Shown: positions 1-64,000 of the stretch, in pieces | How positions within the stretch are numbered: position 1 is the first letter of the stretch | Layout: every line of letters begins with the position of its first letter | Assembly (NCBI RefSeq): GCF_009377185.1 | Contig: NZ_VJZC01000007.1 | Coordinates: 1 to 64,000, forward strand | DNA: 64,000 nucleotides | Direction of reading: 5' to 3' | DNA from: Streptomyces spongiae | GTDB lineage: Bacteria; Actinomycetota; Actinomycetes; Streptomycetales; Streptomycetaceae | The notes under the pieces: generated by a model | The model's input: only the letters and a program-made list of their open reading frames with translations | What the model was told of the DNA's origin: nothing | The model's database searches: none | Translations under genes and position numbers: made by a program

Positions 1-327
1 CCCCTCCACTCCCGCCACGTCCACCGTCGACCGGCGTCTGGGATTGACGCTTTTCGCCAGCATTCACCAGCGACGGCCTCGCCCCGTGCACCTTGAAGGC
101 GGCCGATCCGGTCGGATTTTCCAGGAAGGCGCAGAATTCGCGCGCGCACGCCGTTGACCGGAATGAAGCGGTCAAGTAGCTTCACCCAACAGGACGACAT
201 GTCTCCACTGCAGGACAATCGCCATTCGTGGGCTCGGCTCGTCCAGTCCGGGTGTGCGGCGAACAGCGCGGTGCGAGAGGAGCAATGCGATGGACAGCAA
301 TGTCCGCGACGTCACGGAGGTGACAGC
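1..327. other. Leader region, no gene recognised
   Basis: No recognisable gene is seen. The P450 reading frame stays open upstream to 154, but residues encoded by 154-327 look unlike a P450 N-terminus (Ser/Gln/Arg-rich, no hydrophobic segment). A strong ribosome-binding site just before 328 makes the stretch a probable leader. A TTGACG hexamer at 44-49 has no convincing -10 partner. Confidence 0.5.
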
Positions 328-1524
328 ATGAGTGGCCTGTTGAACCCTACGGAAGCCCTGGAGCATCTCAAGTCGGACCCCGAGGCCGGGACCGCCGAGG
401 CCTACGGCGAAGCCCTGAGTCAGTGCCCCATGGCGCGGGTCAAGATCGCCGGGTCTGACGTGAACTGGTGGGGTGCCCTGGGATACGCCGAGCTCACCAC
501 CGTGCTTCGTGACTTCCGGAAGATGAGCAGCATGGTGACGACCGAACCGGACGGCACGCCGGCCATCCTTCCGCTTTTCGCCGACCCTCCGCTTCACACG
601 GGGTTCCGCAAGCTGTTGAATCCGAATTTCCTGCCTGAGGTCGTGGGCCGTCTGGAGTCAGGCAACCGCGAGATCGCCGTCGCGATGATCGACGCACTGG
701 TGGCGCAGACCGAGGTCGACTTCTCCACGCAGTTCACCTATCCCTTCCCCACACGCGTGCTGTGCCGGTTCCTGGGAGTTCCCGACTCGGACTGGCCCGT
801 CCACCACGAGTTCGTCATGGCGACCGGAGAGCAGGTCGGGTTCGCCGTGAACGACGAGCAGGACGAGCAGCTTTTCGTGGCCGCGATGGCGAAGATCCTG
901 CCGTACGTGCAGAAGGTCATCGTGGATCACCGGGAAAACCCCCGGGACGATATCGTCAACAGCTTCGTGACGGGTCAGGTGCAGGGCCGCCCACTCACCG
1001 ACGAGGAAATCAGCAAGCTGATCATCGCCATGATGCTGGCCGGTCACGGCACGACCACGGCCGCGCTGTCGAACACGGTCCTCCGGCTCGCCCGCGATCA
1101 GGAGCTGCAGAGTCTGCTGCGCGCCGAGCCGCACCGAATCCCCGACGCCATCGAGGAAAGCCTGCGGATCGACACGCCGCAGCAGACGTTGAGCCGCAAG
1201 TGCGTCGCCGACACGGAGATCGCCGGTGAGAAGATCGCGGCGGGCGAGTTCGTACTGACGAGCTACGGTTCCGCCAACGTCGACCCGAGGCGTTTTTCCG
1301 ACCCCGGCAGGTTCGACCTGGACCGGGAGGACAAGAACCACCTCGCCTTCGGGTTCGGTCTCCATGCCTGCCTCGGACAGCACTTCGCTCGCATGAACAT
1401 GCGCATCACGCTGGAGGAGCTCCTCGCGAGGACGTCGAACTTCGCCATCAACGGAGAGGTGAAGCGTCGGAGCTTTCCCGTGCTCTCGGTTGACGAGCTG
1501 CCGCTCGTGCTGCGGGCGGCCTGA
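328..1524 (+). CDS. Cytochrome P450 monooxygenase
   Basis: A 398-residue soluble class I bacterial P450. The I-helix oxygen-activation motif reads AGHGTTT (about residues 237-243), the ExxR pair is EESLR (about 276-280), and the heme loop FGFGLHACLG places the proximal thiolate at about Cys348. Start 328 is chosen because GGAGG (316-320) lies 7 bases upstream and the protein then has normal family length; an in-frame start at 154 would add 58 atypical residues. No ferredoxin or ferredoxin reductase gene is adjacent, so electrons must come from elsewhere in the genome. Substrate is unknown. Beside an aromatic ring-cleavage cluster, O-demethylation or hydroxylation of an aromatic is a fair guess only. 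Confidence 0.93.
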   Translation: MSGLLNPTEALEHLKSDPEAGTAEAYGEALSQCPMARVKIAGSDVNWWGALGYAELTTVLRDFRKMSSMVTTEPDGTPAILPLFADPPLHTGFRKLLNPNFLPEVVGRLESGNREIAVAMIDALVAQTEVDFSTQFTYPFPTRVLCRFLGVPDSDWPVHHEFVMATGEQVGFAVNDEQDEQLFVAAMAKILPYVQKVIVDHRENPRDDIVNSFVTGQVQGRPLTDEEISKLIIAMMLAGHGTTTAALSNTVLRLARDQELQSLLRAEPHRIPDAIEESLRIDTPQQTLSRKCVADTEIAGEKIAAGEFVLTSYGSANVDPRRFSDPGRFDLDREDKNHLAFGFGLHACLGQHFARMNMRITLEELLARTSNFAINGEVKRRSFPVLSVDELPLVLRAA

Positions 1525-2243
1525 TCCGCGGGCGCACAGTGATTTCTCGTGCCGCTTGTCAAGTCGGCAGGGCAGCGGGAGGCACGGCCTCGTAGGGCCG
1601 TCCGTCGCGAAGCTGCATGATGTCGGCCATCGGTGCCGCTCGGAACCCAGCAGAGCTCCTCCGGGCGGTCCAGTGCCACGCTCCTTCATGACGGCAACCG
1701 GATGTCAACCGGCGGGAGTTGGTGTGGCAGGTCGTCTTCTGGGCGTGAGGAGGGCCTGGTAGATCCCGTGGGCGACGTAGCGCTGATGGGCCACTGCCGA
1801 GGTGGACCCGTCCGAGGGGCCAGAAGGCTCTCTCGGGCAGGGCGAGGGCCGGACGACCGTGCATCGACCTCGTGCGCCGGCATGGCCGACTGGGAGTCAG
1901 CAACCGCGCGACACAGGCCCGCATCTCGTCATTGTCTGTCGAACTGTCGAACGGATAACCCGGAAGCGCGAGAGGAGGCCCGTTGCCACTGTCCCGTGGA
2001 TGCCCTGCATCGTTCTCCACCACCCCTTGACGTGCACCGACTAAGACGGCGATGCCTACCACCCACCGGAGCGACGCGGCCGGCTCGTGCACAGGAGCAG
2101 GAGTGCACGAGCTCGCCCCCAGGAGCGGTTTCGTTGAAACCTCAAAGAAAAGTGAGGTTCACACGATGGTCAAGGTTGCGCAGAGTCCCGCCAACGTGCG
2201 GACGGCGCCCCGGAGTAGAGAAGCGGTGACCCGCTGTGCGGGG
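1525..2243. other. Gene-poor spacer, possibly decayed coding DNA
   Basis: About 720 bases without a convincing gene. Open frames on both strands are Arg/Pro/Ser-rich and match no family I know. On the minus strand around 1735-1800 a short codon-like run (AHQRYVAHGIYQALLTP) suggests an old coding remnant, but it cannot be extended. The right end holds a bidirectional hairpin (separate entry). Confidence 0.4.
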
Positions 2244-3992
2244 TCAGGTTTCCGACGTACCGCTCAGCGACAGGCCCCACCAGCGGTCGAATGGCCGCCG
2301 ACGGGGCCTGTCGCTACAAATGCAGCCAGGTGAAAGAGTCCGGGCGACTGACGGATTGTCGGCGAGCGGGGCGTCGCCGCTCACCGTGCACCAGGCGTCC
2401 GACATCCAGGGCGCTCGCGCGCTGGTGCGCAGTTCGCGCTTGAGGATCTTGCCGCTGGCGTTCTTCGGCAACTGCTCGGCGAACTCGATGTGTTTGGGCG
2501 ACTTGAACCCGGCCAGGCTCTGCCGGCAGTGGGCGATGAGTTCCTCGGCGGTGGCCGATGCTCCGTCCCGCAGGACGACGACGGCGGTGACCGCTTCGAT
2601 CCACTGCGGATGCGGGAGTCCGAAGACCGCGGTTTCGGCCACCGCCGGGTGCTGGTACAGCACTTCCTCGACCTCGCGGCTGGCGACGTTCTCGCCGCCG
2701 CTCTTGATCATGTCCTTCTTCCGGTCGACGACGGTGAGGTAGCCCTCGCTGTCCATCACTCCGAGGTCACCGCTGTGGAACCAGCCGCCCGCGAACGCGG
2801 CATCCGTCCGCTCGGGGTCGTTCCAGTAGCCGAGCATGGCGTGGGGGCTGCGGTGCACGATCTCCCCGACCTGGCCGGGCGGCACCGGCCGGGTCGCATC
2901 GTCGACGACCAGTGTCTCGACGTTCAGTCCGGGCCGGCCGGCCGAGCCGGCCTTGCGGACCTGGTCCTCCGGCTTGAGGATGGTGGCCACCGGTGACATC
3001 TCGGTCTGCCCGTAGAAGTTGAACAGCCGGACGTCGGGCAGCCGTTCGCCGATCTCCTTCAGCACCTCCACCGGCATGATCGAGGCGCCGTAGTAGCCCT
3101 TGCGCAGCGAGGACAGATCCCGCTGGTCGAACTCGGGGTGGCGCAGCAGCGAGATCCAGACGGTCGGCGGGCAGAACAGCTTGGTGGCACGCTCGGCCTC
3201 CACCGTGCGCAGGATCGTCGCGGCGTCGGCTCCGGGCAGCACGATGTTGGTGGCGCCGAGATAGATGCCGGGGGTGAGGAAGCAGTGCAGCTGTGCGCAG
3301 TGGAAGAGCGGCAGGGCGTGTACCTCGATGTCGTCGCCGCTCATCTCGCCGTCGACGGCACAGGTGACGTACTGGGCGATCAGGCTGCGTGCGGAGAGCA
3401 TCGCTCCCTTGGGGCGGGACTCGGTGCCGCTGGTGTAGATCAGCTGCGCCAGGTCGTCCTCGGCGACGAAGACGTTCGGAGCGGACGAGTCGTCGTACGC
3501 CATCCAGTCCTCGACGGACTCCCAACCCGCGGGTGTCGGCAGCCCGCTGTCGTGGATCACGCCGCGGACCGTGACGGTGCCGGTGAGAGCCGCCTCCTCC
3601 AAGGCCTGTTCCGCCACGGGCAGCAGGGCGTCCTCGACGACCAGTCCGGCCGCGCCGGAATGGTCGAGAACGTAGGCGACTTCCCCCGCGGTCAGCATGA
3701 AGTTGACCGGGACGGACACCGCGCCCAGCCGGGCGAGAGCGAAGTAAAGGACCACGTAGGCGTGGTTGTTGTGGCTGAGCAGGGCGACCCGGTGGCCCTT
3801 GCGGACACCGCGGTTGGCCAGGGCGTTGGCGGTGCGGTTGACGGTCTTGTCCAGCTCGGCGTATGTCTGCCGGAGGTCGCGGTAGACGATCGCGGTCTTG
3901 TCCGGCACACGGGCGGTGGAACGGCTGAGCAGGTCGCCGAGTGAGGCGCTTCTGACCTGGGCGATCCGTTGGGTGAGTTCGTCGCTGAACAT
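2244..3992 (-). CDS. Fatty-acyl/aryl-CoA ligase (AMP-forming)
   Basis: Class I adenylate-forming ligase that activates a carboxylate to an acyl-AMP and then to a CoA thioester. Core motifs are in order: LIYTSGTESRPKGAML (P-loop), FNFYGQTEMSP, GWFHSGDLG, DRKKDMIKSGGENV and PKNASGKILKREL with the catalytic Lys. AAGGAG sits 7 bases before the ATG. The frame runs some 55 residues past the usual end of the family and crosses a strong hairpin before its stop, so the last part may not belong to the native protein (a 3' frameshift is possible; another minus-strand frame stops at 2381). It points the same way as the neighbouring monooxygenase and may activate an aromatic or side-chain acid for the downstream thiolase and hydratase. 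Confidence 0.9.
   Translation of the reverse strand: MFSDELTQRIAQVRSASLGDLLSRSTARVPDKTAIVYRDLRQTYAELDKTVNRTANALANRGVRKGHRVALLSHNNHAYVVLYFALARLGAVSVPVNFMLTAGEVAYVLDHSGAAGLVVEDALLPVAEQALEEAALTGTVTVRGVIHDSGLPTPAGWESVEDWMAYDDSSAPNVFVAEDDLAQLIYTSGTESRPKGAMLSARSLIAQYVTCAVDGEMSGDDIEVHALPLFHCAQLHCFLTPGIYLGATNIVLPGADAATILRTVEAERATKLFCPPTVWISLLRHPEFDQRDLSSLRKGYYGASIMPVEVLKEIGERLPDVRLFNFYGQTEMSPVATILKPEDQVRKAGSAGRPGLNVETLVVDDATRPVPPGQVGEIVHRSPHAMLGYWNDPERTDAAFAGGWFHSGDLGVMDSEGYLTVVDRKKDMIKSGGENVASREVEEVLYQHPAVAETAVFGLPHPQWIEAVTAVVVLRDGASATAEELIAHCRQSLAGFKSPKHIEFAEQLPKNASGKILKRELRTSARAPWMSDAWCTVSGDAPLADNPSVARTLSPGCICSDRPRRRPFDRWWGLSLSGTSET
2266..2315. terminator. Strong inverted repeat, likely terminator
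   Basis: Perfect 13-bp arms AGCGACAGGCCCC (2266-2278) and GGGGCCTGTCGCT (2303-2315). The 24-base loop can itself form a small GCGG/CCGC stem. No long T tract follows, as is common in actinomycetes. It lies at the 3' end of the ligase reading frame, still inside it, and would end minus-strand transcription there. Confidence 0.7.
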
Positions 3993-4076
3993 GTCGCTCC
4001 TTGTTGGGCTCGTGGGGGGATGTCAGCTCGTTATGGCGCCCTCAACAGGGACACCATGAGGGCAGGACGGGGTCGG

Positions 4077-5918
4077 TCACTCGTTCGAGGCGGCTGTGAG
4101 TGTGGGCACGGGCTGTGCGTGTGACGGCTGGAGAGCGAGCACCGAGCGCACGCTCCGGCGGAGTTCGGCGGGGCGGTCGCGGGACCAGTCAGGTGCCCGC
4201 CATGCGATGTGCCGGTCCGGGCGGACGAGCAGTGCCCCGCTGCTGTCGACACCGCGGAGGGCGGCCCATTCGCCGGTGGGGTCGGTCCATTCGGCGCCGG
4301 AGCCGATGACGCGCACATGGATGGTCGCCCCGGTGTCGCCGGCCGCCTGCGCGGCCGCGGCCCATCGAGGGGCGTGCTCGGCATCGACGAGCAGGGTGAG
4401 GCCGCGTGGGGCGATCAGTTGGTGCACCGACTGCCGGGATCCGTCACGGTCGAGCCACACGTGAGGGAGATGGTGACCGGGCCGCGCGGTGGACACATGG
4501 TCGCGTAGCGGATTCTCACCCTCCGGTGCGGGTGTGTCGTCGGGCACCAGCGCGCCGGATTCGTAGTGGTAGCCGAGCTCCACCGCGAGCTGGCTGAAGT
4601 CGTCGGCGTTGCTCGCGATCGCCTCGGCTACCGCGGCACGCTTGGCGTCGCCCTCGGGGGTGTCCGCGAGCCACTCGGTGACGGCGTCCCAGCCCGCTTC
4701 CTCGCTCTGGTCGGCGCGCAGACCGAGCGCCGCGGCGATACGGGCGTGTCCGCCCGCGTTGGTGAGACAGTGCTGGACGTTGAACTCGCCCACCGGGCGG
4801 CGTTCGGCCTCGTAGCTGTCGAGCAGTGCGTCGGTGGCCTGGCCGGTCAGGACGGCGTCGAGCTTCCAGGCGAGGTTGTGCACGTCCTGCACCGCTGTGT
4901 TGAGGCCCAGCCCGCCGGTCGGCGGGTGCCGGTGGGCCGCGTTGCCGGCCAGGAAGACGGGGCCCAGCCGCTGGCGCCGGGCCACCACGCCCTCGAACTC
5001 CCAGTGGCTGACGGCGTGTACCTCGATGTCCAGATCGGGGATGCCGAGCATGCGACGGATGCGGCCCAGGATCGCCGCATGGTCGTGGCGGTCCGCGTCG
5101 CTGGTGCGGTAACCGGTGTGCACGGCCCACTCGGGCGAGTCGCCTCCCCAGCGGTCGGGACCCATGGCGCACAGGGCGCCGGCGAAGGAACCCCGGCCGT
5201 CGGGATTGATGAAGTAGCGCAGCAGCACCTCGTCGTCGGAGATCCACTCCGACAGGTCCATGGTGGCGTGCACGGTCACCATGTCGAGCAGCCCGGTGGG
5301 GCCGTCCATCTCGATGCCGAGCAGGTCGGTGCAGGTACGTCCGCCGTCCGCGGCAATGACGTACCGGGCGTGAACGTCGTAGTCCCGACCGCTGTCACGG
5401 TCGCGGACGGTTGCTGTGGCTCCCTCTCCGGCATCGTCGGCGGACAGGGAGAGCGCTGTGAGCTCGTGGTGGAAGCGGATGTTCTCGGGCCCGCACACCG
5501 CCTCCGCCCGGGCCCGCAGCAAGGGGTCGAGGCGCAGCTGCGGCACGTTGGCGTAGCGGGAGGGGCTGGCCCGGGCGTAGCGCTCGGCGTCGGGGCCGCC
5601 GCCCCAGGCGGGGAGTGCGCCGATCACCTGCCCGAAGGGTGCGGCCGGCCCGGCGAGCGTCGTGTGCCACGCCACCTTGTGCCAGCGGTCCTCCGGCGGG
5701 GAGAGGTCGTAGACGGCGTCAGCCACGCCCATCTCTGTGAAGATCTCCATCGTGCGCTGATTGAGCAGGTGCGCCCGAGGCAGCGGTGAGGCGGCCGCAT
5801 GCCGTTCGACCAGAAGGACGTCGACGCCTCTCTCGCCGAGCAGGACGGCCGCGGAAAGTCCGGCGGGGCCGCCACCCACGATCAGGACGTCCGGCGCACG
5901 GCGAGGTTGGCTGCTCAT
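4077..5918 (-). CDS. FAD-dependent aromatic monooxygenase (TfdB/phenol hydroxylase type)
   Basis: A 613-residue class A flavoprotein hydroxylase. The N-terminal dinucleotide motif VGGGPAG follows the start closely, then NQRTMEI, the DG motif IAADGGRT, and HRHPPTGGLGLNTAVQDVHNLAWKL, which closely resembles 2,4-dichlorophenol 6-monooxygenase TfdB. A thioredoxin-like C-terminal domain ends with GALLVRPDRHIAWR, as in phenol hydroxylases. The usual GDAAH flavin-ribose motif reads GNAAH. Start 5918 is preferred over 6038 because AAGGGAG lies 9 bases upstream and the extra 40 residues would overlap palindromic operators. It is divergent from the LigK/LigJ/LigB-type operon and probably performs the ring hydroxylation that supplies the cleavage substrate. 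Confidence 0.9.
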   Translation of the reverse strand: MSSQPRRAPDVLIVGGGPAGLSAAVLLGERGVDVLLVERHAAASPLPRAHLLNQRTMEIFTEMGVADAVYDLSPPEDRWHKVAWHTTLAGPAAPFGQVIGALPAWGGGPDAERYARASPSRYANVPQLRLDPLLRARAEAVCGPENIRFHHELTALSLSADDAGEGATATVRDRDSGRDYDVHARYVIAADGGRTCTDLLGIEMDGPTGLLDMVTVHATMDLSEWISDDEVLLRYFINPDGRGSFAGALCAMGPDRWGGDSPEWAVHTGYRTSDADRHDHAAILGRIRRMLGIPDLDIEVHAVSHWEFEGVVARRQRLGPVFLAGNAAHRHPPTGGLGLNTAVQDVHNLAWKLDAVLTGQATDALLDSYEAERRPVGEFNVQHCLTNAGGHARIAAALGLRADQSEEAGWDAVTEWLADTPEGDAKRAAVAEAIASNADDFSQLAVELGYHYESGALVPDDTPAPEGENPLRDHVSTARPGHHLPHVWLDRDGSRQSVHQLIAPRGLTLLVDAEHAPRWAAAAQAAGDTGATIHVRVIGSGAEWTDPTGEWAALRGVDSSGALLVRPDRHIAWRAPDWSRDRPAELRRSVRSVLALQPSHAQPVPTLTAASNE

Positions 5919-5976
5919 CGAATGGCTCCCTTGCCAAGCGGGCTGCTGTGAGTTGAACCGTAGGCTGCTCTCAATA

Positions 5977-6026
5977 TTGAATGCAATAGTGACGGCAATC
6001 TCTTGGGAGGGAGTGATTGCATTCAA
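5977..6026. promoter_or_regulatory. Paired palindromic operators in a divergent promoter
   Basis: Two copies of a TTG-N-AT-N-CAA palindrome: TTGAATGCAA (5977-5986) and TTGCATTCAA (6017-6026). Their centres are 40 bp apart, about four helical turns. With flanking bases the two are perfect reverse complements over 12 bp. Similar elements precede the GntR gene at 10557, so this is probably its operator pair, controlling the monooxygenase on one side and the aldolase operon on the other. Confidence 0.75.
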
Positions 6027-6082
6027 TTTTGCCTGCACCTATGGTGGGCGACACCAGCCGACCAACGAAGGGACGGCACACC

Positions 6083-6694
6083 GTGAACCTGCGGGACAGC
6101 ACTTCCGGCGCCCTGTCCGCGGCGACGCTCCATGAAGCGGCAGGCCGCATCGGAGCTCTGCCGTCAAGCATCGGACCCGCCTTCGCCGGCGCCCGGATCG
6201 CCGGTCCGGCCTTCCCTGTCGCCTCTCCGCCGGGCGACAACCTGTGGATCCATCGCGCCGTGTACGCAGCCGAGCCCGGTGACGTGCTCGTCGTCGACGT
6301 CGGCGGGGGCACCGAGTTCGGCTACTGGGGCGAGATCCTGAGCACCGCCGCACTCGCGCGAGGCCTGGCCGGTCTGGTCATCAACGGCGGAGTCCGGGAC
6401 CGGGACGCCCTCGCCGAGCTCGGCCTGCCGGTGTTCTCCGCCGGCCTGTGCATCCGCGGCACCGGCAAGGACCTCGACGGCGCCGGCTCGCTGGGCACCT
6501 CGGTGCGCATCGGAGAGGTGTTCGTCGACCGGGGCGACCTGGTGGCCGGTGACGCGGACGGAGTGGTGGTGGTCCCGCAGGCGGACACCCAGGCCGTACT
6601 GAAGACCGCCGCCGAGCGCGAGGACAAGGAGGCCGAGCTGATGCGCCGCATTCGCGCGGGGGAGCGGACCCTCGACCTCTACGGCTGGCAGTGA
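6083..6694 (+). CDS. RraA-family aldolase (LigK-like)
   Basis: A 203-residue member of the RraA/HMG-CHA aldolase family, metal-dependent class II pyruvate aldolases that include 4-carboxy-4-hydroxy-2-oxoadipate aldolase. The signature INGGVRDRDAL carries the Arg-Asp pair that in this family stabilises the pyruvate enolate and holds the divalent metal. GTG at 6083 is chosen: AAGGGA sits 9 bases upstream and it leaves the operators outside the gene. It is first in an operon with Rid, LigJ-like and LigB-like genes, so cleavage of a 4-hydroxy-2-oxoadipate-type product to pyruvate plus a second acid is expected. Two further RraA paralogues follow downstream. Confidence 0.85.
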   Translation: MNLRDSTSGALSAATLHEAAGRIGALPSSIGPAFAGARIAGPAFPVASPPGDNLWIHRAVYAAEPGDVLVVDVGGGTEFGYWGEILSTAALARGLAGLVINGGVRDRDALAELGLPVFSAGLCIRGTGKDLDGAGSLGTSVRIGEVFVDRGDLVAGDADGVVVVPQADTQAVLKTAAEREDKEAELMRRIRAGERTLDLYGWQ

Positions 6695-6714
6695 CTCAGA
6701 AGAAGGAATGGCCC

Positions 6715-7131
6715 ATGCCCAAGTCCCGTAGACACCCGATCGAGATACCCGGACTGCACCACGGTGGTGCCCCCTTCCCGCTCGCCGTCAGGCTCGACAA
6801 CCTGCTGGTCTCCAGCGCCGTGCACGGCATGGACCCCGACACCGGCAAGGTCCCCGACAGCTTGGAGGCCCAGACCGCCGGGGTGTTCGCCAACATCCGG
6901 CGGATCCTCGATGCGGCCGGCGCCGGCACGGACGACATCGCCAAGGTCACCGTCTTCCTCGGCGAAGGCCAGTCACGCGAACCGCTGAACGCCGAGTGGG
7001 TGGCGATGTTCCCCGACGAGCAGGACCGGCCGGTCCGTCACACCGTGCCCTCGGCGCTGCAAGTCCCTTTGCTCATCCAGTGCGAGTTCACCGCCGTAAT
7101 GCCCACCCGAACCCCCCAGGAGCAGCCGTGA
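6715..7131 (+). CDS. Rid-family (RidA/YjgF-like) protein
   Basis: A 138-residue Rid-fold protein; canonical members hydrolyse reactive enamines and imines. ATG 6715 is preferred because AGAAGGA lies 8 bases upstream; a GTG at 6691 overlapping the previous stop would add eight residues. The core follows the family (LVSSAVHGMDP, the NIRRILDAAGA helix, VTVFLG). The segment that in RidA holds the catalytic Arg (VARLPK) reads SALQVPLL here, so the deaminase Arg seems absent and the protein may bind or tautomerise a pathway intermediate instead. It overlaps the next gene by GTGA, implying coupled translation. Confidence 0.85.
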   Translation: MPKSRRHPIEIPGLHHGGAPFPLAVRLDNLLVSSAVHGMDPDTGKVPDSLEAQTAGVFANIRRILDAAGAGTDDIAKVTVFLGEGQSREPLNAEWVAMFPDEQDRPVRHTVPSALQVPLLIQCEFTAVMPTRTPQEQP

Positions 7132-8099
7132 TCATCGACAGTCACGCCCATCTGGTGGCGCCCGACTCCTTCTACGGCCTGTGGACCTACCTGGAGGCGG
7201 CCGGCACCTACCACGGGCGCTTCCCGTCCAAGGCCACCGACGAGGAACTGCTCGCCTCCGCCGGGCGGCAGATCGCGCTGATGGACGAGGTCGGCACCGA
7301 CATGCAGCTGACCTCGCCGCGCCCGTTCGTGCTGAAGCACTCCGCCCGCCCGGCGAAAATCGTGCACTGGTGGGTCGAGGCGAACAATGACGCCATCGCC
7401 ACCCAGGTCGCCGCCCACCCCGACCGGCTGCGTGGCGTCTGCGCCCTGCCACAGGTGGCGGGCGAACCGGTGAGTACGGTCTTCGAGGAACTGGACCGAA
7501 ACCTGGAGCGAGGATTCATCGGGGTGCTGCTCAACCCCGATCCGAGCGAGGGTGCCGGCACCACACCGGTGATGGGTGACGAGTACTGGTACCCGCTGTA
7601 CGAACGCCTCGTCGAGCGCGACGTACCGGCGCTGCTGCACCCGGCCGCCTGCTACGGACGCGAGAGCTACAGCGAGCACTTCATCACCGAGGAGAGCCTG
7701 GCGATCAACAGCATGATCCGGGCCGGAGTGTTCCGTGACTTCCCCGACCTGAAGATCATCGTGCCGCACGGCGGCGGGTCGGTTCCCTACCAGCTCGGCC
7801 GCTGGATCGCTCACGACCGCGGACTCTTCAGCGCCAAGTCGGACGACCGCGAGACGTTCGAGGAGACGCTGAAGCGGTTCTGGTTCGACACCTGCCTGTA
7901 CACCCAGGAAGCCCTGGAACTGCTCTTCGCGGTGGTCGGCGCGGACCGCGTCCTGTTCGGCACCGAACGGCCGGGCAGCGGCGGAAGCCTCGAAGACCTC
8001 AAGCCGGTGATCGACAAGATCCCCGCCCTGTCCGACGACGACCGGCGAGCGGTGTTCGAGGGCAACGCCCGCCAGGTCTACACACGGCTGAACAGCTGA
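7128..8099 (+). CDS. Amidohydrolase-2 protein, LigJ-like 4-oxalomesaconate hydratase
   Basis: A 323-residue metal-dependent TIM-barrel protein (Amidohydro_2). Metal-binding and substrate segments include DSHAHL at the N-terminus, VPHGGG (about 210) and WFDTCLY. LLNPDPSEGAGTTP, EYWYPLYERLVE and the ending FEGNARQVYTRL closely resemble the corresponding stretches of Sphingobium LigJ, which hydrates 4-oxalomesaconate to 4-carboxy-4-hydroxy-2-oxoadipate. AGGAG lies 5 bases before GTG 7128, which overlaps the upstream stop. Flanked by an RraA/LigK-type aldolase and a LigB-type dioxygenase, it fits the hydration step of 4,5-cleavage. Other Amidohydro_2 roles such as decarboxylation cannot be excluded. 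Confidence 0.85.
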   Translation: MIIDSHAHLVAPDSFYGLWTYLEAAGTYHGRFPSKATDEELLASAGRQIALMDEVGTDMQLTSPRPFVLKHSARPAKIVHWWVEANNDAIATQVAAHPDRLRGVCALPQVAGEPVSTVFEELDRNLERGFIGVLLNPDPSEGAGTTPVMGDEYWYPLYERLVERDVPALLHPAACYGRESYSEHFITEESLAINSMIRAGVFRDFPDLKIIVPHGGGSVPYQLGRWIAHDRGLFSAKSDDRETFEETLKRFWFDTCLYTQEALELLFAVVGADRVLFGTERPGSGGSLEDLKPVIDKIPALSDDDRRAVFEGNARQVYTRLNS

Positions 8100-8114
8100 A
8101 GGGAAGACAACACC

Positions 8115-9098
8115 ATGGGAAGCATCGTCGCCGTGGCAGGCACCTCGCACAGCCCCATGCTCGGCATGGAGCCCGAGAAGATGTGGAGCCTGCGGGGCGA
8201 ACACGACAAGGCCAACACCGAGTTGTACGACACCGACGGGGTCATCCGTCCGTACACCGAAATCGCCGAACGCGCCGGCGACCGCTATCTGGCCGAACTC
8301 AAGCCCGAGGTCTGGGACCGGAAGTTCACCCAGGCGCAGGCCGACATCAAGCGGCTCGCCGAGGACCTCGTCTCGCTCGAACTGGACGCGGTCGTCGTCG
8401 TCGGCGACGACCAGGACGAACTCTTCTCCCACCAGAACCTCCCCTCCATCGCCGTATACCACGGCGAGGAGATGACCACCCACCATCCCGTCGACATGGG
8501 CCTCGGTCAGCAGATCATCGAAGTGCAGCGCCGCCTCGGGATGGACGGAGAGACCTACCCGTCCGACGCTGTACTGGGTCGGCACATCATCGAGAGCCTG
8601 GTCGACCAGGGCTTCGACATCTCGTCCAGTGACAGCACCCCACCGGACACCGGATTCGGACACGCCTTCGCATGGGTCGCGGGCAGGCTCCTCAAGGGCC
8701 GAACCATCCCGTTCGTGCCGATTCTCCTCAACACCTATTTCCCGCCGAACCAGCCGACGCCGGCACGGTGTTACGACCTCGGCGTGGCACTGCGTCAGGC
8801 CGTCGAGTCCGCGCCCGGCGATGCCAGGGTGGGTGTTGTGGCCTCCGGCGGGCTCAGCCACTTCGTCGTGGATGCCGAACTGGACCACACCCTGCTCGAC
8901 GCCATGAACGACCACGACACCACCACGCTCCGCGGACTGCCCGCCCACCGGATGAACTCGGGAACCTCGGAGCTGCGTAACTGGATCACCGCGGCGGGCG
9001 CGGGCAGCCACCTGGCCACCAAGTGGGTCGACTACCTGCCCGCCTACCGCACGCCCGCCGGCACCGGCGTGGGCCTGGCCTTCGGACTGTGGGCATGA
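8115..9098 (+). CDS. Class III extradiol ring-cleavage dioxygenase (LigB superfamily)
   Basis: A 327-residue LigB-superfamily protein. His12 in VAGTSHSPML matches the first iron ligand position of LigB; other candidate ligand regions are DDQDELFSHQN and ASGGLSHFVVD. These Fe(II) enzymes cleave catecholic rings beside the hydroxyls (protocatechuate, gallate, 2,3-dihydroxyphenylpropionate types). No separate small LigA-type subunit gene is visible; the longer C-terminus may replace it. The gene ends in an ATGA overlap with the next RraA-family gene. With LigJ- and LigK-like neighbours its substrate is probably a protocatechuate- or gallate-like acid, but the precise compound is inferred from context only. 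Confidence 0.87.
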   Translation: MGSIVAVAGTSHSPMLGMEPEKMWSLRGEHDKANTELYDTDGVIRPYTEIAERAGDRYLAELKPEVWDRKFTQAQADIKRLAEDLVSLELDAVVVVGDDQDELFSHQNLPSIAVYHGEEMTTHHPVDMGLGQQIIEVQRRLGMDGETYPSDAVLGRHIIESLVDQGFDISSSDSTPPDTGFGHAFAWVAGRLLKGRTIPFVPILLNTYFPPNQPTPARCYDLGVALRQAVESAPGDARVGVVASGGLSHFVVDAELDHTLLDAMNDHDTTTLRGLPAHRMNSGTSELRNWITAAGAGSHLATKWVDYLPAYRTPAGTGVGLAFGLWA

Positions 9099-9805
9099 CC
9101 AGCCAGGCACATCCGGCCCCGGTGCGGGAAGAGAGTGAGGACGAAGCACTCGCGCGGCTGGCCCGGCTGGACACCTGCGCCGTCGCCGACGCGCTGGACA
9201 AGCTGGGCCTGTCCGGCGCTGTCCTGGGCTTGACCGCGCTGGCGGCGCCGCGTCGCATCGCCGGTCGCGCGGTCACCGTCGACCTGGTGGAGCAGAGCCC
9301 CGAGGTGGCGGGTTCCGGCCGCCACCTCGGCACCGCGGCGGTCGACGCGTCGGGTCCCGGTGACGTCATCGTGGTGGCGCATGGCGGCAGAACACACGCC
9401 GCCGGCTGGGGAGGCGTGCTCTCCACAGGCGCCCGGCGCAACGGCGTCGAGGGCGTCGTCGTCCACGGCGCCTGCCGCGACGTGGACGAGGCCCGTGAAC
9501 TGGACCTGCCCCTGTACGCGGCGACGGGAGTCCCGGTCACGGCCCGCGGCCGGGTGATCGAACGGGCCTGGAACGTTCCCGTCGATGTCGCCGGTGTCCC
9601 CGTGACCCCCGGGGACCTGGTCATCGCCGACGCCAGCGGCGTCGTGTTCGTGGCGGCCGCACACGCCGAAGAGGTGCTTGCCACCGCCGAAGCGATCGCG
9701 GCGAAGGAACGGGCCATGGTCGAACGGATAGGGGCCGGACACGCGGTGGCCGACGTGATGTCCGCCGACTACGAAACCATGCTGGACAAGCAAGGAGCCC
9801 TCTGA
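9095..9805 (+). CDS. RraA-family aldolase/decarboxylase paralogue 2
   Basis: A 236-residue RraA-fold protein. The family hallmark appears as VVHGACRDVDEA with the Arg-Asp pair retained, preceded by AAGWGGVLSTGARRNGV and followed by PVTPGDLVIADASGVVFV. The start overlaps the dioxygenase stop (ATGA) and its stop is joined to the next start (TGATG), so three proteins are translationally coupled. It is about 30 residues longer at the N-terminus than the copy at 6083. The role may be a second aldol cleavage or oxaloacetate decarboxylation, both known in this family; sequence alone does not decide. Confidence 0.85.
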   Translation: MTSQAHPAPVREESEDEALARLARLDTCAVADALDKLGLSGAVLGLTALAAPRRIAGRAVTVDLVEQSPEVAGSGRHLGTAAVDASGPGDVIVVAHGGRTHAAGWGGVLSTGARRNGVEGVVVHGACRDVDEARELDLPLYAATGVPVTARGRVIERAWNVPVDVAGVPVTPGDLVIADASGVVFVAAAHAEEVLATAEAIAAKERAMVERIGAGHAVADVMSADYETMLDKQGAL

Positions 9806-10476
9806 TGACGGATCCGGCGCAGACCGCGGTGAAGAGCCTGCAGGAACTCGACACCAGCCATGTCAGCGACGCCATGGACCGCCTCGGCATACCCGGGCAG
9901 TGCCTGGGCATCATGCCGGTCGACCGCACGTTCCGCCTCGCCGGACCGGCGTTCACCGTACGGTACGTGCCGGTCGGCACCGACCCCGGCAGCGTCGGCG
10001 ACTACATCGACGACCTGGACCCCGGCACCGTCGTCGTCCTCGACAACGCCGGACGCCTGGACGCCACGGTCTGGGGTGACCTGCTGACCGCCACGGCCGC
10101 CCGGCGAGGCCTCGGCGGTACCGTGATCGACGGCGTGTGCCGCGACTCCGACCGCGCCCTGGAACTCGGGTATCCCGTCTACAGCCGCGGCCGCTGGATG
10201 CGGACAGGTAAGGACCGGGTCCGCGTCGACGGCTACCAGACACCGGTGACCGTCGGCGGCGTCCGGGTGGAACCGGGCGACCTGCTGATCGGCGACGCCG
10301 ACGGTGTCGTCGCCATCCCGGCGTCGCGAGCCGACGAGGTCATCGCCGCGGCCGAGCAGATCCGGGATGCCGAGAATTCGATACGAGCCGAGGTGGAGCA
10401 GGGCGCCGCGCTGGCGGCTGCACGTGCCAAGGTGAGTTACCACTCACTCCAGACCCGTCAGCGCTCCGGCGGGTGA
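9805..10476 (+). CDS. RraA-family aldolase/decarboxylase paralogue 3
   Basis: A 223-residue RraA-family protein, third in this operon. The hallmark reads VIDGVCRDSDRA; DGYQTPVTVGGVRVEPGDL and IGDADGVVAIP follow the family pattern. AAGGAG (9792-9797) precedes the ATG, which overlaps the upstream stop. The C-terminus carries a charged helix (EQIRDAENSIRAEVEQGAAL) typical of RraA-like trimer-forming proteins. Adjacency to paralogue 2 could mean a hetero-oligomer or two enzymes for successive steps. The GntR operators lie 41 bp downstream of its stop. Confidence 0.85.
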   Translation: MTDPAQTAVKSLQELDTSHVSDAMDRLGIPGQCLGIMPVDRTFRLAGPAFTVRYVPVGTDPGSVGDYIDDLDPGTVVVLDNAGRLDATVWGDLLTATAARRGLGGTVIDGVCRDSDRALELGYPVYSRGRWMRTGKDRVRVDGYQTPVTVGGVRVEPGDLLIGDADGVVAIPASRADEVIAAAEQIRDAENSIRAEVEQGAALAAARAKVSYHSLQTRQRSGG

Positions 10477-10513
10477 CGCGCCTGCGGGAGCCATCGGCGC
10501 TGGAGGGGATTCC

Positions 10514-10539
10514 TATACTGCATGCAAGATTGGATACAA
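10514..10539. promoter_or_regulatory. GntR promoter with two operator copies
   Basis: A TATACT hexamer (10514-10519) is overlapped by CTGCATGCAA (10518-10527), one base from the TTG-N-AT-N-CAA consensus, and followed by a perfect TTGGATACAA (10530-10539), centres 12 bp apart. The elements match those at 5977-6026. Their position just before the GntR start suggests autorepression. Confidence 0.7.
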
Positions 10540-10556
10540 CCTCTGGGAGTGATCGC

Positions 10557-11231
10557 GTGACTGGCTCTAATCGGCGCACTCTTGTCAAGGAAGGTGCCAG
10601 CGCCGAGCGGACGGTGCGCGAGCTGCGGAACCAGATCCTTCAAGGCCAGCTTCTGCCCGGCGAACAGATCCGCCAGGAAGAGATCGCGGAGCAGCTGCAG
10701 ATCAGCCGGGTCCCCGTACGTGAGGCGCTCAGCATCCTGACCAGCGAAGGACTGCTGACCCACCGCCCCCACCAGGGGTACTTCGTCACCAAGCGGACGG
10801 CGGAGGAACTCGCCCAGATCGGCCTCATGCTCGCCCTGCTCGAGGATGAGCTGGCCCGCACCGTCGTCTGGCCAGCCGATGAGGTCATCGCAGAACTGCG
10901 GTCGCTCAACGAGGACATGGCACAGCTGGTGGACAAGACCGAGTGGATGGAAATGGTGGCGCTCAACCACGAGTTCCACCTGCGTATCTTCGGTCTCTCT
11001 CCACTGAGACTCGTGCTCGACGAGGTTCGTAGGCTGTGGACTCTGGCGGACGCGTTCATCGCGATCGACTACGCGACGCGGGAGCACAGACGGCGGACGG
11101 TCGCACAGCACGAGCGCATCCTCAAGGCGCTGGCCGCCCGCAGCCGCGCCCGCTTCCTCAAGAGCATCCGCGACCACCGCGACAGCACGAACGTCGGAGC
11201 ACGGGCGGGCATGACGCACCGCAGTACCTGA
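10557..11231 (+). CDS. GntR-family regulator (FCD subfamily)
   Basis: A 224-residue regulator with an N-terminal winged helix (EEIAEQLQISRVPVREALSIL as recognition region) and a C-terminal all-helical ligand domain with FCD-type metal-site residues (NHEFHLRIF and later HERILKAL). GTG 10557 is chosen because GGGAG lies 7 bases upstream and the two palindromes then sit in the promoter; an earlier GTG at 10473 would place them inside the gene. Four related palindromes in this cluster make it the likely repressor of the monooxygenase and the aldolase/dioxygenase operon, released by an aromatic acid or cleavage product. Confidence 0.88.
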   Translation: MTGSNRRTLVKEGASAERTVRELRNQILQGQLLPGEQIRQEEIAEQLQISRVPVREALSILTSEGLLTHRPHQGYFVTKRTAEELAQIGLMLALLEDELARTVVWPADEVIAELRSLNEDMAQLVDKTEWMEMVALNHEFHLRIFGLSPLRLVLDEVRRLWTLADAFIAIDYATREHRRRTVAQHERILKALAARSRARFLKSIRDHRDSTNVGARAGMTHRST

Positions 11232-11325
11232 CTGCGTGTCCGGCCCGCGTCCACCCTGCTGTCCCGCCCGCATCCAGCCAGGGCGCGGGCCTTCCGACTC
11301 ACGCTCACTGGAATAGGACGGTCAG

Positions 11326-12504
11326 ATGCAGCAGCAGGAAAAGATCCTCGTTCTCGACGGGGCACGCACGCCCGTCGGCAGCTTCGGAGGCGCGTTCGCG
11401 GACGTCCCGGCACACGAACTCGGCGGCATCGCGGCGCGCGCGGCCCTGATCCGGGCACGCGTGACGCCCGGCAACGTCGACGAGGTCGTCATGGGATGCA
11501 TCGGCCAGGTCGGCCCTGACGCCTACAACGCCCGCCGAGTCGCCCTGGCGGCCGGCCTGGACGCAGGCACCGCGTACACCGTCAACAGGCTGTGCGGCAG
11601 CGGCCTTCAGGCAGTCTGGTCGGCAGCGATGCAGATGCGCTGGGGCGGCGTGGACATCGCCCTGGCCGGCGGCGACGAGAGCATGAGCCGGATGCCGTTC
11701 TACGACTTCGGCGCCCGCTCCGGCTACCGACTCGGCGACCGCACGTTCCACGACGGCACGGTGATGATGCTGACCGACCCGTTCCACGGCGTCCACATGG
11801 GCGTCACCGCGGAGAACGTCGCCGCCAAGTACGGCGTCTCACGCCGGCAGCAGGACGAGTTCGCGGCCCTGTCCCAGCAGCGCGCGGCGTCTGCGGCCGC
11901 CCGCGCAGCCTTCGCGGAGGAGATCACACCCGTCGGGATCGGCGGGCGCAACCCCCGCACGGTCGAGACGGACGAGCATCCCCGGCCGGACACGACGGTG
12001 GAAACACTGGCTGGTCTGCGCCCCGCGTTCCGGACGGACGGCACGGTGACGGCCGGTAACTCCTCGGGCATCAACGACGGAGGCGCGGCCCTGGTGCTGG
12101 CCCGGGAGTCGGTGGCGACCGAGCGGGACCTCCGCGCGCTGGTGGCGCTGGAGGTGGTGGCGACCGCGGCGGGGGAACCGGAGCTGATGGGGTACGCGCC
12201 GGTGCTCGCGCTGCGGAAGCTGTTCGAGCAGACCGGCACCTCCCCGTCCGACATCGACACCGTCGAGCTGAACGAAGCCTTCGCCGCACAGGCGGTCGCG
12301 GTGATCCGGGACGCGGGGCTGAATCGGGAGAAGGTCAACCCGTACGGCGGAGCCATCGCCCTGGGCCACCCGGTCGGCGCCACCGGGGCGATGCTCACCC
12401 TTCGCGTGGCCAAGGACGTCGTCCGGCGCGACCTCGAGCTGGGCGTCGTCACGATGTGCATCGGCGGAGGGCAGGCCCTCGCCGCCCTCTTCCGCCGCGT
12501 CTGA
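11326..12504 (+). CDS. Acetyl-CoA acyltransferase (thiolase)
   Basis: A 392-residue degradative-type thiolase. The acyl-accepting Cys is in NRLCGSGLQAV (about residue 91), ELNEAFAAQ follows, the catalytic His is in LGHPVGATGA (about 348) and the second Cys in MCIGGGQ near the end. It cleaves 3-oxoacyl-CoA with CoA. It lies 95 bp after the GntR gene and 36 bp before an enoyl-CoA hydratase, so these two plus the acyl-CoA ligase at 2244 could shorten an aromatic side chain by beta-oxidation or process a ring-cleavage product. Confidence 0.93.
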   Translation: MQQQEKILVLDGARTPVGSFGGAFADVPAHELGGIAARAALIRARVTPGNVDEVVMGCIGQVGPDAYNARRVALAAGLDAGTAYTVNRLCGSGLQAVWSAAMQMRWGGVDIALAGGDESMSRMPFYDFGARSGYRLGDRTFHDGTVMMLTDPFHGVHMGVTAENVAAKYGVSRRQQDEFAALSQQRAASAAARAAFAEEITPVGIGGRNPRTVETDEHPRPDTTVETLAGLRPAFRTDGTVTAGNSSGINDGGAALVLARESVATERDLRALVALEVVATAAGEPELMGYAPVLALRKLFEQTGTSPSDIDTVELNEAFAAQAVAVIRDAGLNREKVNPYGGAIALGHPVGATGAMLTLRVAKDVVRRDLELGVVTMCIGGGQALAALFRRV

Positions 12505-12540
12505 GCCACCGGCCGAGTCACCCGAGAAAGTGGGGACCCC

Positions 12541-13350
12541 ATGAAGGACCTCGTCCGTTACACCTGCGAGAAAGGCGTCGCCCGGATCATCCTGGCCAGG
12601 CCGACCAGGGCGAACGCCATCGATCTGCCAACAGCCCAGGCCCTCGGGGTGGCAGTCGACCGGGCCGCGCAGTCCGACGCGCGTGCGGTCGTCGTGCTCG
12701 GCGAGGGCAAGCGGTTCTGCGCCGGGGGCGACGTGGCGACGATGGCCGCCGCACCGGACCGTGCGGCGTACGTGGAAGAGCTGGCCATGATGGTCGACGA
12801 CGTGTTCCAACGCCTGGCCGGGCTTTCGAAGCCGGTCGTCGCCGCGGTACGGGGAGCCGTGGCGGGCGCGGGTCTGGCGCTGATGCTGAGCTGTGACGTG
12901 ATCGTGTCGGCCGCCTCCACGAAGTTCCTCCTGGCCTACGCGGACGTGGGGTTGACGCCCGACTGCGGAGTGTCCTACCTCCTGCCGCGAGCGATAGGAC
13001 AGCAACGCGCACTGGAACTCGCCCTGACCGGCCGCGTGCTCTCCGCGGAGGAGGCCCGGGAGTGGGGGTTGGTCACCGAAGTCGTGGATGACGCATCTGT
13101 TGACGCGCGCGCCGTGAGGCTCGGCGAGCGGCTCGCGGCGGGACCGACGCACGCCCTGGGAGAGACCAGGCGACTTCTGCGCTCGTGGCACATGACCCGT
13201 GACAAGGCGGGCCTGGAGGAAGCCCGCGTGATCGCCGAGGCGATGGACCGGGCCGAGGCAACGGCCCTGGTCGATGCTTTCGCGTCTCGGGGCGACAAGG
13301 GCACGAAGACGACGTCAGGGGCCGAGCCCGAGCGCCAAGGCGCGGGCTAG
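12541..13350 (+). CDS. Enoyl-CoA hydratase/isomerase, PaaG-like
   Basis: A 269-residue crotonase-fold protein. Oxyanion-hole segments are FCAGGDVATM and GAVAGAGLALMLS. The active-site stretch ADVGLTPDCGVSYLLPR has Asp where hydratases carry the catalytic Glu, the pattern of PaaG-type isomerases. LTGRVLSAEEAREWGLV also follows that group. The reaction is therefore more likely a double-bond or epoxide isomerisation of an acyl-CoA than simple hydration. It follows the thiolase closely, and no gene is seen in the 186 bp after it. Confidence 0.88.
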   Translation: MKDLVRYTCEKGVARIILARPTRANAIDLPTAQALGVAVDRAAQSDARAVVVLGEGKRFCAGGDVATMAAAPDRAAYVEELAMMVDDVFQRLAGLSKPVVAAVRGAVAGAGLALMLSCDVIVSAASTKFLLAYADVGLTPDCGVSYLLPRAIGQQRALELALTGRVLSAEEAREWGLVTEVVDDASVDARAVRLGERLAAGPTHALGETRRLLRSWHMTRDKAGLEEARVIAEAMDRAEATALVDAFASRGDKGTKTTSGAEPERQGAG

Positions 13351-13383
13351 CTCCCTGCCCGTGGCGAGCGTCACCACCATGTC

Positions 13384-13419
13384 AACTCGACCTCCGCCAG
13401 GTCGGACACCGCGTTCGGG
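13384..13419. repeat. Imperfect repeat, copy 1
   Basis: AACTCGACCTCCGCC followed by GGTCG and CGCGTTCGGG recurs at 15340-15371. In this copy five bases (GACAC) separate GGTCG from CGCG; in the other a single T. A shared GCGTCACC lies a few bases upstream in both. The two copies bracket the NmrA-like gene and the transposase remnant. Confidence 0.6.
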
Positions 13420-13536
13420 TGCCCCGACTCGTCGGCGCATCCCAGGCGCGATGGTCAGCAAAGCCCTGGTGTCACCGAGCCACAGCGTCATCGGCGCAGC
13501 CGACGATTTCCGGCAACATATTCGAGAGGGTATTAA

Positions 13537-14517
13537 ATGTCTGGCGGCAACAACGGGAAGCTCATTCCGCGCAGCATTCTCATTTTTGGTGCAGCCGGCC
13601 GTGTCGGCAGGCCACTGGCAGCATTCCTCCATCACCAGGCACCGCAGATCCAGCTGCGCCTGGTGAGCAGCAACCGGCAACGTCTCGACGATCTCCGTCG
13701 CGATTTCCCGTATGCCGAAGCCGTCTACGCCAACTACTTCGACCTCTCCTCGCTCGAGTCTGCCGTGCAGGGGATGGAGGGAGTCTTCGTCGTCGCTCCT
13801 ACCGGAACGGACGAACGGCTCGCCATGACGAACCTGGTGGCCGCCATCAGGGAAGCAGGAACCGCCGTCCATGTCCTGCGCGTTCTCGGCCTGCAGCCGG
13901 AGGCCAACCCGCGGCGCTTTCCACAGCACATACATGACCTGGGCTCAGGGCTCCCCACACAACATCCCATGGCGAAACGGATCCTCGACGAGAGTGTTCT
14001 GCCAGTGACCTATCTCAACATCGGCGCCACGTTCATGGACAATCTCATGCGGACGAAGGAAGGTCTACGCCGCGAACGCAAGCTCATCTGGCACGACCGC
14101 CTCATCCCGTGGATCGATCCACGGGATGTAGCCGAAGTCGCCGGACGCCTGTTCCTCTCGGACAACCACCGGCATATCGGCCAGTTCCACACGCTGAACA
14201 ACGGGCATGATCTCAAGCGTTACAGTGACGTTGCCGAGCTCATGAGTGAAGTCTTCGGAGAGAAGATCACTCACGACGGCAGCAAGGAAAGCTTCCTCAA
14301 CGAATACGACAAGTTCGGTGTGCGCCCCTCGTCGGAGCTCTGGAATTTCTTCTCGTACGAGGAGGAGAACGAAGTTGTTTGGGCCCTCAACGATTTCGTC
14401 GAACGCACGCTGGAGCGTAAACCGCTCACTCTGCGGGAGTGGCTGCAGGAACACGCGAAAATCCTACTGGCGTCCGTTCCTCGCCGAGGCATGTCATCAC
14501 GCGAACCGTCTCATTGA
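13537..14517 (+). CDS. NmrA-like NAD(P)-binding protein
   Basis: A 326-residue atypical short-chain dehydrogenase. The nucleotide motif is ILIFGAAGRVGRP near the N-terminus; FVVAPTGTDE and later IPWIDPRDVAEVAGRLF are typical of NmrA/NAD(P)H azoreductase-like proteins. The classical YxxxK motif is not obvious, so it could be a sensor rather than an enzyme. GAGAGGG precedes the ATG. It stands alone, with unusually many non-GC-biased codons at the start (attctcatttttggt) relative to its neighbours, which fits acquisition from elsewhere. Confidence 0.8.
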   Translation: MSGGNNGKLIPRSILIFGAAGRVGRPLAAFLHHQAPQIQLRLVSSNRQRLDDLRRDFPYAEAVYANYFDLSSLESAVQGMEGVFVVAPTGTDERLAMTNLVAAIREAGTAVHVLRVLGLQPEANPRRFPQHIHDLGSGLPTQHPMAKRILDESVLPVTYLNIGATFMDNLMRTKEGLRRERKLIWHDRLIPWIDPRDVAEVAGRLFLSDNHRHIGQFHTLNNGHDLKRYSDVAELMSEVFGEKITHDGSKESFLNEYDKFGVRPSSELWNFFSYEEENEVVWALNDFVERTLERKPLTLREWLQEHAKILLASVPRRGMSSREPSH

Positions 14518-14721
14518 CCTCGATCCTCCCGAGGGCTGACGGCGGTGTCGTGTGCGGTCGACTGCCCGATATGTCCCGTTACGTGTCGGGATCGGCCTTC
14601 GCATGACGCTGCGAGGGCGTCGGGTTCCACGGGCCCGAGGGTGGCGCGGTCTGCTCCTCTCCGGTGTCGTCGGGGTGGTGGCCGGCCGTCAGGTGAGGGC
14701 CGGAAGCCGGGTGGCGCGCTG

Positions 14722-15255
14722 TCAGGACTTCGAGGGCAGCGGCCCGAGGCCGACGTGCTTGATCGCTTTGACGCGGTCCTCCACATCGGCGTGATCACGG
14801 TAGAGGGCGTCCACGAACCACACCTGCCCGGAGGCGGGCACCCCGGACAGCCCCTGGCCGGCAGGGAAGTTCGCAGTCACGATCTGATAGCGCCAGCCGG
14901 TGCGTTTCTCGAAGACGGTCAGCTTCTTCGCATCCCGCCGCGACGGTTTGACCTGGCGCACGATCAGCCGCGTCCCTGCCGGCCAGCCGGTCAGGTCGCG
15001 GACCCCGGTCAGCTCGGCGACCTGGTAAGACAGCCACTCACCATCAGGGCCCTTGATCTCATGCGACTCGCCGTCCTGCCGCAGCGCGGTGGCCCACACC
15101 TGCTCGGGCAGCAGCGCGATCGCCTGCTCGTCCGTGGCGTTGACGGCCCAGCCGGCCACCCAGCGCACCCGGCGTCGGCTGGGGGTCAGGGTCTGGAGGT
15201 GGCCGCGGAGGGCGTGGCTGAAGGCCGCGCCGTCGATCCGGATCAGCAGCTTCGA
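14722..15255 (-). mobile_element. IS1380-family transposase remnant
   Basis: Internal and C-terminal piece of a DDE transposase of the IS1380 type. Reading leftward from 15255: LIRIDGAAFSHALRG, VRWVAGWAVNATDEQ, VAELTGVRDLTGWPAGTRLIVRQ, and RDHADVEDRVKAIKHVGLG, which match the order of conserved blocks in that family. An in-frame stop at 15256-15258 cuts off the N-terminal part and a stop right after LPSKS removes the usual end. No terminal inverted repeats or target duplication are seen, so it is a dead fragment. Confidence 0.75.
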
Positions 15256-15622
15256 CTACAGCGGCAGGGCAAGTTGCCGCAGCGCGGCGGCCAGAACGAC
15301 GGAGGCGCGGCCCTGGTGCCGGCGTCACCCGCCGGTTCCAACTCGACCTCCGCCGGGTCGTCGCGTTCGGGACCCCAGCGCGCCGGTGAAAGTCCAGCAT
15401 GCCCTGCCCGGTTATCAGCATCTTGCGTGCCTGAGCGCACCGGCGGTTCTCCTGATCGTGCACGCGACGTGCCGCGTGCTCCAGCCGCTCGTCAGCCACT
15501 GCTGGACCTGGCCCGCGCCGCCGCCCACCTCGTTATTGCGGTCGTGCCGGCGTCACTGGCGCCGGCACGGGGAGGTGGGCCACTGCGGCGGCCGGGTGGT
15601 GCGCCTGGCCGCCGCATGTGTG
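15256..15622. other. Mosaic debris between remnants
   Basis: No gene. It contains a 25-base stretch (15295-15319) identical to thiolase codons at 12073-12097 (NDGGAALV region), then repeat copy 2 at 15340-15371. A 9-bp hairpin GTGCCGGCG/CGCCGGCAC (15544-15568, 7-base loop) lies past the end of the minus-strand SMP-30 fragment and could terminate it. The segment reads as rearranged scraps. Confidence 0.5.
15340..15371. repeat. Imperfect repeat, copy 2
   Basis: Second copy of the AACTCGACCTCCGCC...GGTCG...CGCGTTCGGG block described at 13384. Confidence 0.6.
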
Positions 15623-16147
15623 TCAGGCCGGGTCCGGGACCGCCGTGATGGCGTAGTCGGTGTTGGCGGGGTCGGCGGCGTTGAAGTGGGCGTTGGGCAG
15701 GTAGAGCATGTCGCCGTGGCGGGCGACGGAGGTGGGGGTGTCGAACCGCGGATCGGTCGCCTCGTGAGTGAGCCGACCCTCCGTGCCGCCCTTGTTGAGG
15801 TGCAGGACGGAGAGCGTGTTGGCGAAGTTGCGTACGACGTAGAGCGTGCGCCCCTCCCGACGTATGCCGTCGCCCCAGCTCATGTCCGCGCCGCCGACAT
15901 CGACCGGCGTGGCCTGGCCGCTGGCCTCGTCCACGCGGTACAGCATGCCTGTGTTGGTCTGGTCGATCAGGAGCGCTGAGCCGTCGGGGGTGGTGGTGAT
16001 GCCGTTCGCGTTCCAGCCCTGGTTTTCGTCGCTGTAGGGGATTCCCTTGAGGGGGATGGACTCGACCTGGCTCTGCTCGGGCAGCTCGCCCCCCTTGCCC
16101 AAGGGCAGTTTGTAGAGCACCGGGGAGAAGGAGTCGGTGACATACAC
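15623..16147 (-). pseudogene. SMP-30/gluconolactonase-like fragment
   Basis: About 174 residues corresponding to the C-terminal half of a six-bladed propeller protein of the SMP-30/YvrE type: VYVTDSFSPVLYKLP, GWNANGITTTPDGSALLIDQT, LYRVDEASG, and ARHGDMLYLPNAHFN. The family usually has about 300 residues with a secretion signal; here the frame upstream of 16147 quickly loses similarity (only DAHGGA remains). The N-terminal half is missing, so I regard it as truncated although its remaining frame is intact. Confidence 0.65.
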
Positions 16148-16444
16148 GGCCCCGCCGTGCGCATCGCGCGTTCCCGGGCGCTGACCGCGCCCGAGGAGCC
16201 CGTTACGGTCCAGCTCACGTTCGTACTCCCTCGTTCCGTGACCTCGCGGGGCCAGGTCCCGGGGCCGGGCTCAGCGGCCTTGATCCGAGGGGAGTCTTAC
16301 GAGCGGGGTTACACGTCGAATGGACGCTCGATTGACGATGGGGGCGGTGGGTTCCGCGCAGCGGAGGGCCACGGACCGCGGCGGCGGGAGCGTCCGCGCC
16401 GTACGATCCTGCGGACAGTGCTCGGTTGACCTGCGCGTTTCTTC

Positions 16445-16790
16445 TCAGGCCGCACCGGCTTCGTGCGTGGTCGCCGCTGTGGCGAGGGCGTGCAGATGGC
16501 GATTGACGCCGCGCACCGATGCCATGTCCTGAGCGGAACGGCCGCCCCGTTCCGCGAGAACGGACCGTACGGCGAGCAGGGTGCGGCCGAAGGCGACGGT
16601 CCCACGGCACGTCGTCGATCAGCTGCCACGCGGCGACCGCACGCGTCGGTTCCTCATAGGCCCTGGGGGCGCCCAAATCGTTGCGGGCCCGGGCGAGTTC
16701 GGCGCGAGGCGATGGGCCGCTCCTCGGCGGGCGGGAACTCGTGCGAGAACGGCTCAGTCCGCCACGGCGGTTCAGCCAATCGAGCTTGCA
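16445..16790 (-). pseudogene. Frameshifted small gene, unknown family
   Basis: Three minus-strand frames join into one plausible protein tail: FSHEFPPAEERPIA, then RAELARARNDLGAPRAYEE...AAWQLIDDVPW, then TVAFGRTLLAVRSVLAERGG...NRHLHALATAATTHEAG ending at the stop 16445-16447. One shift is near 16697, the other near 16608 (GTGGG|ACC). GC-biased third positions hold in each piece. I do not recognise the family. Outside this piece, 16148-16444 and 16791-17087 show no convincing gene. Sequencing error would be the alternative to decay. Confidence 0.4.
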
Positions 16791-17087
16791 GGTCCGAGCC
16801 CCGTGGACCGGGGTGAGCCCGGCTCCAAGATGCACGTCCCGTCCCACGCGAACGGACCGCCCCTACGCGTCGGACTCTCTGCGGCCAACACCCAAGACAG
16901 CCAGGCCCTGAAGTTGATGCTGTCTCGATGGTCGTGGCCGTCAAATAGTTCCGGATGACCTTCTGGAATCCCGCGTCAGGATTCCCGTCGCTTTCCCGTC
17001 GCTCTTCGGCAGCGAGCACGACTGGGACTATCGGAGCACACCGTATGTCGCGGGCGCGAGGCCCACTTGGATGTACCGAGGTAACGA

Positions 17088-17663
17088 TCACTCCGCTGAT
17101 CTGGGGTTCTTGCGCTGGTTGGCATGGAAGCGCGCCTTCTTCTGACGATTTCCGCACGTGTTCATGTCGCACCATTTGCGAGTGCGGCTTTGGCTGGTGT
17201 CGAAGAAGGCGGCTTGGCAGGTCGGTGAGGCGCACAAGGCCAGTTTTCCGTCTCGTTCGCCCGAGATGATGCTGATCGCGTCGGCGGCGATCACGCTGAG
17301 GGCATCCTCCACGCAGGAAGCGGAGCTGAGCCGCCATTGCCGCTTGCCCTCGGGCGTCAGGATCGCCGCGGCCCGACCTTGAGCGCTGCGGTCATTGATG
17401 ACTTGGACGGCAGACGCAGGGAGGGCGTCCTGGATCGCGGCCGCTGTCGCGGCGGCGTGAATCGACTCCCTCAGTTCCCGAGCGAGGTCGAGCTGGGCAG
17501 TGGTGCAGGAGTCCACGGCGAGGCCGCTCACTGCCAGCCAGTCGACCAGTCGGTGCGGCGTGGGAATGCGCTCCACGGCGTCGCCATGACGCTCCGACAG
17601 AGTCCCCGTGAAGCTGGTCGCCAGCACGTTGCCGAGGCGGAAGTCAGGGAAGCCAGCACGCAT
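17088..17663 (-). CDS. ABATE/CGNR zinc-finger regulator
   Basis: A 191-residue protein with the N-terminal ABATE (stress-induced) domain and the C-terminal CGNR zinc finger: CASPTCQAAFFDTSQSRTRK then WCDMNTCGNRQKK. Such proteins are putative DNA-binding regulators in actinobacteria. The ATG is preceded by AAGGTGG, which itself lies inside a palindromic operator (17665-17683). It is divergent from the epoxide hydrolase at 17853, its probable target. Confidence 0.87.
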   Translation of the reverse strand: MRAGFPDFRLGNVLATSFTGTLSERHGDAVERIPTPHRLVDWLAVSGLAVDSCTTAQLDLARELRESIHAAATAAAIQDALPASAVQVINDRSAQGRAAAILTPEGKRQWRLSSASCVEDALSVIAADAISIISGERDGKLALCASPTCQAAFFDTSQSRTRKWCDMNTCGNRQKKARFHANQRKNPRSAE

Positions 17664-17664
17664 G

Positions 17665-17725
17665 GAACCACCTTAGCTGGTTGCGGCGTGGCTCGGAGAA
17701 CTGCTAGAACCGTCTTAGCCGGTTC
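17665..17725. promoter_or_regulatory. Two matching palindromic operators
   Basis: GAACCA-CCTTAGC-TGGTTG (17665-17683) and GAACCG-TCTTAGC-CGGTTC (17707-17725) share the layout GAACCR-N2TTAGC-YGGTT and start 42 bp apart, four helical turns. The first covers the ribosome-binding site of the CGNR gene. They suit autorepression by the CGNR protein and control of the divergent epoxide hydrolase. Confidence 0.65.
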
Positions 17726-17852
17726 CGCGATGGCCAGCAGCAGCCAGGGCGCCCCGGAGAGCCGGACGGCCACTCCTGGCAAGCCACTGCAGGCAAGGCC
17801 TCATCAGCCACATCCGGCCCTCCCGGGCCGCCTAACAACTTACGGAGGCCTC

Positions 17853-19025
17853 ATGCCCCGTCCAACCAGCGACGTGCAAGCATTCGAAGCCCATGCGACT
17901 GACGCTGACCTCGACGATCTGCGCGCGCGACTGGCCGCGGCGCGACTGCCGGAGGCTGAGACGGTCCATGGCGCCGCGCCCGGCTCTCGCCGATGGGAGC
18001 AGGGCGTTCCTCTCGCCGACCTCGTCGATGTCGTGAACTACTGGCGCACCGGGTACGACTGGCGGTCGTTCGAAGAGCGCCTTGACCGGATCGGCCAGTT
18101 CCGCATGACCATTGATGGTCTGGGAATCCACTTCCTGCACCGCCGATCCGCGCGCGCGGATGCCACTCCTCTGATCTTGACGCACGGCTGGCCGGACAGC
18201 ATTGCTCGGTTCATCGATGCGGTGGACGAGCTGGCGGATCCGAAAGACGCGGACGCGCCGGCGTTCCACGTCGTGGTCCCGTCGCTACCGGGCTTTGGTC
18301 ACAGCGACAAGCCGGCCACCACCGGGTGGGGAACCGAAAAGATCGCGGCCGCCTGGGTGGAACTGATGGGAAGGCTCGGCTACAGCAAGTTCGCAGCCCA
18401 CGGCGGCGACTGGGGAGGCAATATCACCACGGTCCTCGGCGGCAGGTTCCCGGCGCACGTTCTCGGCATCCACACCACGTTCGCGGAGGCACCGCCCGGG
18501 TTGACGACGGACGGGCTGACGGCGGTCGAGCGCAAGTGGACCGAGGAAAACCGCGATTTCTGGCGCCACCGCGCGGCGTACGCGAAGCAGCAGGCCACCC
18601 GACCGCAGACCATCGGCTACTCGCTCGTCGACTCACCGGTCGGGCTTCTTGCCTGGATCCTTGACAAGTTCGCCGAGTGGTCGGACACCGAAGACAGCCC
18701 GTTCGAGACGATTTCCAGGGACCGCGTTCTTGACAATGTCACCCTGTATTGGCTGACGCGGACCGGCGCATCGTCGGCCCGCATTTACTACGAAAGCCAC
18801 AACTCGCTGGACCCCGAACTTCGGGTCGACGTCCCGTCAGCAATCAGCATGTACCCCCGCGACGTCGAGAAGTGCCCGCGCCCCTGGGCACAGGAGCGGT
18901 ATCGACAGATCGTCCGATGGAGTTCGCCCGAAAACGGGGGACATTTCCCGTCGCTGGAGGTTCCCGAGTATTTCGTCAAGGATCTGCAAGAGGGCCTCGC
19001 GGCAGTGCTGGCCGCTAATCGCTGA
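17853..19025 (+). CDS. Epoxide hydrolase (EHN domain, alpha/beta hydrolase)
   Basis: A 390-residue microsomal-type epoxide hydrolase. The N-terminal EHN domain (DLDDLRARLAAARLPEAE) is followed by the fold with HGWPDS (oxyanion hole, about 111), the nucleophile Asp in HGGDWGGN (about 184), IYYESH lid and a C-terminal catalytic His in GGHFPSLEVPEYF. ACGGAGG lies 4 bases before ATG 17853; the open frame further upstream has no similarity. It opens epoxides to diols. The divergent CGNR gene and its two operators suggest induction by substrate. Confidence 0.92.
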   Translation: MPRPTSDVQAFEAHATDADLDDLRARLAAARLPEAETVHGAAPGSRRWEQGVPLADLVDVVNYWRTGYDWRSFEERLDRIGQFRMTIDGLGIHFLHRRSARADATPLILTHGWPDSIARFIDAVDELADPKDADAPAFHVVVPSLPGFGHSDKPATTGWGTEKIAAAWVELMGRLGYSKFAAHGGDWGGNITTVLGGRFPAHVLGIHTTFAEAPPGLTTDGLTAVERKWTEENRDFWRHRAAYAKQQATRPQTIGYSLVDSPVGLLAWILDKFAEWSDTEDSPFETISRDRVLDNVTLYWLTRTGASSARIYYESHNSLDPELRVDVPSAISMYPRDVEKCPRPWAQERYRQIVRWSSPENGGHFPSLEVPEYFVKDLQEGLAAVLAANR

Positions 19026-19035
19026 ACGCTGCTGG

Positions 19036-19305
19036 GTGCCGGCACTCGATCACCGCCTGCTACTGGCTGCCATGGGCCTTGTCGTTGAAGATCCGCATCG
19101 TGGCGACGGCGAGATCCTGCCGGCCGGCGGCCAGGTCTTCCGCGGCGACTGGGACCCGCACGGCGGCGGGGTGATTCCGGCATCGACGGACCGCTGGTCT
19201 CCGGGGGGTGACATCGGCCGCCTGGACGACGAGGGGCACCTGACGATCACGGTGCGCAAGAAGGGCCACAAGGAGGCATGGGTGACGGCCTGGTCACCGG
19301 CCTAG
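19036..19305 (+). pseudogene. Fragment of an AMP-forming ligase
   Basis: An 89-residue open frame whose middle reads SPGGDIGRLDDEGHLTITVRKKG, recognisably the TGD(I/L)G...DEGYL...RKK hinge of adenylate-forming ligases. The rest of that enzyme, including the P-loop and the C-terminal Lys motif, is absent. It overlaps the 3' end of the convergent galU-type gene by a few bases. It is a scrap left by deletion. Confidence 0.45.
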
Positions 19306-20207
19306 CCCGGGTCGACCTCGAGGCCGGTGACCAGGCCGCGCAGGACGGGGCCGTAGTCCGGGTGGGCGAGCGCGGACGCCATCTGGGCGACCAGGTAGTC
19401 GGCCGGATTGCCGGTGTCGTACCAGCGGCCACTGATGACCTGCCCGTACACCGCGCGGGTGGAGGCGTAGGCGTTGATGGCGTCGGTCAGGTACACCTCG
19501 CCGGTCCTGTGTTCGTACCAGCGGCGGGTCTGCTCGCGCAGTTCGTCGATGATGCCGGGGGTGACGACGTAGCCGCCGATGGCCGCGTACGACGACGGGG
19601 CGGCCGTGGGCTCGGGCTTTTCGACCAGGCCGGTGATGCGCAGTTGGCCGTCGCCGAGGTCTTCCTTGACGATGGGCACGCCATAGCGCTGGGAGTGGGC
19701 GGGGTCCATCGGCATGAGGGCCAGCACCGGGCAGCCGGTCTGCTCGTACGCGCGGATCAGCTGCTGGGCGCGGGGGACCTCGGCCACGAAGACGTCGTCG
19801 GGCCACAGCACCAGCACCGGCTCGTCGCCGAAGGCGCGGGCGGCGTTCAGTACCGGAGTGCCGTTGCCGTACGGACCGTGCTGGTCGAGGTAGGTGATGT
19901 GGCCTCGGCGGGCCAGCTCCGCGACCTCCTCCACCGCCTCCGCGTAGGCCGTCTTGCCGTCCGCGCGGAGCTGTTCGACGAGGGCGGCGTTGGGGCGGAA
20001 GTGGTCCTGGATGAGGCTCTTGCCGCTGGAGACGACGATGGTGATGTCGGTGATACCGGAGTCCACCAGCTCGCGCACGGTGTGCTCGATGACCGGCTTG
20101 TCGCCGACCGGGAGCATCTCCTTCGGTATCGCCTTCGTCAGGGGCAGCAGGCGGGAGCCCAGGCCGGCTGCGGGGATCACGGCTCTGCGAATCGTCGGGG
20201 ACATCAT
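19302..20207 (-). CDS. galU: UTP-glucose-1-phosphate uridylyltransferase
   Basis: A 301-residue GalU-type nucleotidyltransferase making UDP-glucose. The nucleotide-binding N-terminus reads AVIPAAGLGSRLLPLTKAIPKEMLPV, with VLVLWPDDV and GLVEKPEP further on and the product-site region VYLTDAINAYA. Start 20207 (the first of two adjacent ATGs) follows GAGAGA. GalU is often a core gene, but this copy lies among pathway remnants with no polysaccharide genes nearby, so it may be a second copy. Confidence 0.88.
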   Translation of the reverse strand: MMSPTIRRAVIPAAGLGSRLLPLTKAIPKEMLPVGDKPVIEHTVRELVDSGITDITIVVSSGKSLIQDHFRPNAALVEQLRADGKTAYAEAVEEVAELARRGHITYLDQHGPYGNGTPVLNAARAFGDEPVLVLWPDDVFVAEVPRAQQLIRAYEQTGCPVLALMPMDPAHSQRYGVPIVKEDLGDGQLRITGLVEKPEPTAAPSSYAAIGGYVVTPGIIDELREQTRRWYEHRTGEVYLTDAINAYASTRAVYGQVISGRWYDTGNPADYLVAQMASALAHPDYGPVLRGLVTGLEVDPG

Positions 20208-20440
20208 GTCTCTCTCGGTCGAGCGGCACACCGTACAGGCTCCAGGATGGTGTCTCAGGGCTCGTTGTCGACCGCTGGGTCGCTGACGGCCGCGGAACGG
20301 GCCGGAAGCGGAAGCTGATGGAGAGCGTCGGAGATGCTGCCGCGCGCCAGTCGGCGCCCGGTCCCGGCGATGTGCGCGTCCGGACCCGGCAGGAGCGTGG
20401 TCTCCTCCAGCTCGTCACCGGAGTACGGGGAGTGCCGGCC

Positions 20441-21028
20441 TCAGTCGGCTGTCGTGACGCGGCGGACGCACTCGCGGAGCAGGGCGCGGCGCTGGTCATG
20501 CAGTTCGGGGGGCTCCTGCGCGGTCGCCGCGTAGACATTGCTGACCGGTGACCACGCCATGGACATGGCGATCACCATGGCCATCACGTCGAACGGGTCT
20601 CCCTGGCGCACCAGGCCGGCGGCCTGGGCCTTGGCGATGGCGTCCAGCTTGTGGTTGTCGACGCGGTCGGGGGTGTCGACCAGGTGGCCGGTCGGGCGTC
20701 GCTCCAGGCGTGCCCAGGTGGCGAGTCGGATGAGGTCGGGGCGGCGGAGATACTCGTCGTAGAGGCGAACCGCCCAGTCCGCGAGGTCGGTGGCGTCGAT
20801 CGGCACGACATTCACGATCCGCTCCAGCGAGCCGAAGAAGATGGCCTCGAAGAGCCCTTCCTTGCTGCCGAAGTAGGCGTAGAGCTGCGCCTTGTTGGTG
20901 CGTGCCGCGGCCACGATCCGCTCGACGCGCGCGCCGGCGATCCCATGCTCGGCGAACTCCTGGGTCGCCACATCGATGATGCGTTGGTACGTCGCGGCTC
21001 CACGCGAGGTAAGGGGCTGATCAGCCAT
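20441..21028 (-). CDS. TetR-family regulator
   Basis: A 195-residue TetR-type repressor. The helix-turn-helix spans about residues 20-60 (FAEHGIAGARVERIVAAARTNKAQLYAYFGSKEGLFEAI); the C-terminal domain resembles TetR_C_17 members. ATG 21028 is used, not the upstream frame start, because the extra residues overlap the operator region. It is divergent from a zinc alcohol dehydrogenase with 94 bp between them, which holds two related inverted repeats, and likely represses that gene. Confidence 0.88.
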   Translation of the reverse strand: MADQPLTSRGAATYQRIIDVATQEFAEHGIAGARVERIVAAARTNKAQLYAYFGSKEGLFEAIFFGSLERIVNVVPIDATDLADWAVRLYDEYLRRPDLIRLATWARLERRPTGHLVDTPDRVDNHKLDAIAKAQAAGLVRQGDPFDVMAMVIAMSMAWSPVSNVYAATAQEPPELHDQRRALLRECVRRVTTAD

Positions 21029-21039
21029 GCTCCTACGGT

Positions 21040-21110
21040 ACCAAACAGAACAGTTGGTTTGCCCGACGGGCCGATTGTGCTTACGGTGAATAGACCGAAC
21101 AGTCTGTCTA
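21040..21110. promoter_or_regulatory. TetR-type operators in divergent promoter
   Basis: TAGACCGAACAGTCTGTCTA (21091-21110) has TAGAC/GTCTA arms and a TetR-like layout. ACCAA...TTGGT (21040-21058) encloses the same GAACAGT core. The cores are 49 bp apart. The right-hand site ends 12 bp before the dehydrogenase ATG and would overlap its promoter. Confidence 0.55.
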
Positions 21111-21122
21111 TGAGGAGGCGCC

Positions 21123-22166
21123 ATGAGGAGCACCGTCGGCTGGCAGGTGGAAGGGCCGTCGTCGACACTGCGGCGGATGCCACTGGAGCGGCGCGACCTG
21201 CGCCCCGACGACCTCGCCGTGCGGGTGGACTACTGCGGTGTCTGCCACACCGATCTGCACGCCGTCAGCGCCCGGGACGGAGGAGGAGGCCGGCCCCTGG
21301 TGCCGGGACACGAGTTCACAGGCGTGGTGACCGAGACCGGACCCGCGGTCACCCGCTTCACCGTCGGTGACCCGGTCGCGGTGGGCAACATCGTCGACTC
21401 CTGCGGCGAGTGCGCCATGTGCCGGGCCGGCCAGGAGAACTTCTGCCACGGCTTCCCGACCCTGACCTACGACGGCATCGACCGGCACGACGGATCGGCC
21501 ACACTGGGGGGCTACTCCCGCGAGTACGTCGTCCGCGAGCGCTTCGCCTACGCTCTTCCCGCCGGTCTGGATCCGGCCGCCGCCGCTCCTCTGCTCTGTG
21601 CCGGGATCACTGTCTGGGAGCCGCTGCGCGCCCTCGGGGTGGGGCCCGGAACCCGCGTCGCGGTGGCGGGACTCGGAGGTCTGGGCCACCTCGCGGTCAA
21701 GATCGCCGTGGCGCTCGGCGCCCACACCTCGGTCATCAGCCGCTCACCGGGCAAGGCCGACGACGCCCGTCGTCTCGGCGCCCACGGTCTCATCGTCTCA
21801 ACGGACCCGGAACAGATGGCCGACGCCCGTGACCGGTTCGACGTCGTCATCGACACCATCTCCTCCCCGCACGATCTCGGCCCCTACCTGCGCCTGGTCG
21901 CCATGGACGGGACGCTCAGCCACCTCGGGGATCTGGGACCCGTCACCGTGGAGACGATGGACCTGCTCGTGGGGCGCAAGAAGCTCAGCTCCGCAGGCAG
22001 CGGCGGCAGGCCCGAGACCGCCGCCATGCTGGACTTCTGCGCAGAGCACGGCATCACCGCCGACATCGAACTGCTCCCCTCGGCACGAGTGAACGAGGTC
22101 CTCGACCGTCTCCGGCGCAACGACGTCCGCTACCGCTTCGTCCTCGACATGTCCGATCTGGACTGA
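21123..22166 (+). CDS. Zinc-dependent alcohol dehydrogenase (CAD-like)
   Basis: A 347-residue medium-chain dehydrogenase. Catalytic zinc site: DYCGVCHTDLH with GHEFTG; structural zinc: DSCGECAMCRAGQENFC. The cofactor motif is VAGLGGLGHLAVKIA (about 178-192) with SRSPGKA after it, suggesting NADP(H). This is the cinnamyl/aryl alcohol dehydrogenase branch (YahK-like) that interconverts aldehydes and primary alcohols. GAGGAGG precedes the ATG. Probably TetR-controlled. Confidence 0.92.
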   Translation: MRSTVGWQVEGPSSTLRRMPLERRDLRPDDLAVRVDYCGVCHTDLHAVSARDGGGGRPLVPGHEFTGVVTETGPAVTRFTVGDPVAVGNIVDSCGECAMCRAGQENFCHGFPTLTYDGIDRHDGSATLGGYSREYVVRERFAYALPAGLDPAAAAPLLCAGITVWEPLRALGVGPGTRVAVAGLGGLGHLAVKIAVALGAHTSVISRSPGKADDARRLGAHGLIVSTDPEQMADARDRFDVVIDTISSPHDLGPYLRLVAMDGTLSHLGDLGPVTVETMDLLVGRKKLSSAGSGGRPETAAMLDFCAEHGITADIELLPSARVNEVLDRLRRNDVRYRFVLDMSDLD

Positions 22167-22182
22167 ACGGCAAAGGCCACTC

Positions 22183-22305
22183 GGTACGCCGCGGAGCGGA
22201 CGTGATGGTCGTCGGCGTTCCCCGCGGGTCCCGGCCGAAGGCGACGGTTGCCTCCTCGGAGATCCGGACGGGATCGACGGCGACCTGCTGGACCGGGTCA
22301 CTCAT
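22183..22305 (-). pseudogene. Truncated gene start, unknown family
   Basis: About 40 codons with strong GC third-position bias begin with MSDPVQQVAVDPVRISEEA just after the NmrA-like gene, with GGGGTGAG upstream of the ATG. The frame degrades as it meets the 3' end of the convergent dehydrogenase. It looks like the 5' end of a second gene of the operon that was cut off. I do not recognise it. Confidence 0.3.
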
Positions 22306-22311
22306 GACAGC

Positions 22312-23070
22312 TCACCCCTGCGTGTGGACGACGGGCTGCGCGAGCCACTCGGTGAACGACATGTGGCCCAAGCGGGCATCCGCTCCGGGCAGAAGCGTCC
22401 TCTCCCTCAACTCGGCGCCGAAGTAACGGGCCTGCGGATCGGGGACGACAAGTCGTTCGTCGCCGCGGGCAGTCAGCACCTCGGCCGCCAGATCGTCGAG
22501 GTGGCGCACATCCGGGCCGGCGACCTCGAGGATGCCGAACAGCGGTAGACCCACGGCGACATGTGCGACGGCGACGGCGACGTCGTCCGTCGACACGGGA
22601 CGGGCGAGGACCGGGGCAACGTGTACGCGGTCGTAGTAGGTGTTCTTCTTCACCATGACCTCGATGGATTCGAAGAACGGAGTGGCCCGCACGATCGAGT
22701 GGGGGACAGGCGAGTTGCGCACCATGTCCTCCTGGATCAGCTTCGCGCGGAAGTAGTCCGACCACAGCCAGTTGGCTCCCACGGTGGAGAGGACCACGTG
22801 GTGCTCGACGCCGGCCGCGACTGCCGCGGTCAGGAGGTTGGTTGTAGCGGTACGGAAGAATTGGAGTCCCGCCTCCTCGGTGCGCGCGGGTGCGTCGGTG
22901 ACGTCCACCAGTACCTCGGCGCCCCGCAGAGCTTCGTCGAGACCGTCCCTCGTGATCACATCGACGCCGTGGTGGCGTGAGACGGGCACGACCTCCACAC
23001 CGTGGTCACGGAGCCTCGCCACCGTTCTGGAACCGATCCGGCCGGTGGCTCCTGCGACAGCTACCCTCAT
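22312..23070 (-). CDS. NmrA-like SDR-type reductase
   Basis: A 252-residue NAD(P)H-binding protein. The N-terminus MRVAVAGATGRIGSRTV is the dinucleotide motif; VLVDVTDAPART and HHVVLSTVGANW follow, as in NAD(P)H-binding YwnB/NmrA proteins from Streptomyces. Start 23070 is used because AAAGGGA precedes it and the motif then sits at residue 7. It may act on a quinone or ketone or act as a redox sensor; no partner gene points to a substrate. Confidence 0.82.
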   Translation of the reverse strand: MRVAVAGATGRIGSRTVARLRDHGVEVVPVSRHHGVDVITRDGLDEALRGAEVLVDVTDAPARTEEAGLQFFRTATTNLLTAAVAAGVEHHVVLSTVGANWLWSDYFRAKLIQEDMVRNSPVPHSIVRATPFFESIEVMVKKNTYYDRVHVAPVLARPVSTDDVAVAVAHVAVGLPLFGILEVAGPDVRHLDDLAAEVLTARGDERLVVPDPQARYFGAELRERTLLPGADARLGHMSFTEWLAQPVVHTQG

Positions 23071-23395
23071 CTGGATCCCTTTCCGTCGACGGGGGCAGCG
23101 CGCCCCTGGTGTCCTGGTGGCCTGGCGTCCCGGTGACGGCGAAGTCACCGCACGCACTGCATACGACAGACCACGCACCACTGCTGGGACACCACGCCGT
23201 ACGGCGACCGGAGCTCCGAAGGACGACAACTGTCACAGGAGCAGGGCGTATCCGGTGTCACCTGTGGCACCGTCGCTCGGGGCCGCGTTCGCGCTGTTCG
23301 GCCACAGCACCGCGGTGTCGGTAACCGTCGATGAAGGTGACGGTTTCGTCGAGTGGTGCCCGGCCCGTGCGGGGGTGGTCCGTCGTGACTTCAGT
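23071..23395. other. Intergenic region before NmrA-like gene
   Basis: About 325 bases without a gene. It should carry the NmrA-like gene promoter; a weak inverted repeat CGGTG/CACCG lies near 23250. At its left edge, overlapping the stop of the next dehydrogenase, TGACT-TCAGTTC-AGTCA (23386-23402) is a variant of the TGAA-N5-TTCA element of region 3. Confidence 0.45.
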
Positions 23396-24466
23396 TCAGT
23401 CAGGGATCAGGACAGCGCGCCCGCGTACCGCGCCGGAGCGGAGCGTGTCGATTGCCTCCGGGGCGCGGGACAGAGGGAACTGCTTCGTCTCGACTCTGAC
23501 GGCGCCTGATCGCGCGAGTGCGATGACCCGCTCCAGGTCCGGGCGTGTGCCCCAGAACGGAAGTGACATCCGCAGTCCCGGAGGGAGTGCCCCTGGCTTA
23601 CGGACCGTCAGTTCACCGCCTCCGCTGCCTACGAGGGTGAGCTGCCCGCCCGCCCGCAGGGCACTCACCCCCAGCCGGAGCGTGGCGGAGGTGCCGACGA
23701 AGTCGAGAACGGCGTCCACCCCTGCGTCGCCGCTCCGTTTCCGCAGGACATCGGCGGTGTCAGGCCGCACGAGCGTGCCGAAGTGCGCGCCGCAGTCGTC
23801 GGCGAGGGCGATCGCGTCGTCCCGTATGTCCACCGCGAACACCTGGGCCGAGGTGGTGGCGCGGAGGATCTGGATAGCCAAGTGCCCCAGGCCGCCGACA
23901 CCGATGACGGCCACGCTCGCGCCGCCCGCGCCGCCCCCGGCTTCGTCGAGCGCCTGTCGGATGCCGGTGATGGCGTGGTACGCGGTGAGTCCGGCGTCGG
24001 ACAGGGGAGCCGCCTGGGTGGGGGCGAGGTCGCCGACCGGCAGCAGAAGCCGCCCGGACGGTACGAGCACGAAGTCGGCCAGGCCGCCGTCGCGTCCGAG
24101 CCCGGCCCCGGTGCCCGCGCGCACCGCGTCCAGTGCGGGGCGCCGGTCACAGTAGTTCTCCGCCCCGGTCGAGCAGTGTCCGCACCGCCCGCAGCCCCAG
24201 GGGCCGTAGACGACGACACGCTCTCCGGTTGGTGGCCCGGTGGCGTCCGGGCCCGATCCGGCCACCCGGCCGGCGATCTCGTGTCCGAGGGTGAAGGGCG
24301 TCAGGTAGGGGAGGGCGCCGGGCGCCGCGGCGATCACATGCAGGTCCGAGCCGCACAGTCCGGCCGCCTCGACCCGCACCAGGACCTCCTCGCTCCTGGG
24401 CTCGGGCCGTTCCACTTCGGTGATCACCGGGGGGCCTCCCCAGTGTGTCAACCGGACCGCCCGCAT
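23396..24466 (-). CDS. Zinc-dependent alcohol dehydrogenase
   Basis: A 356-residue medium-chain dehydrogenase. The catalytic zinc site is GLCGSDLH with GHEIAG, the structural site GPWGCGRCGHCSTGAENYC, and the cofactor fold VAVIGVGGLGHLAIQIL (about 187-203) with Asp in FAVDIRDD after it, suggesting NAD. GGGAGGGCGG precedes the ATG. It is divergent from the SDR operon, with a TGAA-N5-TTCA palindrome between them, so it probably belongs to the same regulon and oxidises a pathway alcohol. Confidence 0.92.
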   Translation of the reverse strand: MRAVRLTHWGGPPVITEVERPEPRSEEVLVRVEAAGLCGSDLHVIAAAPGALPYLTPFTLGHEIAGRVAGSGPDATGPPTGERVVVYGPWGCGRCGHCSTGAENYCDRRPALDAVRAGTGAGLGRDGGLADFVLVPSGRLLLPVGDLAPTQAAPLSDAGLTAYHAITGIRQALDEAGGGAGGASVAVIGVGGLGHLAIQILRATTSAQVFAVDIRDDAIALADDCGAHFGTLVRPDTADVLRKRSGDAGVDAVLDFVGTSATLRLGVSALRAGGQLTLVGSGGGELTVRKPGALPPGLRMSLPFWGTRPDLERVIALARSGAVRVETKQFPLSRAPEAIDTLRSGAVRGRAVLIPD

Positions 24467-24515
24467 CCCGCCCTCCCGACGCCGTCTGTTGACATGCGGC
24501 CCACCGTAGCAAAAA

Positions 24516-24528
24516 TGAAGTCAGTTCA
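24516..24528. promoter_or_regulatory. TGAA-N5-TTCA operator, site A
   Basis: TGAAGTCAGTTCA in the 86-bp divergent gap between the alcohol dehydrogenase and the SDR gene. It is nearly the reverse of site F at 50533 (TGAACTGACTTCA), which is its exact reverse complement. Confidence 0.7.
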
Positions 24529-24552
24529 ATACCCGAGTGAGGTGGTGGACGC

Positions 24553-25356
24553 ATGGGTGACGGGGTCGCGGAGCAGGGCTGTTTCGCCGGGCGCGTCGCG
24601 CTGGTCACCGGCGCGGGATCGGGCATCGGCGCGGCGGTCGCCCGTGGGCTGGCCCTGAAAGGCGCCGAGGTCGTCGTCGCGGCGGACATCGACGGTCCCG
24701 CAGTGGCATCGGTGGCGGAAGGGCTGGCCGGAGGCCGCGCGGTGACGCTGGACGTGGGAGACGCGGAGCAGGTCGATGGGGTGTTCGACGAGGTGGTGCG
24801 GGCGCACGGCCGGGTCGACGTCGTGGTCCACGCGGCGGGAGTCGACGACCCCGCCGTGAAGCAGTGGCTCGCCGACGCGGTGCTGGCCGGCCGGCCGCCC
24901 GAAGTGACCACGCGCCTCGGTGTCGAGGCGTGGCGACGGGTCCTGCGGGTCAACCTGGACGGGACCTTCCACGTCCTGCGCGCCGCGCTGCACGCGATGC
25001 GGCCGAACCGCTCGGGAGCCGTCGTCACCTTCGGCTCCTCCGCGGCCTTCGACGCGCTCACCGGATATCCGCACTACGCGGCCTCGAAGGCCGGCGTCCA
25101 CGCCCTGAGCCAGTCCGTCGCGAAGGAGGCCATCGCGTTCGGCGTGCGCGTCAACACGGTGGCCCCCGGGCCCACGGAGACCGCCATGGCCGCCCACACT
25201 CCCGAGGTGCTGCGCAGGGGTTTCGCCGACCCCCGTGTACGCCCGTACGCCACGCCGGAGGAGATCGCCGACATCGCGCTGTTCCTGGCGAGTGACGAGG
25301 CGGCGAACCTCGTCGGCGCGGTACTGCTCGCCAACGGCGGACGCTTCACGGCGTAG
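24553..25356 (+). CDS. Short-chain dehydrogenase/reductase
   Basis: A 267-residue classical SDR. TGAGSGIG binds the cofactor, Asp in AADIDG suggests NAD, VVHAAGV replaces the NNAG motif, and YAASK is the catalytic pair. It includes an extra loop after the NNAG position (KQWLADAVLAGRPPEVTTRL). It opens the plus-strand operon of region 3 and probably dehydrogenates a hydroxyacyl-CoA or hydroxyl group of the substrate. Confidence 0.9.
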   Translation: MGDGVAEQGCFAGRVALVTGAGSGIGAAVARGLALKGAEVVVAADIDGPAVASVAEGLAGGRAVTLDVGDAEQVDGVFDEVVRAHGRVDVVVHAAGVDDPAVKQWLADAVLAGRPPEVTTRLGVEAWRRVLRVNLDGTFHVLRAALHAMRPNRSGAVVTFGSSAAFDALTGYPHYAASKAGVHALSQSVAKEAIAFGVRVNTVAPGPTETAMAAHTPEVLRRGFADPRVRPYATPEEIADIALFLASDEAANLVGAVLLANGGRFTA

Positions 25357-25453
25357 TGGGCGGCTCCGGAGGAGGGGCGGCGCGGCGCGCGAGCGGGTCC
25401 ACGTACCCGGAAGGCCGCGGGACAACACACGAGTGCGATGCGGGAGGTCCCTG

Positions 25454-26710
25454 ATGTTCCGGCTCGATGTCGATCCGACCCTGCTGCTGGAGACGGAGGA
25501 ACGACGACAACTGCGTGAAGTGCTACGGGAGTTCCTGGCGGCGGCGTGCGGGCCCGAGGAGCTGCGCCGACAGATCGCCGGTCCGCGCGGGTACGACCAG
25601 GTGCTGTGGGAACGGCTCGCCGGCGAGATCGGGGTGCACGGTCTCGCGCTGCCCGAGGAGTACGGCGGTGCCGGCTACTCCTTCGGTGATCTCGCCGTGG
25701 CCCTGGAGGAGGCCGGGCGAGTCCTGTGTCCCGCGCCGCTGCTGTCGACCGTTGTGCTCGCCGGACACGCCCTGTTGGGGAGCGGTGACCGGCGGGCGTG
25801 CGAACGCTGGCTGCCGGGCATCGCCGCGGGCACCCTCACCGCGACCGTCGCGGGATTCCTGCATGACGCGCACGTCGCCGCCGAGCGAGGACCGGACGGC
25901 TGGCTGCTGCGCGGTACGGCGGACTTCGTCCCCGACGGCCAGGGCGCCGGTCTGATCCTCGTGGCGGCCAGAGCGCCGGACGGTCCGCGGCTGTTCGCCT
26001 GTGAACCGGAGGCCGGCGACTGTGACCGTACGGCGCGGCGGGTGCTGGACCCCACACGCCGTCAGGCGCTGGTGCGTTTCCGGGGAGCGCAGGCCGAACC
26101 GGTCGGAGACGCGGGACAGGCTCCCGCGATCGTCGAGGCCGTGCGCGACGCCGGGCGGACGGCGCTGGCCGCCGAACAGCTTGGCGGCTGCGCACACGCA
26201 CTGGACGCCGTGCTGGAGTACGTGTCACACCGAACTCAGTTCGGGCGGCCCATCGGGTCGTTTCAGGCGATCAAGCACCGCTTGGCCGATCTGCTGGTCG
26301 AGACCGAGGCGGCGCGATCGGCGTCCGGGTACGCGGTGGCCTGCCTGGCGGAACGGACCGCCGGGTCACTGCCGGTGGCGGCGAGCGCCGCGGCGGTGGT
26401 GTGTGCCACCGCCTACCGGCGGGCCGTGGCGGAATATGTGCAGCTCCATGGAGGGATCGGCTTCACCTGGGAGCACCCGGCCCATCTCTATGTGCGCCGG
26501 GCGCGGGCCGACGAGGCCCTGTTCGGCACCGCGGACGGCCATCGTGTCCGGCTGGCCGGGCTCCTCGGCCTGGCCGGGCGTCCGGACTCCGGTCCGCGAC
26601 CGGCTCCAGCCGGCCGTGCGGGGGAAGTGGTTGACAGGTCGCTGACTGAGCCCGAGAATCTAAGTGAACTCAGTTCAGTTCAACTTCGTCCGTTCGAAGG
26701 AGAGGTCTGA
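25454..26710 (+). CDS. Acyl-CoA dehydrogenase, small-subunit type
   Basis: A 418-residue FAD acyl-CoA dehydrogenase. N-terminal helices (GLALPEEYGGAGYSFGDLAVALEEAG) precede a shortened middle domain, then HRTQFGRPIGSFQAIKHRLADL and LHGGIGFTWEHPAHLYVRRA, the pattern of FadE28-like subunits that pair with a second dehydrogenase; 29116 is the likely partner. GGGAGG lies 6 bases before ATG 25454. The last 40 residues, past the usual family end, are Pro/Ser-rich and read through operator site B up to a TGATG overlap with the next gene. Confidence 0.87.
   Translation: MFRLDVDPTLLLETEERRQLREVLREFLAAACGPEELRRQIAGPRGYDQVLWERLAGEIGVHGLALPEEYGGAGYSFGDLAVALEEAGRVLCPAPLLSTVVLAGHALLGSGDRRACERWLPGIAAGTLTATVAGFLHDAHVAAERGPDGWLLRGTADFVPDGQGAGLILVAARAPDGPRLFACEPEAGDCDRTARRVLDPTRRQALVRFRGAQAEPVGDAGQAPAIVEAVRDAGRTALAAEQLGGCAHALDAVLEYVSHRTQFGRPIGSFQAIKHRLADLLVETEAARSASGYAVACLAERTAGSLPVAASAAAVVCATAYRRAVAEYVQLHGGIGFTWEHPAHLYVRRARADEALFGTADGHRVRLAGLLGLAGRPDSGPRPAPAGRAGEVVDRSLTEPENLSELSSVQLRPFEGEV
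26665..26677. promoter_or_regulatory. TGAA-N5-TTCA operator, site B
   Basis: TGAACTCAGTTCA, 32 bp before the crotonase ATG and inside the 3' end of the upstream dehydrogenase gene. It suggests an internal promoter for the 26710-34964 genes under the same regulator. Confidence 0.7.
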
Positions 26711-27498
26711 TGGCTGTCGAAGACGAGATCCAGTTCGAGCGGGACGGCCACGTGGCCCGTGTCTGGCTCAACCGGCCGCACAAGAAGAACTGCGTGACCG
26801 TGCCGATCCTGAACCGGCTGGACGAGATCATCACCGAGGTCGAGGCCGATCCCGAACTGCGCGTGCTGGTGCTGCGCGGCCGGGGCAACACCTTCTGCTC
26901 CGGCTTCGACCTCGACAGCCTCAAGGCGGACTTCATCGGCAGCTCCACCGCCATCGACGTGGCCGTGCTCTCGGCGAAGGTGTGCGACCGGCTGTACTCG
27001 ATGAAGACCCCGTCCGTCGCGGTGCTCGAAGGGCACGTGACCGCGGGCGGGTTCGAGCTGATGATCTCCTGCGACTTCGCGATCGCCGCGGACGACGCCC
27101 TGATCGGTGACTTCCACATCCGCCGCGCGCTGTTCGGCGGAGCGGGGCCCATCTACCGGGTGCCCCGGATGATCGGCGTCCGCAAGACCAAGGAACTCAT
27201 GCTGACCGGCAAGCTCCTGACCGGTGTGGAAGCCGCCGAATTCGGTCTCATCAACTCCTCGGCACCGGCGGACAAGCTGGACGCGACCGTGGAGGAGTTC
27301 ACCGGTCAGCTCACCGACAAGAGCCCGTTCACGATGTGGATCACCAAGATGACCATCGACCGCAGCCTGGACGCGGACATCCAGTCGCTGATGGTCATGG
27401 AGCACCTGGCCGTCGGTGTCATGCTCAACTCCGAGGACGCGGCCGAAGGCGTCTCCGCGTTCCTGGAGAAGCGCGAGCCGCAGTGGAAGGGGCGCTGA
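26710..27498 (+). CDS. Enoyl-CoA hydratase/isomerase family protein
   Basis: A 262-residue crotonase. Oxyanion-hole peptide FCSGFDLDSL, GHVTAGGFELMISCDFAIA, and FHIRRALFGGAGPIYRVPRMIG in the catalytic region. GAAGGAGAGG precedes the start, which overlaps the previous stop. It likely adds water to an enoyl-CoA made by the dehydrogenases, giving the hydroxyacyl-CoA used by the thiolase-like/DUF35 pair. Confidence 0.9.
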   Translation: MAVEDEIQFERDGHVARVWLNRPHKKNCVTVPILNRLDEIITEVEADPELRVLVLRGRGNTFCSGFDLDSLKADFIGSSTAIDVAVLSAKVCDRLYSMKTPSVAVLEGHVTAGGFELMISCDFAIAADDALIGDFHIRRALFGGAGPIYRVPRMIGVRKTKELMLTGKLLTGVEAAEFGLINSSAPADKLDATVEEFTGQLTDKSPFTMWITKMTIDRSLDADIQSLMVMEHLAVGVMLNSEDAAEGVSAFLEKREPQWKGR

Positions 27499-27503
27499 CG
27501 GCC

Positions 27504-27866
27504 GTGCCCGGTCGCGCGCTGCGCGGGTCCCGCTGCTCGCGCTGTGAGGTCGCCGTCTACCCGGCGGACCCCGCGTGCCCGAGCTGCTCAGGCCCGTCCG
27601 CACCGGTGTCCCTGTCCGCCACGGGCACCGTGTGGACCTGGACCGTGCAGCGGTACGCGCCCAAGTCGCCGCCGTACGCGGCGCCCGAGGACGGGTTCCG
27701 GCCGTTCGTGGTCGGGTACGTCGAACTGCCCGAAGGTGTACGGATTCTGGCGGTCCTGCACGGGGTGCGCCCCGAGGACGTGCGGATCGGAATGCCGGTG
27801 ACCATCACAACGGGCGACGGGGTGCCGAGCGCCCGCCTCGCCGATCCGGCCGGGGTGACGACGTGA
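27504..27866 (+). CDS. DUF35 OB-fold acyl-CoA-associated protein
   Basis: A 120-residue protein with an N-terminal zinc ribbon (CSRCEVAVYPADPACPSC) and a C-terminal OB fold (TGTVWTWTVQRYAP, GYVELPEGVRILAVL). Such proteins partner thiolase-like enzymes, for example the ChsH2 DUF35 domain with the Ltp2 aldolase in steroid side-chain breakdown. GTG 27504 has GGAAGGGG 10 bases upstream. The stop overlaps the thiolase-like start (GTGA), strongly suggesting a complex. Confidence 0.88.
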   Translation: MPGRALRGSRCSRCEVAVYPADPACPSCSGPSAPVSLSATGTVWTWTVQRYAPKSPPYAAPEDGFRPFVVGYVELPEGVRILAVLHGVRPEDVRIGMPVTITTGDGVPSARLADPAGVTT

Positions 27867-29095
27867 GAGACGTGGCCGACACGAGCGCTGTGGATGACGT
27901 GGACGACGCGAGCGACGGATACGACCCGGCGGCCGGAGACGGGGGAGCCGCCGACGTCCTGGTCTGCGGCGTCGGCATCACCCCGTTCGGCAGGTCGCAG
28001 GCCACGGGGATGCAGCTCGCGGTGGAGGCCGTGAACGAGGCACTGGCCGACGCCGGGCTGCCGTGGTCCCGGGTACGGGCGGCGTTCGGCGGCAGCGACG
28101 CGGCCGGGAACGCCGACACCCTGGTCACCCGACTCGGTTTGACCGGAGTGCCGTTCGTGAACGTCCGCAACGGCTGTGCCACGGGCGGTAGCGCCCTGGT
28201 GTCCGCCGTCAACGCGATCCGCGCCGGCGCGGCGGACGTCGCCCTCGCCGTCGGGTTCGACAAGCACCCGCGCGGAGCCTTCGACCCGCGGCCCGCCGAC
28301 TGGGGACTGGACGAGGCGTACGGCAGCGAAGGCCTCATGGTGACCACCCAGTTCTTCGCCATGAAGATCCAGCGGTACATGTACGACCACGGCATCACAC
28401 CGCGCACCCTCGCCCTGGTCGCCGAGAAGGCGTACGCCAACGGAGGCCGCAACCCGTACGCCTGGCGCCGCGAGCCGCTCGACGCGGACGAGATCCTGGC
28501 CTCGGGCATGGTCAACGACCCGTTGACCCGCTACATGTTCTGCTCGCCGGGGCAGGGCGCGGTCGCCCTGGTGTTGTGCAACCGCGAGGTCGCCCGAGGG
28601 CTGGGAGGTGGCACCGCCCCCGTCGCCCTGCGCGCGGCGGTGGTGCGCACCCGGCGCTTCGGCTCCTTCGAGGTGTTCAGCCCGTGGGCACCCGGCGGCA
28701 CACCGACCAGCGTCAGTACGGACGCCGCGAGAGCCGCCTTCGAGGAGACCGGGATCGGCCCGGACGACATCGACGTGTGCCAGTTGCAGGACACCGAGAG
28801 CGGTGCCGAGGTGATGCATATGGCCGAGTGCGGATTCTGCGAACACGGCGAACAGGAGCGGTTGATCGCGTCGGGCGCCACCGCGATCGGCGGCGCCCTC
28901 CCGGTCAACACCGACGGCGGCTGTATCGCCAACGGCGAGCCCATCGGCGCCTCCGGGCTGCGCCAGGTGCACGAGATCGTCCAGCAGTTGCGGGGCCGTG
29001 CGGGCGAACGACAGGTACCGGGCGACCCGCGCACCGGCTTCACCCATGTCTACGGAGCGCCGGGCGTCAGCGCGTGCACCGTGCTGACTCGCTGA
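27863..29095 (+). CDS. Thiolase-like lipid-transfer/aldolase protein
   Basis: A 410-residue SCP2-thiolase-like protein. The acyl-Cys position is kept (FVNVRNGCATGGSALVS), as is SACTVL at the end, but the loop that in thiolases holds the catalytic His (GHPxGATG) reads NGEPIGASG, so His is replaced by Glu. Together with the DUF35 partner this resembles Ltp2-type retro-aldolases more than true thiolases. The first 30 residues are an Asp-rich, probably disordered extension. It may cleave a hydroxyacyl-CoA into a ketone or aldehyde and a shorter acyl-CoA. Confidence 0.87.
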   Translation: MRDVADTSAVDDVDDASDGYDPAAGDGGAADVLVCGVGITPFGRSQATGMQLAVEAVNEALADAGLPWSRVRAAFGGSDAAGNADTLVTRLGLTGVPFVNVRNGCATGGSALVSAVNAIRAGAADVALAVGFDKHPRGAFDPRPADWGLDEAYGSEGLMVTTQFFAMKIQRYMYDHGITPRTLALVAEKAYANGGRNPYAWRREPLDADEILASGMVNDPLTRYMFCSPGQGAVALVLCNREVARGLGGGTAPVALRAAVVRTRRFGSFEVFSPWAPGGTPTSVSTDAARAAFEETGIGPDDIDVCQLQDTESGAEVMHMAECGFCEHGEQERLIASGATAIGGALPVNTDGGCIANGEPIGASGLRQVHEIVQQLRGRAGERQVPGDPRTGFTHVYGAPGVSACTVLTR

Positions 29096-29115
29096 GCGGA
29101 AGGGAGACGAGGCAG

Positions 29116-30348
29116 GTGACCCGTACGCATCCGATGCCCGAGGACTTCCGGGCCGAGGCCCGCCGCTGGCTGTCGGGCGTGGCGGCCCACCGAGGCCCAC
29201 AGGGACAGGAGTGGGGCAGCGGCGACGATTCCGTGGCCGTGTTCGAGAACTGGACCGAGGACGAGGAGCGTGCCCGCACCGAGCACATCCGGGCCTGGGA
29301 GCGCACCCGTTACGACCAGGGCTGGGGCGCCCTCGGCTGGCCCGGGGAGTACGGCGGCCGCGATCTTCCCGCGCACTACGAGCAGCTGTACCGCGCCGAG
29401 GAGGCCGCCTTCGACGTGCCCCGGCGCACCGAGGTCTTCCCAGTCACGCAGCAGCTCGTGGCCCCGGCGATCCGGGTCTGGGGCACCGAGGAACAGAAGC
29501 GGCGCTGGCTGCGCCCCATGCTCCGTACCGACGAACTCGCCTGCCAGCTCTTCTCGGAGACCGAGGCGGGCTCCGACCTGGCCGCCGTCCGCACGAGGGC
29601 GGTCCGCGACGCGGACGGCGACGGCTGGGTGCTGCGCGGCCACAAGGTCTGGACGTCCGGTGCCCGGGTCGCCACCTGGGGAGTGGCCGTCTGCCGCACC
29701 GACCCGGACATGCCCAAGCACGCGGGCATCACGGTCTTCCTGGTCCGGATGGACGCTCCCGGCGTCACGGTACGGCCGATCCGGCAGATGACCGGGGGTT
29801 CCAGCTTCAACGAGGTCTACCTGGACGACGTCCGGGTCCCCGACGCCGACCGGCTCGGCCCGGTCGGCGAGGGCTGGCGGGTGACGCTCACCGTGCTCGC
29901 CGCCGAGCGGCTGGACTCCGGCACGCTCGGCCTGGACAACGCGGACCGTGCCCTCGACCTGGCGCGGCACCTGCCCCGGCCGCTCACCGGAGGCGAACAG
30001 CAGCAGGCGGGCGACCTGTTCGTCCGCACCCTGGTCCAGCGGCTCATCGGCCTACGCGTCACGGCGGCCCTGGTCGCCGGCCGTGAACCCGGCGCGGAGG
30101 CGTCCGTCGGCAAGCTCTACGCCACCGCGACCATGCGCGCCACCACCGACCTCGTACAGCAGCTCCTGGGGCCGCGCCTCGCCGCGGACACGGGGGAGTG
30201 GGGCACCTTCGCCTGGACCGAGCATCTGCTCGGCGCCCCTGGCTACAGCATCGCCGGCGGCAGCGACGAGATCCAGCGCAACATCCTCGCCGAGCGGGTG
30301 CTGGGACTGCCCAAAGAGCCCAAGCAGACGGAGGAGGGAGCGCGTTGA
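29116..30348 (+). CDS. Acyl-CoA dehydrogenase
   Basis: A 410-residue dehydrogenase of the FadE17/FadE29-like group. LGWPGEYGGRDLPAHYEQLYRAEEA is followed by CQLFSETEAGSDLAAV (substrate/FAD loop), the middle beta domain, and a C-terminus with GAPGYSIAGGSDEIQRNILAERVLGLPKEP. GTG 29116 has GGGAG 9 bases upstream; an ATG at 29134 is an alternative. Probably forms a heteromeric enzyme with the small subunit at 25454. Confidence 0.88.
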   Translation: MTRTHPMPEDFRAEARRWLSGVAAHRGPQGQEWGSGDDSVAVFENWTEDEERARTEHIRAWERTRYDQGWGALGWPGEYGGRDLPAHYEQLYRAEEAAFDVPRRTEVFPVTQQLVAPAIRVWGTEEQKRRWLRPMLRTDELACQLFSETEAGSDLAAVRTRAVRDADGDGWVLRGHKVWTSGARVATWGVAVCRTDPDMPKHAGITVFLVRMDAPGVTVRPIRQMTGGSSFNEVYLDDVRVPDADRLGPVGEGWRVTLTVLAAERLDSGTLGLDNADRALDLARHLPRPLTGGEQQQAGDLFVRTLVQRLIGLRVTAALVAGREPGAEASVGKLYATATMRATTDLVQQLLGPRLAADTGEWGTFAWTEHLLGAPGYSIAGGSDEIQRNILAERVLGLPKEPKQTEEGAR

Positions 30349-31310
30349 GCACGCTCACCGAGGTAACACGACTGGCGGGGCGGGTGCGCGAACGGCTTGC
30401 CGCACTCCATCCCGGCGAGCCGCTCGGCGACCTGAAGACACTGCCCGGCGGCCACTCGGGCCTCACCTACTCCATCACCGCGGGCCACGCCTCGTACGTC
30501 GTCAAGGCCGTGCCGCCCGGGCAACGGCCGGTCGGCCGGAACGACGTCCTGCGCCAGGCCCGCGTCCTGCGCGCGCTCGCCGGCTCGGTGCCGGTGCCGG
30601 GTGTCGTCGCCGTGGACGAGCCTCAACCGGCCTGGTTCGCCATGGAGTTCGTGACCGGCGAGGCCATCGAGCCAGTCCTCGACGATCACCGGCTCGACGC
30701 GAGTCTGTGCCGTACGAGAATGCTGGCGCTGGCGGGCGTCCTTCGCGGGCTGCACAGGACCGAGGCCCGGGTTCCGGGGGCGTCGGAGCCCCTCGACCCG
30801 ACCGCCGAGCTCGACCGGTGGAGCCGCACCATGCGTGCCGTACCGCCCGAACTTCGCCCTGGAGCAGAGGAGTTGGTCGAGCGGCTTGCGGCGAGCGTGC
30901 CCGCGGGCCTGCCTCCGGTCCTGACCCACGGCGATTTCCGGCTGGGCAACGCCCTCTGCGTGGGAGCGCGCCCCGCCGCCGTCATCGACTGGGAGATCTG
31001 GGGCCTCGGCGACCCGCGCACCGACCTCGGCTGGTTCCTGCTCTTCACCGACCACCGCAACTTCCCCCAACTGGGCCGTGAGATCCCGGGCCTGCCCACC
31101 GAGGAAGAGCTGCTGGCCGCCTACCTCGACGGCCACCCCGCACCGCCCGCCTTCGACTGGTTCCGCGCCATGGCCCGCACCAAGATGGCCGCGATCATGG
31201 GCCACAACCTGCGCCGCCACCGCGAGGGCGCACACCACGACCCGGACCAGGAGCGGCTGCCACCGACCATCGCGGCGATGATCCGCACGGCACTGGACAT
31301 CCTCGGCTGA
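30345..31310 (+). CDS. APH-fold kinase (ACAD10/11 N-domain type)
   Basis: A 321-residue aminoglycoside-phosphotransferase-fold kinase. The N-lobe has GGHSGLTYSI and YVVKAVPPG (Lys for ATP); catalytic loop LTHGDFRLGNAL and metal-binding VIDWEIWGLGDPRTDLG are intact. TTG start 30345 overlaps the previous stop, after GGAGGGAG. In animal ACAD10/11 a kinase domain of this fold is joined to a dehydrogenase-like domain, and LvaA, the kinase of bacterial levulinate degradation, phosphorylates 4-hydroxyacyl-CoA. The next gene is an ACAD11-like protein, so the same two-step phosphorylation and phosphate elimination is inferred, not antibiotic resistance. Confidence 0.85.
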   Translation: MSTLTEVTRLAGRVRERLAALHPGEPLGDLKTLPGGHSGLTYSITAGHASYVVKAVPPGQRPVGRNDVLRQARVLRALAGSVPVPGVVAVDEPQPAWFAMEFVTGEAIEPVLDDHRLDASLCRTRMLALAGVLRGLHRTEARVPGASEPLDPTAELDRWSRTMRAVPPELRPGAEELVERLAASVPAGLPPVLTHGDFRLGNALCVGARPAAVIDWEIWGLGDPRTDLGWFLLFTDHRNFPQLGREIPGLPTEEELLAAYLDGHPAPPAFDWFRAMARTKMAAIMGHNLRRHREGAHHDPDQERLPPTIAAMIRTALDILG

Positions 31311-31352
31311 GCGAGCGAGACGCAAGCCGGCGACACGCAAGGAGCGGCAGGC

Positions 31353-32567
31353 ATGGACTTCGAGCTCTCCCCGAGGGCGCGCGAACTGCACGCGCGCATG
31401 GGCGCGTTCATGGAGGAGTACGTCCTCCCGGCCGAGGCCGTCTACGACCGGCAGCTCGCCGAGGGAGACGACCCTCATCAACAGCCCCCCGTCATGCGCG
31501 AGTTGCAGGAGAAGGCCCGAGCCGAGGGCCTGTGGAACCTCTTCCTCGCCCACGGCGACTGGGGCGCCGGCCTGACCAACCTCGACTACGCCCCGCTCGC
31601 CGAGCTGGCCGGACGGTCCGTCATGGGCCCCGAGGTGTTCAACTGCTCCGCCCCCGACACCGGCAACATGGAGCTGCTCGCCCTCTACGGCACCCCCGAG
31701 CAGCAGGACCGCTGGCTGCGGCCCCTGCTGACGGCCGGCATCCGGTCCTGCTTCGCGATGACCGAACCCGAGGTCGCCAGCTCCGACGCGCGCAACATCC
31801 GTACCCGGATCACCCGCGACGGCGACTCCTACCTGGTCAACGGACACAAGTGGTACACGTCCGGGATCCTCGACCCCGACTGTGCGCTGATCATCCTCAT
31901 GGGCGTGAGTGACCCGGACGCCGAGACGTACCGGCAGCAGAGCATGATGCTGATTCCGCGCGACACCCCCGGCATCACGGTCCTGCGCGACCTGCCCATG
32001 TTCGGCTACACCGACCGCTGCGGCCACGGCGATGTCCTCTTCGAGGACGTACGCGTACCCGTCGGCAACCTCCTCGGAGGCGAGGGGGAGGGATTCGCCC
32101 TCGCCCAGGGGCGGCTCGGGCCCGGCCGGATGCACTACGCCATGCGCGCCGTCGGCTTCGCCGAGCGGGCGCTGGACCTGATGTGCCGCCGGGCCCTGAG
32201 CCGGATCGCCTTCGGCGGCCCCCTGTCCGACCAGGGCGTCGTCCGCGAATGGATCGCCCGCAGCCGCATCGAGATCGAGCAGCTCCGGCTGCTGGTCCTG
32301 AAGTCGGCCTGGCTGATGGACACACGGGGCAACGCCGCCGCCCGCACCGAGGTGGCCGCGATCAAGGTGGCCGCGCTGGAAGTGGCGCACCGCGTGGTGG
32401 ACCGGGCGGTCCAGGCCCATGGAGCGGCGGGCGTAAGCGACGACACCGTGCTGGCCCGGCTGTACGCGATCACCAGGGCACTGCGTATCGCGGACGGGCC
32501 TGACGAGGTCCATCTGCGCACGGTGGCCCGGCGGGAGCTCGGCAAGTATCCGAAGGAGCAGGTGTGA
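31353..32567 (+). CDS. ACAD10/11-type acyl-CoA dehydrogenase-like protein
   Basis: A 404-residue protein strikingly like the dehydrogenase domain of animal ACAD11: CFAMTEPEVASSDARNI, GHKWYTSG, MFGYTDRCGHGDVLFEDVRVP, QGRLGPGRMHYAMR and AITRALRIADGPDEVHL. In that group the domain is proposed to convert phosphorylated 4-hydroxyacyl-CoA to enoyl-CoA rather than perform plain dehydrogenation. It follows the APH-type kinase by 42 bp, with AAGGAG before the ATG, so kinase and eliminase are adjacent but unfused. Confidence 0.87.
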   Translation: MDFELSPRARELHARMGAFMEEYVLPAEAVYDRQLAEGDDPHQQPPVMRELQEKARAEGLWNLFLAHGDWGAGLTNLDYAPLAELAGRSVMGPEVFNCSAPDTGNMELLALYGTPEQQDRWLRPLLTAGIRSCFAMTEPEVASSDARNIRTRITRDGDSYLVNGHKWYTSGILDPDCALIILMGVSDPDAETYRQQSMMLIPRDTPGITVLRDLPMFGYTDRCGHGDVLFEDVRVPVGNLLGGEGEGFALAQGRLGPGRMHYAMRAVGFAERALDLMCRRALSRIAFGGPLSDQGVVREWIARSRIEIEQLRLLVLKSAWLMDTRGNAAARTEVAAIKVAALEVAHRVVDRAVQAHGAAGVSDDTVLARLYAITRALRIADGPDEVHLRTVARRELGKYPKEQV

Positions 32568-33358
32568 ACGGACACGTACCGCACGTACCGCAGGTTCTGC
32601 ACGGCCGGGTCGCCGTGATCACGGGTGGCTCGCGCGGGATCGGTCTGGGTATCGCCCGGGCGTACCGGGAGGCGGGCGCCCATGTGGTGATCGCCGCCCG
32701 CAAGCCGGACGGGCTCACCGAGGCGCGCGAGGAACTCCTGCGGGTCAAGGGCGACGGCGACGTCCACGAGGTGGTCGCCAACGCCGGGGAGCCCGAACAG
32801 GCCGAGCGGTGCGTCGAGGAGACCCTGGCGCGGTTCGGCCGTCTCGATGTCCTGGTCAACAACGCCGCCACCAACCCGTACATGGGCGACCTGCTCGATC
32901 TGGATCTGCCGCGCGCGGAGAAGACCGTACGGGTCAACCAGTACGGGATGATCGCCTGGACGCGGTACGCGTGGCGGGCGTGGATGTCCGAGCACGGGGG
33001 AGCGGTGGTCAACATCGCCTCCGTCGGCGGCATCGTCGTCGACCCGCACATCGGCTGGTACAACGCCACCAAGGCGGCGATGCTGCACCTGACCCGTCAG
33101 CTCGCCTACGAACTCGGCCCGAGGGCGCGGGTGAACGCGATCGCGCCCGGCCTGATCAAGACCGAACTGGCCAGGGCCGTATGGGAGCCGAGGGAGCCGA
33201 TCCTCACCGCCCGGCTGCCACTGCGCAGACTGGGCACCGTCGAGGACGTGGCCAACGCGGCGCTGTTCCTGGCGTCCGACGCCTCGTCGTGGATGACCGG
33301 CCAGACGCTGGTGCTGGACGGCGGCGCCACGGTGCTGCCGATCGGGGTGGACGAGTGA
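32564..33358 (+). CDS. Short-chain dehydrogenase/reductase
   Basis: A 264-residue classical SDR. TGGSRGIG cofactor loop followed by AARKPDG (NADP-type), VNNAATNPYMG, and the catalytic YNATK. The PYMG after NNAA resembles SDRs acting on CoA esters (DHRS4/FabG-like). Overlaps both neighbours by four bases (GTGA), so it is co-translated with the ACAD11-like gene and the next SDR. Confidence 0.9.
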   Translation: MNGHVPHVPQVLHGRVAVITGGSRGIGLGIARAYREAGAHVVIAARKPDGLTEAREELLRVKGDGDVHEVVANAGEPEQAERCVEETLARFGRLDVLVNNAATNPYMGDLLDLDLPRAEKTVRVNQYGMIAWTRYAWRAWMSEHGGAVVNIASVGGIVVDPHIGWYNATKAAMLHLTRQLAYELGPRARVNAIAPGLIKTELARAVWEPREPILTARLPLRRLGTVEDVANAALFLASDASSWMTGQTLVLDGGATVLPIGVDE

Positions 33359-34134
33359 GCGCCTTGTACGAGCCGGCGACCACCGATCTCTTCTCCCTGC
33401 GCGGCCGTACGGCGGTGGTCACGGGCGCGTCCTCGGGCCTGGGCGCCCGGTTCGCGGCCGTACTCGCCGGGGCGGGTGCCACCGTCTTCGCCGCGGCCCG
33501 GCGCCTGGACCGGCTGAAGGAGCTGGCGGACACCGAACCCCGCATCCACCCGGTCGGCTGCGACGTCGCGAGCGACGAGGACCGCGTACGGCTGACGGAG
33601 ACCGCGCTCACCGCCACCGGACGGATCGACGTCCTGGTCAACAACGCGGGTGCCCCCGGCGCGGTACGGGCCGAGGACGAGAGCGCCGACGCCTTCGCCG
33701 AGGTGCTCGCGGTCAACCTCGTCGCGCCTTTCCACCTCGCCCGGCTGATGGCCGAGGCTGCCCCGAGCGGCTACACCAGATCGGTGGTGAACGTCTCGTC
33801 CGTCCTCGGGCTCGTCTCCGGCGCGCCCCTGGGAGGCGCGTCCTATGCGGCCTCGAAAGCGGGCCTGATCGGACTCACCCGCGAACTCGCCGGCCAGTGG
33901 GGCCCGGCAGGGATACGGGTCAACGCCCTCGCCCCCGGCTGGTTCCGTTCGGAGATGACCGAGGACCTCTTCGCCGACGACCGCTCCCGCCGATGGGTCC
34001 AACGCGGCACCATGCTGGGCCGGGGCGGCGAACCGGGCGAACTGGACGGAGCGCTGCTCTTCCTCGCCTCGGACGCCTCCTCCTACTGCACGGGACAGGT
34101 GCTCACCGTCGACGGCGGATGGACGGCACGATGA
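33355..34134 (+). CDS. Short-chain dehydrogenase/reductase
   Basis: A 259-residue classical SDR. TGASSGLG, AARRLDRL (NADP-type Arg), VNNAGAPG and catalytic YAASK. GTG 33355 overlaps the previous stop; its own stop overlaps the next ATG. Two SDRs in a row suggest successive oxidations at different positions or a heteromer. Confidence 0.9.
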   Translation: MSALYEPATTDLFSLRGRTAVVTGASSGLGARFAAVLAGAGATVFAAARRLDRLKELADTEPRIHPVGCDVASDEDRVRLTETALTATGRIDVLVNNAGAPGAVRAEDESADAFAEVLAVNLVAPFHLARLMAEAAPSGYTRSVVNVSSVLGLVSGAPLGGASYAASKAGLIGLTRELAGQWGPAGIRVNALAPGWFRSEMTEDLFADDRSRRWVQRGTMLGRGGEPGELDGALLFLASDASSYCTGQVLTVDGGWTAR

Positions 34135-34964
34135 GCGTGACCGTGAGTTTCCACGACGACGGCGTGGCCCACGTCGAGTTGTGCCGGGAGAAGGCGGGCA
34201 ACGCGATCGACCTGGCCACGGCCACGGGACTGCTGGAGGCCGCCCGGACGTGCGAGAGCACTGACGGTGTTCGGGCGGTGCTGCTCACCGGACGGGGACG
34301 CTCCTTCTGCGTCGGCGGTGACCTGCGGGAGTTCGTCCGGTTCTCCGGCGACAGGCTGGCCGCACACCTCGTGGAGGTCACGGACGCGCTGCACGGCGCC
34401 CTGCGGGTGTTCGCCGGGTTGGACGCGCCGCTGGTGGCTGCCGTGCAGGGCGCCGCCGCGGGCGCCGGTCTCGGACTCGCCGCGGCGGCCGACCTGACGC
34501 TCGCGGCATCCGACGCCACCTTCGTCGCCGCCTACACGGGCATCGGCTACTCCCCGGACGCCGGGGTCAGCTGGTCGCTGCCTCGGCTCGTCGGCCGCAA
34601 GCGGGCCCTGGACCTGCTACTGACCAACCGGCGGATCACGGCGCCCGAGGCGGCGGAGATGGGGCTGGTCAGCAGGGTGGTCGAGGCGGACCGGCTGGCC
34701 GATACGGCCGAGGAGACCGCGGTGGCGCTCGCCCGGGGAGCCACCGGCGCGTTCGGCGCCACCCGGAGGCTCGTAGCGGAGGGGCTGTCCGCAGGACTCG
34801 ACGCACACCTCGACGCGGAGGCCCGTCACTTGACCGAGGCGGCGGTCTCGGCCGAGGGTCGCGAGGGGGTGGCCGCCTTCCTCGCCGGGCGCAGCCCGGA
34901 TTTCGCCGGGGTGGGCCGTACTCGGCCACAGTCCACAGCGCGATTCGTAACCGAGTTCAAGTAG
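34131..34964 (+). CDS. Enoyl-CoA hydratase/isomerase, PaaG-like
   Basis: A 277-residue crotonase. FCVGGDLREF and GAAAGAGLGLAAAADLTLA shape the oxyanion hole; YTGIGYSPDAGVSWSLPR has Asp in place of the hydratase Glu, as in PaaG-like isomerases. LTNRRITAPEAAEMGLVSRVV follows. It ends the plus-strand operon 60 bp before the TetR gene. The expected action is isomerisation of an unsaturated acyl-CoA from the elimination step. Confidence 0.88.
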   Translation: MSVTVSFHDDGVAHVELCREKAGNAIDLATATGLLEAARTCESTDGVRAVLLTGRGRSFCVGGDLREFVRFSGDRLAAHLVEVTDALHGALRVFAGLDAPLVAAVQGAAAGAGLGLAAAADLTLAASDATFVAAYTGIGYSPDAGVSWSLPRLVGRKRALDLLLTNRRITAPEAAEMGLVSRVVEADRLADTAEETAVALARGATGAFGATRRLVAEGLSAGLDAHLDAEARHLTEAAVSAEGREGVAAFLAGRSPDFAGVGRTRPQSTARFVTEFK

Positions 34965-35024
34965 GTCTACCCTCAGACAACCGATCGGCGGCAGGTGCCG
35001 GTCGCGGAGCGCAGGGGAGTGACG

Positions 35025-35651
35025 ATGGCGAGGGCGCGGATCGTGGATCCGGACCAGGGGCCCAGGTCCAAGCGGGCGGCCATTCTGGATGCCGCGGTCG
35101 AGTACTTCGGCGAGACCGGCTACGAGACCACCAAGTGGTCGGACGTGGCCGACCGCGTCGGTATCGGGCAGACCGCGCTCTACCACTACTTCGAGTCCAA
35201 GGCGCACTGCCTGCTCACGATCATGCGCCTGGAACTCCAGCGCTCCCACGACATGTTCACCGAGGCCACGGCCGACACGTCGGATCCCGTCGAGGCACTG
35301 CGGGCCGGGGTCCGCTCGGCCTTCGCGGTGTCGGAGCAGGAGATCCGGCAGATGCGCGTGCTGCAGGCCAACATGTCGCTGCTGGCCACGCCGCGAAAGT
35401 CCAAGCGCGAGGAGACCGAGCGGGTCGCGGCGCGTCAGCTGGTGCAGATGGTGGAGCGGGACTGGACGAACCTGCTGGTCCGCGGCATGGCGAAGGGCGC
35501 GTTCCCGGTGCGGGACGCCCATATGCTCGGGCTGACCGTGCTCGGCATGATCGTCAGCGTATGGCGGTGGTACCGGCCGACCGGGGCGATCCCGCTGCCG
35601 GAGATCAGTGACCTGATCGAGGGGTGTGTGGTGCGGATGGTCGGGGAGTAG
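35025..35651 (+). CDS. TetR-family regulator, candidate regulator of region 3
   Basis: A 208-residue TetR/AcrR-type regulator. The DNA-binding domain is AAILDAAVEYFGETGYETTKWSDVADRVGIGQTALYHYF (residues about 15-55), and its C-terminal ligand domain resembles those of KstR2/FadR-like CoA-sensing members in length. ATG 35025 follows CAGGGGAG. It lies between the two plus-strand gene groups of region 3, whose promoters carry a TGAA-N5-TTCA palindrome; it is the only regulator in that block and thus the likely binder, probably responding to a CoA thioester. Confidence 0.85.
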   Translation: MARARIVDPDQGPRSKRAAILDAAVEYFGETGYETTKWSDVADRVGIGQTALYHYFESKAHCLLTIMRLELQRSHDMFTEATADTSDPVEALRAGVRSAFAVSEQEIRQMRVLQANMSLLATPRKSKREETERVAARQLVQMVERDWTNLLVRGMAKGAFPVRDAHMLGLTVLGMIVSVWRWYRPTGAIPLPEISDLIEGCVVRMVGE

Positions 35652-35719
35652 CGCCGGAAACGGGGGTGTGCTCCGCCTCTTGTGGTGGGCGGGGCACCCA
35701 CCCTATCCTCAAACTGAAC

Positions 35720-35733
35720 TGAACTCAGGTTGA
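35720..35733. promoter_or_regulatory. TGAA-type operator, site C (imperfect)
   Basis: TGAACTCAGGTTGA, partly matching the region 3 palindrome, with a further TGAACT half just upstream (35715-35720). It precedes the SnoaL-like gene at 35760 and sits where the 35760-39613 operon would start. Confidence 0.5.
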
Positions 35734-35759
35734 TGTCCGGTCTGGAAGGGGCGAAGACC

Positions 35760-36110
35760 ATGGTCCTTCGCGAGTACATGGCCCGAATGGACGGTCAGGA
35801 CCCGGAGAAGGCCCTGGAGCTCCTGGAGCCCGGGTTCCGCTTCCTCATCGCCCTGCCGAGCGGCGAGCGGACCGGCAACTCGAAGGCCGACTTCGCCGCG
35901 TACATCGCCGGCCGGCAGGCCGTGGACCGGGTGCACGAGATCGTGCGGTCCTCCGTGGACCAGGACCTCGAAACCGTCTACGGCTTCGTGGTGGACGGCG
36001 GCACGACGACCGGGGCGTTCCTGTCGGCCGCCGTCATCTCGCCCTCCGGCCTGATGGCGCGCTACCAGTCCTTCTTCACGCCTGCCTTCCACCTCGTCGA
36101 CCGGCCCTGA
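35760..36110 (+). CDS. SnoaL-like/NTF2-fold protein
   Basis: A 116-residue NTF2-like protein (MDGQDPEKALELLEPGFRFLIALPSGERTG, typical cone-fold start). ATG 35760 is chosen since GGAAGGGG lies 8 bases upstream and the operator-like site C is then upstream of the gene rather than inside it. The fold serves isomerases, dehydratases and cyclases; catalytic residues cannot be assigned. It begins an operon with a second such protein and an EthD protein. Confidence 0.72.
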   Translation: MVLREYMARMDGQDPEKALELLEPGFRFLIALPSGERTGNSKADFAAYIAGRQAVDRVHEIVRSSVDQDLETVYGFVVDGGTTTGAFLSAAVISPSGLMARYQSFFTPAFHLVDRP

Positions 36111-36126
36111 GCAGGAGGCACAGCAG

Positions 36127-36516
36127 ATGCCCGCGACACAGACGCAACCGTCGACGCCCGCGCCCTTCCTGAGCGCGTGGTTCGCGCTCCTCGACAGTCC
36201 GGACGCGTCCCGGATCCTCGATCTGATCAGCGACGACTTCTCGTTCTCCATCCTCTTCTCCACCGGCGGCGACGGCGCCACCGACTTCCACGGCGGCCGG
36301 GCCGAGATGGAGGGCTACCTCGCGCAGCGCGAGCAGGGGACCCGGACCCATCACCTGCTGACCGCCAGCGCCCACGGCCGCGACGAACTGTTCCTCGGCG
36401 AGGTCCGCCGCTCCGGCGTGCCCGAGGCGACCTTCGTGGCCTCGGCACGGCTCACCCCGTCCGGCAAGGTCCGCCGGTTGCTCATCGGACGCTCGCCCGC
36501 GGTGCTCTTCGCGTGA
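36127..36516 (+). CDS. SnoaL-like/NTF2-fold protein
   Basis: A 129-residue NTF2-like protein (WFALLDSPDASRILDLISDDFSFSILF, then GGRAEMEGYLAQRE). AGGAGG lies upstream. It probably pairs with the protein at 35760, since many NTF2-like enzymes are hetero- or homodimers. Substrate unknown; a dehydratase or isomerase role in the same pathway is inferred from position. Confidence 0.72.
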   Translation: MPATQTQPSTPAPFLSAWFALLDSPDASRILDLISDDFSFSILFSTGGDGATDFHGGRAEMEGYLAQREQGTRTHHLLTASAHGRDELFLGEVRRSGVPEATFVASARLTPSGKVRRLLIGRSPAVLFA

Positions 36517-36555
36517 CCCACTCACTCTCACTCGGAATCTCACTCGGGAGGTGCC

Positions 36556-36876
36556 ATGTACAACCTCATCCTGCTGGCCGCACGGCCGCCCGAGTGGACC
36601 CATGAGCGGTTCATCGACTGGTGGCGGGGCGAACACGCCGAACTGACCAAACGGTTGCCCGGACTGCGCTCCTGGCGGCACACCGAGATCGACGCGGCCC
36701 TGGAGCCGCGCTCCGAGGGATGGGACGGGCTCTCGGTCCTCGGGTTCGACACCGCCGAGGACCTGCGCAAAGCCCTGGACAGCCCGGAGTGGGCGGCGGC
36801 CGTCGCCCAGGTCGGCGACATGCGGGGGCGCCGGATCGCCGTCATGGGAGACGAGCGGGAGATGTACGCGGGCTGA
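36556..36876 (+). CDS. EthD-domain protein
   Basis: A 106-residue dimeric alpha/beta-barrel protein of the EthD family (MYNLILLAARPPEWTHERFIDWWRGEHAEL, and VLGFDTAEDLRKALDSPEW). GGGAGGTG precedes the ATG. EthD proteins accompany monooxygenases and ring-modifying enzymes in degradative clusters, but their reaction is often undefined. It is followed by a three-copy repeat before the ligase gene. Confidence 0.82.
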   Translation: MYNLILLAARPPEWTHERFIDWWRGEHAELTKRLPGLRSWRHTEIDAALEPRSEGWDGLSVLGFDTAEDLRKALDSPEWAAAVAQVGDMRGRRIAVMGDEREMYAG

Positions 36877-36890
36877 CCGCGGCCGACGGG

Positions 36891-36966
36891 GCGAGGAACT
36901 TTCGCGAGTCGGTGCGAGGAACTTTCGCGACACGGGGCGAGGAACTTTCGCGAGACGAGGCGAGGA
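36891..36966. repeat. 17-bp unit repeated three times in a leader
   Basis: GCGAGGAACTTTCGCGA occurs at 36891-36907, 36914-36930 and 36937-36953, each separated by six variable bases (23-bp period), with a partial fourth copy at 36960-36966. It fills the gap between the EthD stop and the ligase ATG at 36984. Each unit contains the palindrome TCGCGA. Confidence 0.9.
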
Positions 36967-36983
36967 AGCGGGCGGGATGCGGG

Positions 36984-38528
36984 ATGCGACAGACAGTGCG
37001 GGAGTTCCAGCAGCGGGCAGAACAGAGCGACTTCACAGCCGTCATCGACGACCACGGACACCACTTGGCCCGTGACCTCCTCGACCGCGCGGTCGCCCTC
37101 GCGGAGGCCATGACCCCTGACGGGACCCCGGGCGGCACGGTCATGACGCAGGCCGACAACTCGTGGCGTACGGTCGCGGCCACCCTGGCCGTGGGGATGA
37201 CCGGCGGCGTACTCGCCGTGGTGAACCGGCACACCACGAGCGCGGAGTTCCAGGCGGCCCTGGACGACATCCGGCCGGACGTCGTCATCGCCGAGCCGTC
37301 GGCGCTGCGGGAGTGGCACGGGCCGGGCCTGCCGACCGCGTGGACGGCCGAGGCGCTCGACGGCTGGACCGTCCTGTCCGCCCGCGGCCCGAGGGACGTC
37401 ACCCGCTGGAACGGCGGTGCCGTCATCGGCTTCACCTCCGGTTCCACCGGGCGCCCCAAGGGGGTCGTCCAGTCGGAGTCGGCTCTGCGCTACGCCTGCT
37501 CCCGCACCCGCGACATCAACGGCCTGCGGCCGGGCGACGCGGTCGCCGCCCTCGTCCCGCTGTCCTCCACCGCCGCGTACTGCTTCGGAGTCTGCATGTC
37601 CCTCATGCTCGCCGGGCCGCTCGTGCTGACGGGCAGGTGGGACCCCGGCGCCGTGCTGGAGCGGATGGCCGAGCACCACGCCCGGTGGACGATGTGCGTA
37701 CCGACCATGGCCCTGCAGATGGGCTCGGCGGCGGCCGGCTCGCGGGTGCTCGAAGGAGTGCGCTCCATCACAGTGGGCGGCGGCCCCATGGACCGGGGCG
37801 CCCTGGCCCGGGCCGAGCGGTCGCTCGGTACGAGGATCCTGCGGGTCTTCGGCATGTCGGAGTGCCTCGGACACACCTCACCACGGCCCGAGGATCCGGA
37901 GGACATCCGGCTCGGCCGGGACGGCCGCCCCTTTCCCGGCACCGAACTGAGGGCGGTCACCGCCGACGGAACCGTCCTGGGCCCCGGGGAGACGGGACAG
38001 GCCCAGGTCCGGGGCCCCTCCCTCTTCCTCGGCTACGCCCGCGACGGCGAGGTGGAGCCGCCGGCCCTCACCCCGGACGGTTTCCTCCCCACCGGTGACC
38101 TGCTGATGACCGCTCACGACGGCACCGTCACCGTCATGGGCCGGGAGAAGGACGTCATCATCCGCGGCGGCCGCAACCTCGACATCACCGAGATCGAACG
38201 CGCCGTCGCCAGCCACCCGAAGGTGGCCCGGGTGTGCGTCGCACCGGTGCCGGACCCCCTGCTCGGCGAACGCCCGGCCGTGCTCGTCGTGGCCGAGGAC
38301 GACACCGGCGCTCTCCACGTCGACCTCGACCTCGACGAGATCACCGGACACCTGGAACGCGTCGGCCTGTCCAAGGCGAAGTGGCCCGAGTTCGTCTTCA
38401 CCGTGGGCGAGTTGCCGCAGACCAGGGTCGGCAAGCTCGACCGCGGGGGCGCCCGGGAACTCGCCCGCGACCTGCACGCGCGACTCTCACATCAGCGACC
38501 CGAACCACCTCAGCTGGGAGATGTATGA
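36984..38528 (+). CDS. Acyl-CoA/AMP-forming ligase
   Basis: A 514-residue adenylate-forming ligase. VIGFTSGSTGRPKGVV (P-loop), RVFGMSECLGHTSP, DGFLPTGDLLM, GREKDVIIRGGRNLDITEIE and LPQTRVGKLDR with the final Lys. The cyclohexanecarboxylate/3-oxocholanoate-type ligases share this length. ATG 36984 follows a GGAAGCGGGCGGG purine run and lies just after the repeat. Its stop overlaps the MBL gene (ATGA). It is the only ligase in region 3, hence the likely entry step that loads the substrate on CoA. Confidence 0.9.
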   Translation: MRQTVREFQQRAEQSDFTAVIDDHGHHLARDLLDRAVALAEAMTPDGTPGGTVMTQADNSWRTVAATLAVGMTGGVLAVVNRHTTSAEFQAALDDIRPDVVIAEPSALREWHGPGLPTAWTAEALDGWTVLSARGPRDVTRWNGGAVIGFTSGSTGRPKGVVQSESALRYACSRTRDINGLRPGDAVAALVPLSSTAAYCFGVCMSLMLAGPLVLTGRWDPGAVLERMAEHHARWTMCVPTMALQMGSAAAGSRVLEGVRSITVGGGPMDRGALARAERSLGTRILRVFGMSECLGHTSPRPEDPEDIRLGRDGRPFPGTELRAVTADGTVLGPGETGQAQVRGPSLFLGYARDGEVEPPALTPDGFLPTGDLLMTAHDGTVTVMGREKDVIIRGGRNLDITEIERAVASHPKVARVCVAPVPDPLLGERPAVLVVAEDDTGALHVDLDLDEITGHLERVGLSKAKWPEFVFTVGELPQTRVGKLDRGGARELARDLHARLSHQRPEPPQLGDV

Positions 38529-39613
38529 CGACCCGTTTCGACCGTGGACAGTGGGCACAGAGCGGAGCCCAGACCGTACGGCCCGGGGTGCACCGCGTGC
38601 CGCTCCCGCTGCCGGAGGACGGACTGCGGGCCGTCAACGTCTACGTGCTGGAAGAGGACGACGGCCTGGTGCTGATCGACGGCGGCTGGTCGATCCCCGA
38701 GTCCCGCAAGGCACTGGAGGACGCACTGGCCGGTCTCGGCCACGACCTCGCCGAGATCACCCACATCCTGGTCACCCACATCCACCGCGACCACTACACC
38801 CAGGCCGTGGATCTGCGCCGCCTGCTCGGCTCCCGCGTCTACCTCGGCTCCGGTGAGCGGCGCGGCCTGGAACTGCTCGGCGAGCTGCACACCGACCAGC
38901 CCGTCGGATCGCTGCGGACGCTGCGCCGGGCAGGCGCCCTCGAACTGGCGGACCGCATCGAAGCGATGGACCACGGCGGCTTCGACCCCGCCGTATGGGA
39001 GGCGCCCGACCGCTGGCTGGAGGCCGAGGAACTGCGGTTCGGGGACCGGACCCTGCGGGTCGTACCGACACCCGGCCACACCCGGGGCCATGTGGTCTAC
39101 CTCGACGAGGCACGGGGACTGCTGTTCTCCGGGGACCATGTGCTGCCGCACATCACCCCGTCCATCGGCTTCGAGCTGGGCGACGGCCCCGGACTGCCGC
39201 TGGGCGACTACCTGACCTCACTGCACCTCATGACCACGCTCGCCGATGCGACCCTGCTGCCCGCGCACGGACCCGTCGGTGACAGCGTCCACCGCAGGGC
39301 CGCGGAGCTGCTGGCCCACCACGACGACCGGCTCGCGGAGACGCTCGCCGTCCTCGGCGCGCGGACCCTCGACGCCCACGCCGTGGCCCAGGAGCTGGGG
39401 TGGACCCGGCGGAAGGTGCCGTTCGAGGACCTGAACCCGTTCAACCAGATGCTGGCCGTCAACGAGACAGCGGCCCACCTGGACGTCCTCGTGGCCCGCG
39501 GCGAAGCCAGCCGCGCCTGCGAGGACGACGTGAACCGGTACGCACGGTGCGTCCCCGGCGCCGGGGTCGGCACCGACGACGGCGCATCGGTCCCGACCCA
39601 GGCGTCTGTGTAA
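38525..39613 (+). CDS. MBL-fold metallo-hydrolase
   Basis: A 362-residue metallo-beta-lactamase-fold protein. Metal ligands are visible in THIHRDHYTQA (HxHxDH), PTPGHTRGH, SGDH and LLPAHG. The C-terminal helical part (RRAAELLAHHDDRLAETLAVL) matches the winged-helix extension of LACTB2/flavohydrolase types. Coupled to the ligase, it could open a lactone or hydrolyse a CoA ester; a lactonase would fit the 4-hydroxyacyl route proposed here. Ends two bases before the convergent SDR gene. Confidence 0.85.
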   Translation: MTTRFDRGQWAQSGAQTVRPGVHRVPLPLPEDGLRAVNVYVLEEDDGLVLIDGGWSIPESRKALEDALAGLGHDLAEITHILVTHIHRDHYTQAVDLRRLLGSRVYLGSGERRGLELLGELHTDQPVGSLRTLRRAGALELADRIEAMDHGGFDPAVWEAPDRWLEAEELRFGDRTLRVVPTPGHTRGHVVYLDEARGLLFSGDHVLPHITPSIGFELGDGPGLPLGDYLTSLHLMTTLADATLLPAHGPVGDSVHRRAAELLAHHDDRLAETLAVLGARTLDAHAVAQELGWTRRKVPFEDLNPFNQMLAVNETAAHLDVLVARGEASRACEDDVNRYARCVPGAGVGTDDGASVPTQASV

Positions 39614-39615
39614 CC

Positions 39616-40368
39616 TCAGCGCGCCGTCCAGCCCCCGTCGACGTAGAGCTCCGAGCCGGTCATGAAGCCCGCGTCGTCCGAGGCGAGGAACGCCACCGCG
39701 GCCGCCACCTCCTCGGTCGTGCCCAGCCGGCCGAGCGGGGTGCCCTCGATCATCGCGGTCAGCCGGGGCGTGCCCCGCCACAACTCCCGGGACAGGGGCG
39801 TCTCGATGAAGCCGGGATGCAGCGAGTTGACCCGCACACCGCGCTTGCCCCAGTGCAGCGCGGCGTTCTTGGTCATCAGCCGTACGGCGCCCTTGGCCGC
39901 GTGGTACGAGAACTGCGCGCCGAAGCCGCCGACCGTACCGAAGATCGAGGCGATGTTGACGATGGAGCCGCCGCCGGAGCGCTCGATGGCCGGGCCGCCG
40001 TGCTTCATGCCGAGCCACACGCCGGTCTGCGTCACGCCGATCACCCGGTCCCAGGTCTCCTGGGTCTCGGTCTCCACGGTGCCCATCGCGGCGATCCCCG
40101 CGTTGTTGACCAGCACCGACAGACCGCCCAGGCGGTCGGTGACCTGGGCGACGAGCGTCTCCCAGGCCGTCTCGTCGGTGACGTCCAGGCGCAGCCCCAC
40201 GGCACCGCCCGGCAGCTCACCGGCCAGTTTCTCGCAAGTCTCCGAGTCGAGATCGGTGACCACGACGGTCGCGCCCTCGGCGGCCAGCCGACGCACGATC
40301 GCCTCCCCGATGCCTCCGGTGGCACCGGTCACCAGCGCCACCTTCCCCGTGAGCCGGGTTTCCCTCAC
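39616..40368 (-). CDS. Short-chain dehydrogenase/reductase
   Basis: A 250-residue classical SDR similar in layout to 3-alpha/20-beta-hydroxysteroid dehydrogenases: TGATGGIG, VTDLDSE (NAD-type Asp), VNNAGIA, catalytic YHAAK, and SSNDGWT-like ending LYVDGGWTAR. It is the last gene of the minus-strand operon that starts with the ABC importer, separated from the APH-like gene by 27 bp. Confidence 0.9.
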   Translation of the reverse strand: MRETRLTGKVALVTGATGGIGEAIVRRLAAEGATVVVTDLDSETCEKLAGELPGGAVGLRLDVTDETAWETLVAQVTDRLGGLSVLVNNAGIAAMGTVETETQETWDRVIGVTQTGVWLGMKHGGPAIERSGGGSIVNIASIFGTVGGFGAQFSYHAAKGAVRLMTKNAALHWGKRGVRVNSLHPGFIETPLSRELWRGTPRLTAMIEGTPLGRLGTTEEVAAAVAFLASDDAGFMTGSELYVDGGWTAR

Positions 40369-40395
40369 CGCTCCTCACATCCCTTCTCGTGGGTC

Positions 40396-41448
40396 TCAGG
40401 TGGGCCGGACATCGACCGACAGGCCGGAGCGCAGCAGCGCGGGCACCGCCGAACCGACCCGGTCGAAGCCGGGGCCGACGGTGCGCCCGGCGCGGTGGCG
40501 GGCATGGACGCCCTCCGCGATGACCGCCAGCTTGAAGTAGCCGAGGGCCCGGTGGAAGGGCAGCGCGGAGACATCGCGGCCGGACCGTACCGCGTACCGT
40601 CGCGTCAGCTCCCCTGCGGAGAGGAAGCCCGGGTTGGCCGCCGGGACGTGCCCCTGGCCGAGGACCGGCTCGCACGCCGGGTCCCAGTAGACGAGGAGCA
40701 GGCCGAGGTCGGCGAGCGGATCGCCCAGCGCGGCCATCTCCCAGTCGACGATCGCGGCGATCCGCCCGGGATCGCCGTCGTCGAGGATGACGTTGTCGAG
40801 CCGGTAGTCCCCGTGCAGGACCGCAGGGAGGGCACCGTCGTCCCGCACCATGGGCAGTGCGCGTACCAACTTCCCGTGCAGCGCGTCCAGTTCGGGCAGC
40901 TCGCGGGTGGCGACCAGGTCCCACTGGCCGCGCCACCGCCGCACCTGCCGCTCCAGGTACCCGGCCGGCCGCCCGAACCCGCCGAGCCCGATCCCGTACG
41001 GGTCGACGGTGTGCAGCGCGGCCAGTTGGTCGACCAGCGCCTCGGAGCAGCGCCGCGCGTCCTCGGCGGACACCTCGGCCGCCTGCTCGCCGTCCCGCAG
41101 CACGGTCCCGTCGACGAAGGAGACGACGGTGAACGGTACGCCGATCACGGACTCGTCGGCGCAGGAGACCACGGTCCGCGGCACCGGGACCCCCGTGCCG
41201 GCCAGAGCGGCCATGACGCGGTACTCGCGGTCCATGTCGTGCGCGGTCGGCGTGAGCGTGCCCAGCGGCGGCCTGCGCAGCACCCAGCGGTGCGTGCCGT
41301 CGGTGACGAAGTACGTGAGATTCGAGCGCCCGCCGAGCAGCGGACGGACCTCCAGCGGACCCGCGCAGTCCGGGACCTCACGCTCGAAGAAGAGGCCCAG
41401 CGCCCGCAGGTCCACCCCGGCCACGGTGGGGTCACCGGTGGCCGTCAC
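40396..41448 (-). CDS. APH-fold kinase, second copy (ACAD10/11 N-domain type)
   Basis: A 350-residue kinase-fold protein: LLGGRSNLTYFVTDG (glycine-rich loop), WVLRRPPLGTLTP (ATP Lys region), HGDYRLDNVILD (catalytic loop) and VDWEMAALGDPLADLG (metal site). These features match the APH domain of ACAD10/11 and of bacterial LvaA-like kinases. GTG 41448 overlaps the stop of the adjacent ACAD10/11-like gene by GTGA. It is the second kinase of this type in region 3, in opposite gene order to the first pair, so probably acts on a different chain length or position. Confidence 0.87.
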   Translation of the reverse strand: MTATGDPTVAGVDLRALGLFFEREVPDCAGPLEVRPLLGGRSNLTYFVTDGTHRWVLRRPPLGTLTPTAHDMDREYRVMAALAGTGVPVPRTVVSCADESVIGVPFTVVSFVDGTVLRDGEQAAEVSAEDARRCSEALVDQLAALHTVDPYGIGLGGFGRPAGYLERQVRRWRGQWDLVATRELPELDALHGKLVRALPMVRDDGALPAVLHGDYRLDNVILDDGDPGRIAAIVDWEMAALGDPLADLGLLLVYWDPACEPVLGQGHVPAANPGFLSAGELTRRYAVRSGRDVSALPFHRALGYFKLAVIAEGVHARHRAGRTVGPGFDRVGSAVPALLRSGLSVDVRPT

Positions 41449-42650
41449 CGCACCGCGCCCTGTCGCTCGCGTGCGGCCCGGACCGCGCGTTTGGCGATGG
41501 CCCACCGGTGGGTCTCCGACGGCCCGTCGTACACACGGAACGGCCGGACCTCCCGGTAGAGGGCGGCCAGCGGGGTGTCCTCCGAGATGCCGAGCGCCCC
41601 GCAGATCTGGACCGCCCGGTCCACTACCCGGCCCACGGCCTCGGACACGAAGGTCTTCGCGACGGAGGTGAGCTGGGCGCCGGGCCTGCCCTGGTCGAGT
41701 TCCCAGCAGGCACGCCAGAGCACCGCCCGGCTCGTCTCGATGTCGATCTCCGAGTCGGCCAACTGCTGCTGCACCATGCCGAGTTCCGCCAGAGGGCCCC
41801 CGAAGGCCGTACGTCGCGCAGCGCGGTCCAGGGCGATGTCCTGCGCCCGGCGGGCCACTCCGAGCCACCGCATGCAGTGGGTCAGCCTTGCGGGCCCGAG
41901 ACGCACCTGCGCGTACGCGAATCCCTTGTCGACCTCGCCGAGCACCGCCTCGTCGGGTACCTCGCAGTCGTCGAAGGCGAGTTCGCTGTGACCGGCGAAC
42001 AGGGCCCGGTCGAGGGTGGAGATGTTCCTGACCGCCTTCATGCCCGGATTGTCGGAACCGACCAGGAACATGGTGGCCCCGCCCGGGTCGCCGGGCTCGC
42101 CGCTGGTGCGCGCCATGCAGATCGCGAACGCGGCTCCGTCGGCGCCGCTGATGAACCACTTGCGGCCGTTGATCCGCCAGCCACCCGGGGCCCGGACCGC
42201 CGTCGTGGCCAGCGCCCGCGGGTCGGAGCCGGCCCCGGGGGAGGGCTCGGTCATCGCGAAGCACGACCGTGTCTCCCCGGCCGCGAGAGGCGCGAGAAAA
42301 CGGTTCTTCTGTTCCTCGGTGGCGACCGCTTCGAGGAGATGCATGTTGCCCTCGTCGGGCGCGGCGCAGTTGAGGGCCAGGGGGCCCAGCAGCGAGTATC
42401 CCGCGGCCTCGAAGACGACCGCCTGACCCCGCAGATCCAGGCCGAGCCCGCCCCACCGGTGCGAGACATGGGGAGCGAACACTCCTGCCGCCCGGGCCGC
42501 CTCCTGCAAGGCGCGCCGCAGTGGTTCGGGGCCCGCGTGCACGTCCCCGTGGCAGCCCTCCTCCGCCGCCAGAACCGTGTCCCGGACCAGGTCGGTGGTC
42601 CGCCGCGCGATGTCGGCCACCTGCCGGTCGATGTCGAACTCGATGGCCAT
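41445..42650 (-). CDS. ACAD10/11-type acyl-CoA dehydrogenase-like protein, second copy
   Basis: A 401-residue protein of the ACAD10/11-like group: RSCFAMTEPSPGAGSDP, RKWFISG, VRLGPARLTHCMRWLGVARRAQD, and RVYDGPSETHRWAIAKR at the end. Start 42650 has GAGAGGGG upstream. It is less like animal ACAD11 than the copy at 31353 (AGSDP in place of ASSDA). Coupled to the second APH kinase, it likely performs the same elimination on another substrate. Confidence 0.87.
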   Translation of the reverse strand: MAIEFDIDRQVADIARRTTDLVRDTVLAAEEGCHGDVHAGPEPLRRALQEAARAAGVFAPHVSHRWGGLGLDLRGQAVVFEAAGYSLLGPLALNCAAPDEGNMHLLEAVATEEQKNRFLAPLAAGETRSCFAMTEPSPGAGSDPRALATTAVRAPGGWRINGRKWFISGADGAAFAICMARTSGEPGDPGGATMFLVGSDNPGMKAVRNISTLDRALFAGHSELAFDDCEVPDEAVLGEVDKGFAYAQVRLGPARLTHCMRWLGVARRAQDIALDRAARRTAFGGPLAELGMVQQQLADSEIDIETSRAVLWRACWELDQGRPGAQLTSVAKTFVSEAVGRVVDRAVQICGALGISEDTPLAALYREVRPFRVYDGPSETHRWAIAKRAVRAARERQGAVR

Positions 42651-42675
42651 ACGGCCCCTCTCGATCCCGTGGAGT

Positions 42676-43485
42676 TCAGTCCTTGACCCCGCGCCACGCG
42701 AGCGCGCCACCGTCGATGACGTACGAGCTGCCGGTGATGAACGCGGCGTCGTCCGAGGCCAGGAAGCAGGCAAGCCTCGCCACCTCCTCCGGCCGTCCGA
42801 GCCGCCGGACGAGTTGCGGCGCGGTCAGCTCCCGTTCCATGGCGTCGCGGTCGTCGGCGGCCTCGAAGAAGTCCCGTGCCAGGGGCGTCTCGATGACACC
42901 GGGGCAGAAGCAGTTGCAGCGCACCGGCGCCAGGTCGACGGCCGTGACCTTGGTGAGGTGGATGACACCCGCCTTGGTGGTGCCGTAGACCGGAGCCAGG
43001 GGGAAACCGGTGAGCCCCGACACCGAGGCCGTGTTGACGATCGCGGGACCGCGCGTGGAGTGCCGCAGGTGTGGCGCGGCGAACTTCGTCGTGAGCCAGA
43101 CGGCCTTGAGGTTGACCTCGTAGACCGCGTCCCAGACCTCTTCGGGCAGCGTGTCGACCGCGCGGTCCTCCGGCCGGTCCACCAGCGCGGATTCGATCAC
43201 GCCGGCGTTGTTGACGAGGACGTCCAGCCCGCCGAACCGTTCCGCCGTCCGGGCCACCATCGCCTCGATCCGGTCACGGTCGCGCAAGTCGCACACGATC
43301 GCCTCCGCCTCGGCCCCGGCGGTGCGTACCAGGTCGGCCGTACCCTTCGCGGTCGCCTCGTTCCGGTCGGCGACCGCGACCGCCGCCGCGCCCTGCCGCG
43401 CCATCTCCACGGCGATCGCCTGTCCGATACCCTGGCCGGCGCCCGTGACGAGGACCGTCTTCCCGTCGAGCGAGCCCATGCCCAT
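42676..43485 (-). CDS. Short-chain dehydrogenase/reductase
   Basis: A 269-residue classical SDR: TGAGQGIG, ADRNEAT, VNNAGVI, catalytic YGTTK. An extra segment ESALVDRPEDRAVDTLPEE extends the region before the active site. ATG 43485 is six bases from GGGGGGA; a second ATG at 43479 is possible. It follows the ABC permease by 14 bp, tying transport to catabolism in one transcript. Confidence 0.88.
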   Translation of the reverse strand: MGMGSLDGKTVLVTGAGQGIGQAIAVEMARQGAAAVAVADRNEATAKGTADLVRTAGAEAEAIVCDLRDRDRIEAMVARTAERFGGLDVLVNNAGVIESALVDRPEDRAVDTLPEEVWDAVYEVNLKAVWLTTKFAAPHLRHSTRGPAIVNTASVSGLTGFPLAPVYGTTKAGVIHLTKVTAVDLAPVRCNCFCPGVIETPLARDFFEAADDRDAMERELTAPQLVRRLGRPEEVARLACFLASDDAAFITGSSYVIDGGALAWRGVKD

Positions 43486-43499
43486 ACCCGTCCCCCCGC

Positions 43500-45248
43500 T
43501 CACAGCTTCTCGAAGATGTCGGAGCCCGCGGCCCACATGGCCACGAAGACGCCCGCCGACGTCACCAGCGTCATGACGAGCGCGATGGCGGCGACCAGCG
43601 GATAGGAGCCGTTGGACCAGTAGTCGAACAGAATGGTGCCCATGACCTGCGTCGTGGGTGCCCGTACCAGCAGCGACGCGGTGAACTCGTGGGTGAGCAG
43701 CACGAACATCAGCGCCGCGGCACCCGCGATCGTGGGGCGCAGCAGGGGCAGCACGATCTCGGTGGTGGTGCGCAGCGCGCCCGCCCCGCTGGTCCGCGAC
43801 GCCTCGACGTACGTGTCGCCCAGCGACACCATCCCGGACAACTGCATCCGGGTGGCGAAGGGCAGCATCAGCGTCACGTACACCAGGACGATCACCGTTC
43901 GGGTGCCGTACAGGATGAACGGCTCGCGGCTGTACGTCAGCAGGAAGCCGGCGCCGAAGACCACCGCCGGGATGCCGAGGGGCATCGCCACGATGAAGTC
44001 GACCGCGGCCCGGATGACGCGGAACCGGCGCCCCTTGAGCAGCAGCGAGGCGGCGACGAAGCCGAGTGGCAGCGCGATGGCGACGGAGATGACCGACGTG
44101 GTGAGGCTGTTGACGATCGCGTCGGTGATCCCCGACTCCTGGAACACGCGCCGGAAGTTGTCGAGCGTGAACCCGCTCGGTGTGATCCTCCCGCTCCAGA
44201 AGGCGGAGAGCGACACCACCACGAGCGCGCCCAGCGGCAGCGCCAGCGCCACCAGGCCGTAGAGGACGATGCCGGTGACCGCCACCCACGACGGCCGCCC
44301 GCCGGACCGGAACGCCTTGCCGCCGTGTGTGACGAAGCGGCTGTGGTCGCCGAGGATCACCTTCTGGAAGAGGACGACGGCGATGCCGAGGAGCAGCAGC
44401 GGTGAGCCGATCGCGGCGGCCCTGCCGTAGTCGACCGGGCTCTGCGACACGGCGACGTACATGTCGGTGGTGAGGACGTCGATGCCGTTGTTCCTGCCGA
44501 GCAGCAGGGGGCCCGTGAACTGGCCGAGTCCCAGCAGCAGCGCCACGAACCCGCCGTACACCAGGGTCGGGCGCAGCAGCGGCAGCGTCACCCGGAAGAA
44601 CACCCCGGCGGCCGACGACCCGTTGACCTGCGCCGCCTCGATCAGCTCCGCGTTGATGTTGCCGAATCCGGCGCTGACGAACAGGTAGACGAAGGCGGTC
44701 AGCCCGAAGCCGGTGATGAGCACGATCCACGGGAGCGTGTAGATGTCGACGGGACCCTCGTCGAGGTGGTTCCACCACGGCAGGGTGCGCAGGGCCGCGT
44801 TGAGGTAGCCGGGGCGGGGCGAGAACAGGAACGCCCATCCGGTCACCGCCGCCACGGCCGGCACGACGATGGGCAGGATGGGCAGGACGCGCAGCAGTCG
44901 CAACCGGGGCGGCAGCCGGGTCGCGGCCCAGGCCAGGAACGTCCCGAGGACGAGTGCGATGGCCAGTGAGCCCAGCGCCAGACCGGCCGTCCTGACCAGC
45001 GTGGCCGCCATGTCCGGGTCGTCGAAGGCGGCACTGTAGCCACGGGCGTCGTCCTCGAAGGCCAGCCGTTGCAGGCCCACCAGCGGAGCGATCACCAGGT
45101 AGCCGATGGCGAGGAGGAAGACGAGCGCGCCGAACCGTGGCAGATGGCGTCGTACACGGGTCAGCGCCGTCGGGTGCGCAGGGGCCGGGTGCGGCGGTGT
45201 CGTCGTGGGGGCGGGCGCGGGTACGGCGGGTGCGGTCACGGTCCTCAC
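43500..45248 (-). CDS. ABC transporter permease, two fused domains (FbpB-like)
   Basis: A 582-residue membrane protein made of two permease halves. Each half carries a cytoplasmic EAA loop: ELIEAAQVNGSSAAGVFF and TYVEASRTSGAGALRTT. About 12 hydrophobic segments are visible. The Pro-rich N-terminus (PAVPAPAPTTTPPHP) is cytosolic. GTG 45248 overlaps the ATPase stop. Fused permeases of this type serve iron(III), thiamine, spermidine and small organic or phosphonate substrates. Confidence 0.9.
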   Translation of the reverse strand: MRTVTAPAVPAPAPTTTPPHPAPAHPTALTRVRRHLPRFGALVFLLAIGYLVIAPLVGLQRLAFEDDARGYSAAFDDPDMAATLVRTAGLALGSLAIALVLGTFLAWAATRLPPRLRLLRVLPILPIVVPAVAAVTGWAFLFSPRPGYLNAALRTLPWWNHLDEGPVDIYTLPWIVLITGFGLTAFVYLFVSAGFGNINAELIEAAQVNGSSAAGVFFRVTLPLLRPTLVYGGFVALLLGLGQFTGPLLLGRNNGIDVLTTDMYVAVSQSPVDYGRAAAIGSPLLLLGIAVVLFQKVILGDHSRFVTHGGKAFRSGGRPSWVAVTGIVLYGLVALALPLGALVVVSLSAFWSGRITPSGFTLDNFRRVFQESGITDAIVNSLTTSVISVAIALPLGFVAASLLLKGRRFRVIRAAVDFIVAMPLGIPAVVFGAGFLLTYSREPFILYGTRTVIVLVYVTLMLPFATRMQLSGMVSLGDTYVEASRTSGAGALRTTTEIVLPLLRPTIAGAAALMFVLLTHEFTASLLVRAPTTQVMGTILFDYWSNGSYPLVAAIALVMTLVTSAGVFVAMWAAGSDIFEKL

Positions 45249-46456
45249 GCCCCCACTGCGGCGGCGGGCGCGTGCGTGGCTGTTCGTACTCCGTCGGCGT
45301 CGTAGTAGATGGCGGCGTCCTTGGCGAACCACGCGGTCACCCGCTGTCCGCGCGACAGACTTCGGGCCCAGGGCTTGCCGGTCAGGGGCGCGCGGGCGTG
45401 CAGACGGTTGCCCGCGACCGTGACGACCACGTCCATGTGGCGCCCGCCGAACTGCGCGTCGACGACCTCCGCGGGGAGGCCGACGCCGTGGTCCGGCGGT
45501 TCCTCCTCGGCCGGACAGAGCCGAAGGTCGTCGGGGCGCAGCCGCGCGGAGATCTCGCTGTGCGAGCGGGGCACGGGGAGCTCGTGGGCCACGGCCTGGC
45601 CCGTCGCGCCCGGTTGGCCCGCCGTGCCTGTCTGGCCCGCCGCGCCCGATGGGTCATCGGTGCCCGGTTGGTCGGCGAGTCCCCATCCTTCGCCCTGCCG
45701 CCGGAGCGGAAGCCGGTTCGACATGCCGATGAACCCGGCGACGTACTCGGTGGCCGGTTCCTCGAAGACCCGTTCCGGTGTGCCGAGTTGCTCGATCCGC
45801 CCCGCCCTCATGATGGCCAGGCGGTCGCCGAGCGCCAGTGCCTCGCTCTGGTCGTGGGTGACGAACACGGCCGTGAAGCCCAGCCGTGCGTGCAGCTCGT
45901 GCAACTGGGCGCGCACCTGGTCGCGCAGCCGGGCGTCGAGGTTGCTCAGCGGCTCGTCGAAGAGCACCAGGTCGGGCTGCGCGGCCAGACCACGGGCCAG
46001 GGCGACCCGCTGCTGCTGGCCGCCGCTGAGCTGCGCCGGATAGCGATCGAGCAGGGCGGAGCAGTCCACCAGCTCCGCCGCCTCCTCGATCCGTGTGCGC
46101 GCCTGCTCGCGGGCCACCCGCCGGGTCCGCAGCGGATATCCGATGTTGCGGCGCACCGTCATGTGCGGCCAGAGCGCGTACGACTGGAACACCATCCCGA
46201 TCCGGCGTTTGTTGGGAGGGAGGTTGATCTTCCCGTGTGCGTCCAGCACCGTCTGGTCGCCGAGCGAGATACGCCCCTCGTCGGGTGTCTCCAGACCGGC
46301 CAGACAGCGCAGAGTGGTGGTTTTCCCACAGCCGCTGGGGCCGAGCAGAACGATGAACTCGCCCGGTTCGATCTCCAGCGACAGGTCGTCCACGGCGATG
46401 GCCGGCGGCTTGCCGGCGAACCTTTTGGTCAGACCCTCGATGCGCACGTGGGACAC
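45245..46456 (-). CDS. ABC transporter ATP-binding protein (PotA/FbpC type)
   Basis: A 403-residue ATPase: Walker A GPSGCGKT, Q-loop QSYALW, signature LSGGQQQR, Walker B LVLFDEP, and switch His in VTHDQSE. The C-terminal TOBE regulatory region is interrupted by a Gly/Thr/Gln-rich linker near residue 260. GTG 46456 is chosen (GAGGAG upstream, Walker A at about residue 38). Energises import through the fused permease. Confidence 0.92.
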   Translation of the reverse strand: MSHVRIEGLTKRFAGKPPAIAVDDLSLEIEPGEFIVLLGPSGCGKTTTLRCLAGLETPDEGRISLGDQTVLDAHGKINLPPNKRRIGMVFQSYALWPHMTVRRNIGYPLRTRRVAREQARTRIEEAAELVDCSALLDRYPAQLSGGQQQRVALARGLAAQPDLVLFDEPLSNLDARLRDQVRAQLHELHARLGFTAVFVTHDQSEALALGDRLAIMRAGRIEQLGTPERVFEEPATEYVAGFIGMSNRLPLRRQGEGWGLADQPGTDDPSGAAGQTGTAGQPGATGQAVAHELPVPRSHSEISARLRPDDLRLCPAEEEPPDHGVGLPAEVVDAQFGGRHMDVVVTVAGNRLHARAPLTGKPWARSLSRGQRVTAWFAKDAAIYYDADGVRTATHAPAAAVGA

Positions 46457-46560
46457 GGGGGACTCCTCACATCCAAAGATCAGGTGAGAGTGGGCACCCG
46501 TCGGCGTGGGTGCCCACACTGCTGTGCACGGTTCCTGGCAGAGGCCGGCCGCCACTGCCG

Positions 46561-47622
46561 CTACTGGAACAGGGACTTCCACTTCTTCTGGTACGCGGAC
46601 ACGGCATCCGGTGTGAGCTTGGCCGGATCCTGGATCCGTACCTTGTCGTTGGTGATCACCGTGCCGGGGACCTTGGGCAGCACCGAGCCGGCCGACGGTG
46701 TGATCAGTTCCTGGCCCTTGGCGGTCACCATGAAGTTGGCGAACAGCTGGCCGGCGTTGGGGTGCGGGGCGGTGCTCAGCACCATCCCGTAGTAGCGGGC
46801 ACCCCATGCCCCGTTCGGCGGCATGCGGTAGTCGACGGGCGCACCCTTCTTCTTGGCCGGGTCGAGCGCGATCGGTGCGACGAAGCTGCCGGCGGCGATC
46901 TCGCCGGACTGCATCGCCTCACCCATGGGCAGGGAGCTGGGGTAGATGCGCGGCTTCTGGGCGGCCAGCTTCTTCACGAAGTCGGCGCCGTACGTCTCCT
47001 CCAGCCACAGGTAGAAGTCCACGATCGAGGGTGCCGTCGGCTCGATGACGCCGATCTTGCCGCCCTTGAGTTTCGGGTCGAGCAGGTCCGGATAGTCGGT
47101 GAGCCCCTTGGGATAGAGCTTGGTGTTCCAGCCGAAGGTGAGCACCGCTGAGTTGGTCTCGAAGTAGTTGCCCTTGTGGACGTACTTCTTGGTGTCGTAG
47201 TCGCCCTTGCCGGTCAGTTCGGGACCGGTCGGAGCCAGGAACCGCTTGGCCTCGGCCTGTGGCTTCACCCAGGACAGGCTCGCGCTGACATACATGTCGG
47301 CGATGCCCTTGCCGGAGTTGAACTCCGTCTCGACCTTCACTCCGAGGTCCCCGTCGACGCCTCGTACGGTCTTGACGTCGATCCCCGGGTACTTGGCCTC
47401 GAAGGCCTTCGCGAGGTTGTTGAGGGAGGTCAGATCCTGGGCCGAGTAGACGGTGACCTGTCCTTCTTTCTTCGCTGCGGCGACGAGTTCGTCCATGCCC
47501 GCCGAGGCGGGCACGACCTTGGACTCGGCGTTGTCGTTGCCGCCGCCGCATGCGGCGACGAGCAGGGTGGTGATGGACAGCAGTATGAGCAACGTCCCGC
47601 GCCGTCGCGGATCTGATCTCAT
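46561..47622 (-). CDS. ABC transporter substrate-binding lipoprotein
   Basis: A 353-residue extracellular binding protein. The signal peptide ends in a lipobox, LLVAACGGG, so it is lipid-anchored. FbpA/PotD-like features follow: VTVYSAQDLTSLNNLAKAFE, YPGIDVKTVRG, GNYFETNSAVLTFGWN and ITPSAGSVLPK. Start 47622 has AAGGAG upstream. The canonical tyrosine iron-binding pair of FbpA is not evident, so an organic anion is more likely. It is first in the operon running to 39616; its 340-bp upstream region holds TGAA-type sites. Confidence 0.9.
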   Translation of the reverse strand: MRSDPRRRGTLLILLSITTLLVAACGGGNDNAESKVVPASAGMDELVAAAKKEGQVTVYSAQDLTSLNNLAKAFEAKYPGIDVKTVRGVDGDLGVKVETEFNSGKGIADMYVSASLSWVKPQAEAKRFLAPTGPELTGKGDYDTKKYVHKGNYFETNSAVLTFGWNTKLYPKGLTDYPDLLDPKLKGGKIGVIEPTAPSIVDFYLWLEETYGADFVKKLAAQKPRIYPSSLPMGEAMQSGEIAAGSFVAPIALDPAKKKGAPVDYRMPPNGAWGARYYGMVLSTAPHPNAGQLFANFMVTAKGQELITPSAGSVLPKVPGTVITNDKVRIQDPAKLTPDAVSAYQKKWKSLFQ

Positions 47623-47729
47623 TCGCGGCTCCTTACCTGAAACCGGCTCCCGGCCGAACCCGGTACACCCGAGCGGCCTGCGCGCTGGGGGGTGGCGGGG
47701 TGGTCGAGATTGCGGGAAAGTTACCAAAC

Positions 47730-47922
47730 TGAACTAGGTTAGGCAATAGGTTGCGCAAGTGAGTGAGGGTGGGGGGCGGCGCGGGGAAGCGTGCATTGTG
47801 TACATGAAGGCACCGCTATGTTCATGCGGATATGTCGCGGCAACGGGGGTGTCGGCCCATGTCATGGGATGGCGAAGGTCCGGTCGTGCGGCCGACCATG
47901 AGAGTGCACTGAACTTATTTCA
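47730..47922. promoter_or_regulatory. Importer promoter with TGAA-type sites D and E
   Basis: The 340 bases between the binding-protein gene and the next gene hold no ORF. Site E, TGAACTTATTTCA (47910-47922), has perfect TGAA/TTCA arms; site D, TGAACTAGGTTAG (47730-47742), keeps one arm. The DNA around D is AT-richer than its surroundings, suitable for a minus-strand promoter. Confidence 0.6.
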
Positions 47923-47962
47923 ATTCATCTTTTGAGGCCCCAGGGCGCTCTGCAGTGCCTGC

Positions 47963-49099
47963 TCAGCCGTCGGCGTTCTCACGATGGGGGGCGCCGTCGA
48001 TCCGCACAAGTGTCTTGCCGGTGTTGTCGCCCCGTAGGAGGGCCGCCAACGCCGCCGGCGCCTGTGTCAGCCCGTCGACGATCGTCTCGCGGTAGTGGAG
48101 GCGGCCTTCGCGGACCCATGCGCCCATCTGCCGTCGCATCTCAGGCAGCAGGTGGGTGTGGTCACTGCCGCGGAAGCCGCGAATCGTCAGGCCCTTCGTC
48201 ACCGCCAGCATGAGGTTTGTCGGGCCGTGCGGCGGCTCCTCCGTCCCGTACTCCGAGATCATGCCGCAGATCGCGATGCGGCCCGACCTCCGAAGTGCGC
48301 CGAGAGCGGCCTGGAGATGGTCACCGCCGACGTTGTCGAAGTACACGTCGATCCCGCCCGGAGCCGCCTCGCGCAGCAGGTCGGGGAGGGCGCCGCACTT
48401 GTAGTTGAAGGCGGCGTCCAGACCGAGTTCCTCCAGGAGGTAGCGCACTTTCTCGTCGGAGCCGGCGCTGCCGATGACGCGATGCCCGCGGATCTTCGCC
48501 ATCTGTGCGACAAGGCTGCCCACGGCGCCGGCCGCGGCGGAGACCCAGACCACGTCCCCGTCACGGAGGTCCGCGACATGGAAGAGGCCGGCGTAGGCGG
48601 TGAGGCCGCCTGATCCGAGTACACCGAGGTGGGCCTGTGGCGGTGCGATGTGTACGTCGAGCTTCGTGAGCGTACCTACACCGCCGAGAGCTCGGCTCTC
48701 CGCGTCGACGACCGCGTAGTCGCGCCAGCCGGAGGCGTGCCACACCGTGTCGCCGGGGGCGAATCCGTCGGCGCGGGACTCGACGACCTCTCCGACGGTC
48801 ATGATCCCGTCCATCGGCTCGTCGAGGGGAAAGGCCGGAAAGTATCCCGGTGGCGCCTTCTCCCGGAGCCGCAGCCGGAGAGCGGCATCGACGGACGTCC
48901 ATGTGTTCCGGACCAGTACCTCGCCCGGTCGCGGCTTTCCGACCTCGACCTCGGCGACGCGAAAGTCCGACGCCCGGACCTCGCCGCGGGGATACGCGAT
49001 CGGCCGGATCTCACGGCCGATCGTCACCGCGCCTGGCCGCAGCGGGTGGACCGCCCCGGCCCCGGTGCGCATCTGGTCCATGAACTGAACTTGTATCAT
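47963..49099 (-). CDS. NADPH-dependent enone reductase (CurA/PTGR-like)
   Basis: A 378-residue zinc-free medium-chain reductase. NDPxx-like start WTSVDAALRLRLRE, DEPMDGIMTVGEVV, nucleotide motif VWVSAAAGAVGSLVAQMAKIRG and DVYFDNVGGDHLQAAL are hallmarks of PTGR/CurA double-bond reductases. It reduces alpha,beta-unsaturated ketones. Start 49099 follows GAGGGA; codons 3-7 overlap a TGAACT-containing sequence (49081-49093). It follows the FAD dehydrogenase by 38 bp, so the two likely adjust a ring ketone. Confidence 0.87.
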   Translation of the reverse strand: MIQVQFMDQMRTGAGAVHPLRPGAVTIGREIRPIAYPRGEVRASDFRVAEVEVGKPRPGEVLVRNTWTSVDAALRLRLREKAPPGYFPAFPLDEPMDGIMTVGEVVESRADGFAPGDTVWHASGWRDYAVVDAESRALGGVGTLTKLDVHIAPPQAHLGVLGSGGLTAYAGLFHVADLRDGDVVWVSAAAGAVGSLVAQMAKIRGHRVIGSAGSDEKVRYLLEELGLDAAFNYKCGALPDLLREAAPGGIDVYFDNVGGDHLQAALGALRRSGRIAICGMISEYGTEEPPHGPTNLMLAVTKGLTIRGFRGSDHTHLLPEMRRQMGAWVREGRLHYRETIVDGLTQAPAALAALLRGDNTGKTLVRIDGAPHRENADG

Positions 49100-49137
49100 G
49101 TGGACGTTCCCTCGTCCATGGCCCGCGTTGGAGCCCG

Positions 49138-50499
49138 TCAATCGCATGGGTTCTGCCTGTGTGGCTGCGCGTGAACCGTCGCGGTCCCGGCCGCCGTGAG
49201 TCCGAACACGAGGGCCGACGCGATCCCACCCGCGTAGGCCCGGTACCACAGCCCTCCGGTGTCCGAACCGGCGGCGAGAAGTCCTGCCACGGGCGCGCCG
49301 TCCTCGCGCAGCACCCGTGCCCGCTCGTCGATGCGGATCCCGTGGAACGGGAAGGTGATGGCCGGTACCGCCTCGATGACGTAGTAGGGCGGTTCGTCGA
49401 GTGGCATCCGGTCGAGTCGGCGGCCCGGCACCGGTTCCTCCCCCGCGGCCGCCCGAGCGTTGAACTGGCCGACGGCCGCGCGGATGGCCTGCCCGTCGTA
49501 TCCCCACTCCTCCGGGAGGCAGTCGAGTTCGTCGAGGTCGTCGGCGACACCCACCCGGCCGCCCCGTTTCGCGGCCAGCGCGAACTTGTCGACGGCGACC
49601 GCTCCCTTCACGTACGAGCCCACCACCCACTCGCGGAAGACGCGGGCGTCGGCAATGAGAAGCCCGCGGTTCTCGGGCTGTTCCATCAGCGCCATCGTCG
49701 TCAGGTGGTCGCCCAGGGTCTCGTCGGTGAACCGCTCGCCGCGAAGGTTGAACAGCAGGGCGTGCTCGCTGTAGTAGAGCGACAGATCGACGAAGTCCGC
49801 GGGGTCGGCGAACGGGATGCCGCTGGGGATCAGATGCCCGTAGAAGCCGGCACCCGGTGACCCGGTCGCCGCCCCGGCAGCGGTCGCGAGGCGGTAGCCG
49901 GCCCCGCGGCTGTGGGGGTTGGAGCGCAGTTCCATGCGGTCGGCGTGGGGGTGGACGAGCTTGTTGCGAAGGGTCCTGTCCCCCTGGAAACCCCCGGTGG
50001 CCAGGAGCGTCGACGTGGCGTGCACCGTGCGTCGTGTGCCGTCGCTCGCGACGAGTTCCGCTCCGGTCACGGCCCCGTCCTCCACGAGGAGGCGCTCGGT
50101 ATCGGTGGTCATCAGGAGTTCGCCACCTGCCTCGACGATGATGCGGCGGCAGGTGTCGACGTAGTGATGGGTGTCGAACTGGTGCCCCCGGCCGAAGCTG
50201 AGGATGGGCTGGGCGTCCTTGGCTTCGACGCCGGTGCTCCGGATCCATGCGATGCCGTCGTCGAAGCGGCCCACCAGGGCGCGCTTGAGTGAGGCATCTC
50301 CGTCCGGGTTCTGCTGCTCCATTACGTCGTGACTCGGGGCGGTCCAGGCGTAGCCCGCGTAGCGCGCGGACCCCCCGACGTCGTCGCCGATCTCGACGAC
50401 CACGACGGACAGTCCGTCGCGTACGGCTCTCGCGCCGGCGGTCAGCCCGGCCATACCCGCCCCGATGACCAACAGATCGACCGTCCGGTGCTCCGGCAT
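49138..50499 (-). CDS. FAD-dependent dehydrogenase (FAD_binding_2, KstD-like fold)
   Basis: A 453-residue flavoprotein. LLVIGAGMAGLTAG binds FAD; DVGGSARYAGYAWTAPS, LLATGGFQGD and NPHSRGAGYRLATAAGA are typical of the succinate/3-oxosteroid dehydrogenase group, and GLLAAGSDTGGLWYRAYAGGIASALVFG closes the FAD site. ATG 50499 is preferred to a GTG six bases upstream. Members desaturate ketones or reduce unsaturated acids. Operator site F lies 34 bp upstream, so it belongs to region 3 and probably heads the operon with the enone reductase. Confidence 0.87.
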   Translation of the reverse strand: MPEHRTVDLLVIGAGMAGLTAGARAVRDGLSVVVVEIGDDVGGSARYAGYAWTAPSHDVMEQQNPDGDASLKRALVGRFDDGIAWIRSTGVEAKDAQPILSFGRGHQFDTHHYVDTCRRIIVEAGGELLMTTDTERLLVEDGAVTGAELVASDGTRRTVHATSTLLATGGFQGDRTLRNKLVHPHADRMELRSNPHSRGAGYRLATAAGAATGSPGAGFYGHLIPSGIPFADPADFVDLSLYYSEHALLFNLRGERFTDETLGDHLTTMALMEQPENRGLLIADARVFREWVVGSYVKGAVAVDKFALAAKRGGRVGVADDLDELDCLPEEWGYDGQAIRAAVGQFNARAAAGEEPVPGRRLDRMPLDEPPYYVIEAVPAITFPFHGIRIDERARVLREDGAPVAGLLAAGSDTGGLWYRAYAGGIASALVFGLTAAGTATVHAQPHRQNPCD

Positions 50500-50532
50500 A
50501 CGCACTCAGCCCCATCGTTCGGCACCCTGATT

Positions 50533-50545
50533 TGAACTGACTTCA
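50533..50545. promoter_or_regulatory. TGAA-N5-TTCA operator, site F
   Basis: TGAACTGACTTCA, the exact reverse complement of site A at 24516, located upstream of the FAD dehydrogenase. It marks the right edge of the regulon. Confidence 0.7.
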
Positions 50546-50587
50546 TTTTCTACAGGGTGGCTCCGGGGTCAACAGTGCTGCAACGAC

Positions 50588-51823
50588 CTACGAGCTCCTG
50601 GACCGGACTGTGGAGTCGGAGTCGGAGTCGGGGGCGGGTGTGGCCACAGCGGGGCGGGAGCCGACAGCGGGAGCGAGGAAGATCGCCACGGCGGTGAAGG
50701 CGAGTACGACGATCATGGCGAGGCGAAGGCCGTAGTGGTCGCCGAGGAAACCGAGGCTGGGCGGGCCGACGAGGAACGCGACGTAGCCGATCTTCGCCAC
50801 GAGGCTGACACGCGCGGCAGGGTCGGGGCCGGAGTCACCGGCGGCCGAGAGGGTCAGGGGGAAACCGAGCGAGGCTCCCAAGCCCCAGAAGAGGACGGCG
50901 GCTCCGGCCAGGGCAGCGGAGTCGGCAAAGACGACAAGGGCGATTCCGAGGGTCGCGGAGATGGCACTGGCCCGGACCACGAGGGTGCGGCCGAGGCGGT
51001 CGATGAAGACTCCGCCGGCGAAACGGCCGATGGTCATGGCCGCGGCGAAGCCCGTGTAGATGGCTGAGCCCAGGGCGGGATCCACGCCGTGACCGTCGAC
51101 CATGATCAGAGGCAGCCAGTCGTTCGCGGACCCCTCGGCCAGGGCCATGGCCAGGATGATGCCACCGATCAGGAGCAGCCGCCGGTCCTTCCGGACCTTC
51201 GCCTGGTCCGGAGCGTCACTGGTCTCAGCGGGCAGGTCCTCGCCCCGGGTCTTGCCCACGGCGTCAGGGATGGCACGGTAGGCAGGGAAGAACATCGCTG
51301 TCGTGACGGCGGCGACGGCTGCCAGGTGCCACTGCACCGGGAAGGCGACGGCCGTGGACAGGATGCCGAGCGCGGCTCCCACGACGGTGCCCAGGCTGAA
51401 GAAGCCGTGCAGCGTGGGCAGTACGGTCCGCCCTGTGATCTGTTCGACCTCGGCGCCGTCGATGTTGATCGCGACCTCTCCTCCGCCCATGCCGGCACCG
51501 AAGAGGAGCAGACCGGCGGTGACGGTGGGCGCGGAGGAGAGCATCGATCCACCGCCGATGATCCCCATGCTGAGGATGACCAGCAGTGTGCCGGCGCCCA
51601 TGACGGGCCGGGTGCCGAACCGGGCGACGAGTGTTCCGGAGCTGAGAATCCCGATCATGGAGCCGACGGACAGTCCGAACAGGATGATCCCCATCTGCGC
51701 GGTCGAGGCGCCGAGTTGGTCCCTGATGTCGGGTGTCCGGGTCACCCAGGACGAGATCGACAGGCCGGGTATGAGGAAGAAGAGGAACAGTGCCGCTCGG
51801 CGGCGGCGCGTGCCAAGGTCCAT
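50588..51823 (-). CDS. MFS transporter
   Basis: A 411-residue major facilitator with about 12 hydrophobic helices. The helix 2-3 loop carries GTLVARFGTRPVMG, the MFS signature pattern; the central loop is charged (DAPDQAKVRKDRR). FucP/YbjJ-like fold (FFLIPGLSISSWVTRTPDIRDQLG). The promoter carries a strong palindrome (51879-51902). Its cargo is unknown; import or efflux of a compound from the neighbouring clusters is possible. Confidence 0.88.
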   Translation of the reverse strand: MDLGTRRRRAALFLFFLIPGLSISSWVTRTPDIRDQLGASTAQMGIILFGLSVGSMIGILSSGTLVARFGTRPVMGAGTLLVILSMGIIGGGSMLSSAPTVTAGLLLFGAGMGGGEVAINIDGAEVEQITGRTVLPTLHGFFSLGTVVGAALGILSTAVAFPVQWHLAAVAAVTTAMFFPAYRAIPDAVGKTRGEDLPAETSDAPDQAKVRKDRRLLLIGGIILAMALAEGSANDWLPLIMVDGHGVDPALGSAIYTGFAAAMTIGRFAGGVFIDRLGRTLVVRASAISATLGIALVVFADSAALAGAAVLFWGLGASLGFPLTLSAAGDSGPDPAARVSLVAKIGYVAFLVGPPSLGFLGDHYGLRLAMIVVLAFTAVAIFLAPAVGSRPAVATPAPDSDSDSTVRSRSS

Positions 51824-51878
51824 GAAGTACGTGCTCTTTCACGCGAACGCGACAGGGCGGGCAACACCCCCCGACTGA

Positions 51879-51902
51879 GTACGTACAAACGTACACGTGT
51901 AC
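51879..51902. promoter_or_regulatory. Palindromic operator upstream of MFS gene
   Basis: A perfect 12-bp palindrome GTACACGTGTAC (51891-51902) is preceded by GTACGTAC (51879-51886); together they form nested GTAC-rich repeats about 56 bp before the MFS start codon. The layout suits a dimeric TetR- or MarR-type repressor, but no adjacent regulator gene is seen on this side. Confidence 0.6.
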
Positions 51903-51943
51903 ATGGAACGGACGCAGAGGATCACTTGGTCACTGGAACTTGG

Positions 51944-52987
51944 TCACTGGAAGGCCGGTATGACTTCCTTGATGAACAGCTCCAGCGACGTGCGCTTCTC
52001 GTCGTGCGACATGCTGGTGTCGATCCAGAAGCTGTACTCGTCGACGCCGAGTGCCTCATAGGCGCGAAGTCGCTCGATGACCTCGGCAGGCGTCCCGATC
52101 ATGGCGGTCCTGCGCAGCGACTCCGGCCGGAACTCCGGCCGGTCCTCGAACTTCGACTCCGGACTGGGGGCGAGGAACCCGTTCCGTGGCGTGGTCTTGT
52201 TGCCGAACCAGGCGTCGAAGGTCCGGTAGAAGCGGTTGATCGCCTCCGCTGCCGGGCGCCAGCCCTCGGGCTCGTCGGGGGAGTGGAGATGTGTGTGGCG
52301 CAGGACCATCAGCTCGGGGCGCGGCACCTCGGGATGGTTCGCCACCGCGGTGTCGAACTTCTCCTTGAGTTCGGCGACTTCCTCGTCGCCCTTCATCAGC
52401 GGGGTGACCATGACGTTGCACCCCTGGGCCACGGCGAAGTCGTGGGAGGCGGGGTCGCGAGCGGCGATCCACATGGGTGGGGTGGGCTGCTGCACCGGCT
52501 TGGGCACACTGGTCGACGTCGGGAACTGCCATATCTCGCCGTCGTGGGCGTAGTCGCCATGCCAGAGGGCCCGGACGGCCGGGACGAGTTCACGCAGATG
52601 CTTTCCGCCGTCGGCGGCCGGCAGCCCGCCCGCCAGCCGGTCGAACTCGAACTGGTAGGCGCCCCGGGCGAGTCCGACCTCCATGCGGCCATTGCTGATG
52701 ACGTCGAGCAGCGCGCATTCGCCGGCGACCCTGAGCGGGTGCCAGAACGGGGCGATGACGGTCCCGGCACCCAGGCGAATGGTCGAGGTCTTCGCGGCCA
52801 GGTGCGCGAGCAGCGGCATCGGGCTCGGGGAGATCGTGTACTCCATCGCGTGGTGCTCCCCGATCCACACCGTGCCGAACCCGCCGGCCTCGGCCATCAG
52901 GGCCAGTTCGGAGAGGTTCTCGAAGAGTTGGCGGTGGCTGACCTCCTCGTCCCAGCGCTCCATGTGCACGAACAACGAAAACCTCAT
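51944..52987 (-). CDS. Luciferase-like flavin-dependent monooxygenase
   Basis: A 347-residue LLM-family TIM-barrel enzyme. GGFGTVWIGEHHAMEY, LGAGTVIAPFWHPLRVAGECALLD and GRMEVGLARGAYQFEF are signature blocks of this family, which uses reduced FMN from a separate reductase. A flavin reductase lies at 58932, giving a two-component system. Start 52987 overlaps the tautomerase stop. In a cluster with an aldehyde dehydrogenase, hydrolase and BCCT transporter, ring opening of an N-heteroaromatic is the best guess. Confidence 0.9.
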   Translation of the reverse strand: MRFSLFVHMERWDEEVSHRQLFENLSELALMAEAGGFGTVWIGEHHAMEYTISPSPMPLLAHLAAKTSTIRLGAGTVIAPFWHPLRVAGECALLDVISNGRMEVGLARGAYQFEFDRLAGGLPAADGGKHLRELVPAVRALWHGDYAHDGEIWQFPTSTSVPKPVQQPTPPMWIAARDPASHDFAVAQGCNVMVTPLMKGDEEVAELKEKFDTAVANHPEVPRPELMVLRHTHLHSPDEPEGWRPAAEAINRFYRTFDAWFGNKTTPRNGFLAPSPESKFEDRPEFRPESLRRTAMIGTPAEVIERLRAYEALGVDEYSFWIDTSMSHDEKRTSLELFIKEVIPAFQ

Positions 52988-53214
52988 GACTGCTCCTCGT
53001 CTGCTGTGGGGGCCAAGGCGCGGGCGGCGTCCATCTCGGTGAGGGTGACGTCACCGGTGGCCCAGTGCGCCCTGGGCACCTCGTGGACGACGACCCGGAT
53101 GTACTCGGGCCGGGTGTTCGCGGTGCGAAGGACCGCGGCGTGCACCTCGTGCATCAGGTCCCGGATCTGCGCCGGGGTGCGGCCCTCGGCGAGGGTGATG
53201 GTGACCTGTGGCAT
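52984..53214 (-). CDS. 4-oxalocrotonate tautomerase family protein
   Basis: A 76-residue small tautomerase. Processing of the initiator Met exposes Pro1 (MPQVTITLAEGRTPAQIRDL), the catalytic base of this family. An Arg follows at about residue 13, and the C-terminal part is EYIRVVVHEVPRAHWATGD. It is slightly longer than the classical 62-residue 4-OT. Stop and start overlap the neighbours. It likely tautomerises an enol or enamine formed after ring opening. Confidence 0.88.
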   Translation of the reverse strand: MPQVTITLAEGRTPAQIRDLMHEVHAAVLRTANTRPEYIRVVVHEVPRAHWATGDVTLTEMDAARALAPTADEEQS

Positions 53215-53215
53215 G

Positions 53216-54703
53216 TCAGCTCCGCATGGTGAACGGGTCGGCCACGGGCTCCTCGCTCGTGTTGATCCAGACGCTCTTGAGCCGGGTGTAGTCCTTGATC
53301 GTCTCGATGCCGTGCTCGACGCCCACGCCACTGGTCTTGAAGCCCTGCCGCGGTGACATCGGGGACATGGCGCGGTAGGTGTTGACCCAGACGGTTCCTG
53401 CGTCCAGCCGCGCCGCCATCCGGTGCGCCCGTGCGAGGTTCGTCGTCCAGACGCCGGCCGCGAGACCGTACTCGGTGTCGTTCGCCAGGCGCACGACCTC
53501 GTCCTCGGTGTCGAACGGCATGATCGCAGCGACGGGGCCGAAGATCTCCTCACGTACGACGCGCATGCCGTTGTCGACGTCCACGAGGATGGTGGGTTCG
53601 TAGAAGTAGCCGCCGAGACCGCCGTCGGTGGCCCGGCCACCGGTCAGCACCCGGGCGCCTTCGTCGCGTCCGAGGTCGACGTACCCGGCCACCTTGTCCC
53701 GCTGGCCTTCGAAGGCCAGCGGACCGAGCTCGGTCTTCTCGTCCAGCGGGTCGCCGATACGGATGGTCCTGGCGCGTTCCGCGACCCGCTCGAGGAGCTC
53801 GTCGTAGACGGACCTGTGCGCGAACACCCGGCTGCCGGCGATGCACGTCTGTCCCGCGGCGGCGAAGATACCGGCGACGACACCCATCGCCGCGTTCGGG
53901 ACGTTCGCGTCCTCGAAGACGATGTTGGGCGACTTGCCGCCGAGTTCGAGCGTCGAGCCGATGAACCGGCTCGCGGTCGCCGCGGCGATGCGCGCCCCGG
54001 TCGCCGTGCTGCCGGTGAAGGAGATCTTCGCCAGGTCGTGGTGGTCGACCAGGGCCTGCCCGGCCTCGGCGCCGAACCCGGTGACGACGTTCACCGCGCC
54101 CGGCGGGAATCCCGCTTCGAGCGCCAGCTCGGCGAGCTTGAGCACCGAGGCCGAGGTGTACTCCGAGGGCTTGATCACGGCGGTGTTGCCTGCGCAGAGC
54201 GCGGGCGCCAGCTTGCTGCTGGTCAACGTCAGCGGAGAGTTCCAGGGCGTGATGGCTCCGACGACACCGAGAGGCTCCCGGGCCGTGTAGTTCAGCACCT
54301 GGCGGTCGGAGGTGGGGATGACATCACCGTGGATCTTGTCGGCCAGCCCGGCGTAGTAGTGGTAGTACTCCGGCAGGGCGGCCAGTTGCCCGCGCATCTC
54401 GCGCAGCAGTTTGCCGTTGTCCTTCGTCTCCGTGCGGGCCAGGTCTTCGGCGTTCTCGGCGATCAGATCGCCCAGGCGCCGCAGCAGGTGTCCACGCCGT
54501 GTCTGGCTGAGGTCGCGCCAGCGCGGGTCCTCGAACGCCTCTCTCGCGGCTGCCACGGCCCGCGCGATGTCGGTGGCGTTCCCGCGCGCGGCCCGGTAGA
54601 GGACCTCGCGCGTGGCCGGGTTGGTGCTCTCGAAGTACTCACCCGAGGCGGGCTCGACCCACGTCCCGCCGACGAAGTGCTGCAACGTGGTGAGGTCAGA
54701 CAT
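53216..54703 (-). CDS. Aldehyde dehydrogenase
   Basis: A 495-residue NAD(P)-dependent aldehyde dehydrogenase. Catalytic Cys in AGQTCIAGSR (about 300), general base Glu in LELGGKSPN (about 266), cofactor motif SFTGSTATG (about 243) and ITPWNSPL. Resembles muconic semialdehyde/betaine aldehyde dehydrogenases. Start 54703; its first bases overlap the upstream hydrolase stop by 8 bp. It would oxidise a semialdehyde or hydroxylactone after the flavin oxygenase step. Confidence 0.92.
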   Translation of the reverse strand: MSDLTTLQHFVGGTWVEPASGEYFESTNPATREVLYRAARGNATDIARAVAAAREAFEDPRWRDLSQTRRGHLLRRLGDLIAENAEDLARTETKDNGKLLREMRGQLAALPEYYHYYAGLADKIHGDVIPTSDRQVLNYTAREPLGVVGAITPWNSPLTLTSSKLAPALCAGNTAVIKPSEYTSASVLKLAELALEAGFPPGAVNVVTGFGAEAGQALVDHHDLAKISFTGSTATGARIAAATASRFIGSTLELGGKSPNIVFEDANVPNAAMGVVAGIFAAAGQTCIAGSRVFAHRSVYDELLERVAERARTIRIGDPLDEKTELGPLAFEGQRDKVAGYVDLGRDEGARVLTGGRATDGGLGGYFYEPTILVDVDNGMRVVREEIFGPVAAIMPFDTEDEVVRLANDTEYGLAAGVWTTNLARAHRMAARLDAGTVWVNTYRAMSPMSPRQGFKTSGVGVEHGIETIKDYTRLKSVWINTSEEPVADPFTMRS

Positions 54704-55427
54704 GTGCGCACTCTCCGATGAAGGTGGTGAGGGAGTCGACGAACGCCTCCGGGCGCTCGACGGGCAGCATGTGACGGGCCCGAGGGATGACCACCGCACG
54801 GCAGTCGGGAAGCGCCGAAGCGAGCCGGAGGGTCATCTCCGGGGTGGACCCGGGATCGTTCTCACCCGTCACCGCCAGTGCGCGTATGCCGATGGTGCCC
54901 AGGTCCGGAGCGAGTTCGGCGTCCGCGGTGGCGAACACGCGGTAGCAGTTGAGGAAGGACCGGACGTCGTTGGCACGCAGCGTGGCCTTGGTGTCGGCCA
55001 CCCGGTCGGGGGCGACGTCGGTGCCGGCGTACCACCGCTTCAGGGACGCGGCGGTACTCGCCGGGAAGTCGGCCTCGGCGGTGCGCAGTCGGGCGAGGAC
55101 GGACGCCCGCTCCTCGGCCGTGCGCCGACAGACCGAGCTCACCGAGGTCAGCGTGGCCGGCAGCTCCGGGCGGTGCAGTGCCACGTGCTGGGCGACGAGC
55201 GCGCCGAGTGAGAATCCGACCAGGTGCGAGCCTGCCGGAATCTCGCCGACGATCCCCTCGGCCAGGTCCGCGAGTGTCACCCCGTCGTTCACCGGCGGGC
55301 GAGTGCCGTGGCCCGGAAGGTCGGGGGCGATCACGGTGAACCGGTCGGTCAGGAGCGCGACGGAGGGCTCCCACATGGTGTGGTCGAGCCCGACACCGTG
55401 CAGCAGCACTATGGTCGGCCTGCTCAT
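54696..55427 (-). CDS. Alpha/beta hydrolase (PcaD-like)
   Basis: A 243-residue alpha/beta hydrolase. Oxyanion region LLHGVGLDHTMWEP, nucleophile elbow GFSLGA (Ser about 91), acid in TGENDPGS and catalytic His in RARHMLPVERPEAF. It looks like 3-oxoadipate enol-lactonase relatives. Possible jobs are lactone opening or hydrolysis of a ring-opened enamide. It shares a transcript with the aldehyde dehydrogenase and DUF1185 genes. Confidence 0.88.
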   Translation of the reverse strand: MSRPTIVLLHGVGLDHTMWEPSVALLTDRFTVIAPDLPGHGTRPPVNDGVTLADLAEGIVGEIPAGSHLVGFSLGALVAQHVALHRPELPATLTSVSSVCRRTAEERASVLARLRTAEADFPASTAASLKRWYAGTDVAPDRVADTKATLRANDVRSFLNCYRVFATADAELAPDLGTIGIRALAVTGENDPGSTPEMTLRLASALPDCRAVVIPRARHMLPVERPEAFVDSLTTFIGECAHV

Positions 55428-55433
55428 GTGCGC

Positions 55434-55985
55434 CTACTGCTCGGTGGAGAGCGGCGCCAGACGCTGCTGGGGGCGCCCCTGGGCCGCGGCGGCGAGCGCG
55501 ATGACGATCTCGTTCGGGTGGGGGGCGTCGGTGATGCGGACCTCGATGGTCTGGTGGTGCGAACGGATCGTGGCGTCGGTGATGTGCTTCAGCGGGATGT
55601 CGAAGACGACGCCGGCGGGCCCGCGCTTCTCGATGGCGGGCAGCAGGGTGGTGGCGCCCGCGGCCTTGCGGAAGTGGTCGCCGAACTTGAGCGTGTGGAT
55701 CAGTGCCGAGCCGTGCTCGATCTCGCCGTCCAGGCCGACGACGGCCGCCTTGCCGTACGCCTCGGCGGGAGCGTCCAGGGCGTCGAGTACCGCGGGGGCC
55801 AGCAGCCCGCCGAGGTCGGAGGCGTTCGCGTCGATGCCGGGAGCGAGGTCCTCGACGAATCCCTGGCCGGCCCAGGGGTTCTCGATCACCGCCGCGACGA
55901 CGGCGACCCTCGCGGGGCGATCGACCTCGCGGCCGCCTTCGGTGCGGATCTCCTCGACGACGGTCACGATCTTGCGGACGCTCAT
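55434..55985 (-). CDS. DUF1185 (amino acid synthesis family) protein
   Basis: A 183-residue protein with the DUF1185 pattern: VVAAVIENPWAGQGFVEDLAP, AYGKAAVVGLDGEIEHGSALIH, and SHHQTIEVRITDAPHPNEIVIALAAA. The function of the family is undefined despite its database name. It is a diverged paralogue of the next gene and overlaps it by four bases, suggesting a heteromer. No membrane segment or signal peptide. Confidence 0.85.
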   Translation of the reverse strand: MSVRKIVTVVEEIRTEGGREVDRPARVAVVAAVIENPWAGQGFVEDLAPGIDANASDLGGLLAPAVLDALDAPAEAYGKAAVVGLDGEIEHGSALIHTLKFGDHFRKAAGATTLLPAIEKRGPAGVVFDIPLKHITDATIRSHHQTIEVRITDAPHPNEIVIALAAAAQGRPQQRLAPLSTEQ

Positions 55986-56608
55986 GAGGGAACAACCTCC
56001 AGGCTTTCGGTGGTGACGACGGGGTCGGTCATACGGTCCCCGATGCGGGGGTGCGGGCGCGGCCCCGTCGACGCGGCCGCGATGACGACGATCTCGTCCG
56101 CACGCGGGGCGTCCGAGACGCGGGCGCTGATGGTCTGGTAGTGACTGCGCGTCGAGGCGTGTGTCTTGTGCCAGAGCGGGACGATCAGCGTCTCGCCCGC
56201 CTCGGCCCGCGTGTCGGCGAAGCAGATGATCGACTCGCCCTGGAGGAACTCCCGGACCAGGTTGCCGAAGTACGGGGTGTGGATGAGCGCCCCCGCGTGC
56301 TCGATCTCGCCCGACGTGCCGACGATGGCGGCCTTGCCGAACGACTCGATCTCGTCCACACCACCGAGGGAAGCGACGAGCCGGTCGGTCAGCAACTTCG
56401 CGAGCACCGGGGCTATGTGGCTCTGCTCCCTCGACAGGTCGGCCGAAGGGCCCGCGCTCACCCAGGGGTTCCGTATGACCGCGGCGACGCTCGCTCGCCG
56501 CGCGGGCTGAGCGGGTGCCTCGCCCGCCTCGGTGAAGACGACATCGCGGTAGAGCACGAGCTTCCGAAGACCGATGTTCTCGTCAGGGTGAACCATGCCT
56601 TCTTGCAT
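55982..56608 (-). CDS. DUF1185 (amino acid synthesis family) protein, second copy
   Basis: A 208-residue DUF1185 protein: ASVAAVIRNPWVSAGPSADLS, ESFGKAAIVGTSGEIEHAGALIHTPYFG, and SHYQTISARVSDAPRADEIVVIAAAS. Compared with the copy at 55434 it has N- and C-terminal extensions. The start is uncertain: ATG 56608 lacks a clear ribosome site, ATG 56596 is an option. The two ATGs sit in the arms of an inverted repeat CCATGC-AAGAAG-GCATGG (56593-56610). It heads the minus-strand operon divergent from the BCCT gene. Confidence 0.83.
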   Translation of the reverse strand: MQEGMVHPDENIGLRKLVLYRDVVFTEAGEAPAQPARRASVAAVIRNPWVSAGPSADLSREQSHIAPVLAKLLTDRLVASLGGVDEIESFGKAAIVGTSGEIEHAGALIHTPYFGNLVREFLQGESIICFADTRAEAGETLIVPLWHKTHASTRSHYQTISARVSDAPRADEIVVIAAASTGPRPHPRIGDRMTDPVVTTESLEVVPS

Positions 56609-56864
56609 GGCACAGGACGATAGGTTCCCTGTCTCGCGGTGGTCAAGAGGTCGAACGGAAGGGCTTCCCGAGGTCCGGTAAGGCCCCTGTTCGAGCCCCT
56701 GTTCAGGGCCTCTGAATGCTACTTGAGCTGTGTATTTGAGGAGTCTTTACGGCCGGGGCGGGATTCGCCGTTATCGAACCCTTGACGCTCTATCTGTGAC
56801 ATGCCTTACTGCTGCTTGTATGCCAGCCAGGCGGTCATCGAGCCCCGCGGACGCAAGGAGTCTC

Positions 56865-58493
56865 ATGTCCAGTCACCTTCAAACGGGTGCGGGAATGACA
56901 CCCGCGACGCCGTCGGGGAGCGGTGAGGAAAGCGCCCCCGACGGCACCCCCGACGCCACCTCCGACGGCACCAGAAACGGCCGCGACGGCGAGGGAAGGC
57001 TCGGTTCCGTCTTCTGGACCTCGATCGGCATCTCCGCCCTCTTCGTCGGCTGGGCGGTGCTCTTCACGGACAACCTGAACAAGGTCACGACCGACTCCCT
57101 GAACTGGGTGACGGCCACGTTCGGTTGGACCTACCTGGTGGTCACGCTCGCCATCCTCGTGTTCCTGGTGTTCCTGGCCTTCAGCCCCGCCGGCGGCATC
57201 CGGCTCGGCGAGGACAGCGACCGGCCCGAGTTCTCGACACCGACCTGGTTCGCCATGATCCTCAGCGCGGTCATGGGAATCGGACTCGTCTCGTACGGCG
57301 TCGCCGAACCGATCTCGCATCTGGCGACGCCGCCGCACGGTCTCGCCGAGCCGAACACGCCGGCGGCGGCGGTGCGAGCCCTCCAGTACTCCTACTTCGA
57401 CTGGGGACTGCACGCCTGGGCGATCTTCGCCGTCTTCGGTCTCGCCATCGCGTACTCGACGCACCGCAAGGGCCGCCGCACCCTGGTCAGCCAGCTGTTC
57501 GTGCCGCTGCTCGGCGACCGTGTGAACGGGCCGATCGGCAAGGCGATCGACGTGCTGGCCGTGTTCGCGACGCTCTTCGGCACCACGACGTCCCTCGGGC
57601 TGGGGGCCCTTCAGGTCAACAACGGTCTCGGCAGGCTGTTCGGGATGCCGGTCAACTCGGTGACCCAGGTGCTCATCATCGCCGCCGTCACGTCGGTCTT
57701 CACGCTCTCGGCGGTGACCGGAGTCAGCAAGGGCATCAAGTTCCTGAGCCAGGGCAGTACCGTGCTGGCGGTCCTGCTGTTCGTGTTCATGCTCGTCGTC
57801 GGTCCCGCCGTCTTCATCGCGAACCTGTACATCGAGTCCGTGGGCACCTGGGCCACCGACTTCTTCCGCATGAGCCTCCAGGGCACCGCGTTCGGCGGGC
57901 TCGAATGGATGCAGTGGTGGACCTACTTCATGATGGCCTGGTGGGTCTCCTGGGGTGCCTTCGTCGGAGTCTTCCTCGCCCGCATCTCCCGGGGCCGCAC
58001 CATCCGGGGCTTCGTCATGGGCGTCCTGGTCGTGCCCAGCGTGGTGTTCTTCACCTGGTTCACCGTCTTCGGCGGCACGGCGATTCACGTCGACATGTTC
58101 GAGGGCGGCGACATCGCCAAGCAGACCGCGGCCGACATCAACAGCGCGTTCTTCGCGACCCTCGACCACTTCCCGCTCGCGGGCGTCACCTCGTTCATCG
58201 CCATCCTCCTGGTCGTGATGTTCTTCGTCTCCGGCGCCGACGCCAACACGTACGTACTGAGCATGATGACCTCGGACGGGGCGCTCACCCCGCGTCGCTG
58301 GGTGCTCGTTCTGTGGGGATTCCTCACCGGAGTCACGGCCGTCGTGCTCATGCTCGCCGGCGGGCTGAACGCCCTTCAGAACACCGTCATCGTGACGTCC
58401 TTGCCGTTCCTCGTGATCATCGCCGGACTGGCGGTGTCCTTCTGGAAGGAACTCAGCAAGGACACGAGGGAGATGACCGATGTCGCACACTGA
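56865..58493 (+). CDS. BCCT-family betaine/choline-type transporter
   Basis: A 542-residue membrane transporter with about 12 helices. The BCCT signature lies at residues 345-385: WMQWWTYFMMAWWVSWGAF followed by VGVFLARISRGRTIRGFV. An acidic, Gly/Thr-rich N-terminal tail precedes helix 1. ATG 56865 has AAGGAG upstream. BCCT proteins import trimethylammonium and other zwitterions (betaine, choline, carnitine). Divergent from the oxygenase operon and followed by the flavin reductase and regulator, it suggests a betaine-like substrate for the pathway. Confidence 0.92.
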   Translation: MSSHLQTGAGMTPATPSGSGEESAPDGTPDATSDGTRNGRDGEGRLGSVFWTSIGISALFVGWAVLFTDNLNKVTTDSLNWVTATFGWTYLVVTLAILVFLVFLAFSPAGGIRLGEDSDRPEFSTPTWFAMILSAVMGIGLVSYGVAEPISHLATPPHGLAEPNTPAAAVRALQYSYFDWGLHAWAIFAVFGLAIAYSTHRKGRRTLVSQLFVPLLGDRVNGPIGKAIDVLAVFATLFGTTTSLGLGALQVNNGLGRLFGMPVNSVTQVLIIAAVTSVFTLSAVTGVSKGIKFLSQGSTVLAVLLFVFMLVVGPAVFIANLYIESVGTWATDFFRMSLQGTAFGGLEWMQWWTYFMMAWWVSWGAFVGVFLARISRGRTIRGFVMGVLVVPSVVFFTWFTVFGGTAIHVDMFEGGDIAKQTAADINSAFFATLDHFPLAGVTSFIAILLVVMFFVSGADANTYVLSMMTSDGALTPRRWVLVLWGFLTGVTAVVLMLAGGLNALQNTVIVTSLPFLVIIAGLAVSFWKELSKDTREMTDVAH

Positions 58494-58905
58494 CGCCCGT
58501 CGCGGGCTCATCGAGAAGGTGTGGGCGGCGGCCTGGGGCCAGGGTGACGTCGATGCCCTCGACACGCTGCTGAGTCCGGCCTACCTCCGCCACGGCGGAT
58601 ACCCGCACCCGCAGGACCTGAACGCCTTCAAGGCCACGATCGTCGCCATCCGGGCGGCGTTCCCGGACCTGGTCACGATGATCGACGACGTCGTGGTCGA
58701 AGGCGACAAGGCCGCGATCCGCTGGCACAGCACCGGAACCCACGAGAACTCGTTCCTCGGCGTCCCTCCCACCAAGCGGCACATCGACGTCAGCGGTGCC
58801 ACGTTCGCCCGCTTCGAGGAGGACCGGATCGTCGAGGAGTACGTGACGTGGGATCCCCGTGCGCTGCTCTCGGCGCTGGGCATCATCCAGGTGGGACAGG
58901 ACTGA
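58480..58905 (+). CDS. SnoaL-like ester cyclase/NTF2-fold protein
   Basis: A 141-residue NTF2-fold protein with the ester-cyclase pattern: WAAAWGQGDVDALDTLLSPAYLRH, FPDLVTMIDDVVVEGDKAAIRWHSTGTH and GVPPTKRHIDVSGATFARFEEDRIVEEY. The ATG lies inside the BCCT 3' end (14-bp overlap) with GAGGGAG upstream. Role unknown; it may act as isomerase or lactonising enzyme in this pathway. Confidence 0.82.
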   Translation: MSHTDARRGLIEKVWAAAWGQGDVDALDTLLSPAYLRHGGYPHPQDLNAFKATIVAIRAAFPDLVTMIDDVVVEGDKAAIRWHSTGTHENSFLGVPPTKRHIDVSGATFARFEEDRIVEEYVTWDPRALLSALGIIQVGQD

Positions 58906-58931
58906 TGATCGAGATGACAAGGAGCATGTCC

Positions 58932-59435
58932 ATGGCCTCGGCGGCCTCGAAGCCCGACATCGGGGTGATGAAGCAGGTCAACCGGCAGTTCGTCACCGGT
59001 GTCACCGTCGTGACCGCGATGGACGGGGAAACCCCCAGAGGTCTGGCCGTCAACGCGTTCGCGAGCATCTCGCTCGACCCCGCCACCGTGATGGTGTGCG
59101 TTCAGCGCACCTCGTCGACCCACGACTGCCTGTTCCGGGCGGGCCACCTCGCGATCAACATCCTGTCCACGGACCAACTCGACGTCGTCGGCAGGTTCGC
59201 GAGCAAGGCCGACGACAAGTTCAAGGACCTGGACTGGGAGAGCGGCCCGTTCGGCAGCCCGCTGATCGCTCGGAGCAGTGCGCGGATGGAGGTCGAGATC
59301 CGCGAGCGCCTCCAGGCCAGCACACACACCGTGTTCATCTGCCGCGTGGTGCACGCCACTGTCGCCGGGCACCAACCGATGGTCTACAGCGCGGGTAAGT
59401 TCTTCGACGGTGGCGCGCTCGCGCCGCTGGGATGA
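58932..59435 (+). CDS. Flavin reductase (FMN-binding split barrel)
   Basis: A 167-residue flavin reductase-like protein: FVTGVTVVTAMDGETPRGLAVNAFASISLDPATVMVCVQ, then HDCLFRAGHLAINILS and a C-terminal HQPMVYSAGKF. AAGGAG lies 7 bases before ATG 58932; an ATG at 58905 overlapping the previous stop is an alternative. It would supply reduced FMN to the luciferase-like oxygenase at 51944, as HpaC- or TgnB-type partners do. Confidence 0.88.
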   Translation: MASAASKPDIGVMKQVNRQFVTGVTVVTAMDGETPRGLAVNAFASISLDPATVMVCVQRTSSTHDCLFRAGHLAINILSTDQLDVVGRFASKADDKFKDLDWESGPFGSPLIARSSARMEVEIRERLQASTHTVFICRVVHATVAGHQPMVYSAGKFFDGGALAPLG

Positions 59436-59469
59436 CGGGCGGGCGGCTCGGGAGACGGAGGAGGGCTCG

Positions 59470-60201
59470 GTGAATCGCGGAAAGACCGAACCGAAGCGGG
59501 GGTCCTCCCGGCCGGAGGCCGGGGGAGGGTCGGTGCAGGGCCGGGTGATCGCCGAAATGCGTCGGCGCATCATCAAGGGGGACATCGAGCCCGGGGCTCC
59601 GCTGTCGGAGCTCGCCCTCGCGGAGGAGTTCGGGGTCAGCCGTACGCCGGTACGCGAAGCTCTCAAGCAACTGCAGACCGAGGGGCTCGTCGAGATCCGG
59701 CCCCGCGTCGGGACGTTCGTCACCACCCCGTCCCGGCGCGAGATCACCGAGCTCTTCGAGATGAAGGAGCTCATCGAGGGCGCGGCCGCTCGCCTCCTCG
59801 CCCTACGCGGCCGGGTCCCGGAGATCGACATGCTCGAGCGGAACCTGCGTGAGGCCGATGCGGCGGTGGCGCGGGACGACCGGGAGCGGTACGCGGAGTT
59901 GGTGCAGGAGTTCCACGACCTGCTCATCACCGGCGCCGACAACAGCAAGTTGGAAGCCCACTACCGGATCCTGATGAACCAACTGGCCTACTCCCGGCTG
60001 GTGAACACGTCGCTGAGCCAGCCGGGCCGCCCCCTCCAGTCCGACCGCGAGCACCACCGTGTCCTGGAGCTGATCCTGGAGAAGGACGGCGACAGCGCCG
60101 AGCAGGTGATGCGCGAGCACGTCAGGGCCAGCCGACGTGCGCTGCTGGCGGGGCTGCCCCTCGGTGGCTCGAACGAGAGGTCCGGCACGGCGGGTTCCTG
60201 A
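59470..60201 (+). CDS. GntR-family regulator (FCD subfamily)
   Basis: A 243-residue regulator. Winged helix: IAEMRRRIIKGDIEPGAPLSELALAEEFGVSRTPVREAL; the FCD-type ligand domain contains EFHDLLITGADNSKLE and REHHRVLELI with metal-ligand His positions. GGAGG precedes GTG 59470. It ends the plus-strand operon of region 4 and presumably controls the divergent 56609-56864 promoter region, where no consensus palindrome is obvious apart from the CCATGC/GCATGG repeat. Confidence 0.88.
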   Translation: MNRGKTEPKRGSSRPEAGGGSVQGRVIAEMRRRIIKGDIEPGAPLSELALAEEFGVSRTPVREALKQLQTEGLVEIRPRVGTFVTTPSRREITELFEMKELIEGAAARLLALRGRVPEIDMLERNLREADAAVARDDRERYAELVQEFHDLLITGADNSKLEAHYRILMNQLAYSRLVNTSLSQPGRPLQSDREHHRVLELILEKDGDSAEQVMREHVRASRRALLAGLPLGGSNERSGTAGS

Positions 60202-60231
60202 GGGCGGAGGGGGCGTTCGGGTCGGGTCGGG

Positions 60232-60645
60232 TCAGGCGCGGGTGCGCGGACCGGCGGTGTACTGCGCTTCGCTGACGTGCTCGGCCCACGCGGTCTCGGG
60301 GGTGCCGTCGTCCGTGCCCTCCCACATCGCGAGGTGCTCCATGAAGTGCTCGGGAGCGGCACCGTGCCAGTGCTCCTCGCCGGGCGGGCAGGAGACGGTG
60401 TCGCCGGGGTGGGCCTCGAAGACCGTGCCGTCGCGGGTGCCGATCAAAGCGATGCCGGAGACCACGTGCAGGGTCTGGCCGGCGGCGTGGCGGTGCCAGG
60501 CGGTGCGGGCGCCAGGCGCGAAGCGGACCAGGTTCACGCGCATCCGGGACGGCGCGTCGCCGGGGTGGATCACGTCCCACCACACGTCACCCGTGAACCA
60601 TTCGGCCGGTGCCTTGCTGCTGGGCTGCTTCTTGAGGAACTCCAT
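60232..60645 (-). CDS. Cupin-domain protein
   Basis: A 137-residue single cupin. Metal ligands are in GARTAWHRHAAGQTLHVVSG (cupin motif 1) and CPPGEEHWHGAAPEHFMEHLA (motif 2). ATG 60645 has GAGGG upstream. Such small cupins occur near sugar or aromatic pathways as isomerases or quercetinase-like enzymes. It converges with the GntR gene and seems to be transcribed alone. Confidence 0.88.
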   Translation of the reverse strand: MEFLKKQPSSKAPAEWFTGDVWWDVIHPGDAPSRMRVNLVRFAPGARTAWHRHAAGQTLHVVSGIALIGTRDGTVFEAHPGDTVSCPPGEEHWHGAAPEHFMEHLAMWEGTDDGTPETAWAEHVSEAQYTAGPRTRA

Positions 60646-60843
60646 GACATCAACCCTCACACGTGGTCGCACGCGCGTGAAGGGGAGGATTCTCTCCTAG
60701 GAGGGTTCGTCAGCGGCGGCGTCCAGCCCCCTCTTATGGCACAACAATCGTGCGAGCAGCGCGTGGCGTCGTGTTCCCTCACACCACACGGGTGAGCATG
60801 AGCGGACCCCGCCCTTTCCCCGCACACGCACCGAGGCGATGCG

Positions 60844-61380
60844 ATGCCCGACCGCTCCGACCATGTCCGTCCCGAGAGCGTCGCACCGAGGTGGATCCTC
60901 CAGCACCGGCCCGCGGAGCAGGCACTGTTCAGCGGCATCTACGGACTGGTGCTGGCCAGCGCTCTGGCGTCCGCGTTGGACGCGACGGGCGAGGAGGCCG
61001 ACCCTGGTTCGGACGCTCTGTGGGTTCTGCTCACCGCGCTGGCGTCGGGCGCCGCCCATGGGTTCGCGCACGTCATCGCCCAGCGTGCGTCCGGCGACAG
61101 TTCCGCCACCACGAGCAGAGTGCGGTTGGCCCTCGCCGAGTGGCCGCTGGTCGCCGCCGTGCTGCCCACGGTGGCGGTACTGCTGGGCGCGTTGGCCGGC
61201 TGGTGGGCAGAGGCCGCGGCGGTCGAAGCGGCCCTGCTGTTCAACACCGTCGCCCTGTTCGGCTGGGGAACCTGGGCCGCCCGCACCGCCGGACACAGCT
61301 GGCTGCCCTCGTGCCGGGCAGGAGCCATGGACATGCTGATCGGTTTCGTGATCATTATCGCGAACGCCCTGATCCACTAG
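60844..61380 (+). CDS. Membrane protein of unknown function
   Basis: A 178-residue protein with four or five hydrophobic segments (GIYGLVLASALASALD, LWVLLTALASGAAHGFAH, VAAVLPTVAVLLGALAGWW, AALLFNTVALFGWGTW and the C-terminal MLIGFVIIIANALIH). The pattern (GIYG start, AHGFAH, WLP...G near the end) is seen in conserved actinobacterial integral membrane proteins. No function can be inferred. Confidence 0.75.
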   Translation: MPDRSDHVRPESVAPRWILQHRPAEQALFSGIYGLVLASALASALDATGEEADPGSDALWVLLTALASGAAHGFAHVIAQRASGDSSATTSRVRLALAEWPLVAAVLPTVAVLLGALAGWWAEAAAVEAALLFNTVALFGWGTWAARTAGHSWLPSCRAGAMDMLIGFVIIIANALIH

Positions 61381-61503
61381 GCAGGCGCGTAGGCGGTGCG
61401 TATACCGGCAGGACCCACAGTCCGTGCCCCGACGCGCCCGACGCGCGATTGCCCGTCTCGGGTGTCACGCTGAAGTCACCAGGACCTGAGGAAGGGAATC
61501 GCC

Positions 61504-62301
61504 GTGATCACCACTGACCTCACTCCCGGCTCCCCCTGTTGGCTCGACCTCGGTGCCCCCGACGTCCCGGCCGCCGCGGCCTTCTACGGCGCGGTGCTCG
61601 GCTGGGAGTACGAATCCATGGGCGAGGGCGAAGACGTGGAAGGCGGGATGTTCAGGAAGGACGGCAAGACCGTCGCCGGGCTCGGCAAGCTCACCGAGGA
61701 AGGCGCGCGCCCGGCCTGGATGATCTATTACAGCGTCACCGACACGGATGCCACGACCCAGGCAGTGGAGCGCGCGGGCGGCACGGTGCGGGTGGCGCCG
61801 AGGGACCTCGGCGACTGGGGTCGGATGGCGCAGTACAGCGACCCGATGGGGGGCCAGTTCGCCGTCTGGCAGCCGGGGACGGACACGGGCTTCGAGCTGG
61901 TGGAGGAGCCGGGTTCGCTGTCGTGGACGGAGCTGTACACCAGCGACGCCGCGGCCGCCAGGGAGTTCTACGGGGAGGTCCTCGGCTGGCAGTTCAGCGA
62001 CATGCCGCTGCCGGGCGACGGGGGCACGTACACCCTCATCACCCCCGCCGGGCTGCCCGAGGAGCGCATGCAGGGCGGCCTCATGGAGGTCAGCAAGGAG
62101 GACCTCGCCCTGGCCGGAGGGCATCCGTACTGGCACCCGGTCTTCGCCGTGACCGACTGCGACGCAGCGGTCGCCGACGTCACCGGGCACGGCGGCAGCG
62201 TGCAGATGGAACCGGACGACGCGGAGGGCGTCGGCCGGCTGGCCGTCTGCCTCGACCCGTCGAACGCGGACTTCGTGGTGCTCGCCCCGGCCCGGAAGTA
62301 A
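61504..62301 (+). CDS. Two-domain VOC (glyoxalase/bleomycin-resistance) protein
   Basis: A 265-residue VOC-superfamily protein of two tandem domains: LGAPDVPAAAAFYGAVLGWE (residue 14) and LYTSDAAAAREFYGEVLGWQ (residue 142), each ending in a metal-binding-like strand pair (MGGQFAVWQPG, SNADFVVLAP). Related to the Streptomyces CFP-30/30-kDa type. May be a hydroxylase, isomerase or resistance protein; function unknown. Confidence 0.87.
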   Translation: MITTDLTPGSPCWLDLGAPDVPAAAAFYGAVLGWEYESMGEGEDVEGGMFRKDGKTVAGLGKLTEEGARPAWMIYYSVTDTDATTQAVERAGGTVRVAPRDLGDWGRMAQYSDPMGGQFAVWQPGTDTGFELVEEPGSLSWTELYTSDAAAAREFYGEVLGWQFSDMPLPGDGGTYTLITPAGLPEERMQGGLMEVSKEDLALAGGHPYWHPVFAVTDCDAAVADVTGHGGSVQMEPDDAEGVGRLAVCLDPSNADFVVLAPARK

Positions 62302-62331
62302 CCCCGCAGGCCCGGCGGGCATGGTGTACCC

Positions 62332-63189
62332 ATGATCGTGCTCGCCCTGCTCTTCGCGGTCCTCGGGGCCTTCAGCAACGCGCTGGGTACGACCTTCCAG
62401 CGCAAGGCCGCGTCCACCGTGGCCCAGGGCGGTGGACTGCGGCTGCTGCTCGCCCTCGTGCGGCGGCCTGCCTGGGCCCTGGGCATCGCCGGTGTGACGG
62501 GTGCCGCGGTGTTCCAGGCCCTGGCCCTGGTCAACGGGCCCATGGCGCTCGTCCAGCCCGTGTTCATCCTCGAACTTCCGTTCGCACTGCTGGTGGCTGT
62601 GCCCGTGCTGCACCGTCGGCTGCCCGCCGACGGCTGGTGGGCGATCGGGGGAGTGGTGGCCGGACTCGCCCTGCTGCTCGCCGCGGCAGCCCCCTCCGGG
62701 GTCCGGCAACAGGCCCCGATGGACCGGTGGATCCCGGTTCTGGCGTTCACGCTGGGGGTGATGGCCGCCTCGGTCGTCCTCAGCCGGTCCTCGTCCTCGC
62801 CGTTGTTCCGCGCGGCCGTACTGGCGGCGGGCGCCGCGGTCGGCAACGCGCTGACCGCCGCACTCATGAAGTCGGCCACGGGGCGCCTCGCCGACGATGG
62901 GCTGCCCGCCTTTCTCACCACCTGGCAGACCTACGGATTCGCGGTCACCGGCATCGCGGCGCTCCTGTTGCTGGAGAACGCGCTGCAGGCCGGCCCGCTG
63001 GCCGCGTCACAGCCCGCGCTGACCATCGGCGACGCCTCGGTGAGCCTCCTGCTGGGTGTCGCGCTGTTCGACGAGAGGGTCCGCTCGGGCTGGTGGATTC
63101 TGCCCGAGGTGGCCGGTGTGCTCCTGATCCTGTGGGGCGTGCTGCGGCTGACCCGTGTGGTGCCCCAGCTCGGCGATGTCGTGCGATGA
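62332..63189 (+). CDS. DMT-superfamily transporter
   Basis: A 285-residue membrane protein with about nine hydrophobic helices in the EamA-like arrangement, ending VAGVLLILWGVLRLTRV. GNALGTTFQRKAAS at the start and QPVFILELPFALLVA (helix 3) repeat as ASQPALTIGDASVSLLLG in the second half, the inverted duplication typical of DMT transporters. Substrate unknown. Confidence 0.83.
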   Translation: MIVLALLFAVLGAFSNALGTTFQRKAASTVAQGGGLRLLLALVRRPAWALGIAGVTGAAVFQALALVNGPMALVQPVFILELPFALLVAVPVLHRRLPADGWWAIGGVVAGLALLLAAAAPSGVRQQAPMDRWIPVLAFTLGVMAASVVLSRSSSSPLFRAAVLAAGAAVGNALTAALMKSATGRLADDGLPAFLTTWQTYGFAVTGIAALLLLENALQAGPLAASQPALTIGDASVSLLLGVALFDERVRSGWWILPEVAGVLLILWGVLRLTRVVPQLGDVVR

Positions 63190-63224
63190 GGGCGGGGAGA
63201 GATCCGCTCAGTCGGCTCGGGTGA

Positions 63225-63342
63225 ATTGAACGTTTCAATGGCGTCTGCGCAGTCGTCGCGCTTCGCCCCATGCCTGTCAAAAGCCTTGACCCTTGTCATG
63301 GCTGAGCTTAGCGTCTGCGGCTGCAGCGTAAAACGATTCAAT
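63225..63342. promoter_or_regulatory. Promoter with two LacI-type operators
   Basis: ATTGAACGTTTCAAT (63225-63239) is a perfect palindrome around CGT; GTAAAACGATTCAAT (63328-63342) matches it at 11 of 15 positions, 103 bp away. A promoter TTGACC (63286-63291), 17 bp, TAGCGT (63309-63314) lies between. The second operator would sit just past the transcription start. This suits a LacI-family sugar repressor controlling the glycosidase. Confidence 0.65.
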
Positions 63343-63389
63343 CAGCTGCCCGTCTCGTGCTCGTGTCCCGCCGAAGGGAGTCCCGCACG

Positions 63390-64000
63390 TTGCCCGCCCC
63401 TCGCGACACCACCGGCCCCTCCCGCCGCCGGATCCTGGTCACCGCCACGGCCACCACGGCCGCGGCGGCCGTCACCCCGGTCACCCCCGCCGTGGCCGCC
63501 TCCGGCGCCCTCCCAGCGGCCCATCCGCCCGTCGGCGCGCCCGGCGCCGGACCCGCCCGCGCAGCCCTCGCCGCCTTCGACCTGTCCGAGGTCCGTCTCC
63601 TGGACAGCCCCTTCCTCGCCAACATGCGCCGCACCTGCGCCTATCTGCTCTTCGTCGACGCCGACCGGCTGCTGCACACCTTCCGCCGTACCGTGGGCCT
63701 GCCGTCGTCGGCGGAGCCCTGTGGCGGATGGGAGGCCCCCGACGTCCAACTGCGCGGCCACACCACGGGCCATCTGCTCAGCGCCCTCGCTCAGGCACAC
63801 GCCGGTACCGGCGAGTCCGCGTACGCCGCCAAGGGCCGCGCCCTCGTCTCCGCGCTCGCCGAGTGCCAGCGCGCCGCCCCGGCCGCCGGCTTCACGCGCG
63901 GCTACCTCTCCGCGTTCCCCGAGTCGGTCTTCGACCAACTGGAGGCGGGCGGCAAGCCCTGGGCGCCGTACTACACCCTGCACAAGATCATGGCCGGTCT
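63390..64000 (+). CDS. GH127-like beta-L-arabinofuranosidase, 5' part
   Basis: First 203 codons; the gene runs off the window. TTG 63390 has GAAGGGAG 9 bases upstream (GTG 63363 is in frame too). A Tat signal is clear: SRRRILVTATATTAAAAV. The mature part has VRLLDSPFLANMRRT, CGGWEAPDVQLRGHTTGHLLSALA and YLSAFPESVFDQLEAGGKPWAPYYTLHKIMAGL, all hallmarks of the GH127/GH146 (DUF1680) family that removes beta-L-arabinofuranose from plant glycans. Probably secreted. Confidence 0.88.
   Translation, partial: MPAPRDTTGPSRRRILVTATATTAAAAVTPVTPAVAASGALPAAHPPVGAPGAGPARAALAAFDLSEVRLLDSPFLANMRRTCAYLLFVDADRLLHTFRRTVGLPSSAEPCGGWEAPDVQLRGHTTGHLLSALAQAHAGTGESAYAAKGRALVSALAECQRAAPAAGFTRGYLSAFPESVFDQLEAGGKPWAPYYTLHKIMAG

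Follow-up and report, generated by a model that had tools for sequence, protein, structure and literature searches.

A predicted hydroxy acid or lactone catabolic cluster of Streptomyces with two divergent kinase-ACAD modules, one of them probably accessory

In animals, a kinase and a dehydrogenase fused into one protein strip hydroxyls from fatty acids; the mammalian ACAD10 and ACAD11 combine kinase and ACAD for the ATP-dependent conversion of 4-hydroxyacyl-CoA to 2-enoyl-CoA (PMC12440821, PMC11342911; PDB 8v3u, 2wbi). The window, the whole 64,000-nucleotide stretch of DNA analyzed here, comes from a Streptomyces-type bacterium and holds a predicted catabolic cluster for a hydroxy acid or lactone with two such pairs: module A (kinA-acadA, 30345-32567, plus strand) and module B (kinB-acadB, 40396-42650, minus strand). 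Why does one cluster carry both?

Kinase and ACAD occupy separate reading frames in both modules, unlike the fused animal ACAD10/11; kinB and acadB overlap by 4 bases, and acadA follows kinA after a gap of 42 bases. Both kinases match the Pfam APH family (113 bits for kinA, 173.7 bits for kinB), and their partners each match three ACAD domains. The two unfused sets of the original prediction are present, all four genes at the coordinates it gave, with phosphate-elimination signature residues in both ACADs, and domain searches confirm the ligase, MBL-fold hydrolase, crotonases, SDRs, and ABC importer it had placed around them (Table 1); the small ORFs give weak SnoaL matches only (Pfam). A described system with this two-module layout, which the prediction held to be lacking, was likewise not found in the literature searched.

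Table 1. Coordinates of the genes and operator-like sites in the window
Feature	Position	Strand	Basis or remark
SDR0, first gene of operon A	24553..25356	+	domain search
ACADx2, ordinary ACAD, IpdE2/PimD-like	25235..26710	+	ORF given, start not fixed
ECH1, crotonase, EchA19-like below cut-off	26710..27498	+	
DUF35/ChsH2_C OB-fold protein	27504..27866	+	PF01796 70.3 bits; start approximate
SCP2-type thiolase/aldolase (predicted)	27866..29095	+	Thiolase_C_1 112 bits; lipid-transfer-protein models below cut-off; start approximate
ACADx1, ordinary ACAD, PimC-like	29092..30348	+	start approximate
kinA, APH-fold kinase, module A	30345..31310	+	APH 113 bits; TTG start, not proven
acadA, ACAD of module A, inside ACAD10/11 clade	31353..32567	+	alignment and tree
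SDR1 (32564-33358) and SDR2 (to 34134)	32564..34134	+	domain search
ECH2, crotonase	34131..34964	+	start approximate
TetR-family regulator	34995..35651	+	domain search
Pair of SnoaL-like proteins (one near threshold, the other below it) plus EthD-domain protein	35730..36876	+	
AMP-forming acyl-CoA ligase	36951..38528	+	domain search; start approximate
MBL-fold metallo-hydrolase, HIHRDH motif	38555..39613	+	start approximate
SDR3	39616..40368	-	domain search
kinB, LvaA/ACAD11-like kinase, module B	40396..41448	-	9o56 and ACAD11 matches; GTG start
acadB, ACAD of module B, clade sister to ACAD10/11	41445..42650	-	alignment and tree
SDR4	42676..43470	-	start approximate
ABC importer	43500..47727	-	permease ORF 43500-45332; ATPase within 45245-46807; solute-binding protein 46561-47727
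FAD_binding_2 oxidoreductase	49138..50505	-	similar to 3-ketosteroid dehydrogenase models, none reaching cut-off
Operator-like palindrome before operon A	24516..24528	+	
Operator-like palindrome, exact, before ECH1	26665..26677	+	
Operator-like palindrome before SnoaL-EthD-ligase-MBL genes	35715..35727	+	
Operator-like palindrome upstream of minus-strand operon (importer to module B)	47910..47922	+	

The phosphate-elimination signature (R626, H634 within HCMR, R637, and D753) is defined by mouse ACAD11 mutants, with Ala or Leu replacement of the pocket His among the most disruptive mutations (PMC12440821). acadB contains the complete set, and its relatives (the 80 best from a list of at least 592) keep R626, H634, and R637 in 80/80 and D753 in 79/80. 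acadA contains R626, R637, and D753 with Tyr at position 634 (HYAMR), a substitution present in 30/30 orthologs as well as in three relatives from other genera; the same 30 orthologs all keep R626 and R637. The catalytic Asp D753 lies within ADGPDE in acadA and YDGPSE in acadB. R626, His or Tyr at 634, and D753 are each absent from all 47 ACAD rows of ordinary or reference type, a set that includes alternative starts and overlapping loci, and ACADx1 relatives show no signature residues among the rows compared.

The ACAD tree splits signature from ordinary ACADs (98/96) and resolves an ACAD10/11-type clade (99/94), with acadA in a 13-row clade alongside ACAD11 and 4hr3 (100/100) and acadB in its own sister clade (100/99); the two proteins share 37% identity. 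The closest solved relatives of acadA are 4hr3 (E 3.9e-126) and ACAD11 (E 2.7e-125), and those of acadB are 4hr3 (E 7.1e-59) and ACAD11 (E 1e-57), followed by the ordinary ACAD 1ukw (3.2e-51), with ACAD11 2wbi as the best match of the acadB structure model (Z 48.0). By signature, both ACADs are predicted to be of the phosphate-eliminating type.

Among solved structures, kinB matches 9o56 (E 6.2e-67) and ACAD11 (E 2.4e-51), and kinA reaches only E 4.5e-12 against ACAD11. D220, N225, and the metal-binding Asp are present in both kinases, D220 and N225 in all 163 collected kinase rows from four groups. kinB additionally keeps R86, E87, and R176, and the αC Glu (E87) and CoA-contacting R176 are found in 34/34 close relatives. 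kinA carries a β3 Lys and an αC Gln where the LvaA/ACAD11 type has Arg and Glu, a K/Q pair present in 40/40 orthologous rows and 9/9 kinA2 rows; it is without E87 (Gln in 40/40) and R176 (a G/A/S column in 40/40). A small kinase tree, whose outgroups sit on very long branches and whose deep order does not resolve, unites kinA and kinA2 in one clade (100/99). Judged from residues and matches, kinB is an orthodox LvaA/ACAD11-like kinase and kinA a lineage apart. The two modules deviate from the ACAD10/11 norm in opposite ways, A in its separate kinase lineage and B in its sister-clade ACAD. The original prediction had foreseen neither kinA outside the LvaA/ACAD11 lineage, nor acadA without the pocket His, nor acadB outside the ACAD10/11 clade. 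An aminoglycoside-resistance role was rejected: NCBIfam resistance models score 43.9 (kinA) and 28.1 (kinB) against a 205-bit cut-off, and both kinase genes are tied to ACAD partners.

Compared with ACAD10/11, acadA nests with ACAD11 and kinB matches the ACAD11 kinase domain, whereas here the proteins are separate, acadB falls in a sister clade, kinA comes from another lineage, and acadA carries HYAMR. A bacterial counterpart is the Pseudomonas putida levulinate operon with LvaA and LvaC (Rand et al. 2017, via PMC12440821 and PMC11342911). Shared with lva are an unfused kinase and an ACAD-family phosphate eliminase near an acyl-CoA ligase, with two modules here versus one there; the LvaC signature is complete in acadB and, in acadA, complete but for H634 and C635, the LvaA and LvaC sequences lying outside the rows compared. 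To our knowledge, the lva operon is without the DUF35-thiolase, MBL, ABC importer, and ACADx1/x2 content seen here. Steroid side-chain aldolases/thiolases work with DUF35 proteins in the Ltp2-ChsH2 and Sal-Shy types; similarly, a DUF35 OB-fold gene adjoins the SCP2-type thiolase, a putative aldolase, in operon A. The genes annotated in the window include none identified as a steroid-ring gene.

The 25-hydroxysteroid kinase of Sterolibacterium denitrificans (PDB 9ft5, 9fsg) activates a tertiary steroid alcohol in free form for phosphate elimination; its lyase is given as unknown in PMC8449060, with none encoded nearby. kinA resembles it in APH-type fold and in predicted catabolic alcohol activation for phosphate elimination, although their sequences match only at E 1.3e-4. 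The AF2 model of kinA (pLDDT 92.2) finds 3dxp as its best PDB match (Z 28.0), above the steroid kinase (Z 24.5, tied with 3ats at 25.1); the ACAD11 kinase domain is not among the 50 structure matches listed, which does not speak against a relationship.

The pairing exceeds chance: in 30/30 genus genomes with a kinA ortholog, the matched parts of kinA and acadA are separated by 17-188 bases, and 60 of the best 80 loci place a kinase no more than 300 bases from the acadB relative. Crossed pairing of acadA with kinB was rejected: acadA sits by kinA in clusters where no kinB adjoins, and therefore pairing within each operon stands. In 20 genomes, kinA and acadB share a contig at a distance of 9.4-13.3 kb; ACADx1, ABC, and ADHz, approximate frames with stops, serve as synteny markers only. 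Where acadB lacks a neighboring kinase (20 loci), a PPDK-like protein occurs in 13, all from one Streptomyces group, a lead toward its standing in for the kinase there; strict replacement is contradicted by two loci (L039 and L054) that have a kinase plus a 37% or 36% relative.

Genome surveys, in which the best 4 to 7 candidates per genome were scored, reveal an uneven distribution of the modules. Module B is present within the cluster in 21/30 sampled Streptomyces-genus carriers, beside SDR3 in every case seen, and absent in 9/30. The core with module A only occurs in those 9 genomes, in Rhodococcus megaplasmids, and in one genome of another family (G462); in the latter two it comprises ligase, MBL hydrolase, importer, DUF35/thiolase, and module A, with HYAMR acadA and K/Q kinase retained together. 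The importer, also found in the B-less Rhodococcus and G462 clusters, was rejected as part of module B; it had no match in the B-less Streptomyces stretches examined. With all first-look acadB candidates scored, 6 of the 9 B-less genus genomes have no acadB-type protein anywhere, and the other 3 encode a relative outside the cluster (73%, 79% partial, and 54%) that might act in trans. acadB-kinB in turn occurs without kinA in another genome (G283) and in most of the best 80 acadB loci. A canonical kinase-ACAD pair is encoded elsewhere in 12/13 genomes checked, which makes modules A and B specialised paralogs.

Because the core exists with A alone in Rhodococcus plasmids, G462, and 9/30 genus genomes, module B is not needed for it and therefore looks accessory, rather than obligatory for a further step on the same intermediate. 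We place a probability of about 0.6 on a conserved core that relies on a single ATP-driven dehydration module (A) and that gained an independently descended B in some members of the Streptomyces genus, widening the substrate range; module B probably admits a second hydroxyacyl-CoA into the shared pathway. The acadA tree and the single-module Rhodococcus clusters favor gain of B over loss from an ancestral two-module cluster. They argue against loss weakly, the B-carrying group having weak support (87/87) in the acadA tree, which because of this value does not settle the matter alone, and the small kinase tree grouping the window kinA with B-less genomes (94/84).

In this core-plus-accessory arrangement, the importer would take up a lactone or hydroxy acid, the MBL hydrolase, a putative lactonase, might open a lactone, and the ligase would yield hydroxyacyl-CoA. 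A kinase would then phosphorylate the 4- (or other) hydroxyl with ATP, and its partner ACAD would expel phosphate with no net oxidation to give 2-enoyl-CoA, for chain shortening by crotonases, SDRs, the ordinary ACADx1/x2, and the DUF35-thiolase pair. Each module may take different hydroxyacyl-CoAs (by position, branching, or stereochemistry), with the module B product feeding downstream enzymes common to module A.

Co-expression of the cluster had been predicted as a single regulon. The palindrome TGAACTNAGTTCA has 7 sites at ≤2 mismatches versus 0.43 expected, a count reached by 0/100 shuffles and partly circular because the motif was first derived from some of the same sites; a looser form lies upstream of SDR0 in 7/8 relatives examined. 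This recurrent putative operator supports a single predicted regulon.

Module A may do something else, because acadA is without the pocket His and kinA without the αC Glu and R176. Only module B would then perform the known chemistry, kinA targeting something else or another position (e.g., a tertiary or 3-/5-hydroxyl) and Tyr-acadA handling a different leaving group or acting as a dehydrogenase. Fixation of HYAMR in every acadA ortholog, the K/Q pair, and the likeness of the kinA model to a tertiary-alcohol kinase (PMC8449060) fit this possible, though on balance unlikely, reading; against it, acadA retains R626, R637, and D753 and clusters firmly with ACAD11 and 4hr3, kinA retains D220 and N225, no genome examined separates the pair, and 3dxp outscores the steroid kinase. 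Doubtful, and offered tentatively, is a second reaction type in the enzyme family, in which B would remove a 4-hydroxyl like ACAD11 and A would perform a chemically distinct ATP-driven dehydration at another position or on a tertiary alcohol.

A linear pathway built on the original prediction of phosphorylation and elimination at two intermediates, in which a dihydroxy or polyoxygenated acid would lose one hydroxyl via A and another via B in obligatory steps on successive intermediates, is consistent with the common cluster, the operator-like motif, and the neighborhood kept on one contig in 20 genomes, and the presence of B in 21/30 carriers, beside SDR3 wherever seen, could reflect a genuine second step there. 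Against it stand the core with module A alone, the 6 B-less genomes devoid of any acadB-type protein, and the acadB-kinB loci without kinA, and we consider it unlikely. Redundant paralogs of the same substrate range, for dosage or for 4R and 4S stereoisomers, are improbable given the deep divergence of both proteins and the canonical pair usually elsewhere in the genome, even though the ACAD10 kinase has a roughly fourfold preference for the R form (PMC11342911), so that two isomer-specific modules would be useful.

These modules divide the predicted bacterial "ACAD10/11 reaction" between two ACAD clades or more, and likewise between at least two lineages of kinase. The His-to-Tyr pocket constitutes a natural experiment, in a core cluster borne on a mobile element, and the modules provide testable partners for the residues that set hydroxyl position. 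Signature and pairing together make annotations of APH as aminoglycoside resistance and of ACAD as plain dehydrogenase suspect.

The window's genome (11.3 Mb) holds a cluster, found in named Streptomyces records at up to 93%, with two pairs of an APH-fold kinase and an acyl-CoA dehydrogenase (ACAD), confirming the two kinase plus ACAD10/11-type modules of the original prediction. An MFS transporter, a luciferase-like monooxygenase and an aldehyde dehydrogenase adjoin the cluster at 50588-54799.

Features of the cluster, with gene order within each operon
Feature	Coordinates	Strand	Content or location
Operon A		plus	SDR0, ACADx2 (ordinary ACAD), ECH1, DUF35, thiolase, ACADx1 (ordinary ACAD), kinA, acadA, SDR1, SDR2, ECH2
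Module A	30345-32567	plus	kinA, acadA
kinA	30345-31310	plus	operon A
acadA	31353-32567	plus	operon A
After ECH2		plus	TetR, two SnoaL-like proteins, EthD, ligase, MBL hydrolase
Operon B		minus	importer, SDR4, acadB, kinB, SDR3
Module B	42650-40396	minus	acadB, kinB
acadB	42650-41445	minus	operon B
kinB	41448-40396	minus	operon B

In mouse ACAD11, R626, H634 and R637 grip the phosphate of 4-phosphoacyl-CoA and D753 serves as the base, and the reaction stalls when these residues are replaced (PMC12440821, PMC11342911). Alignment of the window ACADs to PDB chains revealed R626, R637 and D753 (mouse numbering) in both acadA and acadB, with H634, C635 and M636 also retained in acadB and Tyr634 and Ala635 at the pocket positions of acadA. 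Across 226 partly redundant ACAD rows (216 collected, 10 references), the signature is present in some form in 179 and absent from 47, none of which has Arg626, His/Tyr634 or Asp753. All 80 of the closest acadB relatives have R626, H634 and R637, and 79 of them have D753. The sole exception, from S. violaceusniger (L018:10001-12640), has its acadB frame shifted and lost near the catalytic Asp and no adjoining kinB, a defect that could be decay or an assembly error. Modules A and B are each very probably a kinase-eliminase pair, an identity surer for module B than for module A.

With ordinary ACADs as the root, the ACAD tree sets the signature ACADs apart at 98/96. The signature ACADs divide into an ACAD10/11-type clade (99/94), which contains acadA, and a separate clade (100/99) that includes acadB and spans Actinomycetota, Chloroflexota, Myxococcota and Alphaproteobacteria. 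The features of ACAD11's kinase are conserved in kinB. kinA and its related kinases (kinA2) form their own clade (100/99), carrying Lys/Gln where other kinases have Arg/Glu: 57 kinase rows are K/Q, every one from kinA or kinA2 loci, 104 are R/E and two are unclear. The partner of kinA2 is another ACAD10/11-type ACAD with the pocket motif HHAMR, and among the ACADs compared HYAMR is found only beside kinA, so the pocket residue tracks the kinase lineage. This linked change in module A is the unexpected, testable part. A third kinase lineage (100/100) adjoins acadB relatives in one Chloroflexales MAG and two unassigned MAGs (L072:7849-8907, L078:11188-12162, L082:11050-12027).

The kinA model (pLDDT 92.2, built on a 45-row alignment) matches PDB entry 3dxp best (Z 28.0), followed by 3ats (25.1) and a 25-hydroxysteroid kinase (24.5). 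The acadB model matches ACAD11 (48.0), 4hr3 (47.2) and mouse ACAD11 (46.2), adding little beyond the sequence evidence because ordinary ACADs score close behind (45.2 and below).

Some acadB relatives (72-74%) have no adjoining APH kinase (L105:5695-8978, on contig C244 of the window's own genome; L019-L029, L031, L056) and instead adjoin a PPDK-like protein and a 210-aa protein assigned to no family. The PPDK-like protein, present in 13 of the 20 acadB loci that have no kinase alongside among the best 80 of at least 592 loci, scores 689 bits against TIGR01828 (cut-off 843), and its L021 copy has no Pfam match to PPDK_N. It may serve the same chemistry as an alternative phosphoryl donor; loci L039 and L054 hold a kinase together with a 36-37% PPDK-like relative.

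Of 392 genomes of the Streptomyces genus, 30 have a kinA ortholog with at least 60% identity (29 with at least 73%); six further genomes gave kinA2-type matches only (40-43%; best few candidates per genome scored). Module B accompanies kinA in 21 of the 30, with kinA and acadB 9.4-13.3 kb apart on one contig in 20 and the cluster genes split over two contigs in the other (G401). The remaining nine have no module B in the cluster: SDR4 directly adjoins SDR3 in seven (G022, G152, G213, G207, G339, G206, G397), the contig of G285 ends before the module-B position, and so does the stretch examined in G204. With all candidates scored, six of these nine have no acadB-type protein genome-wide, and three (G213, G397, G204) carry one elsewhere. 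One genome, G283, shows the reverse, acadB-kinB without kinA. In G204 (G204:C2:10563378-10564356), where the cluster shows no module B within the stretch examined, kinA is interrupted, which could reflect decay or an assembly error.

Outside the genus, the core cluster occurs in two Rhodococcus megaplasmids (NZ_CP014942, NZ_CP089607) and in G462, a genome of another family, with kinA (54-56%), acadA (71-72%, HYAMR), ligase, TetR, EthD, MBL, SDR3 and importer; each stretch holds one kinase and one signature ACAD only. acadB is absent from both plasmid records, and G462 has acadB relatives (61% and 46%) on other contigs. Between SDR3 and the importer side, the window's acadB-kinB occupies precisely the spot that is empty in Rhodococcus. 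The two plasmid cores (L215, L216), from wastewater or sludge isolates, have several solute-binding proteins around them. Module-B status has to change twice on the acadA tree; a gain plus a loss in G204 is the simplest history, weakly supported at 87/87. The original prediction had phosphorylation and phosphate elimination used twice, on different intermediates, in one pathway, a reading that the comparison does not support; these clusters with module A and no module B (nine of 30 carriers, the Rhodococcus plasmids and G462), together with the acadA tree, instead support module B as an accessory that joined an earlier core with one module.

Another genus also has a double-module locus: in Prauserella endophytica (L032:6622-12219), a kinase-ACAD pair with HHCMR and an acadB-kinB pair with THCMR stand side by side in divergent order. 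The view that no system of this layout had been described held in the literature searched on ACAD10/11, LvaA/LvaC, levulinate, FadE36/APH, phosphate elimination, lactone catabolism and tertiary-alcohol phosphorylation, where no two-module system was found. The DUF35 and SCP2-thiolase pair, IpdE2/Pim-like ACADs, EchA19-like crotonase and FAD_binding_2 oxidoreductase, all scoring below their equivalog thresholds, suggest that the putative substrate is a branched or cyclic acid, for example a terpenoid acid or one derived from steroids, and the intact HxHxDH motif of the MBL fold would allow lactone opening by the hydrolase.

Of 13 genomes checked, 12 also have, elsewhere, neighbouring kinase and ACAD genes of the canonical type (about 52% to kinB, 59% to acadA). 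The window's own genome carries such a pair on contig C899, along with two further signature ACADs on C160 and C244. The C160 ACAD (32484-34087; L091) is canonical, and its upstream kinase, broken across three reading frames and containing an internal TGA, is either decayed or a sequence error. Because of the canonical pair, general 4-hydroxyacyl-CoA handling is probably covered, and modules A and B are therefore likely dedicated to other acyl groups, as specialised modules and not as redundant copies.
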